Assembly: GCA_037127255.1 (NCBI GenBank)
Contig: JBANSL010000006.1
Coordinates: 84,003,350-84,067,349, forward strand
DNA length: 64,000 nt
Reading direction: 5' to 3'
Source of the DNA: Persicaria tinctoria
Taxonomy: Eukaryota; Streptophyta; Magnoliopsida; Caryophyllales; Polygonaceae
The position numbers and the translations under genes were made by a program. Below, piece after piece: positions 1 through 64,000 of the stretch. The notes under the pieces are model-generated. The model did no database searches. It had not been told where the DNA came from and saw nothing but the letters and a program-made list of their open reading frames with translations. The first letter of the stretch is position 1, and each line of letters begins with the position of its first letter.

Positions 1-357
1 TGGCTAAAGAAAGAAGCAAGAGGAAATGGATGGAGATCCAAGGCTAAAAGGGTGGCTTTTGCAGCAACTATCTACCAAATTTGGACAGCTATGAATGAAA
101 AGACCTTTAAAAATTGGAGCAAAAGTGTAGAAGAAATTGTACACCTCATCAAGATACATGTCTACAAGGTCCTACAGCATGACTTCTATATCCACCTCTC
201 GTCTCCAGTGACACTACACCAAGATCCCATCCACCTGAATGAAGAGAACTCCACCAGCATAAGCATTAACCGAGCTCATAATGGGAAGAAATTGGAATCT
301 AACACCGGTTTCAATTTCTTTAAAATCAGAGGCCACCCCTTTTTGTATTGCCTTTGA
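1..357 (+). pseudogene. LINE ORF2 C-terminus (zf-RVT region), 5' truncated by window edge
   Basis: The frame is open from base 1 to a TGA at 355-357. The segment reading GWRSKAKRVAFAATIYQIW followed by MNEKTFKN matches the C-terminal zf-RVT region of plant LINE reverse transcriptases, where a W, an AA-x-Y-x-IW and a RNEK-like motif are usual. The full ORF2 product would be an endonuclease and reverse transcriptase acting at the insertion site. Only the tail is visible, so it is not possible to say whether the element is otherwise intact. The MN in place of the usual RN is a likely decay change. Confidence 0.65.
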
Positions 358-733
358 ATGTAATCGTATGGTTGTAACCATGATGAATTCGGCTACCTCC
401 TGAAGTAGCTAAGTTCTAGATGTAATTTTTGGTCCTAGGTGTGCTAAGGTGGTGTGTGTGTGTGTAATTCTCTTGATGGCCGAGCCGAAGGGAGAATTAT
501 ACATACACAACCTTAGGGTGCGGGTCTGATCTCTGATAGCTTTGGCTTGAAGAAACTGGAGTTGAACTGAACCTTGAGTTCACCACACCTCTTAGATTGG
601 AACAACTCCAAGTTGTTTCCATGATTTTGGCATGCTGCCTTAAAGCCTACGGGCAAGGCGAACTATCACATCTTTTGTACATATTCTTTTCTTACTTTAA
701 ATACAATTAACCCTTAAAATAAATAAAAAAAGT
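1..733 (+). mobile_element. LINE (L1-type) 3' end inserted in Gypsy-A
   Basis: The element runs in from the left edge. It has the C-terminal end of a LINE ORF2 (stop at 355-357), about 360 bp of 3' UTR without a reading frame, and a short A-rich tail at about 715-732. The tail abuts minus-strand Gypsy protease sequence. The homologous Gypsy-C copy runs straight through this point (around 32390), so the LINE entered an existing Gypsy element. The 5' part and the far target duplication lie outside the window. Confidence 0.7.
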
Positions 734-739
734 GAACCC

Positions 740-1482
740 TTTGTCTCTTCGTTCAGGATTGCCATGATTTCCTCCGCCTGGGCTACCATAGCCCTCTTCT
801 CCAGCTCTTCGGGGGTCATTGTTCTTACCTTAGGCTCCCCGCAAGTGATGTACCCTTCTGTAATAGATTTCACCTCCATATGACTTGTATGCCTTTCAGT
901 TTTATTAAAGGAGTACTCAATTATCTCGTAGCTGATAGTGAATGTGAGCACTCCTTTCCTTATTCTTATATTGGCATCCACGGTTGCTAAGAAGGGCCTT
1001 CCTAAAATAATAGGACAAGTAGGGTCCTCTGCCATATTAATAACCAGAAAATCAGCAGGAACAAAGAACTTACCCACTTGTACTGGCATATCATCCACCA
1101 TGCTTGTTGGGATGAACACAATGTTGTTTGCCATATATAATCTTGCATCCATAGTCTTTTGGGCTCCTATCTTGACTTTGGACCAGATTGATAATGGCAT
1201 GATATTGACATTGGCTTCTAAGTCACACAAGAAATTGAATTTATGTTGACCAAATCCAATAGTGATAGAAAACTTACTTGGATCTGTCCTTTTCTCCGGA
1301 AGCTCCATCTTACTGCATCCCTCTTCGATCTCAGCCATCGACTGCTTCTTGCTCAGGATACTTTTGAGGAACTTGACATATGAAGGTATCTCGTGAAGGG
1401 CTTCTGTGAAAGGAATGGTGACGTTGAGTCCCTGAAGCATCTTCACGAAACGCTGGAACTTTTTCTCCGCTGGGTCCTTCAA
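740..1482 (-). pseudogene. Gypsy-A aspartic protease region
   Basis: About 250 codons of a retropepsin-like domain that would mature the Gag-Pol polyprotein. The active-site region reads CDLEANVNIMP where Gypsy-C has CDLGASVNIM. The catalytic Asp is present, but the following Gly and Ser are changed, so the enzyme is probably dead. The flap and C-terminal parts are clear (MANN...VVDD-like, then CPIILGRPFLATVDANI). A segment ending ILNEETK marks the point where the LINE cuts the frame. Upstream, a stretch reading AEKKFQRFVKMLQGLNVTIP is the usual gag-protease linker of Athila-type elements. Confidence 0.75.
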
Positions 1483-1540
1483 AGATTTCTTCGGGAATGC
1501 CAGCGTTTTCTTCCTCGGCTGTGTTGGAGTCGGGTCAATG

Positions 1541-1680
1541 TCAAGTGGTTTGGAATCGATGTCAATGGGAGGAGTCGACTTCTAGGGGCTTTCTACTTCC
1601 TGGTCGACATCGAGTACGGGGTGCTCGACGTCGATTACATTCTGGTTGACGTCAACTAGGTTAGTCGACGTCGAGTTGTC
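1541..1680. repeat. TCGA-palindrome array in Gypsy-A gag-protease linker
   Basis: The stretch holds at least five copies of a TCGA-NN-TCGA-like unit, for example GTCGACATCGAG, CTCGACGTCGAT and GTCGACGTCGAG, spaced by about 15-30 bases. On the minus strand it lies between gag and protease. The same unit recurs in this element's LTR and in Gypsy-C. Confidence 0.7.
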
Positions 1681-2140
1681 TCCAGTAGCTTCTTCCTCCG
1701 TGTTTAGCTCGGGCATTTGTAGTTGACGCCCACTCCATAGATTCATAGCCGCCACCTGACCTGCAGATTTACTTTTAGGATTAGGTTTAGGAGATCCAAG
1801 GAGCGTACCTGATGGTTTGGAAACGAATTTTGCCAGTTGACCAATCTGGGTCTCTATGCTCTTCCTCCAAACATCGATCTCTCCCTCGCGAATTTATGTC
1901 GTGCAGTTGAGTATGGATGGAAATGATAGATTGTTTTCTTTCTGTGTGATTATTCCGCATCTCGTCGAGAATAAAGAGCAGGTCATCTTTCTTACCTTCT
2001 CAGTCAGGATGAACAAGAGATTTGTAAGGCGGGGGGTCTCTTTGGTGCCGGGGATGGCGATAATAGCTCCAGTTTTGTTGCTGGTGTTGCCCTGAGCAGT
2101 TTCCCCCTACGTAGCGCGCCTTTTCATGGGTCTCTACAAG

Positions 2141-3012
2141 CTACACTTGGTTGGCATGTGGGCACGTAATGGTGTTGTGTCTCATAGACGCACACTCCAA
2201 ACAAGGCTGGTTATTATAAAGAAATTTTACTTGTTTGGTAAGGCGGCGTACCTGGTCTATGTGGAACTGGTCCCTGACGTCCGAATCAACTTCCTTTGGC
2301 GGTTCATAGAGTGGCATAGATGGGGCAGGCCTTTCGTCGGAGGTCGCAACAGTCCCATAAGTGTTATCATAGTTCGCCAACGTCTCAAAGATTTCCAAAG
2401 CACGTCGTGATGTGTACTCGAGATACCAATAAGCCGTATAGTTGTTGATCCGCTCATTCGTAGGTACATCCAGGGAGTTGAAGATGATATCATGGATTAC
2501 ATATGGTGCATACCCGTGCGTAGGGAAGGATTTTAGTAATCGTTTGTAGCGCTCCAAGACCTGTGTTAGTGTTTCTTCTGGCTTTTGCTTGAAAGCCGTG
2601 ATTTGCTGTCTGAGCTGCACTGTCTTGGCTGGAGGAAATAACTTGGTAAGAAACAAATCCTTGATTTCGTTGCAAGAGACCAACCAAACAAATCCACGTA
2701 TGAATCCTTGAGTTCGTTGCAAGAAACAAATCGACTTACGAATGGATTGTACAGCCAACCCCTCGAACCACTATGAAGCTTTCACTGCCAGAGACCAACG
2801 AAAAGCCTTTAGTTTTTGAGATATTCCAGATTGGCATCATTAGTTATAGTTTCACACAAATTTAGAAATACAGTTATATGCTCTAAATGACATTCGTTGA
2901 GTTTTCCCTGAAATTGATTCCTCCTAATTTCAGAAATAAAAGAAGGACGAATTTCAAAATTAACGCGAGGGAGAACGATCGGTGATTCTGGAACTTCCAG
3001 AGTAGGGTGCAA
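2141..3012 (-). pseudogene. Gypsy-A gag (retrotransposon gag and CCHC knuckle)
   Basis: Two overlapping open pieces (3012-2809 and 2758-2141) form a decayed gag. The N-terminal piece carries a PRVNFEIRPSFI motif, and the main piece carries KTVQLRQQITAF and RYKRLLKSFPTHGYAPYV, typical of plant Ty3 Gag. It ends in an intact CX2CX4HX4C zinc knuckle (CLECASMRHNTITC). Gag would form the particle and bind element RNA. A rearrangement repeating 'FIRGFVW...' at about 2640-2720 and stops between the pieces show it is inactive. Confidence 0.75.
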
Positions 3013-3354
3013 ATACTCCTTCGCGTTTGCAGGGATGTGCTGAAGTTGCTCCTCGAGCTCCCTCCTGGCCTAAGCATGTTCCGCCTCTCATCGGGCGTAT
3101 TCGGTCTACCTGATGGTGAGCACCTCTATCTGTCTGCGCAGTGGCTCAAGCTCTTGTGCTAGTGTGAGCTGCTCGTCGTTCTCATTGTCGGTCAACATTA
3201 GTCTCCTTCTTAGCCTTTGCTAAAGATGGAAACATCGTCCATGCTTGAGAATAAGATCAATGGGTGTGCGATCAGTTCTTCGCATGTACCTGTAAAACAA
3301 AAACAAAAAAGAAAAGAGTGTAAAAATGAACTAAAAATGGCGAGATTGATAGCT

Positions 3355-3372
3355 TCCCCAGCAACGGCGCCA
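3355..3372 (-). promoter_or_regulatory. Primer binding site, tRNA-Asp type
   Basis: The minus strand reads TGGCGCCGTTGCTGGGGA. This is complementary to the 3' end of plant tRNA-Asp with one mismatch. It lies 5 nt inside the LTR end, as in Athila-lineage elements. Confidence 0.85.
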
Positions 3373-4127
3373 AAATTTGTTATGAGGGGAATCTAGGTAT
3401 GAAATAAATATAAAATATACGAACAAAACCAAACCAACTCCCTGTCCAAGCAAATAAAATACATGAATCCCTCTCGCTCTAGTAGTAGGATATTCATGAT
3501 CGTATCCACGAGGAAGCGTGTCAGCGCTCGCTAATTTAGTCTAAGTTCAGCCCTCGAAATCGACCAGAAGCTAACTCGACATCGACCAGAGTAGTCGATG
3601 TCGACCTAAGCTGTCAAGTTCCTGCAAAGCTGCACAACATAAGACAAACAAACTGGACGCCGAGCAGAAATCTACTCGATGTCGACTAGGGTTTACTCGA
3701 CGTCGACTAGAAGTAGTCGATGTCGAGTTGTCAGTGCAGTAAAAATCGTAACTTTGCAATAAATAAACGATGGAAAAGAAACAACATAGATTGGTAGAGA
3801 AAATTTAATAAACTAAAAGCTTCTTAGATCAGGGTTTCAATGCCACAACGATAACCATGTAAAAATCATGCCAAAGATATAAATATTATGCCTTTTCATC
3901 AAATAATTTTCGTCATTAACAATTAAGAATGTAGAGGCTTTCGCATAAACCCTAATTGTTACTATGCTTTCCACATAATTAATCCTAATTCATATTAAGA
4001 TCACTTTCATTTCAATAATACAATTAAGGATCACCTACTACTCTCGTAGAAGAATCATGCAAATAGGGATAGAAGATGAAACCGCAATAAAAGTTGTACC
4101 TTTGATGCATTACCTTACATGGCTACC

Positions 4128-4144
4128 GTCGGGCTCACCCCGAC
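4128..4144 (-). other. Conserved GC-rich leader hairpin (Gypsy-A copy)
   Basis: GTCGGGGTGAGCCCGAC on the minus strand folds into a 6-bp stem with a 5-nt loop. Copies are at 49273-49289 and 51820-51836. Confidence 0.6.
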
Positions 4145-4286
4145 CCTAGAAGTTGGGTGACTACTCGCTCTTCATCGTTACAACAAACATCAATATCATA
4201 AAAGAAACTACTTGCATTAAATCAAACAAAAGCTTACAGCCGAATAACGCCAAAATGTCTCTCGACACCTCCACCTTACTCGACCT

Positions 4287-4287
4287 C

Positions 4288-4317
<30 letters not shown>
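4287..4317. repeat. (CT)n microsatellite in the LTR leader
   Basis: About 15 CT units. On the element's strand this is a GA tract just downstream of the TATA box. The Gypsy-D LTR has a shorter GA-rich tract at the equivalent place (about 51652-51670). Confidence 0.8.
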
Positions 4318-4318
<1 letters not shown>

Positions 4319-4377
4319 ACTCTATGGAAATACAATTGCTTGTGGCTTGGATGATCCTAAAACTCAGCCCCTGGGGC

Positions 4378-4388
4378 TTTATTTATAG
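4378..4388 (-). promoter_or_regulatory. LTR TATA box
   Basis: The minus strand reads CACTATAAATAAAGCC, followed by GGGGCTGAG. The same block is found at 49041 and 51585 in the other LTRs of this group. Transcription would start about 25-30 nt downstream. Confidence 0.6.
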
Positions 4389-5239
4389 TGTTCAACCCTT
4401 GCTATCCATGGAAAGAACAATCTGTCTCTATCTAAATTTATCTATCTAAAACCTTAATGATAAATGTTTAACAATTAAGTAAAATAAAATAATTACAATT
4501 CCCTATAGGTAAACGTGGGAATTACTAATTATGTGGATAAATCCTCTTCCAACTTGATAGATCTCTCGTGCCTTGGCATGTAAGTAATCTCTCACTCGGA
4601 CAACTACTCCTTCTCGACTAAGATTCGCTCCTGGGATGTACTAGGCATCGACCAAAGTGGTCGATGTCGACGCGGTCTTGCGCTCTCAGCTCATCTTGTG
4701 CTCGATCTCAGCCTCTGGGATGGAAGTCGACTGGATTTGTACTCGACATCGGCTAAGTGTAGTCGACGTCGAGTACTTCTGTCAGCTTTCAGCATTCTAC
4801 TCCGTCTTGAAACACACTTTACCGAGTCCTCGTTTGTCCGATTGATGCATATGAATATGCATTGGAAAGATATTTTCAAGGGCTACAACTCTCATGAAGA
4901 CATCAAAACTTGATTCAGAATGACGAATGGTGAAAAGTATCGTTTTCCCCACCTACACCATCATGTGCTCTTTCTTAGCTTCTCCAATGTTTTCATAACT
5001 TTTCTTTAAGCTCCAAAATACATCCGATTTCTGCCAAGTTAAATAGAAACTTGTTTCGACCTCCATAATTTGTAAATAAACATAAACTACACCGATTCTA
5101 TATAAATCATACCCAGAAATATGAAATGAAAACAAAAATCGATATGAACGTAAGCGAAAAATATGGTTATTTGAGCGCATATCAAACAGCCAGCAAGATC
5201 CAAGTTCTGTTGCTGAGAATGAGAAGCACTCTTAGTCAA

Positions 5240-6262
5240 CATGCTCATAAGCTATGCACATTGTTCAACTGTGAACATTAGTATAGCAGACACTTGAACA
5301 GCACCATCAGATTCACCTAAAGCTTGAGCAAGTTCCTTTCTTTCTTTAGGCGCTTTAGAGTCAGAAGAATAACCAATGAGTTTGTAGAAAAACTCAACCT
5401 TGTATCCGATTTTCTTGCAATGAGTGCAGACATAAGGAGCACGTTCCAAGAACAATGCTCTCAGATTTGCTCAATTTCTGAGTCTGAGATTGAATAGAAG
5501 ATTAAGGAGGAGATGAGAATTTCTGTCGCTGAGAATACATAGCAGAACAATCCTTAGCAAATTGAGTAATGGACTTGAAGTCTCGCTATTTCTTCTCTTA
5601 ATTAAGCAATGAATAGACCTCTGCAATGGTGGAACTCGGCTTCATCATTAATATTTGGCCTCTCGTTGAACTGTAACAGTCATTGAGCCCCATCAAAAGC
5701 TCTAACTTCTAATCTTCATCAATTTTGCAAAATTCCCGACGAGCCCCGCAAGAACAAGAACAACGATGAATTTTCTGCAAAGCCTTTTGTTTATTCCACA
5801 AACGTTTGATCTTGGTGTAATATTTGCAAAATCATCGCTTCCTTGTGAGATTACACACAATTTCTTTCGAACAGCAAAACGGTGAACGAGGTTCTTCGAT
5901 TGTTCAAAATGTTGAACAAGATCCAACCAAATCTCAGAAGCGGAATCACTATGAATCACGCTTTCATCAATCTCTTTACTCACGACATTTACCATCCAAA
6001 ATGCTACCATATCGTTGCATCTTTGCCAATTTATCAAACCAGCATCAGCTACAGCAGATTTCTCAATTGTTCCATCTATAAACCCGATCTTATTCTTTGC
6101 AGATAACGCAATCAACATAGATCTTTTCCATGTAGCAAAACTAGATCTGTCAAAAACTCTGGAAATAACCACCATACCTGGATTGTCAGATGGATGAGGA
6201 TACAAAGGATCATTCATATCCATTCGATTCACCACTTGCAAATGATCGTCGTTGAGATCCAT
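5240..6262 (-). pseudogene. Copia-L gag
   Basis: The likely start is the MDLNDDHLQVV methionine at 6262. The N-terminal domain shows DPLYPHPSDNPGM and WKRSMLIALSAKNKIGFIDG, characteristic of the Copia Gag families (Retrotran_gag_3 / UBN2). Frameshifts near 5830 and 5700 break the gene. The CCHC knuckle is represented by CTHCKKIGYKVEFFYKLIG near 5400, where the knuckle His and last Cys are lost (Y and F). The gene is not functional. Confidence 0.7.
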
Positions 6263-6360
6263 GAATCCAATGAAGCAGGAAACACGCGGAATAAATCGAC
6301 CAAAAAACAGATGTGAAAACGAAACAGAGATCAAGATCATGATCAAGAAATCGACCTTGT

Positions 6361-6372
6361 GCTCTGATACCA
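6361..6372 (-). promoter_or_regulatory. Primer binding site, initiator tRNA-Met
   Basis: The minus strand reads TGGTATCAGAGC, the standard plant Copia primer site, directly inside the LTR. Confidence 0.85.
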
Positions 6373-6374
6373 TA

Positions 6375-6629
6375 GTTAAGAGAAATTCGTGAATTGAAGA
6401 GTCTAGAACACGAGAAAGAAGGGAGAAAGATGGACCAAGCTAGGAGGTTGAGATTGAGCTCTCCGTTGCAAATGAATCATTGAGTTTGTCACAATACAGT
6501 TGAACCAATTTATACAAGATGGTCACGTGCTGAACACGTGCTTTTTTATTGAACAAATTAAAAGCAGAGGTAAGACGACATCGTTCTATGAAGGCGGGAA
6601 CTTTGATCTTCTACTAGCTTCCTCCAACA
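6375..6629 (-). repeat. Copia-L 5' LTR (about 255 bp)
   Basis: It starts TGTTGGAGGAAGC at 6629 on the minus strand and runs to the primer site. It has a TATAAA-like box at about 6511-6517. Two CACGTG G-boxes lie 11 bp apart at about 6526-6541 in the upstream half. The inner end reads TAACTA rather than a clean CA, so that boundary is approximate. Confidence 0.6.
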
Positions 6630-6764
6630 AGTTCCTCTCCCTAACTTCTTTCTTGGGGTTTTCCTAAATAATATGTTACTTAAAATAATTCAAAAACTAT
6701 TAATCCTATTTTGGTGCAGTTTAATAAGATTGGCAATTGACTTTAATCTTATGAATATGAAAGT
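6630..6764. other. Short AT-rich spacer, nothing recognised
   Basis: Plain AT-rich sequence between Copia-L and the inverted repeat. Confidence 0.4.
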
Positions 6765-6880
6765 TTACTAGAAATTAAGTTCAGTTCCTTGGACCAACTT
6801 GAATAAAAGGATTGCAAAAATGAAGCAAATCATCAACGGGAACTTAGGAGGTCGAAGGAACTGAACTTAATTTCTAGTAA
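6765..6880. repeat. Perfect 26-bp inverted repeat with 64-bp spacer
   Basis: Arm 1 is 6765-6790 and begins TTACTAGAAATTAAG. Arm 2 is 6855-6880, its exact reverse complement. A transcript would fold into a hairpin of about 116 nt. No obvious target duplication flanks it. It may be a miniature element or the product of a local inversion next to the Copia-M LTR. Confidence 0.75.
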
Positions 6881-6940
6881 CTGTCTACAAGTCAATGAAT
6901 ACTCAACAAGTCAATGAAAAGAATCAAGCTTTTGCCCTCT

Positions 6941-8391
6941 AAACCGTTCTTCATGGTATCAGGCTTTTTTGATCCTCTAACCTAAACCCTAACCTTTTCC
7001 GCCGCCGGCCCTATCTCTATCGACAATCTTCCCGCCGGCGTTTATGGCCACCCCACCAGCAGCTCTCACGCCTGCTTCTCCTTACTACCTTCACCCTTCC
7101 AATCACCCGGATCTCTCTATTTGCCCAGCGATTCTCAAAGGGGACAATTATCAAGAATGGACTGTTGCTATGAAAAACGCCTTCTCTATGAAACGCAAGG
7201 ATGGTTTCATTGACGTATCCATTACCCAACAGGCTGCAACATCCTCCGATCATCAATATTGGAGGCCTGTCAATCCGATGCTCATCGGTTGGATTGCTCA
7301 GTCCATAGAGCCTTCTCTTCGCTCTACAATTACTTATTTTTCCACCGTCAAAGAGCTCTGGGACGATCTCTCTCAACGATTCTCTATCGGCAACGACCCT
7401 CGGATTCTTCAATTCATATCTGAAATTGCTCGTTGCCGGCACGAGGGTCAATCGGCATCGGCCTACTTCGGACGTCTTGCCAAGCTCTGGAAGGAACTCG
7501 ACTCGTACTTGGCTCCTCGTGCTTGTACCTGCGGCAATCACGTCAAGGAACGAGATGAGGAGAGGACTCATCAATTCTTGATGGGTCTCGACGACATCGG
7601 CTACGGTACTCTTCGTTCTACTATGGTCGCTCAAGATACTCTGTCGGGTCTCAACAATGTTCACTCCCTCGCTGTTCAGGAGGAGCGTATGTTATCGATG
7701 CGCACTACACAGACGCCGGTCACGGATATGCTGGCGTTTGTGGCTCAGCGTCACTTCCCTCGTCCTCCGTCAGGACCTGTCGACAAGAAGTCCCTGTTTT
7801 GTGTGCACTCTAACAAATCTGGCCAGGATAGTGCTTCTTGTTTCAAAACTGTCGGCTATCCGGAATGGTGGAACAACGGTCGTGGTGTGTCTGATCCCGT
7901 CACCGGCACTCCTTCGCCTCGCAACAAATCTCCCACGCCTCCTGACTCCAGCACTGGCAAGGGACGGGACAAGGTCTCTACTACTGCCGCCAATTCGGTT
8001 CACACGAACCCTTCCTCCTCTGCCGGTTCGTCATCTCTCACTGCAGCTGATCGTGAGGGCTTCACAATCACCAATGAGCAGTGGGATCGTATGCTACATA
8101 TGTTCAAAATTTTCAACACCAAGTCTCAGAACGATACTCTCGCAGGTATTGTCTCTACTCCTTGGATTCTTGACAACGGTGCCTCTATCCATATGACGGG
8201 TGATCGTAAGTTGCTTCGGAATGCTCATACTGTCGATGACTGGCACATCAAGTACCCGCATAGCTCAATTGTCGTGGCAAATCAGGCTGGCTTGATTACT
8301 CTTTGTGGTTCCTTTCAGATTACAGCGAGGGAGTGAACCTTTTTGAGACCCGGCAGAGTATCTTGATATTTGTCGTGGCAAACCGTTCTTC
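6941..8391 (+). mobile_element. Copia-M fragment (LTR tail, primer site, gag, start of protease)
   Basis: AAACCGTTCTTCA at 6941-6953 is followed by a degenerate tRNA-Met primer site (TGGTATCAGGCT, 6954-6965) and then a long gag frame. The same 13-mer returns at 8379-8391 just after the frame ends. This suggests that the last bases of the 3' LTR survive and that most of pol and the LTR were deleted. Confidence 0.55.
7044..8336 (+). pseudogene. Copia-M gag with N-terminal protease motif
   Basis: A 430-codon open frame. Residues about 10-60 (YYLHPSNHPDLSI, ILKGDNYQEWTVAM) are the Copia Gag N-terminal domain. The middle contains ELWDDLSQRFSIGNDPRI and the usual QFLMGLDDIGYGTLRS block. The knuckle near residue 258 reads CVHSNKSGQDSASC, so two of the four zinc ligands are lost (S and Q). 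Near residue 376 the protease motif WILDNGASIHMTG appears, with its catalytic Asp kept. The frame stops about 55 residues later, so integrase and reverse transcriptase are missing. The open length suggests a fairly recent loss. Confidence 0.75.
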
Positions 8392-8593
8392 ACAACAGTT
8401 TTTCTTCTTCTTCCGAATAATCCATTTCATTTAAAGAGTAAATAGTAGCAGAAAGTTGACAAGATACGTACAGCTCACCCAATTCCCGTCACTCACTGGT
8501 AAATTAAAAGGTGGAAGTGTTAGTGGCTGCAGTCATACTTTATACAGCCAGGCGGCAGGACCAACAAAATATTCACAGTGGTTCACATTAATT
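8392..8593. other. Left flank of Copia-B, nothing recognised
   Basis: About 200 bp without a convincing frame or repeat. It ends with the CGAAC target copy of Copia-B. Confidence 0.4.
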
Positions 8594-8598
8594 CGAAC

Positions 8599-8915
8599 AT
8601 TCAGATTTAGAGAATTGAGAGTTTAGAGAGATTGGAGAAATCAGGATGAAGCCATTAAACCACAACTCCATCTTTTCGATTCAATTGAAAGAATGAACAT
8701 TGATGTATGTTACAGCAAACAGAACGAGCATTTATAGAAGAAGATGTCATGTGCTAGTCACGTGGGAACTCATAACAAACATACTAGATCACTCGAGTTG
8801 TTGTGAGGACGTCTGTTGCTGAAGTCGTAGTCGAGTAATTAACTCGAAGTCGGGTAACTAGAGTGAACTGAATTTGAACTCTTCTTCAATCCTTCCAGGC
8901 ATTCATGTATCAATA
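8599..8915 (-). repeat. Copia-B 3' LTR
   Basis: Bounded by the CGAAC target copy on the left and the polypurine tract on the right. It contains a TTTATAG box (about 8730-8737) and a CATGTG...CACGTG pair (about 8746-8764) matching the pair in the other LTR. Confidence 0.88.
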
Positions 8916-8927
8916 GCCCCCCTCAAA
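8916..8927 (-). promoter_or_regulatory. Copia-B polypurine tract
   Basis: The minus strand reads TTTGAGGGGGGC immediately before the 3' LTR. It would prime plus-strand synthesis. Confidence 0.85.
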
Positions 8928-11900
8928 CTGGAGAATGATTTTGGAGATTCATTCCCAGTTTGGATAATAGCTCTTTGTGGTGTGAGGCTGAAATGATCTT
9001 CGTTAAAACATCAGCAAGTTGGTTTTCAGTGGGAAAGTAACTCAATTGAAGGAGACCATCTAAGACCTTCTCTCTTGTGAAGTGACAGTTGATCTCTGTG
9101 TGCTTTGTCCTCTCGCGAAACACCGGATTTCTGGCAATTTGAAGTTCAGATTTCTTGTCACAGTGGAGGGTGACTGGCTTCAAATCTGATTATCTAAGTT
9201 CCATGAGTAAATTGACAAGCCAGGTGACCTCTGCAGCAGCTTGACTCATGGCTCGATATTCAGCTTCAGAAGAACTCCTAGAAACAGTAGGCTGTTTCTT
9301 TGATTTCCATGTAATTGGATTGTTTCCATATAAGATAACATATCCAATGAGAGATTTTCTAGAAATTGGACATGAAGCCCAATCACTATCAGAAAAAGCT
9401 TGAAGCTTTATAGCAGATCCTCTTTGTAACTTGATTCCATAATGCAAAGTTCCTTTGACATATCTGATGAGGTGATGGAGAGCTGATTGATGACTGACAA
9501 CTGGAGCTTGCAAAAATTGTCTTAAAACCTGTATGGAAAACGAGATATCTGGACGAGTATTGGTTAAGTAACTCAATTTTCCAACTAAGCTTCTATAACC
9601 TGTAGGATTAGGAATAAGATTGGTATGATCAGAAGCTTGTAATTTAAAATTAATAGACAGGGGTGTGACAACTGTCTTGTTGTCATCAAGGTTAGCCTCC
9701 ATAATGATTTCTGAGCAGAATTTTGGCTGGCTAAGAATCAGACTTTGTCCAATATGCTTTACTTGAATGCCCAAGAAGTAGTTGAGCTTTCCTAAGTCTT
9801 TGATTTTGAACAGGTCATGTAAATGACTCTTGAGAGCATGTATATGGCTAACATCAGAACCTGTCAAGATGATATCATCTACATATACAGCAGCAATGTT
9901 CAAGTGTCTGTTATTTCGAGATATAAAAAGAGAAGGGTCATATTTAGATTGAACAAAACCAAAATCAATTAGAGTAGTATATAACTTGTTGAACCACTGT
10001 CTTGCTGCTTGTTTTAATCCATAAAGAGATTTCTTTAACAAGCAGACTTTGTTTGAAGGATTTGGAACTCCTTGAGGCATGGTCATATACACTTCTTCAT
10101 GGAGACCACCATGAAGAAATGCATTGTTTACATCTAATTGAAATAAATCCCAATCATTATTTAAAGCAATGGACAAAATAACCCTTAATATTGACAGCTT
10201 CACCACTGGTGAGAATGTCTCATCATAATCAATTCCATATTACTGTGTATATTCCTTAGCCTCAAGACGTGCCTTGTATCTTTCTATAGATCCATCAGCT
10301 TTTAGTTTGATTTTGTACACCCACTTGCATCCTATAGGTTGCTTGCCTGGAGGAAGATCAATTAAGACCCAAGTATTTATAGATTGAAGAGCTTCAATCT
10401 CTCTGTTCATAGCTTTAGTCCACTTCGGGTCTTTAGAAGCTTTGGAAAAAGACTCGGGTTCAATAAGAGAGTCAGATTCAGTTACAGAAGCAGATAAACA
10501 CATGAAAGAATCAGTAAAACCACATAACATGGGAAATTGTTCAAAGTTAGAACCAAAATTGCAGATGTAATCTTGTAGATGAGTTGGTTGTCTTGTGGTT
10601 CTCACTTATCTTCTAGGTTGTTGATTTTTCACAAGGTGAAGTGGCTCGTGAATCACTGGTGAATCAGGTGGTGATGGAGGAGTATGATCTTCAGGAACAT
10701 CTGCAACAATCTCAGTATTAGGATAGAATATATGATCAGGTAGATCAGCTGTGATATTTGGTAAAGGTAACCCTGTCTCAAAACTGACTTGTGCAAGGGA
10801 AACTGAGTTTCATAAAATTGAACATCCCTAGATATAAAAATCTTATGGGATGTTAAATCTAAAACTTTGTAACCCTTTTGTCCATGTGGATATCCAACAA
10901 ATACACATGGTGTACTCCTTGGATCAAACTTGGACCTATCAACCTTTAAAGTACTGACAAAATAAAGACATCCAAAAGCCCTTAGCATAGAGTAGTCAGG
11001 ACTCTTGTTGAACAAAATGTCATAGGGAGTTCTGAATTGTATAGAGGACAATGGAAATCTATTTATCAAGTGAGTAGCAGTAAGTAAACATTCCCCCCAA
11101 TACTTGATGGGAAGTTTAGCCTGGAAAAGCAATGCCCTGGCAGTCTCCAGAAGGTGTTTCTGCTTCCTCTCAACCACCCTATTTTGTTGAGGTGTATGCA
11201 CACATGTTGTCTGATGTACAATTCCCTGATCTGCATAAAATGTATGTGCTTCTTTACTGTAAAAGTCCATACCATTGTCTGATCTAATGATCTTGACTTT
11301 GGCATTGAATTGAACACCAGAAAATGTTACAAAAGTCATAAGAACAGAAAATACAGCACTCTTAGAAGCAACAAGGTGAGTCCATGTAGCTCTTGAGAAA
11401 TCATCCACAATAGTCAAGAAGTATCTAAAACCATTATGAGTTGGAACTTTGTAGGGTCCCCATATATCCACATGTATCAATTCAAAACACACCAAAGATT
11501 TTATAGAACTATCAGGAAAGGAATTCTTGTGCTGCCTGGCACGAGGACATACATGACAGATATGATGTTTAGAATTTCTAGTAAGATCTCTCAAAAAATC
11601 AAAATGAAACAGTTGATCAAAAGGAACATGGCCAAGTCTACAATGCCACAATTCAAGAGAAATAGCTTGAGCACTAAGTGCTTTATTACAAGTAAGATCA
11701 CTGATCACATATGACAACATCTCAGAAGCAGGTAAACCAAAATCTCCATTGCTGGATCTCTCAGTGGTAAGATACAGTCCTATGGACACTTCACCAAGCA
11801 CCCGTGGCTTGCTCATTGAAGGGTCCTGGACCAAACAATGTGAAGTAGTAAATACCATAAAAGCATTCAAATCATGAACCAACTTTCTTACAGATAAAAG

Positions 11901-12296
11901 GTTATAGGCAAATTCTGGAACATGTAAAACATCATGAAGAACAACCTTGTTCTGCATTTGAATAGAACCAACATGACATACTTTAGATTGATGTCCATTA
12001 GGAATAGTAATAAAACTAGGCATAGTGAACACTTTATATGAACTGAACATTGATAAATCTGGACAGATATGATGTGTTGCTCCACTAGCAATCACCCAAC
12101 TATGAATATTACCATGAACACTAAAACAAAACTTGTTACCCGCCACCATATTGGTGTCCTCACCAGCACTTTTCTTGCTTAGAAAAGCTAAGATTTGTTC
12201 ATATTGTCCTTTAGTCAGCACTGGTGCACCAGCAGGGTCATTGCTATCATCCACAGTTACATTAGTAGCAAACCTCTTGCCTTTATCCCCTTTCAA
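8923..12296 (-). pseudogene. Copia-B pol: protease, integrase, reverse transcriptase, RNase H
   Basis: The segments in order are protease (12296 onward), integrase, reverse transcriptase (10605-9190) and RNase H (to 8923). The protease site reads WVIASGATHH, so the catalytic Asp is Ala (codon 12087-12089). Integrase keeps the HHCC finger (LWHCRLGH, ICHVC) and the DDE residues within VDIWGPY, IRSDNGMDF and QQNRVVERKQ. Reverse transcriptase keeps YVDD (residue 108 of the frame starting at 10206) and AFLHGGLHEEVYM. RNase H ends TENQLADVLTK. Stops near 10640, 10237 and 9187 split the frame. The polymerase motifs survive better than the protease. Confidence 0.9.
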
Positions 12297-13229
12297 ATTG
12301 GGGGGATATCCATGAATCTTGAAGCAACGATTGATAGAGTGACCTACAACCTTGCAATGATCACAAAAATAGTTGCCTTTGCCCTTTGCTCCATTCTGAT
12401 TGCCATTCTGATTGGTTGATTGACCTTTGTTCTAAGAATCTGGCTTCTGACCATTAGATCAATACTTATTACCTGTCTGATTCCCTTGATTGTTCATTTG
12501 AAAAGCATTAAAAGCTGCAGTATTCTCATTAATAGAACCAGCATTGTTCAAGCCCCTTTGGCTTTCCTCATCAAGAAGCATTCTATACACCTCTCCCATG
12601 GTTGAAGTAGGTTTCATAAACAAGATATTAGTGCGAATTCCATTGTAGGAATCAGGTAATCCAACAAGGAACTAAATTACTTGCTGGATTGCAAGCAATT
12701 TAGATACAGTGTTAACTGCTCCACAAGAAGTACATGTAAGCATGTCGACAAGATCAAGGTACTCATCCCACAATTTCTTGAATTTAGGAAAGTAAGATGA
12801 AATTGAGGATCCATTCAAAGAAATACTGAATAATTCCTTTTGTACCTGATACAGACGTGTGCAATTCGGAGAGCCAAACCTCATCTTCAGTTCTTCCCAC
12901 ATCTCGCGTGCTGTCCTGAAGTAAATCAAGGTTTCAGTAATGTCTTTCTCCACCGACTGAAGAATTCAAGCAACCACCATTCCATTGCACCTCTTCCATT
13001 GCGGACACTGAGGTGATCCAAGATCTGGAACCGGAAAACTTCCATCGACGAGTCCCATCTTGTTCTTCGCAACCAGTGAAACCTCCACAACTCGGCTCCA
13101 GTGATTGTAATTCGTTTCGCTCAACAATTGATTAGACAGATTATAGCTTGGATGATCTTAATGATGCTGATACAGAACATCATTCCGATTTTGTTGATTC
13201 GCTTGCAGATTCGCTTAGTTTGGATCCAT
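12297..13229 (-). pseudogene. Copia-B gag
   Basis: Starts with a Met-Asp-Pro-Asn at 13229 followed at once by a stop, so it cannot be translated from here as it stands. Further on it reads WKRCNGMVVA, EMWEELKMRFGS and YQVQKELFSISLNGSSIS, a standard Copia Gag. Near 12370 a CCHC knuckle (CDHCKVVGHSINRC) is fully conserved. Three or four in-frame stops are spread along it, at about 13217, 12950, 12673 and 12430. It runs directly into the protease without a frame change. Confidence 0.8.
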
Positions 13230-13321
13230 TCTACAAACAAGAATTGGATTTCAGAGATACAGCGGAAATACAGACTTGAATAGATTGCTTTAACAGATTC
13301 GCGATCGATACACGAGCTAGC

Positions 13322-13333
13322 GCTCTGATACCA
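13322..13333 (-). promoter_or_regulatory. Copia-B primer binding site
   Basis: TGGTATCAGAGC on the minus strand, directly inside the 5' LTR; complementary to initiator tRNA-Met. Confidence 0.9.
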
Positions 13334-13651
13334 TTTCAGATTTAGAGAATTGAGAGTTTAGAGAGATTGGAGAAATCAGGAGGAAGCCATTAAACCACAA
13401 CTCAAGCTTTTCGATTCAATTTGAAAGAATGAAAATTGATGTCTGTTACAGCAAATCAAACGAGCATTTATAGAAGAAGATGTCACGTGCTAGTCACATG
13501 GGAACTAGTAACAAACATAACAGAACACTCGAGCTGTTGTGAGGACGTCTGTTGCTGAAGTCGTAGTCGAGTAATTAACTCGAAATCGAGTAACTCGAGT
13601 GAAGTGAATTTGAACTCTTCTTCAATCCTTCCAGGCATTCATGTATCAACA
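13334..13651 (-). repeat. Copia-B 5' LTR
   Basis: Starts TGTTGATACATG at 13651 on the minus strand. It is the partner of 8599-8915. It has the TTTATAG box (about 13469) and a CACGTG...CACATG pair (about 13484-13500). Confidence 0.88.
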
Positions 13652-13656
13652 CGAAC

Positions 13657-15002
13657 TTCGCAATCGAAGAATTAAATATTATTGCGCATTAGGAGGTCAG
13701 TACGTATATTATTTATATACCTTTTTCCCCAGACAAATGGAAATGGTCACTAGTGATAATGGTCTTCAATTCAATTCTTATGGTGAGGGAAAGGCTGCTC
13801 TTTCGCAAGACATATAATTATAAATTAAAACTCTTCTTTCTCTTCTTCCTTTATGGTCAAAAGAGTGGACTGCTACTCAATATTTAAATAATTTGGGAAT
13901 TACTACTAAATACCCAACTTTGATATTTAGTTTGCAAAAATATCTAGGTTTGCAAACAATTGCATCAATATATGAAAATTTGTATAAGTACGTTATTTTA
14001 TTATCAAAACTACCCACCACCCTAAAAAATTCGGAAAAATAAAAGTTAAATATTTTAAGTACTTTTCAAATTTATGATATTTTTAAATTATATTAAATAA
14101 TCAAATAATAATAAAAATCTGGAAGTAAAAAAAAATTAAAATCTCAAACCCATTAATCTGGACCGATAGACCCGACCCCCAAATCCCAATCCAAACCGTA
14201 ACCAAAAACACACAACCCCGTCCCTCTTCAGCCCTGTCGGCCCCAACCCTAGGTCTCCGGCGCTCAGCCCCAACCCCAGATATTCGGCGCTCGGACCAAA
14301 GCCCGCGTCTCCGGCTTCGTCGCCTGCCCATACCCTCTGTCGTTATGCGAGCAATCGGGCGCAATCAGTGTCCAGCTCCGGCCTCGACCCCAAGAGCAGA
14401 CCAACCCTCCGGCTACATCAGGCCAACCTGTGACTTGTCTGGATAGGGTTAAAAATCTGGTTGTTATGATTTAGGTCAAAACCATATCTTTACGCAATCG
14501 CCCGCTAATTTTTTATCATATCCTATCATTATTCATATTTAAGATTGTCAAGAACCTCATTTATCCTGTCACTATGGATAATTATACTGAAGATATATAT
14601 TGACAATCGTTTTGTAAATATGGTTAATAATCCTGAAGATATGATTGACCGTATCTTCATTGATTCTCTCCCTGATTATAGTTTTAATCCTGTCAGAATT
14701 AACAGGAAGCATGTCACTATAAACATTTTTCCTGTCATTTGAAACAAATAACTTTGGCATCTTGGGCAGACCTTTAATTTCTAGTTATGGTATGGATAAA
14801 ATCGTATTAATATTCCCTTTCCTATTATAGACCTCATCCAGTCATTATTAGATATCTGGTTTGTCATAAAAAACATATATCCTGTCAACAACAAATATAT
14901 CCTTGTCAACAATTGATTCTCTTAATAAGGAAATGATTTTCATCCGGCTAGTTTTATTATTCTTAAATTTCTGAGAAAAATATATTAAAAATATTATTTT
15001 AA
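13657..15002. other. AT-rich stretch with a GC-rich island, no gene recognised
   Basis: 13657-14100 and 14460-15002 are AT-rich and have no convincing frame. 14150-14430 is a C-rich island (CCCCAACCC-like runs, CTCCGGC repeats). It can be read open on the minus strand, but its Arg/Gly-rich composition does not look like a conserved protein. Confidence 0.4.
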
Positions 15003-15055
15003 CATATATATATATATATATATATATAGATATATATATATATATATATATATAT
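15003..15055. repeat. (AT)n microsatellite
   Basis: Two runs of AT repeats joined by a single G, about 53 bp, self-complementary and able to extrude as a cruciform. Confidence 0.9.
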
Positions 15056-15477
15056 TTTAATCCTCGTTTAATTAACAATACTCCTTTTAATGATTTTTAT
15101 ATTTAAATTTAAAGGTAAAATCACTCATTAATTTTTAGCACAAATAGCCTATTCTTTAGCATATATGACCCGCCTATTCTATTTTTGTTATTCTCATAAA
15201 ACGGGTATACTTTTGCAAACTAAACACCGATTTGGTGTATTTCTGCAAATCGGCCTATTTGTTTTCTAACATTGAGGTGGAGCCGTGGAGGATTATAACC
15301 TCTACACTTGGTCAAATTTACACCAAGGCCATAATGATTGTCGATCATAGACAATATGGATTCCCAGAATGAGTGCAAAGATGGATCATCGTTTGTGAGA
15401 TATTCAAGGGACTATTCTTTAGGTTGATGTTGCTCACTTGGGTAGGTTTCAAGCGACGAAGAAAATAGGTGTAGGCA
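15056..15477. other. Left flank of hAT-N1, nothing recognised
   Basis: No frame or repeat is recognised. The last part (AAGCGACGAAGAAAAT) and the right flank of hAT-N1 (GACGACCATGG, GTCGTCGC) share GACGA/TCGTC words reminiscent of DNA-transposon subterminal repeats. Confidence 0.3.
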
Positions 15478-16239
15478 ATCTTGACTAGGGCTGGCAAATG
15501 GTACGAAAATTACCATACCAACCACGTACCAACCACAAACCAACTATGTTGGTAACCACACTTGTGGTAACCAACATGATGGTAACCATTGTGGTGGTAA
15601 CCATATGAAGGTGGTATGGTAATAGTAATAAAATCTGAATACCATGGTTACCAAGTATGTATATTAATTTTTTTTATTTAATATTTTATTGTTATTACCT
15701 TTGAGTTTTAAGTTTTTAATTTTTAATTTGTGTTTTGATTTTGACTTAAATTGGTTATTTCTACTTTTTCTATTAGAAACAGTAGGAACATTTTGAATGT
15801 TTGAAGACTTTGAACTTGTTTTGTATGAACTTGCAGGAACATTTTGAATGTTTGAACAGTTGAACTTTGTTGGTTTCTTCAAGACTTTGAACTTGATTGG
15901 TTTGAATTGGTTTGTACTTTAGGTTGTGAACTTGATTTATTTGAACCTTTAAAAGATGGTGACCATATTATTTTTTGTAATCATATTTTTTTGTTCGATA
16001 ACTTTGATAACCACCGAAAGGTAGTCAAGGGGTTTAAAAAAAAAATACAAACAGAATTAAAGCTTGGTAATCATGGTAATGTACCGACGGTAACCACAAA
16101 TCGTAGTTACCACATATGCGGTAACCACGACTTGTGGTTGGTACGTGGTATAAAAATTTGCGTACCACCAGTTTGTGGTTGGTACGTGGTAATCACCATT
16201 TTTTCGTGATAACCGTACCATGCCAACCCTAATCTTGAC
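15478..16239. mobile_element. hAT-N1, non-autonomous hAT-type element with 8-bp target duplication
   Basis: The element proper is 15486-16231 (746 bp), flanked by exact 8-bp copies ATCTTGAC (15478-15485 and 16232-16239). Termini are TAGGGCTGGCA and the complement of TGCCAACCCTA, typical hAT ends. Subterminal zones (15520-15650 and 16075-16200) are packed with GGTAACCA and ACCAACCAC words in both orientations. Such clusters are known to bind hAT transposases. No transposase frame is present. An internal imperfect repeat built on GGAACATTTTGAATG occurs at about 15786 and 15837. Confidence 0.88.
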
Positions 16240-17712
16240 TGCCTGAACGAGTGTCAAATATGTTCAGACGACCATGGTTTATTCAATAGTCGTCGCATGG
16301 TGAACATCGAGGCCATGAATCAACATATGTTCATGGCTCTAGTTTAAAGTAGATCAATCACATTTGATACATTGATTGGGGTAACGATGTTCTAGCTATA
16401 TTTGTTGCTTTAAGTTACTTTTTTTTTACCTATATATTACTATTACATGTCGTTTTAAGGTTTTCCTTTCAATCCAAATACATAGTACGTACATACACAC
16501 AGATCAGAACGACATCATCTTCTCTCTTAAGCCTTCCTATTTTTTCAAATCTTATTCAATTTTTTTGTGATCGAAGAAAAGCAATTTGGCCTTGTGTTGT
16601 ATTAAGGCGAGTCATGTTCTGATTTTGTTGTTGGTGTTGGTGTTTTATACATATAATGTTATTTTGTATGTACGTGTGATGTTTTTGTTTGAGATGTAGG
16701 GTTAAGTTGATATTTGTTTATAGATTTATGTTAGAAAGGGCAATTCCTTAATTACGGGGCATGCATCTTCTTCTATGGATGATCCTATTGTGGAAATTCG
16801 ATCTCCACAATATTTTTCCTTAATTATCACGACAAATAAGAGGCATATGTCAATGAAGGCCATATGAATGTTAAGAACCTACATTTGTGATGTTGTCGAT
16901 GATGATTACTAGAAATATAAGAGACTTTTAGTGGACGCTTAGACTCCTTTATAGCATGGTTAGCATGGAGACTATTCTGGGTGTTGTTTAAAGGCAATGA
17001 AAATCAAGGCAATCAAGAAGTGGTCAATAAGACCTAAAGAAGTGGTCAAATAAAGATGTGTGTATGTGTGTTTCAATTGGTACTTTTTTTAAAGAGTACA
17101 CTCAAGTGATGAACATTCAATGCAAATCCATCGTATGAAGTACCAAGCTACGGACATATATAGCGAATACAATTCGTCGCCTAATAACCCAAGCCCCAAT
17201 GCATATAAACAGCATCCATCATTTCTTCCTCACAAGGCGATGAATGAACAATAGTAGTCTTCTGATCACTCAAGCTAGGAATATAACCACTAAAATTGGG
17301 TGCCTCACTATTCATGATCACTCAAGGGAGGAACATAATCCCAAGCGATTACCCAAAATCCGTCACTAGCTTGAATATTTTGGTCATATTTTATCATTTA
17401 AGTGACCAACATATATGATCAATCGCTTTAATGGATATGGTTGGCTTGAATGATCCGCACTAATCAACATATGATATAAAAGCCCATCACTTGAATCTTG
17501 AATTAAGACAGGTGACACGTGGTTGGAAACTCGTCGCGTGAATAGTTAAGGGACATCGACCAAACAACCTTTCGAGCGACAACATGTCCGCCACGCCACT
17601 TAAAACCACCGGCGACTATTCGCACAATCGATCAGGCGATGAAATTAGATCCGTCACATGAGTGTTTCTGGTGACCGGAAATGACTTGTGGATAGTACCC
17701 ATACGTCCCTGA
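16240..17712. other. No gene; possible remnant of a DNA transposon
   Basis: About 1.47 kb without a coding signal. From 17100 to 17700 short words such as GCGATGAATG, CCGTCAC, GCGACAAC and GGCGAC recur in both orientations, as in CACTA subterminal regions. No CACTA terminus and no transposase are seen, so this is only a suggestion. Confidence 0.3.
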
Positions 17713-18193
17713 TGTTAGTAAAAACCATCTAAAAGCCATCAATTGATTCATAGAATTCATCAAACATATTGAAAAACAAGTAGAAAACTTATCTCAAAAC
17801 ACAAATGGTTGTGGCGTGGTATATATCCGAACCCACTGCCTTAGAAGCGATTTCGCCCCGACCACGGTGCAAGTCGGCTTCATGGCATCGCCCCCAAGGT
17901 TACACAACGCTCTTCAAAAGCGTGCACTCGCAATCGAAGAGATGGAATCACCAGGAACTCAGAACTTTTCTCAAGAGAAGAGGAGAAAGAAAAAGACGTA
18001 TGTCCGTTTCTTCTAAAACCTAAAATCCTCTTTTTATGATGACGGGAGCGTGTTAAAACCAACACCCCACTCTCCCACCAACTTAGATAGTTGAGAAAAA
18101 CCTTCTAACCAATTTTAAAACCATTTTCCTTTTCTTTAAATATGAATAATATTGCGGAAAATAACGCCTCTTATAAAACCTTTATTTAAAACA
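17713..18193 (-). repeat. Copia-J left LTR (481 bp)
   Basis: On the minus strand it starts TGTTTTAAATAAAGG and ends TTTTTACTAACA. It is nearly identical to 22567-23088 over its length and has one copy of the 42-bp unit that is doubled there. The stretch reading GCTTCTAAGGCAGTG is shared with the solo LTR at 29744-30440, so these are related LTR families. Confidence 0.8.
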
Positions 18194-18699
18194 ATGTTCT
18201 GAGCTGATTTTTATGGAGAAGATACTTAAATGTTGGTGAACAAGTCTTGAACTAAACACATAGTGAAGCTGAGTGCCTCGCTTGTCATAGAAGTGAACGA
18301 ATCTTGAACTTCCAGACTCGCGAGTTGACCTCAACAGCACATACCTTCACCACGATCCTGGTGATTCCGCGATAAGATCCTCAAATATGTATGTGGTCAT
18401 CTCATACCTTGGGTGCTGAAGAGTGCTCTAGAAAGACCACCCTAGTCTTCCATAGAAGGTGACCAACCCCTTCACACTCTCGTAGGTAGCTCCATCAAGT
18501 CTATCTCACATAGACCACCCTTATTAGGGCTATGGAACCATTAAGAGCCCTACGTTCATCCTCTTCTATATTCGGTGAATCATCAAGTCCTTCTCAATAG
18601 GACCACCCAAGTCTGGGCTATGGACTCATTAAGAGTATATGACTCAACCTTTCTCAATACACCTGTCATGGGAATGAGAAGTGGTGTATCTCTCCTCAT

Positions 18700-20650
18700 A
18701 TGGGTTTGAGTCTCATTCCCTTAGACAAACCAAGGACTAGTCTCATGTTTAGCCCTTTGTCAATATATCATCAAGTTCCTCTCGGATCTCACATCCTCCA
18801 AATAGACGACACCATTCGCAATCAGCTGTCTCACAGCTTCATGTCAAATCTGCGTGTGTCTCTTCTTGCCATTCTATGTATTGTTGCTAGCTACACAAAT
18901 AGAAAATGTGAGTCACAATATAGAGAATTAGATAGAGCTTCATGCCCCCACAAAGGTAAGTAAGCCAGAAACATTCTCAACCACTCAATCTCTTGTCCAG
19001 CTAAATCTAGAACTATGATCTCATATACATTTCATAGTCGATCTAGCAAACATGACAATTTTGATGATTTTCACAATATAGCACACCACATAATGTCAAA
19101 CAAAAACCACTAGTGGAGCTAAAATCACCATAATTAGAATGTTTGATCATACTGACATAACGATAAAGTTATCAAACTTTTTCAACATTTCTCTACATAA
19201 TGGAATGAAGCAATTTCATTTTTCCTAGTTTCTTTAACACTTAGAAACACATCAACTTCACCCATATCTTTCATCTCAAACCAAGAGGAAACAAATCATT
19301 TATCACATGCATGCTAGTGCCAAGAATCAACATCTCATATACATATAAAGACACATAACCAATGTAATACATCTTGGTATAAAACATGCATTATATACTC
19401 AAAACCAAAACTTCAACACAATTTGGTAAAATCCTCATAACATTTAAAATATGCTTGGTTAAAGTCATATATTGATTTCTTAAGTGAACACAAAATTCTC
19501 TCTTCTTGGAACCACATGCCCGCGGGCTGTTCCTCATATCCCTTTCTCTAAATCGTCATTTAAACCACAGTTCAACATCCATTGATGCACTGCTGATTTA
19601 TAATTAAATGCTAAAGCAAATAATAAATGTAAATGATAATCATAATCATTTGAGAATATGCATTAACGAAATCAATTTCATATTTGTATGACTACTTTAA
19701 CCACTAGTCTTGCCTTAAACCTTATAATAGAACCACCTATTCTAAAATTCCCTTTAGAGATCCATTTACATTTAATGGTTTTGATACCTCTAGGCAAGTC
19801 AACTAGTTCCCAATAAGGGATACACATAATAGATTCCAATTCAATGTCTATAGCATCTTTTAGAAGAAACTAGCATAAGATGGACTCATAACCTCTATAT
19901 GTGTTCTCAGTTCATCTTCTAACTTAAGAACATAAATAAGAGGTAACTCACTTTAATTCACATATACGAGTTCATCCAACAGAGTTGTCTCAAACTTAAA
20001 ACTCACATCTAGTTTCAACTATATGTCTATTACTCCTCTAAGCTCATTAGATTCATTCTCATTATTTGAATCAGGTAAAGACAAAGATATAGACATAAGC
20101 ACACATACAAGAATACTATTATGATTTTACTTAAAGTAAACATCACTAAGAACTCAGCTTCATGATATTCACACAAATTATATCATACAAGCACATAAGC
20201 AATACAATTGTTCTCAAAATAACCAACAAGCATAACATCGACCATATTAGATCCAACATCATCTCACTTAAAGGAAGGTACAACCACTTTAGTCAAACCC
20301 CCCCACATTTCTTATATACACTAGAAAGACTCTAAGTCATTTCCACACCTTATATGGGGTTTTGTCTAACTTCTCTTGTGGCATCTTACTTCCTACCTCT
20401 ATCGGATCTAAATCATTTTTGGTTCTATGCAAGTTGGTTTTATATCTCATATGTATATATCAAGAACAATTTTTCCTACTACATCTTTGATCTTAGCAAA
20501 TGCATGCAACTTGGTATATCCAAAAATCATCAACTTAACGTGATATATATAACACCTTTACCACACTTGCTTTTACAGTTTAACAATAAATTAACTCAAA
20601 CAATCTAGTGGTCCTCTCAATTACGGGTTTAAAAGGTATTTAGAACGTTT
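18700..20650 (-). pseudogene. Copia-J pol remnants (RNase H, reverse transcriptase, integrase)
   Basis: Heavily decayed, found by comparison with Copia-1. Around 18850 the minus strand reads NGKKRHTQI and HEAVRQLIANGV (RNase H). Around 19690-19870 it reads ELVDLPRGIKTIKCKWISK and FKARLVV, the start of the Copia reverse transcriptase. Around 20340-20640 short blocks match the Copia-1 integrase (compare 52680-53040). Most of the domain between these blocks is missing or unreadable. No frame is longer than about 90 codons. Confidence 0.6.
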
Positions 20651-20699
20651 TAACATTTACGCACATATCACCATATTTTGATCATCAACAACCAAGTTA

Positions 20700-21472
20700 G
20701 AGGTTAGGAGCATTTATGGAGTTCTCTCAAAGAAACATCTTCCTATATATATGTCCTAATATCATGTCATCGATCAACATTCACATATATGCATGCATAA
20801 GGATATATCTAAGCTCAAACGGAAAGAGGCATATCATGAATTCATGATCATAGTTTAATAAAGCATATGCACATGAACCCGACCAACATATATTTAAAAT
20901 TAATAAGTAAAGCAAGAATTGCTTGCCAAATTAATTTCAACTTATCTCACAAAATAGGCCGACACGAGTGTTCTCGATCGGTAGAAGAAGATCCTTCGTA
21001 TGATCAAAGTGAAGACTCGACTGGTTCATTACCATCCTGAGCTTCTTTAACTCCTGCCTCTAGCAACCATAGCAAATGATTTTGCTACCAATATCCCAGT
21101 GCCACTCCGCATACGTCGCATCATGAAATTAACCACACAAGTTAAACTTGGGTTATACAAAATCATCATGATAGCACATTTTAATCAATTTACAATCACC
21201 CAGTTCATAAATCAAGTGATTCGAAATTGAGACTTGGATGTATGAATGCACTTAATCCTTTACTCGTGACCCCTAAGCTAGTTGCCACATATTAAGTGAT
21301 GTCATCAATAAACAAATACCACATAAATTAGTTTTTTTATTTCACTAATTAGCATCATCACAAATTGATTTAATTATAATTCTACCAAAAGGCTCAAAGA
21401 ATGGCCTAATTTGAAGAATTCGGTGCACTCATCACTTGCAATAGAATTTTGTTCAAGAGACACCTTAATTAA
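20700..21472. other. Copia-J interior, nothing recognised
   Basis: AT-rich; no frame or repeat matches the other Copia elements here. Confidence 0.35.
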
Positions 21473-22504
21473 TTAAGGCAAATGATAAATATACCTTGAT
21501 GATGATGATGCTGGAGTGCACCCACCAAGCCGCCACTTTAACCTCAAAAAAAAAACCAAGTTGTTACGCTGTATCGATTCAAGAAGACAGCCATCGATCG
21601 GCTGCGACTTAATCCTTGCCGGTTTAACGGAGCCGGACTGGTTCTCCGCCTCCTCGCCGGAGTTACTCAGGCCAATGGTTTCGCCCCACACTTTCTTCTC
21701 CAATAGGCTCGCAAAGCTTTGGACTTCAATGGCCTCCTTATCCGTCGTCTCATCATCATCTTCCGGATCTACAGGTGAATCCGCTGGATGTTCGAACGAA
21801 TTCTTTACCCCGACCATCTCGTCTCCGGCTCCACGCTGATCTCGAAGCCGAACCCACTGCCTCGGGGACTCGCCGTCCACATCCCTAGGCACCAACCGGT
21901 TTCGACACTGCCTCGGAGGTGGCGCATGAGTGCGTCGTTTGTCTCAACAAGTTCGAGAACAACGAGCCTCTCCGATTGATCCCGAAATGCGATCATCGGC
22001 ACCAACCGGTTTCTTCTGCTTCTCCTCTCCTGAATGCTACTTTGAACAATTAAAATTAATTGATCCACCACAAGACGATCCCTAAATTCCACCATAGGCA
22101 AAGGGGATGGCTCTAGCTATGTCGCCGATCGCAGGCTTGTTTGAGATCAAGCAGATGTAACGGAGATCGCAATTTGAGTGTCGCTCCTCTTCTCCATCAT
22201 CATCAGAGGTGAAACCAGCGGCTGCGTAGCGACCTCCACTTCGTCGTCTCCATCGGACCGTCGCTAGCTCCTGGATCCGACGCCACTTGACACAATCCGT
22301 TCTAGCGCCGATTAGGGCTGAGACCTTGACGATATCACCTTTCCTTGCCGCCGAGCAAAACCGCTCTTCCATGTCTGATTCGCCCAACTGTGTGAATGAA
22401 AACTTGAAGGTCGGAAGCAACGGAAGCAGACGACATCCGTGAATCCCGAATTTCGGACTCCTCCTCTGTTTCTCTCCTAGGTCTGATTGATCAATTAAAA
22501 TCAA
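21473..22504 (-). other. GC-rich, gene-like segment inside Copia-J
   Basis: Three overlapping minus-strand open frames (21473-21895, 21805-22101, 22082-22504) and a plus-strand RING-H2 piece lie here. The composition is clearly richer in GC than the Copia-J remnants around it. One minus-strand frame contains MEERFCSAARKGDIVKVSAL, which resembles the start of an ankyrin-repeat protein, but no repeat follows. Another is acidic (PVDPEDDDETTDKEA). The mixture of orientations suggests several fragments taken from host genes. None can be named with confidence apart from the RING piece. Confidence 0.4.
21901..22005 (+). pseudogene. RING-H2 (ATL-type ubiquitin ligase) fragment
   Basis: The plus strand reads ECVVCLNKFENNEPLRLIPK and then CDHRH. 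This is the first half of a RING-H2 finger as found in plant ATL E3 ligases, which usually read CxVCLxEF...LRLIPKCDHxFH. The first two Cys, the third Cys and the first His are present. The normal spacing to the next His is lost and the second half of the finger is absent. The break lies at a 16-base sequence (GGCACCAACCGGTTTC) that is also found 110 bp upstream (21888-21903 and 21998-22013), so a rearrangement truncated it. It is too short to be functional. Confidence 0.65.
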
Positions 22505-22566
22505 TCTTTCATTCCTTGAATCTCTTCAACCGGTATCTACTAACAAACATCAAATCGCTTCTAAAT

Positions 22567-23088
22567 TGTTAGTAAAAACCATCTAAAAGCCATCAATTGA
22601 TTCATAGAATTCATCAAACATATTGAAAAACAAGTAGAAAACTTATCTCAAAACACAAATGGATGTGGCGTGGTATATATCCGAACCCACTGCCTTAGAA
22701 GCGATTTCGCCCCGACCACGATGCAAGTCGGCTTCCTGGCATCGCCCCCAAGGTTACACAACGCTCTTCAAAAGCGTGCACTCGCAATCGAAGGGATGGA
22801 ATCACCAGGAACTCAGAACTTTTCTCAAGAGAAGAGGAGAAAGAAAAAGACGTACGTGAACTTTTCTCAAGAGAAGTGGAGAAAGAAAAAGACGTACGTC
22901 CGTTTCTTCTAAAACCTAAAATCCTTTTTTTATGATGATGGGAGCGTGTTAAAACCAACACCCCACTCTCCCACCAACTTAGGTAGTTGAGAAAAACCTT
23001 CTAACCAATTTTAAAACCATTTTCCTTTTCTTTAAATATGAATAATATTGCGAAAAATAATGCCTCTTATAAAACCTTTATTTAAGCA
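22567..23088 (-). repeat. Copia-J right LTR (522 bp)
   Basis: Same family as 17713-18193. It is 41 bp longer because a 42-bp unit is tandemly doubled (22816-22857 and 22858-22899; each begins GAACTTTTCTCAAGAG). Confidence 0.8.
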
Positions 23089-24059
23089 TTATTCTCAATA
23101 CCTGATTCGAACCCCGGAATGCCTGCTCTTTATTTACCAAATTCAAGGTATAGTGTTAATGAATCAGAAAGTGGGGATCAAGTGATCGAATATGTTTCCG
23201 ATATAGATTAATGCACATCAACCCGAAACAGGAGCCTTAAAATTTTTGAAGCTGGTAAGGTTCATCTCAAAACTAAAGGCCGGGTTGTATTACACTAAAA
23301 AGCATTACTTATTTATTTGGATCTACACTTGAACGTACAGTAATGGCAATAGCAATTAACAAGTCAAATGGACCGTCGATTATGGAGAAGTTATAATATT
23401 AAATATAAAAAATTAAAGGAAGCTTTAATCAGAAAGGTCAAAGATTGCAATTTAAAAGACTATCTTAGAAATCACGAATATTCAATCTCTACCGCAGAGT
23501 GGAAATTCGGTCAAATTAATAACAGCTTCTTCAATCAATGTAAGCCATTCTTTAAACAAATTTGGATTTGCAATTGTTAGAATTATTTTATAATTCGAAC
23601 ATTATTTATATATACGCACAAACGATATAAAAGTCTAATTTACGTAATTAGATAAGTAATTTTTATTCATTAAGAATTAACCATTATTAGGATAAATAAT
23701 ATATATTCGTTATATATTAATTTATCTAATATATACAGAAATAAAAAGCAGAAACTCCTAACTCCTTATCCCTAACCCTAGAAAGTCTGTTTGTCAGACG
23801 TTCTCTCAGGAAAAGAAAACTCATAGAGAACTCTCCTTTGTGGGGATAGCCTTCTTCCTCTCCAATGCTCTTCCATTGTGTGTAGGCTGTGAATCATAGG
23901 TTCTCCACTGCTCCTGAATCTCTAACGAGATTTAGTGCTATGGAGATCTACCCGGTGATCAAATTCGAAGGCAAGACGATCTAAATTCCGCTTCCGCTAC
24001 TCGAGGTAATCCGTTTATCCCTCAAATTCTATCAGCAATCATTTTTTACAAGTACAGGT
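23089..24059. other. Spacer between Copia-J and Copia-1
   Basis: No recognised gene. A 70-codon plus-strand frame (23368-23580) shows no known domain. 23580-23740 is very AT-rich. 23800-24050 looks like an LTR or leader (TTCTCTCAGG, GATCTACCCGGTGATC). It could be the last part of the Copia-1 3' LTR, whose left edge is not sharply defined. Confidence 0.35.
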
Positions 24060-24627
24060 ACTAACATATTGCCACTCAATGGCGTTAGTGGATGTAGACC
24101 GAACTTAGTTTCTGTGAAGGGGCTAGAGCTGCAGTGAAGCCTGGTTTGAGAGCCATTGAATAAAAATGTATTTGCTCCCGACAGTGGTGCAGATTGTATG
24201 CGAGGAAACATCCCCTAATGATTTCACCGGCTTCTCTCACGTGTGCACTCGAGGTAGAGAAGTTGGAACTGGAACAGGCGCTCAGAACGGGAAAAGGGTA
24301 GGAGAAAATAGGAGAGGGAGAGAGGCGATTGTAACCCAACCCTCAACCCTCCTTATATAGCCGCAGAGATCAACCCTTCGCCCGCAAGAAAAGATCTGCA
24401 GAGGAAGATTCTTCTCTATCTTCAGAAGATCGTTGCTATCCAAAAACGGTTTTCAAAGATTTCTGAAAAGATATTTTTTCTAGTGAAAATCAGATATTCA
24501 TGGATAAGCACAGATAGTAGAAGAGTCTCCTTAAAAACCCTTTAGGATACCCTTGAACTTTCCATGTGGGATGTGGGAAGTCCAAAGGGCACCTTAAAAC
24601 CACCTTCTAAATGCATTATCTCCAGCA
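24060..24627 (-). repeat. Copia-1 3' LTR
   Basis: Starts TGCTGGAGATAATGC at 24627 on the minus strand. It shares with 56140-57259 the blocks AAGGAGACTC, the TATA region (TTATATAG at 24352-24360) and CATCCACTAACGCC. It has a single copy of the promoter unit that is repeated four times in the 5' LTR, and lacks the 100-bp block present at about 57050-57146. Confidence 0.75.
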
Positions 24628-24628
24628 A

Positions 24629-24643
24629 TCTCCCACAAAAGCA
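24629..24643 (-). promoter_or_regulatory. Copia-1 polypurine tract
   Basis: The minus strand reads TTTTGTGGGAGATTG directly before the LTR, a usual Copia plus-strand primer. Confidence 0.75.
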
Positions 24644-25083
24644 CATAGAAGGGTTTAAAAACTGAGGTTTTGAAAACAAGTTCTGAGCGTGTAGAGGTTA
24701 GTACTTAACTGGTGATGTCTTGCAACTTGAATCAACGTACACACAGCGAAACTAGTGATCCCTTCGATAGAGAGAATGGCCAGAGGCCTTGAGTTCCTTC
24801 ACTTAGGGGTAAACCAACAACACACACCTTATCACATAAGGCATCCAAGTTTTGGCATACCTTGGGTGCTCATGAGTGTTCTAGTGACGACTGCCCTAAG
24901 TCTCACCTTGGAGGGTTGTCAATCTCTCACACTCACGTAGGTGACTTCAACTTATCTATCCCAATATAGAATACCCCCACAATAGATTAAGAAGTTATTA
25001 AGAGCTCTAAGCTAGGCTCAACCTCTCATTTGTTGTCTCAATATAGAATAACTAATGTATGGGCTATAGAATCATTAAGATTG

Positions 25084-26390
25084 TTAACTCAACCTCACTA
25101 TACACTTTCCATAGGAATGGGAGATGTGTATCTCATAAGGGTCTTTCCATGGCTTACGTTCGACCAAATCAAGGACTAGCCTTCTGCAAATTCCTTTGGT
25201 CAATGGATCCGCGATGTTCCTCTGTGACTGCACATACTCTAAAGAGAGTACCCCATTTCTTATCAACTGCCTCACAACCTCATGTTGGATGCGTATATGC
25301 CTCTTCTTGCCGTTATATGCTCCGATGTTTTCTACTCCAATGGCAGCATGTGAGTCACAGTGTAGAAAAATCGCAGCGGCTGGATGCCCCCACATTGGTA
25401 TATCTGCTATTAGGCTTCTCGGCCACTCAACCTCTTGTCTTGCTAGATCTAGAGCTATGAACTCTTACTATATCATCGATCGGGCTATGCAACTCTGCTT
25501 TGCAGACTTCCATGAGACAGCTGCACCACACAATGTAAAAACATATCCACTAGTGGAGCAAATTTCTTCAGTCCCACTTACCCAGTTTGCATCACAATAT
25601 CCTTCTAGAACGTAGGGAAAACCCTCAAAATGTAATCCCCAATCAAGAGTGCATCTAAGGTATCTCATTAACCTTCTAAGTGCAATCCAATTTTCTTTGC
25701 TAGGATTATGTGTATATCTAATGAACCTACTTACTGCATAAGCTATGTCAGGTCGAGTATATAGTTCATCAAAAACATTAGGCTCCCAATAAATTTAGCG
25801 TATTCCTATTGGGAAACACATATACCTGAGTTCTTCATTCTGGAGCTACAAAGATAGTTATTAATTCGTTAGCGCCGCATAAAAACACTAACTATACGGC
25901 AGCATCATATGGGGTCCTAACTGGCGTCCCATACATCATAGTTGTTAAACTTCTTCAATACCTTCTCTACATAATGGGACTGAGACAAAGTAAATCCATT
26001 TTTAGTTCTAGTCACTTTAACACCTAGAATCACATCTGTTTCACCTAAGTCTTTCATTTCAAAGCGAGAGGAAAGAAACTTTTTGGTTTCATTTATCACA
26101 TGCATGTTAGTGCCAAATATCAACATACCATCAACATATAGGCACACAATCAAACAACCATATTCTTTTTGGTTTCACATGCGAGAGGAAAGAAACTTTT
26201 TGGTTTCATTGTACATCTTGGTATAAACACATACATCAGATCCACTAACCATAAATCCAAAACTCAACACAGTGTTATGGAATTTCTCATACCATTGTTT
26301 AGGGGCTTGCTTTAGGCCATAGGGAGATTTCTTTAACCTACAAACCATATTCTCCTTACCTGGAACCACAAAACCCGGAGGTTGGTCCAT
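25084..26390 (-). pseudogene. Copia-1 reverse transcriptase C-terminal half and RNase H
   Basis: In coding order it reads GFVVPGKENMVCRLKKS, YGLKQAPKQWYEKFHN, then the active-site block [33 protein letters not shown] and HCDSHAAIG. The catalytic YVDD is YVDG, so the second Asp is lost. RNase H ends with NIADPLTKGICRRLVLD. A local duplication at 26060-26210 repeats KKFLSSR, and stops or shifts occur near 26160, 25900 and 25460. The enzyme is dead. The 27743-28438 part supplies the N-terminal half. Confidence 0.85.
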
Positions 26391-26866
26391 GTGGTGGTGG
26401 GTCTACGAGGGGGCTCGGGGTGGCTAAAGCCCCCTCCCCCCCCCCCCCCACACACACACGAAAAAAGGGTATGTATATTTTTTTTTATATCTATATGTTT
26501 GTAATATAAAGAAATGAAGTAGGATAATAACATGAAGACAGTGTTTAAGGGCTTGCTTTAGGCCATAGGGAGATTTCTTTAACCTACAAACCATATTCTC
26601 CTTACCTGGAACCACAAAACCCGGAGATTGGTCCATGTGGTGGCGGGTCTACGAGGGGGCTCGGGGACACACACACACACCCACACACACACCCACACCC
26701 ACACCCACACCCACACCCACACACCCACACACACACCCCCACCCCCACCCCCACCCCCACCCCCACCCACACACACACATCCGAAAAAAGGGTATGTATA
26801 TATTTTTTTTATATCTATATGTTTGTAATATAAAGAAATGAAGTAGGATAATAACATGAAGACAGT
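26297..26866. repeat. Tandem duplication of the reverse transcriptase/hAT junction
   Basis: 26297-26542 and 26543-26866 are two copies of one unit. Each has about 95 bp of reverse transcriptase sequence, then the hAT end (GGGTCTACGAGGGGGCTCGG), a C/CA-rich tract, and the same right-hand sequence ending GAAGACAGT. The second copy is longer only in its C/CA tract. The duplication arose after the hAT element inserted. Confidence 0.8.
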
Positions 26867-27734
26867 GTGGCTCAATGGTAAGGTAAACAGTGTGGCTCAG
26901 TGGTTCGAATCTCGTTTCCCTCAATTCCACTCGTCTTTTGCATTTGTTTTTTTTAAACATCATCAGCTACACTACAATATAGTATTAAGATTTTTTGTTG
27001 GATAGCGTGGATAATTTTGTGTAAAGACAAATTTGGCCCTTTATAGTCCAAATAAAATCATTTGGAAATCTATCTTATATATTTCGAAATTTTTATCTTA
27101 AAAATAATGTATTATCATATTATAAAATTAAAAAGATTATATTTTAAAAATAAACTTTTTTCAAATTTTAAAATAAAATTCTATAAACTAGATGTTTTGA
27201 AAATAAATGTAATTTTTATAATTTTGTATGACAAAATAAATTTATTTTTGTATCGATTGATGATAAACAGAGTACGTGAAATCATACATAATATATAATA
27301 CATGTTTTTTAAGGAATAAAAACTATATAAACATCTAGTTTTTTACCCACGGATTATATAGTTTGTAAATTAATTAGTTGTGAAATCATACATAATATAT
27401 AATACTTCCATACGCAAAAACACGATGTTACCCACGGATTCTATAGTTTTTAATAATTTTTTTAATAATTTCACAGTTACTATTAATAACTATGAACTTC
27501 TTAATAAAATTTATAAAAAAAAATGGATATTTTATATAGTGTTTATGATCCTAAATAAGCATGCGTGAAAGTAAACGCGAAAGGAGGGAGTACATGAATG
27601 ACATCTTTCTCTAATGTTTTTTTTCGTTTTTTGCAGGCCAAAAAAATTGAAGTAAACCATCCTCCTTTATTTTCATTTAATTATTGAAAAGTGTTTTCAA
27701 CACCCCTTTAACAAAAATACTGGATCCGCCACTG
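26638..27734. mobile_element. hAT-N2, hAT-like element in Copia-1 reverse transcriptase
   Basis: The ends read TGGTGGCGGGTC at 26638 and, on the other strand, CAGTGGCGGATCCAG at 27734. The flanks GGTCCATG (26630-26637) and GTTCCATG (27735-27742) are an 8-bp target copy with one mismatch. It splits the frame between DLDEKIYME and DQPPGFVVPG. No transposase is seen. The interior is AT-rich, apart from the C/CA tract and a tRNA-like pair of boxes at 26868-26912. Confidence 0.7.
26668..26782. repeat. (CACACC)n and (CCCCCA)n tract
   Basis: About 115 bp of CA, CCCACA and CCCCCA repeats. The minus strand has several GGGGG runs separated by T, so G-quadruplex formation is likely, and the CA/TG part favours Z-DNA. 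Its shorter sister tract is 26434-26460. Confidence 0.9.
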
Positions 27735-27742
27735 GTTCCATG

Positions 27743-28438
27743 TATATTTTCTCATCTAGATCACCATTCAAAAAAGCAGTCTTTACATCCATTTGATGTA
27801 CCAGGAGCTTGTAATTAGATGCTAAAGAAAAAAAAGTTTTAATGGTCGCAATCTTAGTTATAGGAGAATAGGTGTCAAAATAATCTACTCCATATTTCTG
27901 TGTGAATCCTTTGATTACTAGTCTTGCGTTAAATCTTTCTATAGAACCATTTGTTCTAAGTTTTCTCTTAAAGATCCATTTACAACCAATGACCTTAAAA
28001 CCTCTAGGCAAATCAACTAGTTCCTAACTGTGATTACTTGTGATAGATTCAATTTCACTATTTATAGCATCTTTCTAAAAAACTAGCGTCAATAGAACTC
28101 ATAGCTTCTCTAAATGTTTTAGGTTCATCCTTTATCATGTGAACATAAACTAGAGCTTCATTGATTTCATCTAAATCACGGAGTTCAGTTAAGAATACAG
28201 TCTAATAATCAGGACCATTGCCAGTTTCAGATGTCTTTTACTTCTTCTAATTTCACTAGGTCCATCAACATTGATTGAAGCAGGTAAAGACAAAGATGCT
28301 GGTTCAGAAATAGAAGAAATATTATCATGATCTTTCTTCAAAGGAAAAATATGCTCCAAAAATTCAGGATCACGATATTCACACATAGATTTGTCATGCA
28401 AGCACAAAAACCTATATGCAACACTGTTCTCAGCATAA
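27743..28438 (-). pseudogene. Copia-1 integrase C-terminus and reverse transcriptase N-terminal half
   Basis: From the right edge it reads YAENSVAYRFLCLHDKS, then EYRDPEFLEHIFPLKK, the usual link between Copia integrase and polymerase. Then come LPRGFKVIGCKWIFKRKL, RLVIKGFTQKYGVDYFDTYS and VKTAFLNGDLDEKIYME. The first catalytic Asp of reverse transcriptase (in QMDVKTAF) is present. The frame breaks at about 28190 and 28020. Gypsy-C abuts on the right and hAT-N2 on the left. Confidence 0.85.
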
Positions 28439-28443
28439 ATAAC

Positions 28444-29190
28444 TAATGTGCGCTCAAATAACCATGATTTTCACTTACATCCATATCGATTTATGTATGC
28501 ATTTCATGTTTCTGGGTTTGATTTATACAGAATCTATGTAGTTTATGCTTATTTGCCAATTATGGAGGTCTACACTAGTTTCTGTTTAACTTCGCAGAAA
28601 TCGAGACATTTTACAAGCAATTCGAAGAAGGGAAGAAAACTGTCAAAATGATCGAGGTCGACTACAAAGAGTCCAAGGTTGAGCGGAAGCCGAACCAGAA
28701 CACTTCGAGCAGAAGAAGAGAAGAAAGCCACTCAACAGGACCAGTCGACGTCGACCAAACTGGTCGTTGTGGAGTACTTTTGGTCGATAATACCTCCTGA
28801 GATCGAGACCTAGCATGAGACTAGTCGAGAACACAAAGTCTAGTCGACGTCTAGTAAACTACTCGATGTCGAGTACATGTCGAGAGTAGTCCGAGTCGAG
28901 ATCGAGGACGAATCTGAGAAGAAGACGTCGACCAAACTTTTGGGCAGCTGCAGGAAAGTCGACAGTGTTGTTCAATATCGAGTACTATACTCGACATCAA
29001 GTAACTCTTTTGGTCGATTTTGAGAGCGATTTGGAGCTTAAGTTGTGAGCGCTGACATGCTTCCTCGTGGATACGATCCTGAATACCCTACCACTACATC
29101 AGGAGGGATTCTTGTAATTTTATTTGCTTGCACAGGGAGTTGGTTTGATATTATATTTTATATTTATTTGACTAGTTTCCCTCCACAACA
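28444..29190 (+). repeat. Gypsy-C 5' LTR with internal deletion (747 bp)
   Basis: Starts TAATGTGCGCTCAAATAACC and ends CCTCCACAACA. Compared with the 3' LTR and the Gypsy-A LTR it lacks about 1 kb covering the TATA box and leader hairpin. The deletion joins the U3 array of TCGA palindromes (about 28740-28910) to the U5 array (about 28925-29025). Confidence 0.85.
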
Positions 29191-29195
29191 AATTT

Positions 29196-29213
29196 TGGCG
29201 CCGTTGCAGGGGA
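29196..29213 (+). promoter_or_regulatory. Gypsy-C primer binding site, tRNA-Asp type
   Basis: TGGCGCCGTTGCAGGGGA, one mismatch to the complement of the tRNA-Asp 3' end, as in Gypsy-A. Confidence 0.88.
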
Positions 29214-29355
29214 AGCTATCAATCGCGCCCTTTTTAGTTCCTTTTTACTCTTTTATTTTTCTTTTTGTTTTACAGGTGCATGCGAAGAACTGATTGCACA
29301 CCCATCGATCCTATTTTTCTTTTTCCATCTTCAGAAAAGGCTAAGGAGGAGATTC

Positions 29356-31169
29356 ATGTCGACTACCATCGAGAACGAAGGACAACTCACACCAGCACAT
29401 GAGCTTGAGAAACTCTGCAGACGGGTAAAGGAGTTCACCACCAGGGAGGCAGAATACGCCTGGCGAGAGGCGGAATATGCACAGATGCAGTAAAGGTGGG
29501 AGGCAAGGGTAGATCGCAAAGCCCATGCTAGAAGAGAACTCAAGGAACAACTTCGGAATGTCCCTGCAAGCGCAAAGGAATATATGTATTCGACTTTGCA
29601 TGTTCCAGAATAACCAATCGTTCTCCCTCGCGTTAATTATGAAATCCATCCTTCTTTTATTTCTGAAATTAAGAGGAATCAATTTCAGAGGAGATCCAAT
29701 GAATGCGATTTAGAGCACATAACTATTTTTGTAAAATTATGTGTGTTGGAGAAATGTTCATTGTGGGGGTTTTCATTTATGTCTTTTGAACTTCCTTTTT
29801 TGTCCCACATTGAATACTAAGGGGTTTGGGGGGTTGTTTTTAAGGAGGAGTTATTGAAGGGGTTATTGAGAGTTGGGATAGGGATCCCACAAGCGCGCAC
29901 CACCAGCACCACCGCCACCGCCGCCGGTCCGGTCCGTGTTCGTGACACGTGCGCGGTGTGGTGTGGTGCTGGTCATGTTTTACGTCGTGTTTTAATTCCA
30001 TCAATAAAATTGGCCTCGGATAGAGTTGAATTAGGGTTTGACCGATTCAGCTTTGTCACACGTTTTTGAAAAACGGTTTCTGATTTGGTCCGAGATTTCA
30101 GGGAGGTGGAGCGTCTCTTCTCTGGTTTTAAACCGACGCTGCCCTTCAGTTTTTCACTCAGAAAACTCGAAACTCCTCCTTCTCTCTTTTTCTTTTGCAA
30201 CCGTTCTGGGTCCTGGGTGGTTCCATTGCTTCGACGGCGAGTGCACGCCTGAGAAGCCGTTGTGTATCCTTGGGGGGCGACGCCAGTAGCCGACCTGCAC
30301 CGTGGTGTCGGGGCGATTTCGCTTCTAAGGCAGTTGTTCCATTTATACCACGCCACAACCTTAAACACGGGTTTTCACTGATTTTTCTAAGCGGTTTTCC
30401 CAAACTAAATTGAGGCTACATTCGCAGATTCAATCCAACAATGTGAAGCTATTGCAGATAGTGTCAATCTAGAATATCTTAAACTAAAGGCTTTTCAATG
30501 GTCTTTTGCAGGGAAAGCTCAACATTGGCTCGAGGGTTTGGCTCTATAATCTATTCACACGTGGAATGAGCTAAGGGATTTGTTTCTTGATAAATTCTTT
30601 ACTCCCGCCAAAACAACGCAGCTCAGACAGCAGATCACGACTTTCAAACAGGAGTCAGAGGAAACACTCGCACAGGTCTAGGAGCACTACAAACGACTGC
30701 TGAAATCATGTCCTACGCATGGGATACCTTTGAGACGTTGGCCAACTACGACAAAGGAGCGGATCCACCAACAAAGAAGCGGATCAACAACTATACGACT
30801 TACAAGTATCTCGAGCACACACCACGGCGTGCTTTTGATACCTTTGAGATGTTGGTCAACTACGACAACTCTTATGGGACTTCTGCGGCCACTGATGAAA
30901 GGTATGAAAGGCATGCCCCATCTATGCCATTATATGAGCCAACAAAGGAAGTTGATCCAGATGTCAAGGATCAGTTTCACAACGATCAGGTATGTCGTCT
31001 CACCAAACAAGTTAAAATTCTGTTTAAAAACCAACCTTGTTTGGAGTGTGGGTTTGTGAGGCACAACACTACTGCGTGCCTACATGCCGACCATGTGCAG
31101 GTTGCAGAGACCCACAAAGAGGAGCGCTATGCGAGGGGAAAGTACTCAGGGCAACACCAGCCCTAGCAT
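29356..31169 (+). pseudogene. Gypsy-C gag, interrupted by a solo LTR
   Basis: Starts at ATG 29356 (MSTTIENEGQLTPAHELEKL). An N-terminal coiled, charged region is followed by VLPRVNYEI-like sequence, then the S1 solo LTR (29744-30440). After it the frame gives YLKLKAFQWSFAGKAQHWL, QLRQQITTFKQ and RINNYTTYKYLEHTPRRA. A CCHC knuckle (CLECGFVRHNTTAC) is intact near 31040. Stops at about 29490, 29610, 30550 and 30680 and a partial duplication of the 'ETLANYD' segment (30730 and 30850) show decay. Gag would package the element RNA. Confidence 0.8.
29744..30440 (+). mobile_element. S1, Copia-type solo LTR (697 bp)
   Basis: Termini TGTTGG and CCAACA with exact 5-bp target copies ATGTG (29739-29743 and 30441-30445). 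It lies in Gypsy-C gag, whose sequence continues on both sides. It shares GCTTCTAAGGCAGT and ACCACGCCACAACC with the LTRs of Copia-J in reverse orientation. A solo LTR is left when the two LTRs of one element recombine. Confidence 0.9.
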
Positions 31170-31456
31170 CAAAGAGACCCCCCGCCCTACAGAGCTCCTG
31201 GTCACCCTGACAGGGAAGGTAAGAAAGATGACCTGTAGGTTATTCTTGATGAAATGCAGAGGAATCACATAGAAAGCAAGCAATCCATCAATTCCATCCA
31301 CACTCAACTGCACGACATCAACTCCAGACTTGGGGAGATCGACATCTGGTGAAAAACTATGGAGACCCAAATGGGTCAATTTCATCAATCCCCAAACAAT
31401 CACGTACGCTCCCTGGATCTTCTGAACCAAATCCTAAGAATAAATCTGTAGGATAG

Positions 31457-31690
31457 GTGGCTGCCATGAATATAAGGAGTGGGCGACAACTGCAAACGCC
31501 CGAACAGAAAACGGAGGAGGAAACTGAAGGAGACTACTTGACGTCGACCAAACCAGTCGACGTTGACCAGAATCTAGTCGATGTCGACCAGAATGCAGAA
31601 CCTGCCCAGAAGTGGACTTCTCCAGTCGATGTCGACTAGCCCGTACTCGACGTCGACCACACTCCAGCACCGTCGAGGAAGAAAATGTTG
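31457..31690 (+). pseudogene. Gypsy-C gag-protease linker coding TCGA-palindrome units
   Basis: An open stretch (ATG 31463) of about 60 codons in which TCGA-palindrome units read VDVDQ (TKPVDVDQNLVDVDQNAEP). The array is at about 31545-31660. It links gag with the protease and ends at a TAG. In the protease-distal array (32400-32640) the same DNA unit is read in other frames as STST and STSP. Confidence 0.6.
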
Positions 31691-31849
31691 CCATTCCCAA
31701 CAAAATCTTTGAATGACCCAGCGGAGAAAAAGTTCCAGAGTTTCGTGAAGATGCTCTAGAGACTCAACGTCACCATTCCTTTCACAGAAGCCCTTCACAA
31801 GATACCTTCATATGTCAAGTTCCTTAAAGACATCCAGAGAAAAGGCCAG

Positions 31850-32182
31850 ATCCAGGTAAGTTTTCTATAACTATCGGATTCAGTCAATACAAATTCAATG
31901 CTTTATGCGACTTAGGAGCCAGCGTCAACATCATGATGTTATCAATCTGGTCCAAAGTCATGATAGGAGCTCTAGAGCCTATGGATGCCCGACTCTACAT
32001 GGCGAACAACACAGTGGTCATCTCAACATGCATGGTGGATGATGTATCGGTGGAAGTAGGTAAGTTATTAATCCCTGCTGATTTCTTAGTTATTGATATG
32101 GCAGAGGACCCTTCTTGTCCAATCATTCTAGGAAGGCCTTTTTTAGCGACTATGGATGCCAACATAAGCGTAAGGAAGTGAG
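31850..32182 (+). pseudogene. Gypsy-C aspartic protease
   Basis: The retropepsin domain reads FSITIGFSQYKFNALCDLGA, with the catalytic DLGAS intact, then MDARLYMANN, VEVGKLLIPADFLVIDMAE, and CPIILGRPFLATMDANI. It ends in a stop at about 32181. The motif is better kept than in Gypsy-A (DLEAN). It would process Gag. The frame is interrupted upstream around 31757 and 31850, so a complete product is unlikely. Confidence 0.75.
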
Positions 32183-32399
32183 TGCTCACTTTCAAGATCA
32201 GAGATGAGGTAATTGAGTATTTATTTTTAATAAAATTGAAAGGCATACAGGTCATGTGGAGTTCAAATTAGTTTGAGCTAGGTACATCACTTGCGGTGAG
32301 CCTAAGGTAAGAAATATCACCTCCGAAGAGCTGGAGAAGAAGGCTATGGAAGCCCATGTGCAGGAAATCATGGAAATTCTGAACGAGGAGACAAAGAAT

Positions 32400-32640
32400 C
32401 TACTAGACATCGACCAAGGTAAGTCGACATCGACTAACAATTTTTCAGAATCTTTGCCAGGTTTTAAGTATGGGGCTGAGGTCGACCAGAAGTACTCGAC
32501 GTTGAGTACTCTAATCGACATCGACCAAACTCAGATGCTCCCAACGACTTCTCCTTTAGCGAACAACCCACCAGTAGCAGAGGAGTACTCGATGTCAACT
32601 AGTCCTACTCGAAGTCGACCAGATCCTGAGGTCCCGAATG
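32400..32640. repeat. TCGA-palindrome array after the protease
   Basis: Repeated ACATCGACCAA, AGTCGACATCGAC, AGTACTCGACG and CGAAGTCGACC words within an open frame (32346-32780). This part is followed by the integrase C-terminus, so the deletion of reverse transcriptase and integrase core lies at or near the array. Confidence 0.7.
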
Positions 32641-32769
32641 CAGATTCAGCGAAGGTAAGCCGAGGTAAGGACATCTCTTCCCCAATTTCAATAAAAGACA
32701 TATGTATACATGGAAGAGGTTTTCCTTTGTATGTGCGCTTATGCAGGGTTTCCAATGACGATCCGAAGG

Positions 32770-32956
32770 AATCGAAGTAGGAGACAAGGTGTATGTCTCC
32801 AAGTCAAAGAATCATTCGTTTCCCAACAAGTTCAATAACAAAAAGATGGGACCTTTCACGGTGCATCAGATCCATTCCGCAAGATTACAACTGATGGACA
32901 AAAATGAAGTCTTATTTGAGGTCCAAGCCACTTGGGTGTTGCAGATGCCACCTTGA
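32770..32956 (+). pseudogene. Gypsy-C integrase C-terminal domain
   Basis: The segment reads EVGDKVYVSKSKN, FPNKF, KMGPFTVHQI and NEVLFEVQATWVLQMPP and then stops (TGA at 32954). This matches the C-terminal part of plant Ty3 integrases (usually VGDKVLLFNS...FPGKL...GPF-V). The zinc finger and DDE core are absent. It is the last coding part of the pol gene. Confidence 0.65.
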
Positions 32957-33109
32957 GTAAAGAAAGAAGAAGTCGGCCTAGCGACTATAAAATCTAGAGC
33001 TTGTAATAAGACAATCGATTTTTAGGATTTTTAGAAACTTTTGGTTTTTGTTTTAAACACTATTATGGATTTTGTCGTTCTAACACAATTTATAGGTACA
33101 AGAAGCTGC

Positions 33110-33260
33110 AGAAGTACTCGACGTAGAGTAAACTACTCGACGTCGACCACACATACGGAGAGAAAAGAGCATGTGATCAAGGAGAAACCACCCTGAGGAT
33201 CCAGTACACTCGATGTCGAGTAGGTGTAGTCGATTTTGACTAACCTTACTCGATGTCGAC
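33110..33260. repeat. TCGA-palindrome array in the 3' non-coding part
   Basis: Five or so units (ACTCGACGTAGAG, ACTCGACGTCGAC, ACTCGATGTCGAG, AGTCGATTTTGAC, ACTCGATGTCGAC) after the end of pol, where no protein is read. Confidence 0.75.
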
Positions 33261-33341
33261 CACCTTGCAGCGTTCTTCAACCCTTGATTCCGACCTTCTG
33301 CACTTTTGTCTAGTAAGTTTCTTTATTTACCCTTGATTTTA

Positions 33342-33383
33342 TACAGTGAGGACACTGTAATATTTAAGTATGGGGTAGGGGAA
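33342..33383 (+). promoter_or_regulatory. Inner hairpin and GGGG-rich tract of Gypsy-C
   Basis: TACAGTGAGGACACTGTA (33342-33359) is a perfect 7-bp stem with an AGGA loop. It is followed by TTTAAGTATGGGGTAGGGG, resembling the polypurine tract at the 3' LTR. Compare 48290-48324. Confidence 0.6.
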
Positions 33384-33433
33384 GGGCTGACTTTGTGCAT
33401 ATTTGATTATACTTTGTGCATATATTATCATAT

Positions 33434-36400
33434 TGTAACGGCCCGGGATTGTGATTCTCGGGTTACGTTTTGAGAGATGAAACCCCTCGTTAGGATCTTG
33501 CGCACCGAGTACAGGTTGAAGGTTTGAAATTCTAATCTAACATTTTGAAGTGGGATTTCATGCCCAAAATTCGAAGGGATCGTTGGAATCCCCGGGGAAG
33601 TCCCCTATACCTGTCGTAAGTCTAAGTGTGAAGAAACCAATAATCATACAAATAGCGGAATCAAGGTGTAATACAAAAGAGTGCCACGGCAGAGCCGGGT
33701 CAAAACCAAATCAGTAAGCGTATTTATCGAAATCAAATAAGCGATGTTAGTGAGGTTAGACCATTTCTTTGCAATCGCCTAAGAGAGTTCCCATGTCACG
33801 GAAGTAACGAACAATCTTGCTACAAAACAAACCTAAAAAAATATGTATGCAGGGCGGTGTCAGATCGAAGCCTACGCAATACAATCCCAAACAAGCAGAC
33901 ACATACACACGCTAGTCCTAATAAAGATGCTTCTAGATGCAAGGCGGAATATTAACACACTAACATGCTCCTAAGATCAAGTGCTTAAATATAATAAGGC
34001 CTTAGCACCGAATACCAAGTGGTATATCCCTCTCCTACCTCCACCCCCTTCCGATAGGGCGGAGACTGGCCAGCTCGTGAATGCATTCCATGATAATCGG
34101 GCGGCACACATGCCCAACCTGTTCCACAATAAAGCCCGTAGGCATCTCATAATATAAGGAAGTTTCATGACTCGATTGACTCAGGACGGGATCCGATGGG
34201 ACTAGGTCGTCCTATAACCCTAACAATGACTCTAGTTACTTCACAGATAACGGCCGTTCTGTTTACAAAAGCAATGAGTAAACGAATGCTCAATTATGAG
34301 TGGAATCCTAGCAGGATACTACATGAAATGCTTCATTATGAATGCAAGCACCTAGTATGCACATGGCTACAAGCAGGGAGATCTCTTTTCGAATCTGAGT
34401 AAGCTCGTATAGGAACTCACCTAGCAGTGTAGAACAGCAAGGTAAGCATTACGATAGATTAAAGATCACCTAGATACATATCAGAACACATATATATAAG
34501 TCTACGTCTAATAATTCAAGCACTCAAAGCATACATCATTCAATAAAATTAACCACATCATAATCATCATTCTATGAAGATCAACCATTCATCTCATTGC
34601 CACATTCCGTAAGACCACATCATTCTCATCATTCTATTCAACCACATTTATATTTCCGCAATAATATTCAGCATTGCCATTTATCTCAAGTTCACCATAT
34701 TCATCATAGCTCATAAGCGATTAGAGAAACGATACATAACTTAACATCTCATCATGCTATTAGTCAACCAATCATGTCATTAGTCCACATATGTCATGAT
34801 ATTAGACAACCATGCACATCAATCATGCTAGTTAGTCATCGAGTACATAATTCCCGAGTTAGTCACGAAAACCGTTTTAATTTCCTTTGTGAAAACCAAG
34901 CTTCAGTCTTCAAGACAATTATTCCAAAACAACTCGACAAAGTTAAGGTATTCTCAAAATCCTCTTTTAACTTTATTAAATCAATTTCCATATATCAAAT
35001 CAACTCTAACCTTTAAAACATTTTTCAAAATTCTTTTCCGAATCCAAGTCCAATTAAGATATTTTTCAATCTCAACAATAACATTATACAATACTCGATT
35101 TTCAATTTAATTTAATATTTATATCTATATTTATAAGTCTTAAAGTATAATTTACATTTTTACCAAAATTTGGTCCCAAAATCCGGATGTATGAAGAAAG
35201 ACCCAAATTCATTTAAGGCTTCTAAATTTTAACATAAATAAAAAGAAAACTCAAAACCGACCCTCCTATTTTATTAATTTCCCAAAACCTGACACACCTT
35301 TTCACTAAACCCAACCGAATACCCTTAAACAATTAAAAGGCCCAAATCATTTTAGTTCTGAAAAGACAAATTTTTTCGGCCCACCAAATCAGGCCCAAAA
35401 GCCATCCAACCAAATTCATTTCTTCAATTATGAAAACCGAAGCAAGGTTTTAGAACAAAGGGCTGGGCCCCAGTGACGTGGCGCTAAGGTGGAAGTGAAG
35501 TGGAAGGGGACCCAAGGTCATCTCCATCCTCCTGATGATGTTTGGAAAAACACAGAGAACAACGCTCCTCTTGTGTTCGAAAAGAAAAACCGAAGGAGGA
35601 AGAGAAAGAAGGCCGCCGGCGGTGGCGTCGAGGCTCCGACCTCTCAAATCAACTAACTGAAACTGATACACACATGAACGGGAAGGGGAAAGAAGAAGGA
35701 GTGGGAAGAAAGCTCACCGAGATTTTGAAGCTTCACCGGAGATTTATCGAGGTTAATCGGGCTTGTCGGTGGCCCAATTGAGCTCGCCGGAGGTAAATCG
35801 GTACCGGCTTGCCCTGGGACAAAGGGATGGGTCATAAGGGCGGACCTTTATTGAGTTTTAGAGTGAGAAGAGTGAAAAGAGGCTTACCAAGGTGCTCGGA
35901 GAAAATAGAGCGAAGGAGCTGGACGGCTCGACGTTGTCTCCGGCGTCGGAGGAGTTGCTGTTGGGCTCGACGGGTAAACAGAGGCAGGGTTCTTGAGGTG
36001 CTCAGAGCTGTTCGGGGTTGCTGGAAAGAGAGGAAGGAGAGCTGGTGGTGGTGTGGTCAACAGTTCAAGAAGGGGGAGTGGTGGCGGTGTTCTCGGTCAG
36101 CAAAGGAAGGGACAAGGAAGAGGGAAAGGAGGGAAGAACTTTGGGAAGGGTTGTGCTTGAATTTTGTGTGAAGGATAATGAAAGAGGGGAGAATGTAGGT
36201 GTTGAAAATGAAGGGAGGGCTAGGTTCTGCATCCCCCTTTTTTCTTTTTTCTGAAAAGATGAAGAGAGGTAGGCAGGTCTTTGGCCAATTCAGAAATGGC
36301 ATAGGTAGGTGTTGTTTGTTTGTTTCCTATGTAAGGGAGATTCAAGAAATGAGGGTAGGAGGTTTAGATAGAATTTTACCCCAATAGGAGGGGATGATTT

Positions 36401-36691
36401 GGAATAGATAGGAATGGGAGAAGTTGACCGAATTTGTGGTCCCGGGTCGGGGATTTGAATTTACGACGATTGGTCTTTCAACTTCCGCTCTCTCAATTGA
36501 TTATATTTTTTTTCTTGAAATTCCGAGGGAAGATGTTGCCACATTAGTTTTCAAAATTTTATTTAGGTCGGAAATCCGCTTCGTAAGTCTTAAAATCTGA
36601 GTTGGAGAGTTTTCCGCTAAATCCCGCTTTAAAATTCATTTTGATTTTATTTTTTCGTGAAATTTAGGGTTTGAAAATCCGAACCTTTGCA
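33434..36691 (-). repeat. Gypsy-I, 3' LTR of a minus-strand Ty3 element (about 3.26 kb)
   Basis: On the minus strand it starts TGCAAAGGTTCGGATTTTC (36691) and ends GGGCCGTTACA (33434). It is preceded by TTCGGGGACGAGACTTG and a purine tract (AGAGGTGGATGA), as in Del/Tekay chromoviruses. No second LTR or pol frame is seen in the window. The left flank CATAT (33429-33433) is the presumed target copy. Within it, 35440-36200 is a GC-rich leader-like region. Confidence 0.5.
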
Positions 36692-38882
36692 TCATCCACC
36701 TCTAAAAACAAGTCTCGTCCCCGAAACTAAAATCATTCGAAAGTAGGGGATGAAGTTCGAAACAGGTGAGTCCAAGGATCACGCCATCGATCCCGTAAGT
36801 GCCTCATAAGGGCCCCTATGAGATTCTCACAGTATCTTCATCATGATCATAATATCCTCGATAGGTCATAGCGAGAGTGTGATACGGGCCCTTACCACAT
36901 CCTTGCCCCGAGTGCTCGATTATATCATAACTCGAATAGCATTACGACATCTCCACTAGGTCTTAGCAAACAGTCTATAAGAGCCCCTATAAAATGCATG
37001 TATCCACTTCGTGGGGTGTCATAATGCAAGCTCGGTTAGAAAATTTCAAGAGGGATCTCAGTTTGAAAAGGTTTTGTCTCAAAATCATCGAAGTTCTTGA
37101 TCGCGTTCAATTTCTCGAAATTCAAGTTAGTCCTTTTTAACATCATTCAAAATCCCTTAACCCGATGTTAGTCAAGCAAGTTTCAAATCTCAGGAGGTGG
37201 AATCATCCACCTCTAAGGGCTAATCTCATATTTCCTTCCTAGGTTCCCAGTTAGAATCACATTTCATCAATTCAGTTCTAGCATCCGAGCAATTCCAGTT
37301 CACGGCATCATATACCATATAACAATTGTATAACATAGCAATCGTATCATGCATTCATAAACATATCATACTCATGTTAGGGTAGTCACATGCCATAACA
37401 AATCTAGCATAGCATCGCACATAGTAGAATTCTTTATATCATACCCCAGAAGTTGCACATCATTTCAGTCAGATAAGCACATCATACTTACGCTAACTAT
37501 CAAGCATCATCACATTAGAGGCAAACAAGTACTTCCGTACACTATCATTTCATCAAGTTCAGTGGATAAATACGTTAGTACTAACAGCCTACTATCGTCT
37601 ATCGCATAGAACTCACAGAACACTCGGCCCCAAGTAAAGACTACACCAGATCACATCCTCAAGGGAATCTGCCTATAACTATCAACCATAACAAGACACG
37701 ACCACTACTCCTTATCTCTCACATCAAGATCAACCTCACCTAGGTCTATCAACTCAAATCTGATACTATTTCTAAATACCATTGCATTCCGCTTAGTACA
37801 CAATCTTCCTAGCCTCATAACTATGCGCAAATCAAGGCTTGCATCCCAAACCAATTACTAGGTCTCCCAACTCTTACGCCACCAAACCATGCATCTAAGG
37901 ATCAATCGACTTCAATATCCCAAGCTCAAGTCCTAACCTTCCACTCAACCATCTACAACCAATATCTCAGAGTTCACGATTGCCCGATTCCCTATTCTGT
38001 CAAGCTCAACACTTCGACCATCTACCAAGACTCCCTATAGACACATCCCAAGTCCTCGATTGAACTGCTCTCATGATAGATCTAGACGTTTTTTAACAAT
38101 CTCTCTTACTTTTCCTAGGCTCTTAAGACTCCGTCTGACCAACATCTCCCAAAGAGACATCTCGAATCACCTTGCTATCATGATCATACTTCCAACACCA
38201 CTAACCACTCTCACTAACCATCCACCTCTAAGAACCCAACTAATATTGGCCATCTCACGCTTGTTACCCTCGACTAGCTCTAACGCAGAAGCCCATCTAG
38301 TGCTACTTTCAACCATGAATCACCAAGACCCTCATTGCCAACGCCTATCCTCAAAGATTAACCACTGATTCTACCTACTCATTCCATTCCGAAACTCACG
38401 AAACTGTAACCGCTCATGACTCCTCAAAGTTGACTTACTCTATATCCTCTTCCCAGCATTTTTCGAAATTACCTCAAGCTACCACTCCTTAACCACGACG
38501 CCTTAGTCCCTAAGCCTCTATCCATCAACCATTCTCCCCAAGGAAACTTTATGTCATCCTAGCTCGAATTACCCATAACATCGCAACTTGACCAATTCTC
38601 TCACAATTCTCTAACCTATAGGATTCCACCAAGTACCACACTTTACCAAACTTTCTAAAATCCTTCTTCCTCTAGCGCTCTCAATGCCTTACGCTCGCCT
38701 AGTTCTCAATTCCAAGCTCAGAATCTCCATATCTCATCCTCAAGCCTATGGTCTTACTAGAATTCGCAACGTCATCCTTGCCTAGCTACCAACCTTTCCT
38801 CAAAAACTTATCTCACATCCTCAATTACCTCAATAGCCATAATAATCTCCACTCATAACTTCCGGTGCCTTCCCACAGAGAA
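36692..38882. other. Interior of Gypsy-I, no gene recognised
   Basis: About 2.2 kb. The first 20 bases form the purine tract of Gypsy-I. Around 37190 GAGGTGGAATCATCCACCTC is an 8-bp inverted repeat repeating the tract's words. The rest has only short frames and no motif. Confidence 0.35.
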
Positions 38883-40044
38883 TGTAGTGTGATAAGTACG
38901 AGTCGATCCCACAGAGAATCAAGTTATTCCTAAGTTAAGTTTATTTACCAATTAGTATCAAACGGGGGGTTTTTGGGTGGTGAAAATAAGAAAGAAAATA
39001 AAATAAACTATAAACAAATTAATGCAAAGCAATTTAGAGAAAATCGTTCCACCTACAACTATCCACTTTATTTGGTTGAATTGATATTGTAACTTCCTCT
39101 TGTCCTTTTATGATTCCTATGAATGCCCTTGTCTCAACCTAATATAGTTACTAGTCCAATCAGTCTTAGAAACCCTTATCAATCGAACAGTCCCTAAAGA
39201 AGGATTTAACCCAATTGATAGCTTTAAGACCAGAGATTAACCAAGGTATTTGCAGTCCCTAAAAAGGGATTTAACAACACATCCAACTTCATACCCATCC
39301 AATTAGTTCAATCAGCCCTAAAGGGATAAGTTTGCCACTTGGGTTAAGGTTCACAATCAGGAATCTACAAAACCCTAGCAATTGAATTGATTCAACCAAG
39401 TTGATCTGACAAGATAAAATAAAACAATAAAAAATTCAAGCACAAAGAAGTCGAAACATTCAATATGGAAAATAAGGAACAAGAATTAGAAACTCACAAT
39501 TCAATCTCAAACAAAGCTTCAAATTGTAGACAGAACGGGAGAGTTTAGGTCTCCAGAAAAATAAGACAAAAGACAATTAGGGTTAAGAGGAGAATGTAAA
39601 CAAAACTAGTCGGCCGGTCACGTTAACACGTTCGGCCTCTTTTTCACTTGCCGTATGAATGAATGTGTTATATATATTGCAATTCCCATCTTAACTATCT
39701 ATCTAAACTTTATATAATATTAATAATATAAATCTAATTTATCTATCTTATTCACGTAAATATAATAATAATAACAGTAACGTGGATAGCAACTTTCAAG
39801 TCATGTGCTTCTTCCGTAATTCATCAACCCGGCCCACCGTGGCTTCCAATTTGCAAAACAATTCCATATGTTACTATGGATCTCCGAATTCATACGATCC
39901 AGCTCAAAAATACCTGAAATGTATAAAAACACTAGTGTAGACTCCAAAACCAAATAATATAAATTAAGCTATAAAATATGTAAAAATGCTCTAAATTAAT
40001 ATGCAACTCTATATCTAAAACATGACTAAAATATACTCTAACCA
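38883..40044 (-). repeat. Gypsy-H 3' LTR (about 1160 bp)
   Basis: On the minus strand it begins TGGTTAGAGTATATTTTAG beside the GGGG-rich tract and ends near CACACTACA. The left edge is uncertain, because CCCACAGAGAAT occurs on both sides of it (38871 and 38909). Confidence 0.6.
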
Positions 40045-40082
40045 ACTACCCCGTGCTTAGACTTTTGCTTGTCCTCAAGCAA
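40044..40082 (-). promoter_or_regulatory. LTR-proximal hairpin and polypurine tract of Gypsy-H
   Basis: Minus strand: TTGCTTGAGGACAAGCAA (40065-40082), a 7-bp stem with an AGGA loop, then AAGTCTAAGCACGGGGTAG, then the LTR. Confidence 0.7.
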
Positions 40083-43000
40083 TGAAAAACAAATATAGAA
40101 TTAATTATCCGACAAATAAGATATTCATGCTATAATTTAGAAAAGCAACATCACGTAGTAGGAGCGATGAACAACAGAACAGACATCCTAACAAGTATAT
40201 GAGCGATCCAATAGTAAAGACAAATTTAATCCAACCTCACCGAGATAATGTGTTTCACTCAAGCTCTCATGTGTTTAGGCTTTAAAGTTCAACTCTCAAC
40301 TCAATCCAAAATGCTTTATACACCGTGAATGTCATTACTTGAAAACAACATCATGAGGAATTTTATAAGGTTGTAATGGGGCTTTGGTAGGAACATAAGG
40401 TATGAGAAATATTTAGGCTTGTGGTGCTAAAAATCCGGGAAAAAAGAACAACAACCAACCAGAATAACACCAAAACTTCCATACTTCACAAACCATTCCA
40501 ATAACATAAACTCCAATACACATCAATAAGCACTTCGATTTCAATAGCCATACAACTTATGCATTTTTTTATTTATTATGATGACTTCTTTTCTTTTATG
40601 CTTACTTTTGCCCCTAGGTGAATTTTATCCTCCCTAGGTTCAAGCTTACTAGACTTTTACTCCTAAGTGAATTTTATCCTCCTTAGGCCCCTAGTAATAA
40701 GTCATCTCTATTATGCAATAAGGGTTACCTTATTTCGGCTATGCCTCTCGCAATGCACAACCATATATACATCATCTCCACTCAAAGCAACTCCAACACA
40801 AAGTTTTTTCACCAATTCTTCTCCTAATTCCCGGGTAGGGTCAGGCTAATCATTGGTTATGATATATTTTTGTGGAGCTATAAAAAAAATAAGCTTTAAG
40901 GCTCAGATGGGCTTCAAGCACAGGATAATGCAAAGGGTAGATAAGGTATAATACGGCTAAAGAAAACATGCCTCAATCATTTGAAATTCACAAGCAAAAG
41001 ACATGTGCAATACAGTATTGAAATAAGAAGCATATGGAGAGTATAATCACACAATAAAAGCACAAGAGAATAATATGTAAAGTCCCTATAAGGCCAAAAC
41101 AAACTCACAAAGGGTTATATTTTTGCTAGATTTCAATTAAACCTCAACTATGAACCATACTTGCTCAATTATATTCTCAAATCATGCTCTAAAATCATTT
41201 TCAAGCAATTCAATCAAATCATGGGATTTATGCAATTACGATCATAAAAATGAATTAGAGGACAAACTAAACTAAGGGTATCGTTAATAACACCTAAATG
41301 CAATGAAATGCATAACAAAAATTGAAAAAAAAAACAAAAAAAAAAAAAGCAGAAAACTAACATATATATATATATAAAGACGGAGCTACACTTAAATTCC
41401 TCACCCCATGCTTAAAATCTTACTTTGTCCTCAAAGTAAAGAAAAAGAATGAAAGAAAGGTAGAGGAAACTCATAAAGTAATAAGGCATTCGAAACAAGC
41501 TTTCAGTTCAAATCCGGAATTGGTGGTGTAGTGTAGCCTCTGAACAGACCAAGAAATTCAGCAACCTCTCAAAGGTATAGGACTAGGGTGTTTGAGTAGA
41601 AGCTTTCAGCAACAACTTGGATGCATCTAACATTGTGAAACGTTGGAGGCAGAAAAAATATAGGCAGTCTCCTTTGTAATTTGTCCTGGCCAAAACAAAA
41701 GACAAAGAAAACACACAACAACCAACCACATTCCAACATCCAAGAAAACTATATCATCCAAGTAAAAGAACAAAACCAAAGTCCAAACAACTAAAATCGG
41801 CCCCAATAGCTCATACTCAATCACTTACGACAAATTTAAAACATGATTTTCAAGTGATTTCAGGGAAAAACCTAGCTAATAAAAATTAAAGCATGTGCCC
41901 CATCTCATAGTAGCTATACTTGTCTTGATAATAGCACTTGACAATAACAAAAATCAGCCCTATAGATCATGCTCATCCATACTTTGCAACTAATGAAATT
42001 CATGAAAAGAAATTGATATGGACACAGGGAGCAGTAAACAACAACCAATCATAAAAATCATATAGGCCGGGATGAAGCACAAACTAACTGATGTAGAGAG
42101 TAGCAAAAATAACTCAGCTGATTTTAGATATGATGAGAAGAAACTGATCAGCTACAGAGTTCAAGGCATAAGAGTTTCAAAATCAACATTAAGGCATCTC
42201 AACAAAATCATCAATAAACTCGCTCAAGAGCAAACAGACCCAAATGGAAAAATCTTATAGTACACGTAATCTAGTCCAGGAGAATGCTCAAAAGCCAGAA
42301 AATCATAGCACTACTCCCCTTAATCAAGGTAAAGACAAGCAACACGTAAAATTCAGACTAATCTCACATAACATCCAGAGTTCAAAGTTGAATAGCAAAT
42401 TATCAACAATGCAGCAGTTCAAGCACCTGTTCAGCACAATAGACTTCCTAGGACATTATCAATTACCCACTCAACAATTTCAATCACCAAGATGAGGCAA
42501 AATCCGGCATTCACCCAGCCCCACAACAATCGAACTTTCTCAATCAGTTCAACATTAATTAAGCACACAAACAGTCCGCAAGATCCCAAAATCGAAATCG
42601 ACAAACAATTAGCTCAGGGAGAAGATACCTGCACTGGTGGGGAGGCTAACGGTGGCAGCAACGGCTATCCTCGTCGAGCAAAAACACAGGGCACGGAACG
42701 ACAATAGCTGGAGCTCGTGGTGATGAAGGCGGCCCTAGAAAACCTGCGGTGGTCGGAAGGAGGCCCGGCGGAAGGATTTGAAGTGGTGGCTGGCAGACTC
42801 AAATTCGACACCAAGTCGGGAGTAGCAGCAAAGAGCGACTGAATGGTGGTGCGTTGCCAAAGAAGAAAGTCAGAAAATGCATCGGGACGAGCATTGGCAG
42901 TGAATCGCTGATGGTGATTGGCGACATCGGGAAGGTAGGGAAGAAGACGATGTACTGGCGATGGGGGAATTAGTTTCGCCGGTGTCCTTGGCGTGGGAGG

Positions 43001-43369
43001 CGATGGTTCTGGTGACTAGCAGCGAAAGGCAAGGAAATGAGAGAAAGGCCGGAGGCAGCAGGCGACTAGCAGTAGAAATTCCGAGAGGGGACCGGTGTAG
43101 GGGCAATGCTGGCGGTTGGTAGCCTGGCAGGAGATCGACGCGACTAGAGGGAAACAGGCCACCCTTGGGTTAGGTTCCGTCGAGACAAGGCAAAGGGCGG
43201 TGATGGTAGCCAGGAAGGTCTAGGGGTGGCGAGCGGTAGAGAACAAGGGCTGAGGGAGGCGATGTAGCGGTGGGCGGCTGGTGGCGGCGGGGCGGCGCTC
43301 AAGCAGGGTTGAGACGATAGAGAGAAGGGACATGATGGAAACAGGGTTTTTCTTTTTCTTTTCTTTTTT
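40083..43369. other. Gypsy-H 3' non-coding region, no gene
   Basis: Only short frames are seen. At about 40614-40690 GTGAATTTTATCCTCC occurs twice, both times flanked by CCTA(A/G)G-like words. 41320-41380 is A-rich with a short (TA)n. 42600-43340 is GC-rich and glycine/arginine-like in all frames, resembling a leader rather than a gene. Confidence 0.4.
41396..41438 (-). promoter_or_regulatory. Inner hairpin and GGGG-rich tract of Gypsy-H
   Basis: Minus strand: TACTTTGAGGACAAAGTA (41421-41438), a 7-bp stem with an AGGA loop, then ATTTTAAGCATGGGGTGAGG. Confidence 0.65.
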
Positions 43370-46300
43370 TTTCTTTTTTTTGGATGATTTTCATGAATAT
43401 ACCAAAAAAAATTTGTACTTTGCAAAAATAACAATGGGAGGTAAAAATTGCAGAGGGATTGCAAAATGACATATTTGCAAAATTTGTTCACCCGGTAGCA
43501 GGTTGCACACAAGGTTAAAAGAAAAAAGCGAGTGACATGTGTCAAAATGTGACAGGGGGTGAGATTTCATTTGGGTATAAAAAAAATTAAAAAAAAGAGG
43601 AGTTGGCAGAGTTGAGTGGAGAGAGAGGGGTGAGAGGACAGGATTTGTGGAGAGAGATGGAAGCATTTAATGCAAATAGTACATGTGACATTACATGCAT
43701 TAAATGAAAATGGGGTTTTGCACATATTAAATTCCCGCCCACCCAAAATGGAGGAATATCCGATGGGGAAAATAGGCGGATTGCATTCAGACAATATAAG
43801 GAGATGGGGGTCTCGACAGGTTGACATAACAGGGAATAAAAGCATATTATGTACTAGATGCCATTAACGTGGAGTTCGAAGAATAAAACCCATAAAATAA
43901 GTTACTAGCCAACCAAAGGGAAGTTCTAGTCATTAACAGAATATATATAGACGTACACAGGGATACACGTAGCACTTGTATACAATATACATCAAAGAAC
44001 ATGGGTAAGTATGGTTTTCGTTTTCAATTTACAAACATGGATTCTCCCTGTCCTCTCCTTACCCCCAACCGATACTGAAAAGACCGTCTTAATCTCTTTA
44101 TTTCGCAGGGGAGAAAGGGGTGGCCACTGAGGATGTGGAGGAGATGTTGGTCAAAGTTGTTCCGCATGTAGGGGACCCTCGACGCAAGAACATCGACCTT
44201 CACGAGGAGGTATTGTTGAAGTCGAAGAAGGAGGTGCAAAACCGGATAACATCAAAGACTAACTTGCCATTTTAGTCATTTATTTTACACATAACTGGCC
44301 GTTTAGTTTACCGACGATGCAAAAGACATATGTACGGGGTTTTTTGCTTACTAGTCAGTACACGATTTTCCCTAGCCAATAACATTAAAGACTAAGCCGA
44401 TAAAAGACAATCCCCTACCATATTTTATATATCTCAGAAACTTTCCAACATAAGAACAACAACTATTAAACCCAAACGAAATGCGTCATAATGCAACATT
44501 CGTAACAACCATCCATAATAAATAGAACCAAAGTGTCCACAACATACCTATTCAGTCATCAAACTCAAGGATCCAAAAGGTGGAAATGATTACACGTTTA
44601 GCAGGTGAACCAAAAACTACGAATAACTACATTTCCTAGTCAACATAAGTCCACAAAAAGTTCAATACAAAACAACATTAGCTGATAACGTTCTCAAGGT
44701 CCCGATTCCTTTCGACACACTTCAGGCCGGTGACGAGGCAAAATTCTTTGATGGAGAACCGGAAGAGTCGCCACTGGATCTCGTACCATGTCTCACACTT
44801 CTTCAATGTCTTCAATTGCCTCTCCATGAAGAAATGGATAAGGGTGCATCAATACGACACATTGGATCCGATCATTACAATGCCCTCTGGCTTGCTGACT
44901 TTCAACATTTTCAAATCAGCCGCAAATAGGACGTCGTCCATTCCTTTCAACAAGCCCATTTTCGAGAAGTGGCTCGACCTCCCTCTTAAATACTTTTCCA
45001 AAGGAAGGACTAGTGTCGACTGCACAAATATCACACGACACGACACGATTAACATCACCAAGACAAAAAGAAGGCCCTTAATTTGCCCGAGAAGTGATTA
45101 CAGTTAATACTTTGTTGTTCGACGACATCGCGATTTTTTTCCTTTCATTTTTCTCATTGTCTTCTTAATCTGTCATACATGTGTTCAGATAATACCCATT
45201 TTAGCAATAATCCTTGCCAATATATTCATATATCTAGCCAGTCAAAATACTTTTTCTGCCAAAACATATAACATTACATAAATGACACAACTACACAAAT
45301 GCCATGAATACAAATGTTCACATATTTATATGTCCCACAAATACACATGTTCAAATAATCTCAAAATGGTAACTGGCACAAGTAAAGAATGAAACAAACA
45401 CCACAAGTACACAACTACACAATAGTGTCAACCATAAAAAAACTTATGTAATACACATATGACAACCCTAGAAACAAATCTACATTACTCCTAAATGACA
45501 TCGTCCAGTGTAACATTAATGGCTTCAATCACAACATACTTCAACACATAGAAACAAACTTACAACGATGTACAAAGAATTCAACAAATGCTCAACTCAC
45601 GTGAATAAAGAATGCAACAAATGACACAAATATACAATAGTCTCAAATATCACAACCTTATGTAATACACATATCACAAACTTACAATACTCTCAAATGA
45701 CATCGAAGTGGTGTAATGTATTTTTGCACCGTTTGAATCATAACATACTTCAACATATAGCAAAAACTTACAATGATGTACAACTACCACCAAATGTGAA
45801 CATTATATTTAGATGCCACTATTTACAAATCAACCCCAATCTCCAAATTCTCCCAAAGTTCCCAATTTCCAAACTCATAAGCACAAATTCCACATTCTCC
45901 CCAAATTCACCTTTACCATATCCAACATCATATGAAACCCAACTCTTCCCAACTTCCCTAATTCGAAAAACAAAACACAAATTACTAAATCTAGCCACCC
46001 AACCGTTTCACTTAGCCAGACGAACGAATCTGCCTACCCTTTTCAAGTTTCCCAAATCCAGATTCGAAACAGTAATGACTTTTTTCATGTTTTCTGAATC
46101 CAAATTCGAAACAGTACTAATGGAGGTTTTCAATTCCTTTCTACCCTATTTGGACCTTCAATTTCATCATCAACTTTTCATCAATGCTGATTTCTCAACT
46201 AAATCTCAAACCGCCCAACACCAATAAGGTTAGGGTTTGTATATCATTTCACCCCATTCTCCCCAAGGCCCCCAATTCCACATTCAAGACAGTCAACCCT

Positions 46301-46860
46301 CGAAAAGTTTTTCAAGAGAAGAGAGAGATGATGAGAACTTACTTTTCGCAGGGGGTTCTTCCTCTTCGACTGTTATCGAACCAGAGGATCCCTTCGCACT
46401 CGTCGTCCTCCCTTTTCGACTTGCCTAATCCCTCCCTCCCTCCCTCCTTCTCTCTCCCTCTCGTGCGGTTCCAGTCGCACCCTCAATTGCTTCTTCAATG
46501 GTGTTCTCTCTCTCCTCTCTTGAAGGTCCTTCAATGGTAGTCGACTTCCTTCTCTCTAACCTTCGATTGCTTCTTCAACGGTGTTATCTCTCTCTCCTCT
46601 CTTGAACGTTCTTCAATTGTGTTCTCTCTCTCCCTTCTTGAATTTCCAATTGAAATAAAAGGAATGCTTTTTACCCTTGATTTGATGGCTCCCTCCTCTC
46701 TAACCCGGCTACCACAGGTTTTGGCCACCGGCTGTTTTTGCAAATTTGTGGGTCATTTTGACAGCTTTGCAATTTTAGGCAAGGGGGTTAGTTTTGCTAA
46801 CATCTCAATATTTTGGTATATAGACTACCATTTTCTCTTTTTTTTTTTACGAAAATAAAA
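43370..46860. mobile_element. MULE-1, Mutator-like element with long inverted repeats
   Basis: About 43379-43500 and the reverse complement of 46720-46850 align over more than 100 bp. Common words include TATATACCAAA, GCAAAA, AAATTGCA, CAAAATGAC and AAATTTGCAAAA. Long terminal inverted repeats of this sort mark Mutator-like elements. No MURA transposase is found; the interior has a DUF1985-like piece. The outer ends run into T- and A-rich tracts, so the 9-bp target copy could not be read. Confidence 0.5.
44690..45061 (-). pseudogene. DUF1985-like fragment
   Basis: The minus strand reads MGLLKGMDDVLFAADLKM, HFFMERQLKTLKKCETWYEI and FRFSIKEFCLVTGLKC. The last block matches DUF1985, a plant domain found in proteins of Mutator-like elements that also carry a Ulp1-type C48 protease. 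An in-frame stop occurs at about 44847, and no protease part was found. A plus-strand reading at 44105-44270 (EDVEEMLVKVVPHVGDPRRK) is also open but unidentified. Its position inside long inverted repeats supports a Mutator-like origin. Confidence 0.5.
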
Positions 46861-47121
46861 AAAAAATATAGTATAAATTAATTCTAACTTAAAATAAAAG
46901 GAATAAAGGAAAAAAACATACATTGGTTTCTACCCAACCTTTTTAAGATCCGACATTGTTAAAGCCCTCAGTAATTTATCATAATCCCGTGCACACATCT
47001 CACAAGGCACATCATAGCACAATAAATTGAAAACATAAAATGTGGAACTCAAGACCCCTTCCAATCTATAAAAGAGTCTAGCATGACCTTCCGCAAAAGG
47101 AATATGATACCACCAGCACAG

Positions 47122-48021
47122 TTACGCTGGTGGCTTTTCAAAATAGCAATCAAAATGATCAATATAATCACCATTACCTTCAAAATTGCAAAAGTTTACC
47201 TTTATTACCTCTTGAGCCTCGACTGATGGCTCTAAACCTGATTCATCTATGAGCGAGCTCAGAATGGATGTTGCAGATGGAGTAGGAGACATATCATATG
47301 TAACCTCATGCGCCGACTCATGAGATTCCAAGTCAGGAAGCACTAGACCCTCTTCTCCATCGTCGAAGACACTATCGTTGTCTGCAACCAATTCCTCTTC
47401 ATCTTCAAAGCTCATTTCTTTCTCACCTTTTGCACTTAAAATTTGAATAAGTTGGCTCATCTGATTCTCCAAGTTCTTACAGCGGCTCATTTGTTCCTCC
47501 AATTTTCTGATTCGACTCATTTTTCCTTCCTCTAACTGTTGCACCACTTGAGTAAGAGTGTGCAATGGATCCTCCAGGTGTGTGACAGAGTCCTCCATCG
47601 GCGGAGAAGACATAGCCAGCAAGACTTCTTGTGAAACATGGTAATCCATATAACAGAAAAAATCCCACAACCCCGACAATCCTCCTAACCGTTTCAGGCC
47701 TCCGTTACTCATTTACTCAGCAAGTGCTCGCGTCTCAACAGTCATCCTTGGGAGATAAAAATAGATCGACCCTGCCTACGCTGAGATGTTAGTTTCGCAG
47801 GATATGACACCAAGGTGAGGAGTCTGAAGCACTAAGTATCCGGGGCCATTCATGACACCCATATTTGTGACTCGCGAAAAGGTAGTGCTGAGGTTAGAGA
47901 GGTAAAACATTATATTGAAAAAAGCATTGAGCGAAGGAGCAAAATGTGAGAAATCAAAGGAAGACTGAATGTGGTATGAAAGTTTGGAAATTATTCCATT
48001 TCCCCGAATAATTAGCACCAC
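47122..48021 (-). pseudogene. Unrecognised acidic, coiled-coil frames of Gypsy-H
   Basis: Two minus-strand frames, 48021-47776 and 47712-47122. The second has 196 codons. It has a likely coiled coil (VVQQLEEGKMSRIRKLEEQM), then an acidic stretch (EMSFEDEEELVADNDSVFDD), and ends EGNGDYIDHFDCYFEKPPA. The first contains NAFFNIMFYLSNLSTTF and GVMNGPGYLVLQTPHLGV. Neither shows a zinc knuckle, protease or polymerase motif. Position and orientation suggest a Gag-related or accessory protein of Gypsy-H, but I do not recognise the family. Confidence 0.4.
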
Positions 48022-48289
48022 ATGGAAAAATATATTCCACCTTAAGCCTTTTACCCATCAACTCCTTATTAATCGAGCTCAATTGAAGTCCTCTTGATTA
48101 TTGTTGCTTTGTCACTTATGGATTGTTTTGCATAATCCTCCTTTTGTGTGCGAAGTTTCTTTTATTCACAGGCATGAATTTGGTGACATTAGTACATTTT
48201 CGAGAATGGTAATTGATTGCATGGTTATATAAGAATGAATCTATGATGTTAAGAGTTTAATTTCTTCCCCTCTATGACCATTAAAAGTA

Positions 48290-48324
48290 TTGCTTGAAGA
48301 CAAGCAAGCTTAAGTATGGGGTGT
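48290..48324 (+). promoter_or_regulatory. LTR-proximal hairpin and polypurine tract of Gypsy-C
   Basis: TTGCTTGAAGACAAGCAA (48290-48307), a 7-bp stem with an AAGA loop, then GCTTAAGTATGGGGTG and the 3' LTR. Confidence 0.75.
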
Positions 48325-49272
48325 TGATGTGTGCTCAAATAACCATGATTTTCACTTACATCCATATTGATTTCTGTATGCATTTCATGTTTCTGGGTTC
48401 GATTTATACAAAATCAATGTAATTTATGCTTAATTGCCAATTATGGAGGTCTACACTAGTTTTTGTTTAACTTCGCATAAATCGAGACACTTTACAAGCA
48501 ATTCAGGGAAGGGAAGGAAACTGTCAGAATGCTCAAGCTCGACTACATAGAGTCCAAGTTCGAGCAGAAGCCGAACCAGAACACATCAAACAGAAGAAGA
48601 GAAGAAACCAATTCGACAAGACTAGGCGACATCGGCCAAACTGGTCGATGTCGAGTACGTTGTGCCGACAATACCTCTAGAGAACGAGACCTAGCACGAG
48701 ACCAGTCGAGAACACAGAGTCTAGTCGACGTCGAGTAAACTTCTCGATGTCGAGTACATGTCGAGAGCAGTCTAGTCGACGTCGAGTACTTTACTCGATG
48801 TCGAGTAGATCCCAGAAGTCGAATTCGAGTCGAAGTCGAGTGGGAATCCGGATGTGAGATTACTTGGGCATAAAGGCACGAGATCTATTAAGATTTATCC
48901 ATATTAGGAATTCCCATATTTACTTAGGGAGTTTTAATTATTTTATTTTTACTTAATTGTTGAACATTTATATTAAGCTTTTAGATAGATAAATTTAGAT
49001 AGAGATAGATTGTTCTTTCCTAGATTATCTAGGATTGAACACTATAAATAAAGCCATAGGGGCTGAGATTTAGGATCATTCTACAACACATTCTAATTTA
49101 CATTCGTAGGTAGGAGTTTTAGAGGAGCTTGGACGAGTGGAGTTGTAAGAGTTGAGAGACGATTTGGTTTCGTTCGGTTGTAAGCTTTCGTTTGATTTAA
49201 TGCAATTAGTTCTTTTTATGAAATTGTTGATGTTTTTTATGATGAAGAGCGAGTAGTCACCCAACTTCTAGG

Positions 49273-49289
49273 GTCGGGGTGAGCCCGAC
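49273..49289 (+). other. Conserved GC-rich leader hairpin (Gypsy-C copy)
   Basis: GTCGGGGTGAGCCCGAC about 230 nt downstream of the TATA box; 6-bp stem, loop GTGAG. Confidence 0.6.
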
Positions 49290-49376
49290 GGCAGCCATGT
49301 AAGGTAATCCATAAAAGGTACAACTTTTATTGCAATTTCATCTTCTATCCCTAATTTACATTATTCTTCTACAACA

Positions 49377-49885
49377 GTCGAAGGCACTGTTATAAAAATC
49401 GCGCCTGGGTGCCGCCTAGGCGCTAGGCGGTAAGGCACCTAGGAATTCTTACGCCTAGGTGGTCTCTAGGTGGATTTTCACCAAAGCATCACCTAATCCC
49501 GCCTAGGTTGGTGATTATTTAGATTTAGTTTCTAGGTGAGTGATTAGTCAACTTATAGTTTTTATTATCCCCCAAGTCAGGATGCATTTACTTTTGACTC
49601 AAGCCTATGGTTTTGGATTTTATGAGGTTTAAAGTTATTAGTCGGACGAGCGCTTTTACATTTATTGACTTTAGTGTTAGTTAAGCATACCAAGTTTGAG
49701 TTTATGAGTGATATTATATATATTACTTCATTATATAAATTATTGACATTTTCTATCCATTGAAATATATGGAAATAATCAAGTTTAGTCTAAGTCCGCC
49801 TAGACGCCCACCTAACCGCCTAGGCGCTAGGTGGCCACCCACCGCCTAGCGACCGCCTAGCGCCTTTTAGAACACTACTCGAAGG
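49377..49885. mobile_element. MITE-X, 493-bp hAT-like miniature element
   Basis: Element 49385-49877. Ends CACTGTTATAAAA and, on the other strand, TAGTGTTCTAAAA. 8-bp flanks GTCGAAGG (49377-49384) and CTCGAAGG (49878-49885), one mismatch. Subterminal CCGCCTAGGCGCTAGG words in both orientations. No coding capacity. Confidence 0.75.
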
Positions 49886-50368
49886 TGATCCTTATTTGTG
49901 TTATTGAAGTGAAAGTGATATTAATGCAAACTTGGATTAATTATGTGAAAAGGGTTGTAACAATTTGGGTTTATGCGAAAGCGTCTATCTTTCTAATTGT
50001 TAATCCCGAAAGGTGTTTGATGAAAAGGCATGATCTTTTATACCTTTGGCATGATTCTTATATAGTTATCGTTGTGGCGTTGAAACCCCGATTCTAGGAG
50101 CTTTTAGTTTATTGAATTACATTCTTCGAAGGTGATCCTTATTTGTGTTATTGAAGTGAAAGTGATATTAATGCAAACTTGGATTAATTATGTGAAAAGG
50201 GAAGTAACAATTAGGGTTTATGCGAAAGCCTCTATCTTCCTAATTGTTAATCCCGAAAGGTATTTGATGAAAAGGCATGATCTTTGATACCTTTGGCATG
50301 ATTCTTATATAGTTATCGTTGTGGCATTGAAACCCCGATTCTAGGAGTATTTAGTTTATTGAATTATA
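49878..50368. repeat. 245-bp tandem duplication in the Gypsy-C 3' LTR
   Basis: Two units beginning TCGAAGGTGATCC, at about 49880-50123 and 50124-50368. They are nearly identical and both end TTTAGTTTATTGAATTA. The Gypsy-A LTR and LTR D have one unit. Confidence 0.85.
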
Positions 50369-50734
50369 TTCTTCGAATTTTAGTTTATTTCTGTCTTTTA
50401 TTTCATTGCAAAGCTACGGTTTTTGTCTGCACTGACACTCGACATCGACTACAATCTAGTCGACATCGAGTACTATTGGTCGATATCGAGTACTTTTCTA
50501 CTCGACATTGGCTATGGTGTGTTCTGTTGTGCATGTGTAGGAAAGTTGACAGTGTTGGTCGATATCAAGTACTATACTCGACATCGAGTAACTCTTCTGG
50601 TCGATTTCGAGAGCGATTTGGAGCTTAAAAGGCAAGCGCTGACACGCTTCCTCGTGGATACGATCCTGAATACCAGACAACTACAGTAGGAGGGATTATT
50701 GTAATTATATTTGCTTGAACATGGAGTTGGTTTG

Positions 50735-52492
50735 TGATGTGAGCCTATTTTGCCATGTTTTATATTGACTTTTATATCGATTTCTGCATGCATTTTATAC
50801 ATTTGGGTTAGAATAATACATAATTTGTGTATTTTATGTTTATTTGCAATATATGGAGGTCTACACAAGTTTTTGTTATACTTCGCACAAATCGAACGCA
50901 CTTTGGAGCTTAAAGCAAAGTCATGAAGAAGCTAAGGATGGTGCAGCTGGAGGAAATCCCCCTTTTCGCCATTCATCATTCCAAATCAAGTTTTGAAGTC
51001 TCTATGAGAGTTGTAGCCCTCGAAAAGAACTTTCCAACGCATGCTCATATGCGTCAATCCGACGAACGAGGATTCTGGAAAGTACGTTTAAAGAACAGAG
51101 CAGCATGCTGGAAACTGCTGCAGAGGTTGATATCGACTTCATCTAGTCGATATCGAGTTGCCCAAAATCGAGTCAAGACCCCTGAATCGACCAGAGCTGG
51201 AGCAAAGGAAAAGTGTAGGTCGATATTGACTTACCTAACTCGATATCGAGTTGAAGTTGGTCGATTTGTCTCCTGGAAGCCAAAATCGAGTGTCAGAAGT
51301 GAAGTGAAGAAGTTACAGGTCGATATCGAGTTGTCCTAGTCGATATCGACTTGACCAACAGTGACCGATTTCGAGCCAATTCGAGTTCTAATCAAAGTTC
51401 TATCCAAAGTCCAATGGAGATATCCACAAGATCAAATTCTATCAAGTTCTATCAAGATGGACGAGATATTTATCTACTTTAGATATAGTTCCTTTAGAGA
51501 TTTATTTCCTTTATCATAATATTTTATCTTATATTATTAGATAGATTTGGATATAGTTGTTTTATCCTACAATAGCTACATGAACACTATAAATAAGGCC
51601 TTAGGGGCTGGATTCAATTCCAATTCAATTTCATATACAATGAGTTACATAGAGAGAGTAGAGAGAGAGTTAGAGCTGATTGAGGTTGTAGAAGGCGAGA
51701 GCGGGATTTGGCTTCGATTGGTTGTAAACTTTCTTTTATTTCATTAATGCAAATTAGTTCCCTTTTATTATTGATGTCTTTCTTGATGATGAAGAGCGAG
51801 TAGTCACCCAACTTCTGGGGTCGGGGTGAGCCCGATGGTGGCCATGTAAGGTGATGCGGTAAAGGTACAAGCTTTTGATGCGAATTCGTCTTCTATCCCT
51901 ATGAGCATGATTCTTTTGCGAAAATTGAAGGTGATCCTTGTTTGTGTTATTGAAGCGAAAGTGATCTTAATGCAACTTGGATTAATTATGTGAAAGAGTG
52001 TTAGTAACAATTAGGGTTTATGCAAAAGCCTCTATCTTCCAATTTGTCAATAACGAGAGTTATTTGATGGAAGAGCATGATCTTTTATGCCTTTATGTGT
52101 TATTTTAAATGGTTATTGTTGTGGTGTTGAAACCCTGATCTTGGAAGTTCTTTATTTTATTGATTTATTTCATAAAGTTTCAGGTTTTATGTTTCTGTCA
52201 AGTCGATTTCGAGTCATTGTCAATCGATTTTCCCAACTCGATATCGAGTCCTACAGGTCGATATCGACCAAAGTTGCTACTTTTGTTCTTTTTCTGCTTT
52301 TCTTTGTTATTTCTGTTTGTCTGGTTGATTTTCTGCTGAGTTTGGAACTGAAAAGGCGGGTGCTGACACGCTTCCTCGTGGATCAATCTTGACTACCTTC
52401 TACTACAACGGGAGGAAGTCTTGTAATTAATTTGCGGAGATCTGAGAGTCGAATTTGGAATCTATATTTCATACTTGACCATCCTCCTAACA
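50735..52492 (+). mobile_element. Gypsy-D solo LTR (1758 bp)
   Basis: Starts TGATGTGAGCC and ends CCTCCTAACA, with exact 5-bp target copies GTTTG (50730-50734 and 52493-52497). Removing it restores the Gypsy-C LTR sequence seen uninterrupted at 29135-29160. TATA at 51587-51594, leader hairpin at 51820-51836. Its palindrome arrays (51127-51370 and 52198-52275) read TCGATATCGA rather than TCGACGTCGA. Confidence 0.9.
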
Positions 52493-52545
52493 GTTTGATA
52501 TTATATTTTATATTTATTTGACTAGTTTCCCTCCACAACAGTAAC

Positions 52546-54614
52546 AAACATGGCATCGACAGTCTTAGATCCAAGGTTATCTGTCTTAAATGCAGGATTC
52601 CAAACTTTATCTAAACACTCCCACACTCTCATCAACCATAGGTTAGGAGGATGTCCTTTCCATAGTTCATAAGGGGTTTTGTCTAACTTCTGATGGGGTA
52701 CCTTATTAAGAATGTAGTTTGCAGAAAGAACAGCTTCACCCCACAAAGAGTCAGGTGACCCAGAACTCACAAGCATAGAAAACATCATGTTTTTTAAAAG
52801 TTATGTTCTTTCTTTCTGCTACTCCAATCAGTTGAGGGCTATAAGGTGTTGTACGGTCATGAATAATGCCATTATTCTCACATAATTCTTTCAAAAACAT
52901 TGTCCCATATTCACCACCTCTATCAGATCTAATTCTTTTAACTTTTCTGTCAAGTTGGTTTTCTACCTCAACTTTGTAGAGTAAGAACATTTTCTCTACT
53001 TCATCCTTAGATCTCAGCAAATACAACTTGGTGTATCTAGAATAATGATAGCATGCATTTAGATTGTCATAATAGGTTGCATTTAGTTTAGTTATGATGC
53101 ATATCATGCATTGTTTTAAGTACAATTTGCATATTTTCTCTTTATGTTGGTGGAGTCGGAATCTACACGCTTTTATTGATTATTTCAGGTAACTGTGGAT
53201 CCGAGGATGAGGCATGGGTTGATGACGCAGTAGATGAGGATGTCTAGTTGATCGAAGAAGCTTACATGAAGATCTAAAGAGGTCCTGAGAAGAAGAAGCG
53301 AGCCTAAACGAAGAACATGTTTGTAGAAGTTATCGCCAGACATGCTGAACTTGTTTTGAACTTTCTGGAGGCCTCGGTTGATTGACTATTATGACCATGC
53401 GTTGGAAAGCTCTTTCAGAGAGCTACAACGTTCCTGTTGACGTCGAAAGTTGATTCAAAGTATATTTTTCCTAAAAGACCATTGAAGCGGGCGCAGCACA
53501 TATGCCGTGGTCGTGGCTTCCATGCCGCGGCCTCCGCATTTGCCCAGAGCGATGCGTTTTACGTTCGGCGACGGTTTTATCTATCTAAACCCTATATTTA
53601 TTCTATCTTTGTCTTTTTGGCCGACCTTGGACACGAAAGAGCACGAAATTGATAGAGGGGCTTAGCCCTAGGTTTTCATTCATTTATTAGGTTAGGATTC
53701 AAGACGATTTTAGTTGGAGATTGAGAGCGTTGTTCGTCATGGGCGGCTAAACTTTCTTCGTTTTACTTGCAATTTGAAGCTTTGTTTGGATTGAGTTGTG
53801 AGTTTCTGAATCTTGTTCCTTATTTCCTATATTTGAATGCTTCAACTTCTTTGTGCTTGATTGTTTATTGTTTTGTTCTATCTTGTCTGGCCAACTAGTT
53901 AGATCAATTCAATTGCTAGGGTTTTGTAGATTCCTGATTGCGAACCTTAACCCAAGTGGCAAACTTGTCCCTTTGGTTAACCTCTGAACTTAAAGCTATC
54001 AATTGGGTTAAATCCTTCTTTAGGGACTGTTCGATTGATAAGGGTTTCTAGGACGGATTGGACTAGTAATTATATTAGGTCGGGACAAGGGCATTAATAG
54101 GACGACTAAAAGGACAAGAGGAAGTTACAATATCAATTCAACCAAATAAAGTGGATAGTTGTAGGTAGAGCGATTTTCTCTAAATTGTTTTGCATCAATT
54201 TTGTTTATAGTTTATTTTGTTTTCTTTCTATTTCAATCAATCAAACCCCCCTTTTCTACTAATTGGTAAATACACATTGCTGAGAAATACTTGATTCTCT
54301 GTTGGATCGACCTCTTACTTGTTTGCTATACTAGTTTGTAGGTTTGAGTTTTTATTTTGATACGGTTTACGCGACTAAAAATCGTCCATCAAATAATCAT
54401 CTACAAATGTGATATAATACCTTTTACCACCTCTGCTCTCAAAGTTCCTAAACTTAGCTAGATCGGTGTGAACTAATTCTAGCAATTCGGTAGACATCTT
54501 AGTTACAGGTTTAAAAGGTTTCTTGGTGAACTTAGCTTCTACACCAATTTCACAATTTTTATGATCATTATTACCCAAGTTTGTGATGAGGCCCATTTTA
54601 TGCAATTTTTTCAC
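52546..54614 (-). pseudogene. Copia-1 integrase, interrupted by solo LTR G
   Basis: Coding order: LLELVHTDLAKF (first catalytic Asp), GKRYYITFVDDY at 54400, then solo LTR G, then SRYTKLYLLRSKDEVEKM, KRIRSDRGGEY (second Asp) and SPQLIGVAERKN (the Glu is present, but the usual NG is IG). It continues ANYILNKVPHQKLDKTPYEL and meets Gypsy-C at 52545. A frameshift lies at about 52770. It would insert the cDNA into chromosomes; as it stands it is broken. Confidence 0.85.
53046..54391 (+). mobile_element. Solo LTR G (1346 bp), Gypsy-H family
   Basis: Starts TGATAGCATGCATTTAG and ends ATCGTCCATCA. Exact target copies AATAA flank it (53041-53045 and 54392-54396). It splits the integrase codons of Copia-1. 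Its 3' half matches the Gypsy-H LTR on the opposite strand. Confidence 0.88.
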
Positions 54615-54791
54615 ATATTAAACATTCACATGACCCAATCTAGCATGCCAAAGATCAACGTCAACAACGATATAAGCGGAAGTAGACGCTCTATTAGCAG
54701 AATCAACAACAGCTTGCAAAACAAATAATTTACCAAACATGTAGGTCTTCCCTAAAAACTTCCCATTCTTGGACAAGCCTATAGAGTGACC

Positions 54792-56071
54792 TTACATGAC
54801 TCCCCTTAGCCCGGCTTGATATAAGAGTCCTCCAGAGATCAGGTTCCATCGCAGGGAAGGCACATAAAAGACATTTTGCAGGCTCAGGATGTTACTTAAG
54901 GTGAGCTTCAATGAGACCTTCCCTTTGCCCATCACCTGCGCCTGACTAGAGTTCCCCATGTAGACTTGCTCAGCTCTGCTTGCAGGTTCGAACTCATCAA
55001 ACAACTCTCTATTGGCGCGGAAGTGCTTCATGGCTCCAGTGTCCACAATCCATTCTGTTATGCTCCCAACGATGTTAGCTTCAGTGACCACCGCAGTAAT
55101 GACTTCAGGAGCACTACTTTCAGTGATGTTTGCAATGCCTTTGTCCTACCCTCCATTGCTCTTTTGGGCAACATACTAAGCATCCTTCTTCTCATGGCAC
55201 TGAAAAGCCCTTTTGCCTTGTCTGCCACACACATAACATCCAGTGTTGTTCTGCTTTTCTCCGTTGTTGTTTTTCTTAAACTCCGCAGGCTTGTTGTTTT
55301 GTCCTCCAGGCCCTTCTTTTTCTTCTTGTTGGAAGGCGGCTTATTGCCTTTCTTGTTGACCTGCGGCCATTCGACAATGTTAGCTTTTACCGTTTCAGCA
55401 GCAGTGATGGAGGTCTCCTTCTCCTTCTTCTCTAGTCGATTGGCTTCCTCAATCTTCAAATGGGTGACGAGTTCCTCCATGGTAAGATCTTTCTTTTTGT
55501 GTTTGAGGTGATTGGAGCAACGTATCCATGACTCAGGTAGTTTCTCAATTAGCATGTTGGCCTGAAGAAATTCGCACATCTTCATCCCTTTAGGTAGTAT
55601 ATCCGCTACCAAGTTCTCGTACTCAAGCACATGCTCCATGATAGGCTTGTCACCCACCATCTTGAGCTAGATCTACTATCCAGTCACGTACTTGCACTTC
55701 CCAACATCGTTAGTGCCATACTTCTTGTCAAGGGTTTCCTAAATAGTCTTAGCAGACTTTTGGATCAGCAGTAGGTCGAACAGCGCGTTCGTCATGTGGT
55801 TCGGCCGGTAGCCTCTGGTGGTTTGGTTGTTGCGCTCGTACTTCACGAGCAACTCAAAAGGCACAGGAGGATTGGGCGGAGCATCGCTCTCAGCAGCAAC
55901 AGCAGACGCAGGAGCGACAGAGGGGTCTTTGAGCAACACATAGTCAATCTCTAGTTTCTCAAAGAAGATCAGCATCTTCTGGGACCAGCGCTTGTCGTTC
56001 GAGCCATTGAAAGGCTCCAGCTTTGAGAGATTGAGCAACGACTTCTTGTAGGAGATCTCGACGGCGGCCAT
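54792..56071 (-). pseudogene. Copia-1 gag and protease
   Basis: Starts at ATG 56071 (MAAVEISYKKSLLNLSKLEP), with FNGSNDKRWSQKMLIFFEKL typical of a Copia Gag N-terminus. The second piece (55660-55058) has MEHVLEYENLVADILPKGM, IEKLPESWIRCSNHLKHKKK and MEELVTHLKIEEANRLEKKE. The knuckle near 55230 reads CYVCGRQGKRAFQC, with its His changed to Lys. The protease site reads WIVDTGAMKHF (55091-54792 frame), with the DTG intact. Shifts near 55735 and 55190 and a stop near 54795 break the frame. Confidence 0.85.
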
Positions 56072-56120
56072 CGTTCCGACGCAAATACGTTTCTCACTGT
56101 TGGACAGTAACCCTGCTGGA

Positions 56121-56137
56121 ACCTGTGATAAGCAACA
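56121..56137 (-). promoter_or_regulatory. Degenerate primer site of Copia-1
   Basis: TGTTGCTTATCACAGGT on the minus strand resembles the tRNA-Met primer site (TTGGTATCAGAGC) with several differences. The position fits, the match is weak. Confidence 0.35.
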
Positions 56138-56139
56138 AC

Positions 56140-57259
56140 TCTTGGAAGGGCGTTAGTGGATGTAAGCCGAACTTAGTTGCTGTGAAGGGGCTAGGGCTGT
56201 GATGACGCGTGGTATGGGAGCCACTGAATGAGAAACGTCCCCCCCCCCCGAAAGTGGTGCAGATCGTATGCGAGGCAACGTCCCCCAAGGACTTCTCTCA
56301 CAGGTGCACTCGAGGGAGAGAAGTTGGAACTGGAACAGGCGCTCAAAATGGGAAAAGGGTAGAAGAAAAAAGGGGGGAGAGAGAGAGAGAGAGAGAGAGG
56401 AGATTGTGTTCGCTGTGTGTTTTAAACCCAACCCTCAACCCTCCTTATATAGCCGCAGAGATCAACCCTTCATCCACAAGAGAAGATCTGCAAAGGGAGG
56501 TCTACAAAGGAAGATTCTGCCCTATCTTCAGAAGATCATGGCTATCCAAAAACGGCGATTGTGTTCGATGTATGTTTTAAACCCAACCTTCGACCCTCCT
56601 TATATAGCCGCAGAGATCAACCCTTCGCCCGCAAGAGAAGATCTGGAAAGGAAGATCTACAAAGGAAGATTCTGCCCTATCTTCAGAAGATCATGGCTAT
56701 CCAAAAACGGCAATTGTGTTGGCTGTGTGTTTTAAACCCAACCTTCGACCCTCCTTATATAGCCGCAGAGATCAACCCTTCGCCCACAAGAAAAGATTTG
56801 CAAAGGAAGATTATGCCCGATCTTCAGAAGATCATGGCCATCCAAAACGGCGATTGTGTTCAATGTGTGTTTTAATCCCAACCTTCGACCCTCCTTATAT
56901 AGCCGCAGAGATCAACCCTTCGCCCGCAAGAAAATATCTGCAGAGGAAGATTCTGCTCTGTCTTCGGAAGATGGTGGCTATCCAAAAACGGTTTTCAAAT
57001 ATTTCTGAAAATATATTTTTTTCCAGTGAAAATCAGATATTCACGGATATGCACAAGCAAGTCAAGCCTTCTCAGAGCCGAGGCGAGCCGAACGGACGGC
57101 GGCATGCGCACGTGTGGGTGCTCCATCTCCTCCTCTACCTCTCAATCTAGGCAGTGGAAGAGTCTCCTTAAAAACCCTTTAAGATACTAAGTTCAAGGTG
57201 GGATGGGGAAAGTCCAAATGGGACCTTAAAACCACATTCTAAATGCATTATCTCCAACA
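56140..57259 (-). repeat. Copia-1 5' LTR with four promoter units (about 1.1 kb)
   Basis: Starts TGTTGGAGATAATGC at 57259 on the minus strand. About 56402-57000 contains four tandem units of roughly 140-155 bp, each with CTCCTTATATAGCCGCAGAG (at 56441, 56596, 56751 and 56891). The 3' LTR has one unit. A (GA)n run (56376-56400) and a C run (56231-56240) flank the array. The inner boundary is set only approximately by the primer-site remnant. Confidence 0.75.
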
Positions 57260-58990
57260 TCTGCTGCATGTGTTTTCAAACGACTCCCGTTACACTAATG
57301 GAATAATGGGATTTACCCATGATTTTTGTCGTTGGTATTCCCCACGGATTTGATGTTCCCAACAGATATTACTAACGGACCGCCTTCCATGGGAATTTTG
57401 AGCGTTGGTAAATTGCCAACGGCAAAAAAAGTAGAGTGCGCCTACGGCCCAAACCATTGAAAACACCAACGAGAAGTTCCATAGCACTGTCAAGTACACC
57501 TAATGTTTAAAAAATAATTCAAAAAGACAAATGAGATATATAGCAATTGTTTTGTGGTTTATATAACAGCAATTAATATATTGTCAACATTTTTATTGAA
57601 TGTTAATTATTTGGTTTTTTTTGTGAAAATTTATTTGGATTTATATATAATTATATATATATTCCGTATTATTTTATTATAGCAAAAAAAAGCATTATTA
57701 ATTAAGAACTTATTTATGAATCACCTCAAAAATACTCCAGGTAGTATTAAATAATTATCAATAAACAAATTACATTAATAGCACCACCACCACAAAGATT
57801 CAATAACCCCACCGCCAAAAGCAACACTACCACCCAAATCACAACCACCGCCCTTTTCAAACCCAAATACAAATACCAAAAATAAGTAAACAATAGAGCA
57901 TCCTTCCATGGTTGGAGATTAAATCCAACCCTTGCAAAAGAAATACAATGTCCCGTTCATCTTCCTTGTTGCTTGAACTGCTTACGCCAAAAGGGGTGGG
58001 TAGGTGATTTTGTAGATCTCAGAAGTAGCAGGCCCCTTCAATCGACCGGTGGCTCAATGTACACTTCGACCTTAGAGAAGAAGACGAGTGCCCAGATCTA
58101 CAAAAATAACAAGCTCTTGGTTGGAATCGTCGTCGCTGGTGGCCTAGTGGTTGGAGGAGGAGAAATCCTTCCATGGTCCGATGGTTGGAGGAGAGGGTTG
58201 TTCTAAGATGAGTTTTTGGGGGAGGACTTGGGAGCTGGGAGGAGAGGTGGGTGGATGAGATTTTGATTTTTGAGGGTTACCAGGCCTTTGTTTGGAACTT
58301 TTTTTTTTAACCTCACTAATTGGTTGAAAAGAAAGCACATGGATCTAACATCTCCAGTCCACCGTTAGGTTAGAAACTTTTTACATTATCTACGGCTCAA
58401 ATAGCCCTTGAGAAATGAAAAATGTATGGATTTTTAAAAAAATAGAGCATTTGAAAATTATGGATAAAAATATCTACCGTTAGAAGAATTTTTTTCTTTA
58501 TTTCCTTAAAATATTGTATATTTTCTAGATATAAATCAGTACATAAGAATTCATTTTTTGAAATAAATCTATTAAAATTTAAATGTATAGACGTTAAAAA
58601 GTCTAATAGAACATCTAACAAGAAAAAAAATACTAACTATATATATTACTTATAAAAAGTGTTTTTTTTGCCCATAAATATATTTAGTCATTTGTACATT
58701 AAAAGTGAATAAGTAAATTGAAGAAATGGTGTTTTTTTTTTAAATTATACGAGAAATATTGAAGGTGTAAGAAATTTTATTTTTTGGTTAGTAAATTTGT
58801 GTATATATAATAGTAAGGGTAGAGATGCAAATATATAAATACTTCTTTCAATTTTAGTCAAATATGAGTATGTAAAATTTTAGTCAAATTCATTTATTTT
58901 ATACTTATATAAAAATAGAAGAAAACTTATTAAATTTTGCATATATGTAAATTAATATCAAAATATGATCATATTACAAAAAACATTTAA
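57260..58990. other. Right flank of Copia-1, no gene recognised
   Basis: 57270-57480 carries words such as CGTTGGTA, TGCCAACGG and CACGGATTT in both orientations, suggesting a DNA-transposon end. 57780-58210 is somewhat GC-richer (ACCACCACC, then GGTGGCC) with a 77-codon plus-strand frame that has no known motif. 58390-58990 is AT-rich and empty. Confidence 0.35.
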
Positions 58991-58994
58991 TCCC

Positions 58995-59480
58995 CTTTTT
59001 TTTATTACGAATGTTGTAGTATTTGGTTGATAGTAGGAATATATCATAATATTATTTACTTATTTCATTGTTAGATGTATAGCTTATTTGAAATCACCAA
59101 TAATTTAAAAAAAATTATAGACATTTGATTATTGAGTATATAATTGAATGGGTTATATCAATTCTTAGAAAAGAATACAAATGTTAGTCAGATTGATTAT
59201 TAAAAAAAATACAAATTTTAGTTATATCGGTTCTTAGAAAAGAATACAAATTTTAGTTATATCGATTTTTAGAAAAGAATACAAATATTATTTATTTGAT
59301 CCCTCTTACTTTTTTGTATTGCTAATGTTGCATTATTTGGTTTATAATAGTTATATATCATAATATTATTTTATTATTTTATTACCAGATATTAGCCTAT
59401 TTGAAAAACATGTATGTTTAAATTATTAATAGACAATATATTATTGAGTATATAATTGAATTAGTTGGATAGATTCTTAG
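58995..59480. repeat. Imperfect tandem duplication, AT-rich
   Basis: 58995-59160 and 59312-59470 share a series of words in order, such as ATATATCATAATATTATTT and TTATTGAGTATATAATTGA. Between them CTTAGAAAAGAATACAAAT-type units repeat three or four times (59160-59290). It probably lies within the Helitron-like element ending at 59774. Confidence 0.65.
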
Positions 59481-59744
59481 AAAAAAATATAAAATTGAAT
59501 GATCAAGTATGAGTAAGTAGTAACGCTATTCATTCATTGTATAAAGAGGGAATTTGGTGATTTAGACCCCTAAATATATTTAGTTAAGTCATTAGCCTCT
59601 TTAATTATTCTTTTAGCCGTCGAAAACCCTAGAAAATATTTAGTAGGCATTTAGACCCCTTCCCGTTTCTCCATCTATCACACTCCCGTCTCTTTGTGTC
59701 CCCCAATTTCACTTTCCCGTTCATTCTTTCTTCAGATCACATGT

Positions 59745-59774
59745 CCCGGGTGTAGCACGGGTCTGCCTACCTAG
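59745..59774 (+). mobile_element. Helitron-like 3' terminus
   Basis: CCCGGGTGTAGCACGGG (59745-59761) forms a GC-rich hairpin. Nine or so bases later come CTAG and a T. A hairpin followed by CTRR-T is the hallmark of Helitron 3' ends. Its 5' end was not identified, so the element's length is unknown. Confidence 0.5.
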
Positions 59775-59835
59775 TAATAATAATTTTTGAATGAATATGC
59801 AATAAATGATTAAAAAAGCTTACTTTACTATAGAG

Positions 59836-59887
59836 TAAGATAAGATAAGATAAGATAAGATAAGATAAGATAAGATAAGATAAGATA
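59836..59887. repeat. (GATAA)n microsatellite, about 10 units
   Basis: Uninterrupted TAAGATAAGATAAG repeat in the AT-rich spacer. Confidence 0.95.
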
Positions 59888-60206
59888 TATAGATGTCACC
59901 TAAAAAATATTTTCAATATAAATTATTAAAATAATAGAAAAAATTAAGAGAAAAAACATAGAGAGCAATGAAAACATTTTCATTGAATATCAGTTGTCTC
60001 GTATATAGGTGACTTTTTTTAACAACAACATAATAATAAATGTGTTATTCATAACCTACAATATTTTAATATTTGGGAAAAAAAATAACAAATTTTAAAG
60101 AATCGAGCAAATTTAAAATCACCATTTTTAATAAAGAAAAATATTGAATCGATTCTCACCCAGAAAAAATTGAATCGAGTTAATAAAGAAACATACATAA
60201 AACAAA

Positions 60207-60240
60207 TCTACACTACTATAAAGGAGGCAAGTTTTTTTAA
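60207..60240 (+). mobile_element. Candidate Helitron 5' terminus
   Basis: A|TCTACACTACTATAAAGG resembles the TC...TACTATTATAAAGG starts of many plant Helitrons. No matching 3' end was found downstream, so this is tentative. Confidence 0.3.
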
Positions 60241-60483
60241 AACTGAAATTGATTGTGGACCGAAGATAGCCAAATTGTTAAAATTTGGACGACCCAAATT
60301 CATTCATGTGGCTGTTTCCTTTTTTGCCCTAAAGAGTTTCAATTTAAAAATATTGATTTTTGGGGCAATTTGTCAACTATACAAATACAAATGCCCAATT
60401 AGCCAAATATACAAAGTTTTTGAAAAATTACAAAACTATACATCCCAATTTGCCCATCTTCCCTTCCCCCGTGTGCCCCCCTT

Positions 60484-60960
60484 GCTGACGTCATCAATGC
60501 TGACGTCATCAATTTTTTTTTTCCGCGCGTCAGTGCTGACGTCATCGTCGGAAATGCTGACGTCAGCAATGCTGACACCGTTTGCAAGGAAGGTTTTTTT
60601 GTTTTTTTTTTTTGTTTTTTTTTTTCGCGCATCAATGCTGACGCCGACGTCGGGAATGTTGACGTCAGCAATGCTGACACCGTTTTACAAGGAAGTTTTG
60701 TTTTTTTTTTTGTTTTTTGTTTCGCGCGTCAATGCTGACACCGTTTACAAGGAAGTTTTTTTGTTACGACAACGTTGACGCGGAGGACGTCGACGATGCT
60801 AACACCGGGGATGTCGACGATGCAGACACCGTTTGAGGGATGTTGACACCGACGTCGGGAATGCTGACGCCGTCTACGAGGATGCTACGCAGCCGACGAT
60901 GACGTCGGGAATGCTGACGTCAGCATTGCGGACGCCCTCTACGAGAATGCTGACGCCGAC
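60484..60960. repeat. Array of TGACGTCA sites
   Basis: Exact TGACGTCA octamers at 60486, 60501, 60537, 60558, 60660 and 60915, within longer units such as GCTGACGTCAGCAATGCTGA, plus many TGACG half sites and GACGTCGG variants. T-rich tracts separate the clusters. The octamer is the palindromic site of bZIP factors (C-box / as-1 type). Confidence 0.85.
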
Positions 60961-61139
60961 GGTGATGACATCAAAGATCAATATATTTTTATATAAAATA
61001 TAAAAGAGGGAGAACAAAGAGACAAATGAATGTTTCAAAAAAAAAAACGAATATTTTTTTTTTTGTAATGAGAAACAAAGAATTTTTCGACGCTGACGAT
61101 GCTGACATCCTTCCTCATCCATCTCTTATATTGCAAAAA

Positions 61140-61760
61140 CGATGTCAGCAAATATATACCTACACAAAAATATGCATGCAAACGATGTCAGCATTAAAAA
61201 ATACGTATAAAAACGATGTCAGCACTATGAAATAAACCAATTTTTAAGGAGTCAAGCATACATATATACTTACATATATAATATCAAATTAAAAACGATG
61301 TCAGCACTAAAAAATATGCATAAAAACGATGTCAGCACTAAGAAATAAACCAATTTTTAAGGACTCAAGCATACATATATACCTACATATATAATATACA
61401 ACTAAAAACGTTGTCAGCACTAAAAAACAACCAAATTTCTAAGGACTCAAGCATACATATATACCTACATATATAATATCTAATTAAAAACGATGTCAGC
61501 ACTAAGAAATAAACCAATTTTTAAGGACTCAAGCATACATATATACTTACATATATAATATCAAATTAAAAACGATATCAACACTAAAAAATACGCATAA
61601 AAACTATGTCAGCATTAAAAAATAAACAAATTTTTAAGGACTCAAGCATACATATATACCTACATATATAATATCAAACTAAAAACGATGTCAGCACTAA
61701 AAAAATCTACATAAAAACGATGTCAGCATTAAAAAATATACATAAAAACGATAGGAACAA
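61140..61760. repeat. Minisatellite with AAAACGATGTCAGCAC units
   Basis: About a dozen AACGATGTCAGCA(C/T)TA units. Larger repeats anchored by CAAGCATACATATATAC occur at about 61252, 61368, 61447, 61530 and 61645, giving two alternating period lengths near 80 and 115 bp. One more unit lies apart at about 62063. Confidence 0.85.
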
Positions 61761-62650
61761 CGTCAAATTAAATACAATTACACAATAAAATCTGGCTACT
61801 GGCTAGCAAATTGCAACTGGCTCAGTTTTCATTCCCGTAATTTGCGTCCAGGCCCATTTACTTTTTTACACAATAAAAGCAACCCAGCAAAAATCTTGCA
61901 GTTGGATACCAAAGAGTAGCTAAAGATGAAAACATTCAAAAGGTGATATAGTGCAAGTGGATAGCATGGAATAATAGGCCAAATTTATACTCCATCAAAT
62001 AGTGGGTAAAAATAATTAACTTAAAGCCTAACCCCCATTACTCATCATATATGACAGTAGCAAACGATGTCAGCATTAAACTGCTCCCCCTTATTCGATG
62101 ACTATACACAAATAATTATGCCCACTACCCCCAACAACCACAAGTTCCACAACCTTAGCTAGACTTATCCACTGCATCATTGCTTACCCATTTACCTCAA
62201 CCCTAATCATTTTCATTCTGCCACAGCCATTTGCAAAAAAATAAAGTCCTAGACTTCATTTATAAGAGGGAACCACTAGAGCTTGTTAAAGGCCAGTCAA
62301 CTGGAGCAGTCGTGACTTGTTAGAAGAAGAAGATGCGCGCATAAAATGCTGCTTGTCACCATCCTCTACCAAGTAATCAACAAATACAAGAAGGGCTAAA
62401 TGCAATCACATAGAGCAAAGAATTGCTAACAGGTTGACATTCACATTCAACAGACAGTTTCTTTTGCTTCTCCATGGAATTCTAAATCTCCAATACGTAG
62501 CAGTCATCAGAGTAGATGAATTTCAAGAACACAATTAATGAATAAATGCAGAAACCAATTACAAGAGGAGCAAGGACATTAGAGCATGAAATGAGCGGAG
62601 AATTGAGAGTTGAGAGTTGAGAGTGGCACCTCCAAATCGCACACAGAGCG
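61761..62650. other. MULE-2 interior, nothing recognised
   Basis: AT-rich, no frame with a recognisable motif. Confidence 0.4.
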
Positions 62651-63230
62651 GAGAATAAAGTGATAGTGATACATGTAGCATGCTCTTCATCTCTCGCCAT
62701 CTCTCGATCTCAGATATCAGATCTGAGAATCAAAAACACAATCCAAATCGCACCTCCGTTGTCTTCAATCTCCGTTGCTGACATGAAATTGGAGCTTCGT
62801 TGTCTTCGATCAGTCCAGATCCGGCGTCTCCTCGTTGCTGCCTTTCGCTCGAAATCCATGAGTTGCGATCGAAACCGCACCGCCGCTGGTGCCGAAATCC
62901 ATGAGTTGCGATCGAAACCGCTGCTCGAAACCGCACCGACGATCCTGAAGAAGCCGCCGCTGGTGCCGGTCAAAACCGCACCGCCGAAATCGGAGCCAGA
63001 TCTGGTCCAATTTGGCGTCGGCGTTGGTGCGCTCGACAGGAGGAGTGGAGGTGGTCGGGAGTGACGTCAGAGGAGCGGAGGTGACAGGAAGAGGAGCGGA
63101 AGAGGGATGAGGGAACGACCTCGTTTGGAGGATACGTGACCATCTCTCGCCATCTCTCGATCTCAGATCTGAGATCTGAGATCCCCAAATCTGGCCACGA
63201 ACGGCGTCGGGAGGACGAGCGGGGAGGGAG
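62650..63230. repeat. GC-rich part of MULE-2 with local repeats
   Basis: CTCTCGATCTCAGAT occurs at about 62700 and 63155. GAAATCCATGAGTTGCGATC occurs at 62853 and 62896. Both strands are open for 60-130 codons, but no domain is visible. It could be captured host DNA. Confidence 0.45.
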
Positions 63231-63350
63231 AGGATGAAATAAATTCAGAGAAAAGTGGGGGTGGGCAAGCTGGGGTAAGCACTAGGGTTGATGTATACTT
63301 TTCTAATTTTTAAAAAGTGTGTATATTTTGCTAATTTGGCCAAAATTTGT

Positions 63351-63943
63351 GCCTTCGGCGCAAATTTTCTCTTGATTGTTTTCTTTTGAGGGGCGTTATG
63401 GTCCTTTCTGCCTCTGTTTCCTCTCCCCACCGCCTCTGCTTTTCCTTCAGTCCTTCTCTTTCTCCTCCTCCTCCGTCGATGTTCCAATCCTCCTGCTCAC
63501 CTCCTGTTCCGTTCCTCGTGGTCACCTTCTCCCTCCTTCCCACCTCCTGCTTCGTTCTTCCTCTTCCCCGCCTTGCTTTCTTCCTCCCTCGTGTGTTTTC
63601 CTGCTCGTCTCCCTCTGGTATCTTCGTCTCTTTCTTCTCCTTCTTCTTCATCTCGGCGCTCCTTCGCAGGTCCTTCTCTCCATCTCGGTCGGCCCTCTCG
63701 CCTTCTGCAACCGTTCTCCCTATCTTCTCTTCTCCAGGTGGTCGACTAGGCTTGGAATTTTGGGTTCAGGGTTCGAATTAGGCTTGGCAGATGATGAATT
63801 GTGGTCATCGACTGGGTTGGGAACATCTTTCGATCAAGTTCACCGTCTTTGTTGCTATGGTCGATTGGGCTGGGCATGTCGGGTTTAGGGTTCGGTTGTG
63901 GTGGTTGACTGTGCTGATTCCAATCCACCCAAACGATCCGGCC
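63351..63943 (+). promoter_or_regulatory. Pyrimidine-rich leader upstream of a possible gene
   Basis: 63400-63740 is strongly CT-rich, like a plant 5' UTR or promoter. The open frames here are Ser/Pro/Leu-rich by composition and not convincing proteins. Confidence 0.35.
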
Positions 63944-63955
63944 ATGGCGGAACAG
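63944..63955 (+). CDS. Candidate first coding exon (partial, window edge)
   Basis: GCCATGGCGGAACAG followed by GTAAAC: a good plant start context (purine-free but GCC-ATG-GCG) and a CAG|GTAA splice donor after four codons (Met-Ala-Glu-Gln). It would begin a host gene that continues beyond the window. There is no further exon to test it, so it is a suggestion only. Confidence 0.25.
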
Positions 63956-64000
63956 GTAAACATCCACTGATTCCAATCAATTTCTTTTTTTCTTTTTTTT

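Follow-up and report, generated by a model that had tools for sequence, protein, structure and literature searches.

A covarying hairpin precedes the outer and inner polypurine tracts of Athila-like retrotransposons in Persicaria tinctoria and may take part in plus-strand priming

A short hairpin with a covarying stem and a nearly constant loop precedes the purine-rich tracts of LTR retrotransposons in a 64,000-nt window of the Persicaria tinctoria genome (contig JBANSL010000006.1 of assembly GCA_037127255.1, positions 84,003,350-84,067,349 of the forward strand). Its presence, its order along the element, its place before the tract, the covariation of its stem, the near-constancy of its loop and its recurrence in a second family were observed, together with an apparent recurrence in another plant. 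Arms that change together around the same loop, before both presumed second-strand starts, point to a selected working part of the copying cycle, as judged from the sequences. On balance, we favour the view that the cassette is a cis-acting module of Athila-type Ty3/gypsy elements, made of a hairpin and a polypurine-tract primer and present in an outer and an inner copy.

The four hairpins of the original prediction were found exactly at the places proposed, two in each of two elements. In element C, on the plus strand, these are the inner hairpin TACAGTG-AGGA-CACTGTA (33342-33359; RNA fold -7.0 kcal/mol) and the outer hairpin TTGCTTG-AAGA-CAAGCAA (48290-48307; -6.6 kcal/mol). In element H, on the minus strand, they are the inner hairpin TACTTTG-AGGA-CAAAGTA (41421-41438; -4.5 kcal/mol) and the outer hairpin TTGCTTG-AGGA-CAAGCAA (40065-40082; -6.6 kcal/mol). 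The purine tract claimed to follow each of them, TAAG[TC]A[TC]GGGGT, begins 3-6 nt 3' of all four stems. Perfect hairpins of 7 bp with a 4-nt loop of any sequence occur 41 times in the window, so that the hairpin alone is not rare; only four of the 41 have an ARGA loop, and all four stand directly before TAAG..GGGG. When the window was replaced by 100 first-order Markov surrogates, ARGA hairpins numbered 0.12 on average (largest value 2) and none stood before the tract. Furthermore, the inner cassette of C aligned to the inner cassette of H with a score of 56, compared with 45 for the best of 100 shuffles, and the outer cassettes aligned with a score of 64 against 49 for the best shuffle. At the Rfam gathering score, no match was obtained in the window.

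Element C is delimited by a 5' LTR at 28444-29190 (plus strand; ends placed by eye), which is far shorter than the 3' LTR and lacks its internal part. A few bases 3' of it lies the primer binding site TGGCGCCGTTGCAGGGGA (29196-29213, plus strand), which we take to be of the tRNA-Asp type. It is followed by a broken gag and protease region (29300-32957, plus strand), in which gag was recognized by its likeness to a minus-strand element matching PF03732 and a protease-like piece (31828-32178) scored below the Pfam cut-off. The polypurine-like tract TAAGTATGGGGTAGGGGAAGGG (33365-33386, plus strand) is found 3' of the inner hairpin, and the outer tract TAAGTATGGGG (48311-48321, plus strand) lies between the outer hairpin and the 3' LTR, whose start at 48325 is 17 nt from the outer stem. 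The 3' LTR (48325-50734, plus strand) is 87-88% identical to the 5' LTR over 464 and 211 aligned nt; a related LTR copy breaks it beyond position 50734, and it apparently resumes at about 52496-52542, as placed by eye. In element H, the tracts TAAGCATGGGG (41404-41414, minus strand) and TAAGCACGGGG (40049-40059, minus strand) lie 3' of the inner and outer hairpins, which are 1.36 kb apart, and LTR-like sequence runs after the outer tract from about 40044 down to about 38890 on the minus strand (approximate ends, by eye).

These carrier elements look like the Athila type of Ty3/gypsy. Among related copies, PF03732 was matched in L053, L054 and L055, and Asp_protease_2 scored above the cut-off in L053 and below it in L055 and in the protease piece of the window, which gives the gag and retroviral-type protease of gypsy-type elements. 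Of 10 ORFs scanned for the ATHILA ORF domain PF03078, one, which lies upstream of an inner cassette, scored above the cut-off (L045, E 8.4e-6), and the domain was not matched among the window ORFs scanned; no reverse transcriptase or integrase core was matched in the scanned ORFs of L053-L055. The primer site TGGCGCCGTTGC[AC]GGGG, presumably a match to tRNA-Asp, is present a few bases after the 5' LTR. A tRNA-Asp primer, named without its letters, is attributed to Diaspora, an element likened to the Calypso group, in passages of PMC1142308.

In the 1.68-Gb genome of P. tinctoria, the loop-plus-tract pattern gave 25,785 matches and its reversed control none. The first 100 matches listed comprised 47 inner and 53 outer copies. 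For 32 of these 47 inner copies an outer copy was located 0.6-1.9 kb downstream, mostly with 1.1-1.6 kb between the two, and the opposite order was seen for none of the 53 outer copies. The inner tract, whose loss in related elements would have spoken for chance or simple duplication, is therefore kept in these listed cases, and a linker with an extra polypurine tract, a feature reported for Athila4 and Calypso, is present.

The pairing of the stem was examined over 21 distinct hairpins by five measures, two of which were not telling. Paired cells amounted to 95.2%, compared with 71.3% after shuffling, and the covariation score was 0.490 compared with 0.109; neither value was reached by any of 500 shuffles. 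When the partner was slid out of register, at most 48.3% of cells paired. The two measures that were not telling were the number of pairs changed on both sides, for which 339 of 500 shuffles were as high as observed, and that of further pair types (52 of 500). The fifth stem pair is formed in 16 of 21 cases. Stems without pairing, which had been named as a sign of chance, were also looked for among copies in the same genome: the distinct stems mostly pair, but single copies with broken pairs do exist. With a search pattern that forced the second 3' base to differ, that position is paired in 10 of 27 rows and unpaired in the other 17, two chance rows having been dropped. Because copies of one family share descent, the number of independent events behind the covariation is small.

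The outer stem varies little and the inner stem is found in several fully paired forms. When the 5' arm was fixed as TTCATTG, the exact complementary 3' arm was present at 93 of 100 places listed, and at 84 of 100 when it was fixed as TACTTTG. With the outer stem fixed, the loop counted by eye was AGGA in 91, GGGA in 6 and another sequence in 3 of the 100 cases listed. RNA folding of eight hairpins gave weak structures (-4.5 to -7.4 kcal/mol), and in three of the eight the hairpin was not the best fold within a context of 47-50 nt.

A wider scan of the window revealed a fifth hairpin, absent from the original prediction and located in another, gypsy-like element. This hairpin, AGTTTCG-GGGA-CGAGACT (36711-36728, minus strand), contains one G-U pair, stands before TTTTTAGAGGTGG and has related copies elsewhere in the genome. 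It carries an RGGA loop, and its own purine tract directly on the 3' side, TGTTTTTAGAGGTGGA (36695-36710, minus strand), differs from the Athila-type tract; LTR-like sequence follows down to about 33433 (minus strand; ends by eye). The pattern of this second family, which fixes the two inner pairs, gave 5,200 matches against 3 in the control, and the perfect AGTCTCG/CGAGACT stem was present in 15 of 18 retrieved copies. The inner tract copy of this family is without this hairpin. Coding constraint was rejected as the cause of the second-family hairpin, since in two copies about 1 kb of upstream sequence contains stops in every frame of the hairpin strand.

The near-constant loop and the appearance of a stem-loop on the RNA strand would also suit a function of the genomic RNA outside reverse transcription, in packaging, dimerisation, export or 3'-end formation. 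We hold this to be unlikely: such roles need neither purine tracts at both places nor a recurrence in a second family before a different tract, and none of the observations spoke for the RNA 3'-end or export signal of the original prediction. That the cassette has no present function, the inner copy being a relic of an old 3' end whose pairing is kept because the copies are young, seems improbable. Some copies are indeed young, with LTR pairs 99.5% and 99.8% identical, and the copies with broken pairs would fit a relic; however, the families differ at both arms in step, and such matching changes would not be acquired by a relic; order and spacing are also shared among families. Very little weight is given to a structure working on single-stranded cDNA, for instance as a stop or restart point for the displaced plus strand between the inner and outer starts. 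An overlap would result from two plus-strand starts, as at the HIV central tract (PMC3227589). In the second family, however, the hairpin stands at the outer tract and is missing from the inner tract copy. Least credible is the reading that a dimeric protein, for example a transcription or silencing factor, binds the repeat as double-stranded DNA: 7-bp inverted repeats are a common form of operator, but here the half-sites vary (TTGCTTG, TACAGTG, TTCATTG, TACTTTG, AGTCTCG) around a near-constant, non-symmetric centre, the opposite of what an operator should show, and these features would suit a stem-loop better than a protein site of inverted-repeat form.

We infer that the hairpin acts in plus-strand priming. 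Read on the genomic-RNA strand, the module would comprise a stem of about 7 bp that carries the loop A/G-G-G-A, then a few nucleotides and the purine-rich tract; the outer copy at the 3' LTR would serve as the ordinary plus-strand primer and the inner copy as an extra one. No LTR follows the inner copies of C and H, and for this reason the hairpin goes with the tract and not with the integration end; a role at the LTR attachment site was rejected on the same ground. The polymerase-to-RNase H distance of reverse transcriptase is near 18 in HIV. For Ty3, a distance of about 13 bp appears in passages of PMC5371799. Reverse transcriptase copying the RNA would reach the hairpin just after copying the tract and pause, which would position RNase H, trailing by some 13-18 nt, over the junction between tract and U3 and so set the 3' end of the primer. 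The stem-to-LTR distances of four elements (17, 18, 19 and 20 nt) would correspond to 15-18 nt from the plus-strand start, if this start is assumed to lie 2 nt outside the LTR; such distances agree with a ruler of this kind. In this manner, a stall of reverse transcriptase at the hairpin could direct the RNase H cut that makes the primer end. A point against the pause model is that copied RNA is held in a hybrid, which prevents folding of the hairpin. Only tentatively do we extend the priming role to an RGGA stem-loop that would be an ancient shared part of more than one plant Ty3/gypsy lineage. It would act as a ruler of fixed distance, stalling reverse transcriptase and directing the RNase H cut, and would occur twice per element in the Athila lineage.

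The way in which reverse transcriptase singles out a short purine tract as primer has long been a question, and most work on it has looked at the tract itself. If the favoured reading is true, a structural priming signal lies upstream at a near-fixed distance and is directly testable with purified substrates; it would also allow genome annotation to place the inner tract and the edge of the 3' LTR sharply. Matches to the hairpin run into the tens of thousands in this single plant genome, and it was seen in at least two families. As in HIV-1 with its central polypurine tract, a putative second plus-strand start lies away from the 3' tract; unlike the inner tract described here, that of HIV-1 sits centrally in pol, and we know of no covarying hairpin of this kind there. 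The structural basis of polypurine-tract recognition is called elusive in a passage of PMC3362945.

Athila4 and Calypso, elements of the Athila lineage, are reported in passages of PMC2829016 (citing Wright and Voytas 2002) to carry one extra tract in the linker that separates the last gene from the 3' LTR, and therefore the inner tract is not new. The original prediction had proposed a selected structure and, for the inner copy, a possible second primer or RNA signal; the selected structure is well supported by pairing and covariation. The inner tract was already known, and the hairpin appears to be the new part. The passages of PMC2829016 on Athila4 and Calypso mention no hairpin, and no description of one at a gypsy polypurine tract was found in the literature searched, mainly outside subscription papers. 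In the paper texts searched, the full 18-mer did not occur; six shorter strings matched 32 papers, and the 20 of these that were listed have titles unrelated to retrotransposons. Sireviruses (Ty1/copia) resemble the present elements in that their tract is repeated close to the 3' LTR and an inverted repeat is conserved at it, but according to passages of PMC2829016 their terminal tract lies inside the loop, the right arm lies inside the LTR and the upstream tracts have no repeat. In the present elements the hairpin lies entirely upstream and is found at both tracts, both arms preceding the tract in all four window hairpins. The Conserved Hairpin Site of fungal GalEa elements is likewise a conserved hairpin at an LTR-retrotransposon priming region; as presented in passages of PMC5445492, it is found downstream of the 5' LTR in Copia elements that lack a tRNA primer site, and its loop shows the least conservation. 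The Athila6 'miR854' stem-loop (in passages of PMC3276544) is another proposed structure, distinct from this hairpin; Athila6 transcripts are reported there from Arabidopsis ddm1 or met1 lines.

In genome contigs, the exact 18-mer gave 12 matches, 11 of them in records labelled bacterial or archaeal, and in all 11 the tract was absent from the next 52 nt. No confirmed match of the cassette was obtained in the viral contigs scanned. In an assembly of Candidatus Burkholderia humilis, the 18-mer is followed by the tract, LTR-like sequence and a primer site (L010); because these are present, the locus was taken for plant DNA, and the cassette apparently comes from another plant. Among 100 genomes of the family of this bacterium, a match was found only in that same assembly (G001). 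The apparent DNA of this other plant contained two Athila-type cassettes (L010 and L019) and a second-family-like hairpin, GAATTTCG-AGGA-CGAAATTC.

All four hairpins of the original prediction were found exactly where they had been placed, and the tract expected near each of them, TAAG[TC]A[TC]GGGGT, started 3-6 nt after every one. Perfect 7-bp stems closing a 4-nt loop numbered 41 in the window; an ARGA loop was present in just four of them, and the tract was next downstream in 4/4. When 100 Markov surrogates of the window were scanned, ARGA hairpins were obtained with a mean of 0.12 and a largest count of 2, and none preceded the tract. Scanning the window against Rfam gave no match at gathering score.

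The arrangement of one cassette at the 3' LTR (outer) and one further upstream (inner) was likewise recovered in both elements. Element C, on the plus strand, has its 5' LTR from 28444, a primer site at 29196, a broken gag/protease region at 29300-32957, the inner cassette at 33342, the outer cassette at 48290 and the 3' LTR from 48325; other sequence, including element H, is found between its two cassettes. Element H, on the minus strand, has its inner cassette at 41421-41438 and its outer one at 40065-40082, followed by LTR-like sequence. Alignment of inner C with inner H scored 56 (best shuffle 45) and that of outer C with outer H 64 (best shuffle 49). Within one element, inner and outer cassettes scored 36 vs 39 for the shuffle in C, not above shuffles, and a marginal 53 vs 51 in H. 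Because the cassettes of the two distinct elements match by position, inner with inner and outer with outer, we infer from these sequences that the cassette pair predates the split of C and H. In the same region, a related LTR copy splits the element C 3' LTR at 50735-52495 (+), and what looks like a solo LTR from the H family lies at 53048-54391 (+), flanked on both sides by a 5-bp AATAA repeat (by eye).

The 1.68 Gb genome of the window was searched with the pattern TGAGGACA, a gap of 8-14 nt and TAAGTNTGGGG, in which the two inner stem pairs were fixed and the outer five free. This gave 13,008 forward and 12,777 reverse matches; the reversed control pattern gave 0 on either strand. The first 100 places among the matches listed, all on one contig, were typed by their 3' arm as 47 inner and 53 outer. 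A same-strand outer place was present 602-1851 bp downstream of 32 of these 47 inner places, at 1164-1290 bp in 24 of the 32, and no inner place lay in the 3 kb downstream of any of the 53 outer ones. The inner stems found include TACAGTG/CACTGTA, TTCATTG/CAATGAA, TTCAGTG/CACTGAA and TACTTTG/CAAAGTA, together with a longer one with one bulge at locus L045 (TTCTG-CATTG/CAATG-T-CAGAA, by eye); outer stems in the same loci were TTGCTTG/CAAGCAA or single-base variants. Four inner cassettes on one strand (contig C1, 1796276, 1802946, 1809616 and 1816299, minus strand) are regularly spaced by 6670-6683 bp, as if in a tandem array of whole elements, and three more at C1:37294666-37301340 are spaced by 3337 bp.

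Covariation was evaluated on 21 distinct hairpins from the window and loci L023-L055, with loop and first 3' base fixed by the script and with L056-L087, the Candidatus Burkholderia humilis assembly (G001) and a second family of elements set aside. Stem pairs 3, 4, 5 and 6 were formed in 20, 21, 16 and 21 of the 21 hairpins (expected from column composition: 0.63, 0.46, 0.39 and 0.56); beyond the stem, pairs 8 and 9 were formed in 5/21 and 6/21, not above expectation. With statistics inflated by kinship of the copies, paired cells reached 95.2% vs 71.3 (sd 2.8) in shuffles, cells altered on both sides 29 vs 11.0 and the covariation score 0.490 vs 0.109, each with 0/500 shuffles as high. The numbers of pairs changed on both sides (4 vs 3.7, 339/500 as high) and of further pair types (7 vs 5.2, 52/500) were not telling. 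Slid-partner controls gave at most 48.3% pairing and a score of 0.182. With the arm TTCATTG fixed, CAATGAA followed 4 nt on in 93 of 100 places listed of 2,385, and with TACTTTG, CAAAGTA did so in 84 of 100 listed of 176. Holding the outer stem constant gave an AGGA loop in 91, GGGA in 6 and others in 3 of 100 places listed of 12,931 (by eye). Counting against covariation, a search forcing a different second 3' base (488 matches vs 7 for the control; L062 and L063 excluded as chance matches) had that base paired in 10 of 27 distinct rows and unpaired in 17. Complete stems from a different family, TTCGCTAG/CTAGCGAA and TTCACTAG/CTAGTGAA, are among the ten paired rows.

The scanned ORFs of loci L053, L054 and L055 matched gag and protease, and no match to an RT or integrase core was obtained in them. 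PF03078 (ATHILA) was matched by one of ten ORFs scanned, upstream of the L045 inner cassette, and the elements are called putative Athila-type. LTR identity was 99.8% over the 524 nt seen in L054 and 99.5% over 1,269 nt in the L053/L024 element. L054 2788-6132 (G000:C1:4395000-4403600) and window 29300-32957 appear as non-autonomous Athila-type elements; in L054 gag shares a single open frame with regions that, by eye, resemble a protease and the C-terminal tail of an integrase. One extra PPT in the linkers of Athila4 and Calypso is already reported in PMC2829016, which also describes an inverted repeat surrounding the Sirevirus PPT. A hairpin of the present kind at a gypsy PPT was not found in the literature searched, whose partial coverage does not establish its absence in print.

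In the Burkholderia humilis assembly, one contig (L010, LFMX01000071.1), taken for host-plant DNA, carries TTGCTTG-AGGA-CAAGCAA together with the tract, LTR-like sequence and the primer site TGGCGCCGTTGCCGGGG; the host of this symbiont is presumably a Psychotria. Outer H aligned with L010 at 72 (best shuffle 38), and outer C at 43, barely above its shuffle (41). The same assembly holds ATGCTTG-AGGA-CAAGCAT, with an outer pair altered on both sides, TTTGCTCG-AGGA-CGATCAAA with one mismatch, and a further copy in which the loop reads AGGG and the tract is broken. The apparent plant retrotransposon DNA at L010 2085-8000, in a bacterial assembly, looks like contamination of the public record.

An open hairpin scan of L010 also gave GAATTTCG-AGGA-CGAAATTC ahead of TTTTAAGGAAGGGAGAATG, and the window scan gave AGTTTCG-GGGA-CGAGACT ahead of TTTTTAGAGGTGG. 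The latter defines the second family, which may consist of chromovirus-type gypsy elements. Its pattern, with two inner pairs fixed, had 5,200 matches in the same genome (control 3); among 18 copies fetched, the AGTCTCG/CGAGACT stem was perfect in 15, contained a G-U pair in 2 and had a mismatch in 1. In two copies read, the ~1 kb upstream of the hairpin had stops in all three frames. The second family also has a duplicate of its tract, TTAGAGGTGGATGA, which precedes the outer tract by 450-600 nt and lies within a self-complementary stem (window near 37200 (-), L104 376, L105 487; AGAGGTGGA-TGAT-TCCACCTCT in L105), and an RGGA hairpin was absent at these three places.

The distance from stem to LTR was 17 nt in window element C, 18 in L055 (LTR start set at TG by eye), 19 in L054 and 20 in L024, and, by eye, ~16 nt in the window second family and ~17 nt for the L010 hairpin. 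If plus-strand DNA is assumed to begin 2 nt outside the LTR, the stem and the primer end would be separated by 15-18 nt in the first four elements. The distance between polymerase and RNase H sites is near 18 in HIV. For Ty3, ~13 bp is given in PMC5371799. A pause of reverse transcription at the stem would place RNase H near the primer end. The weak points of such a pause are stem energies of only -4.5 to -7.4 kcal/mol and another best fold in 3/8 contexts. In an alternative fold of window 40049-40082 (-) and L010 2275-2310, GUCU(C)AAG from the beginning of the tract base-pairs with CUUGAGGAC, so that hairpin and tract could be mutually exclusive, like a switch.
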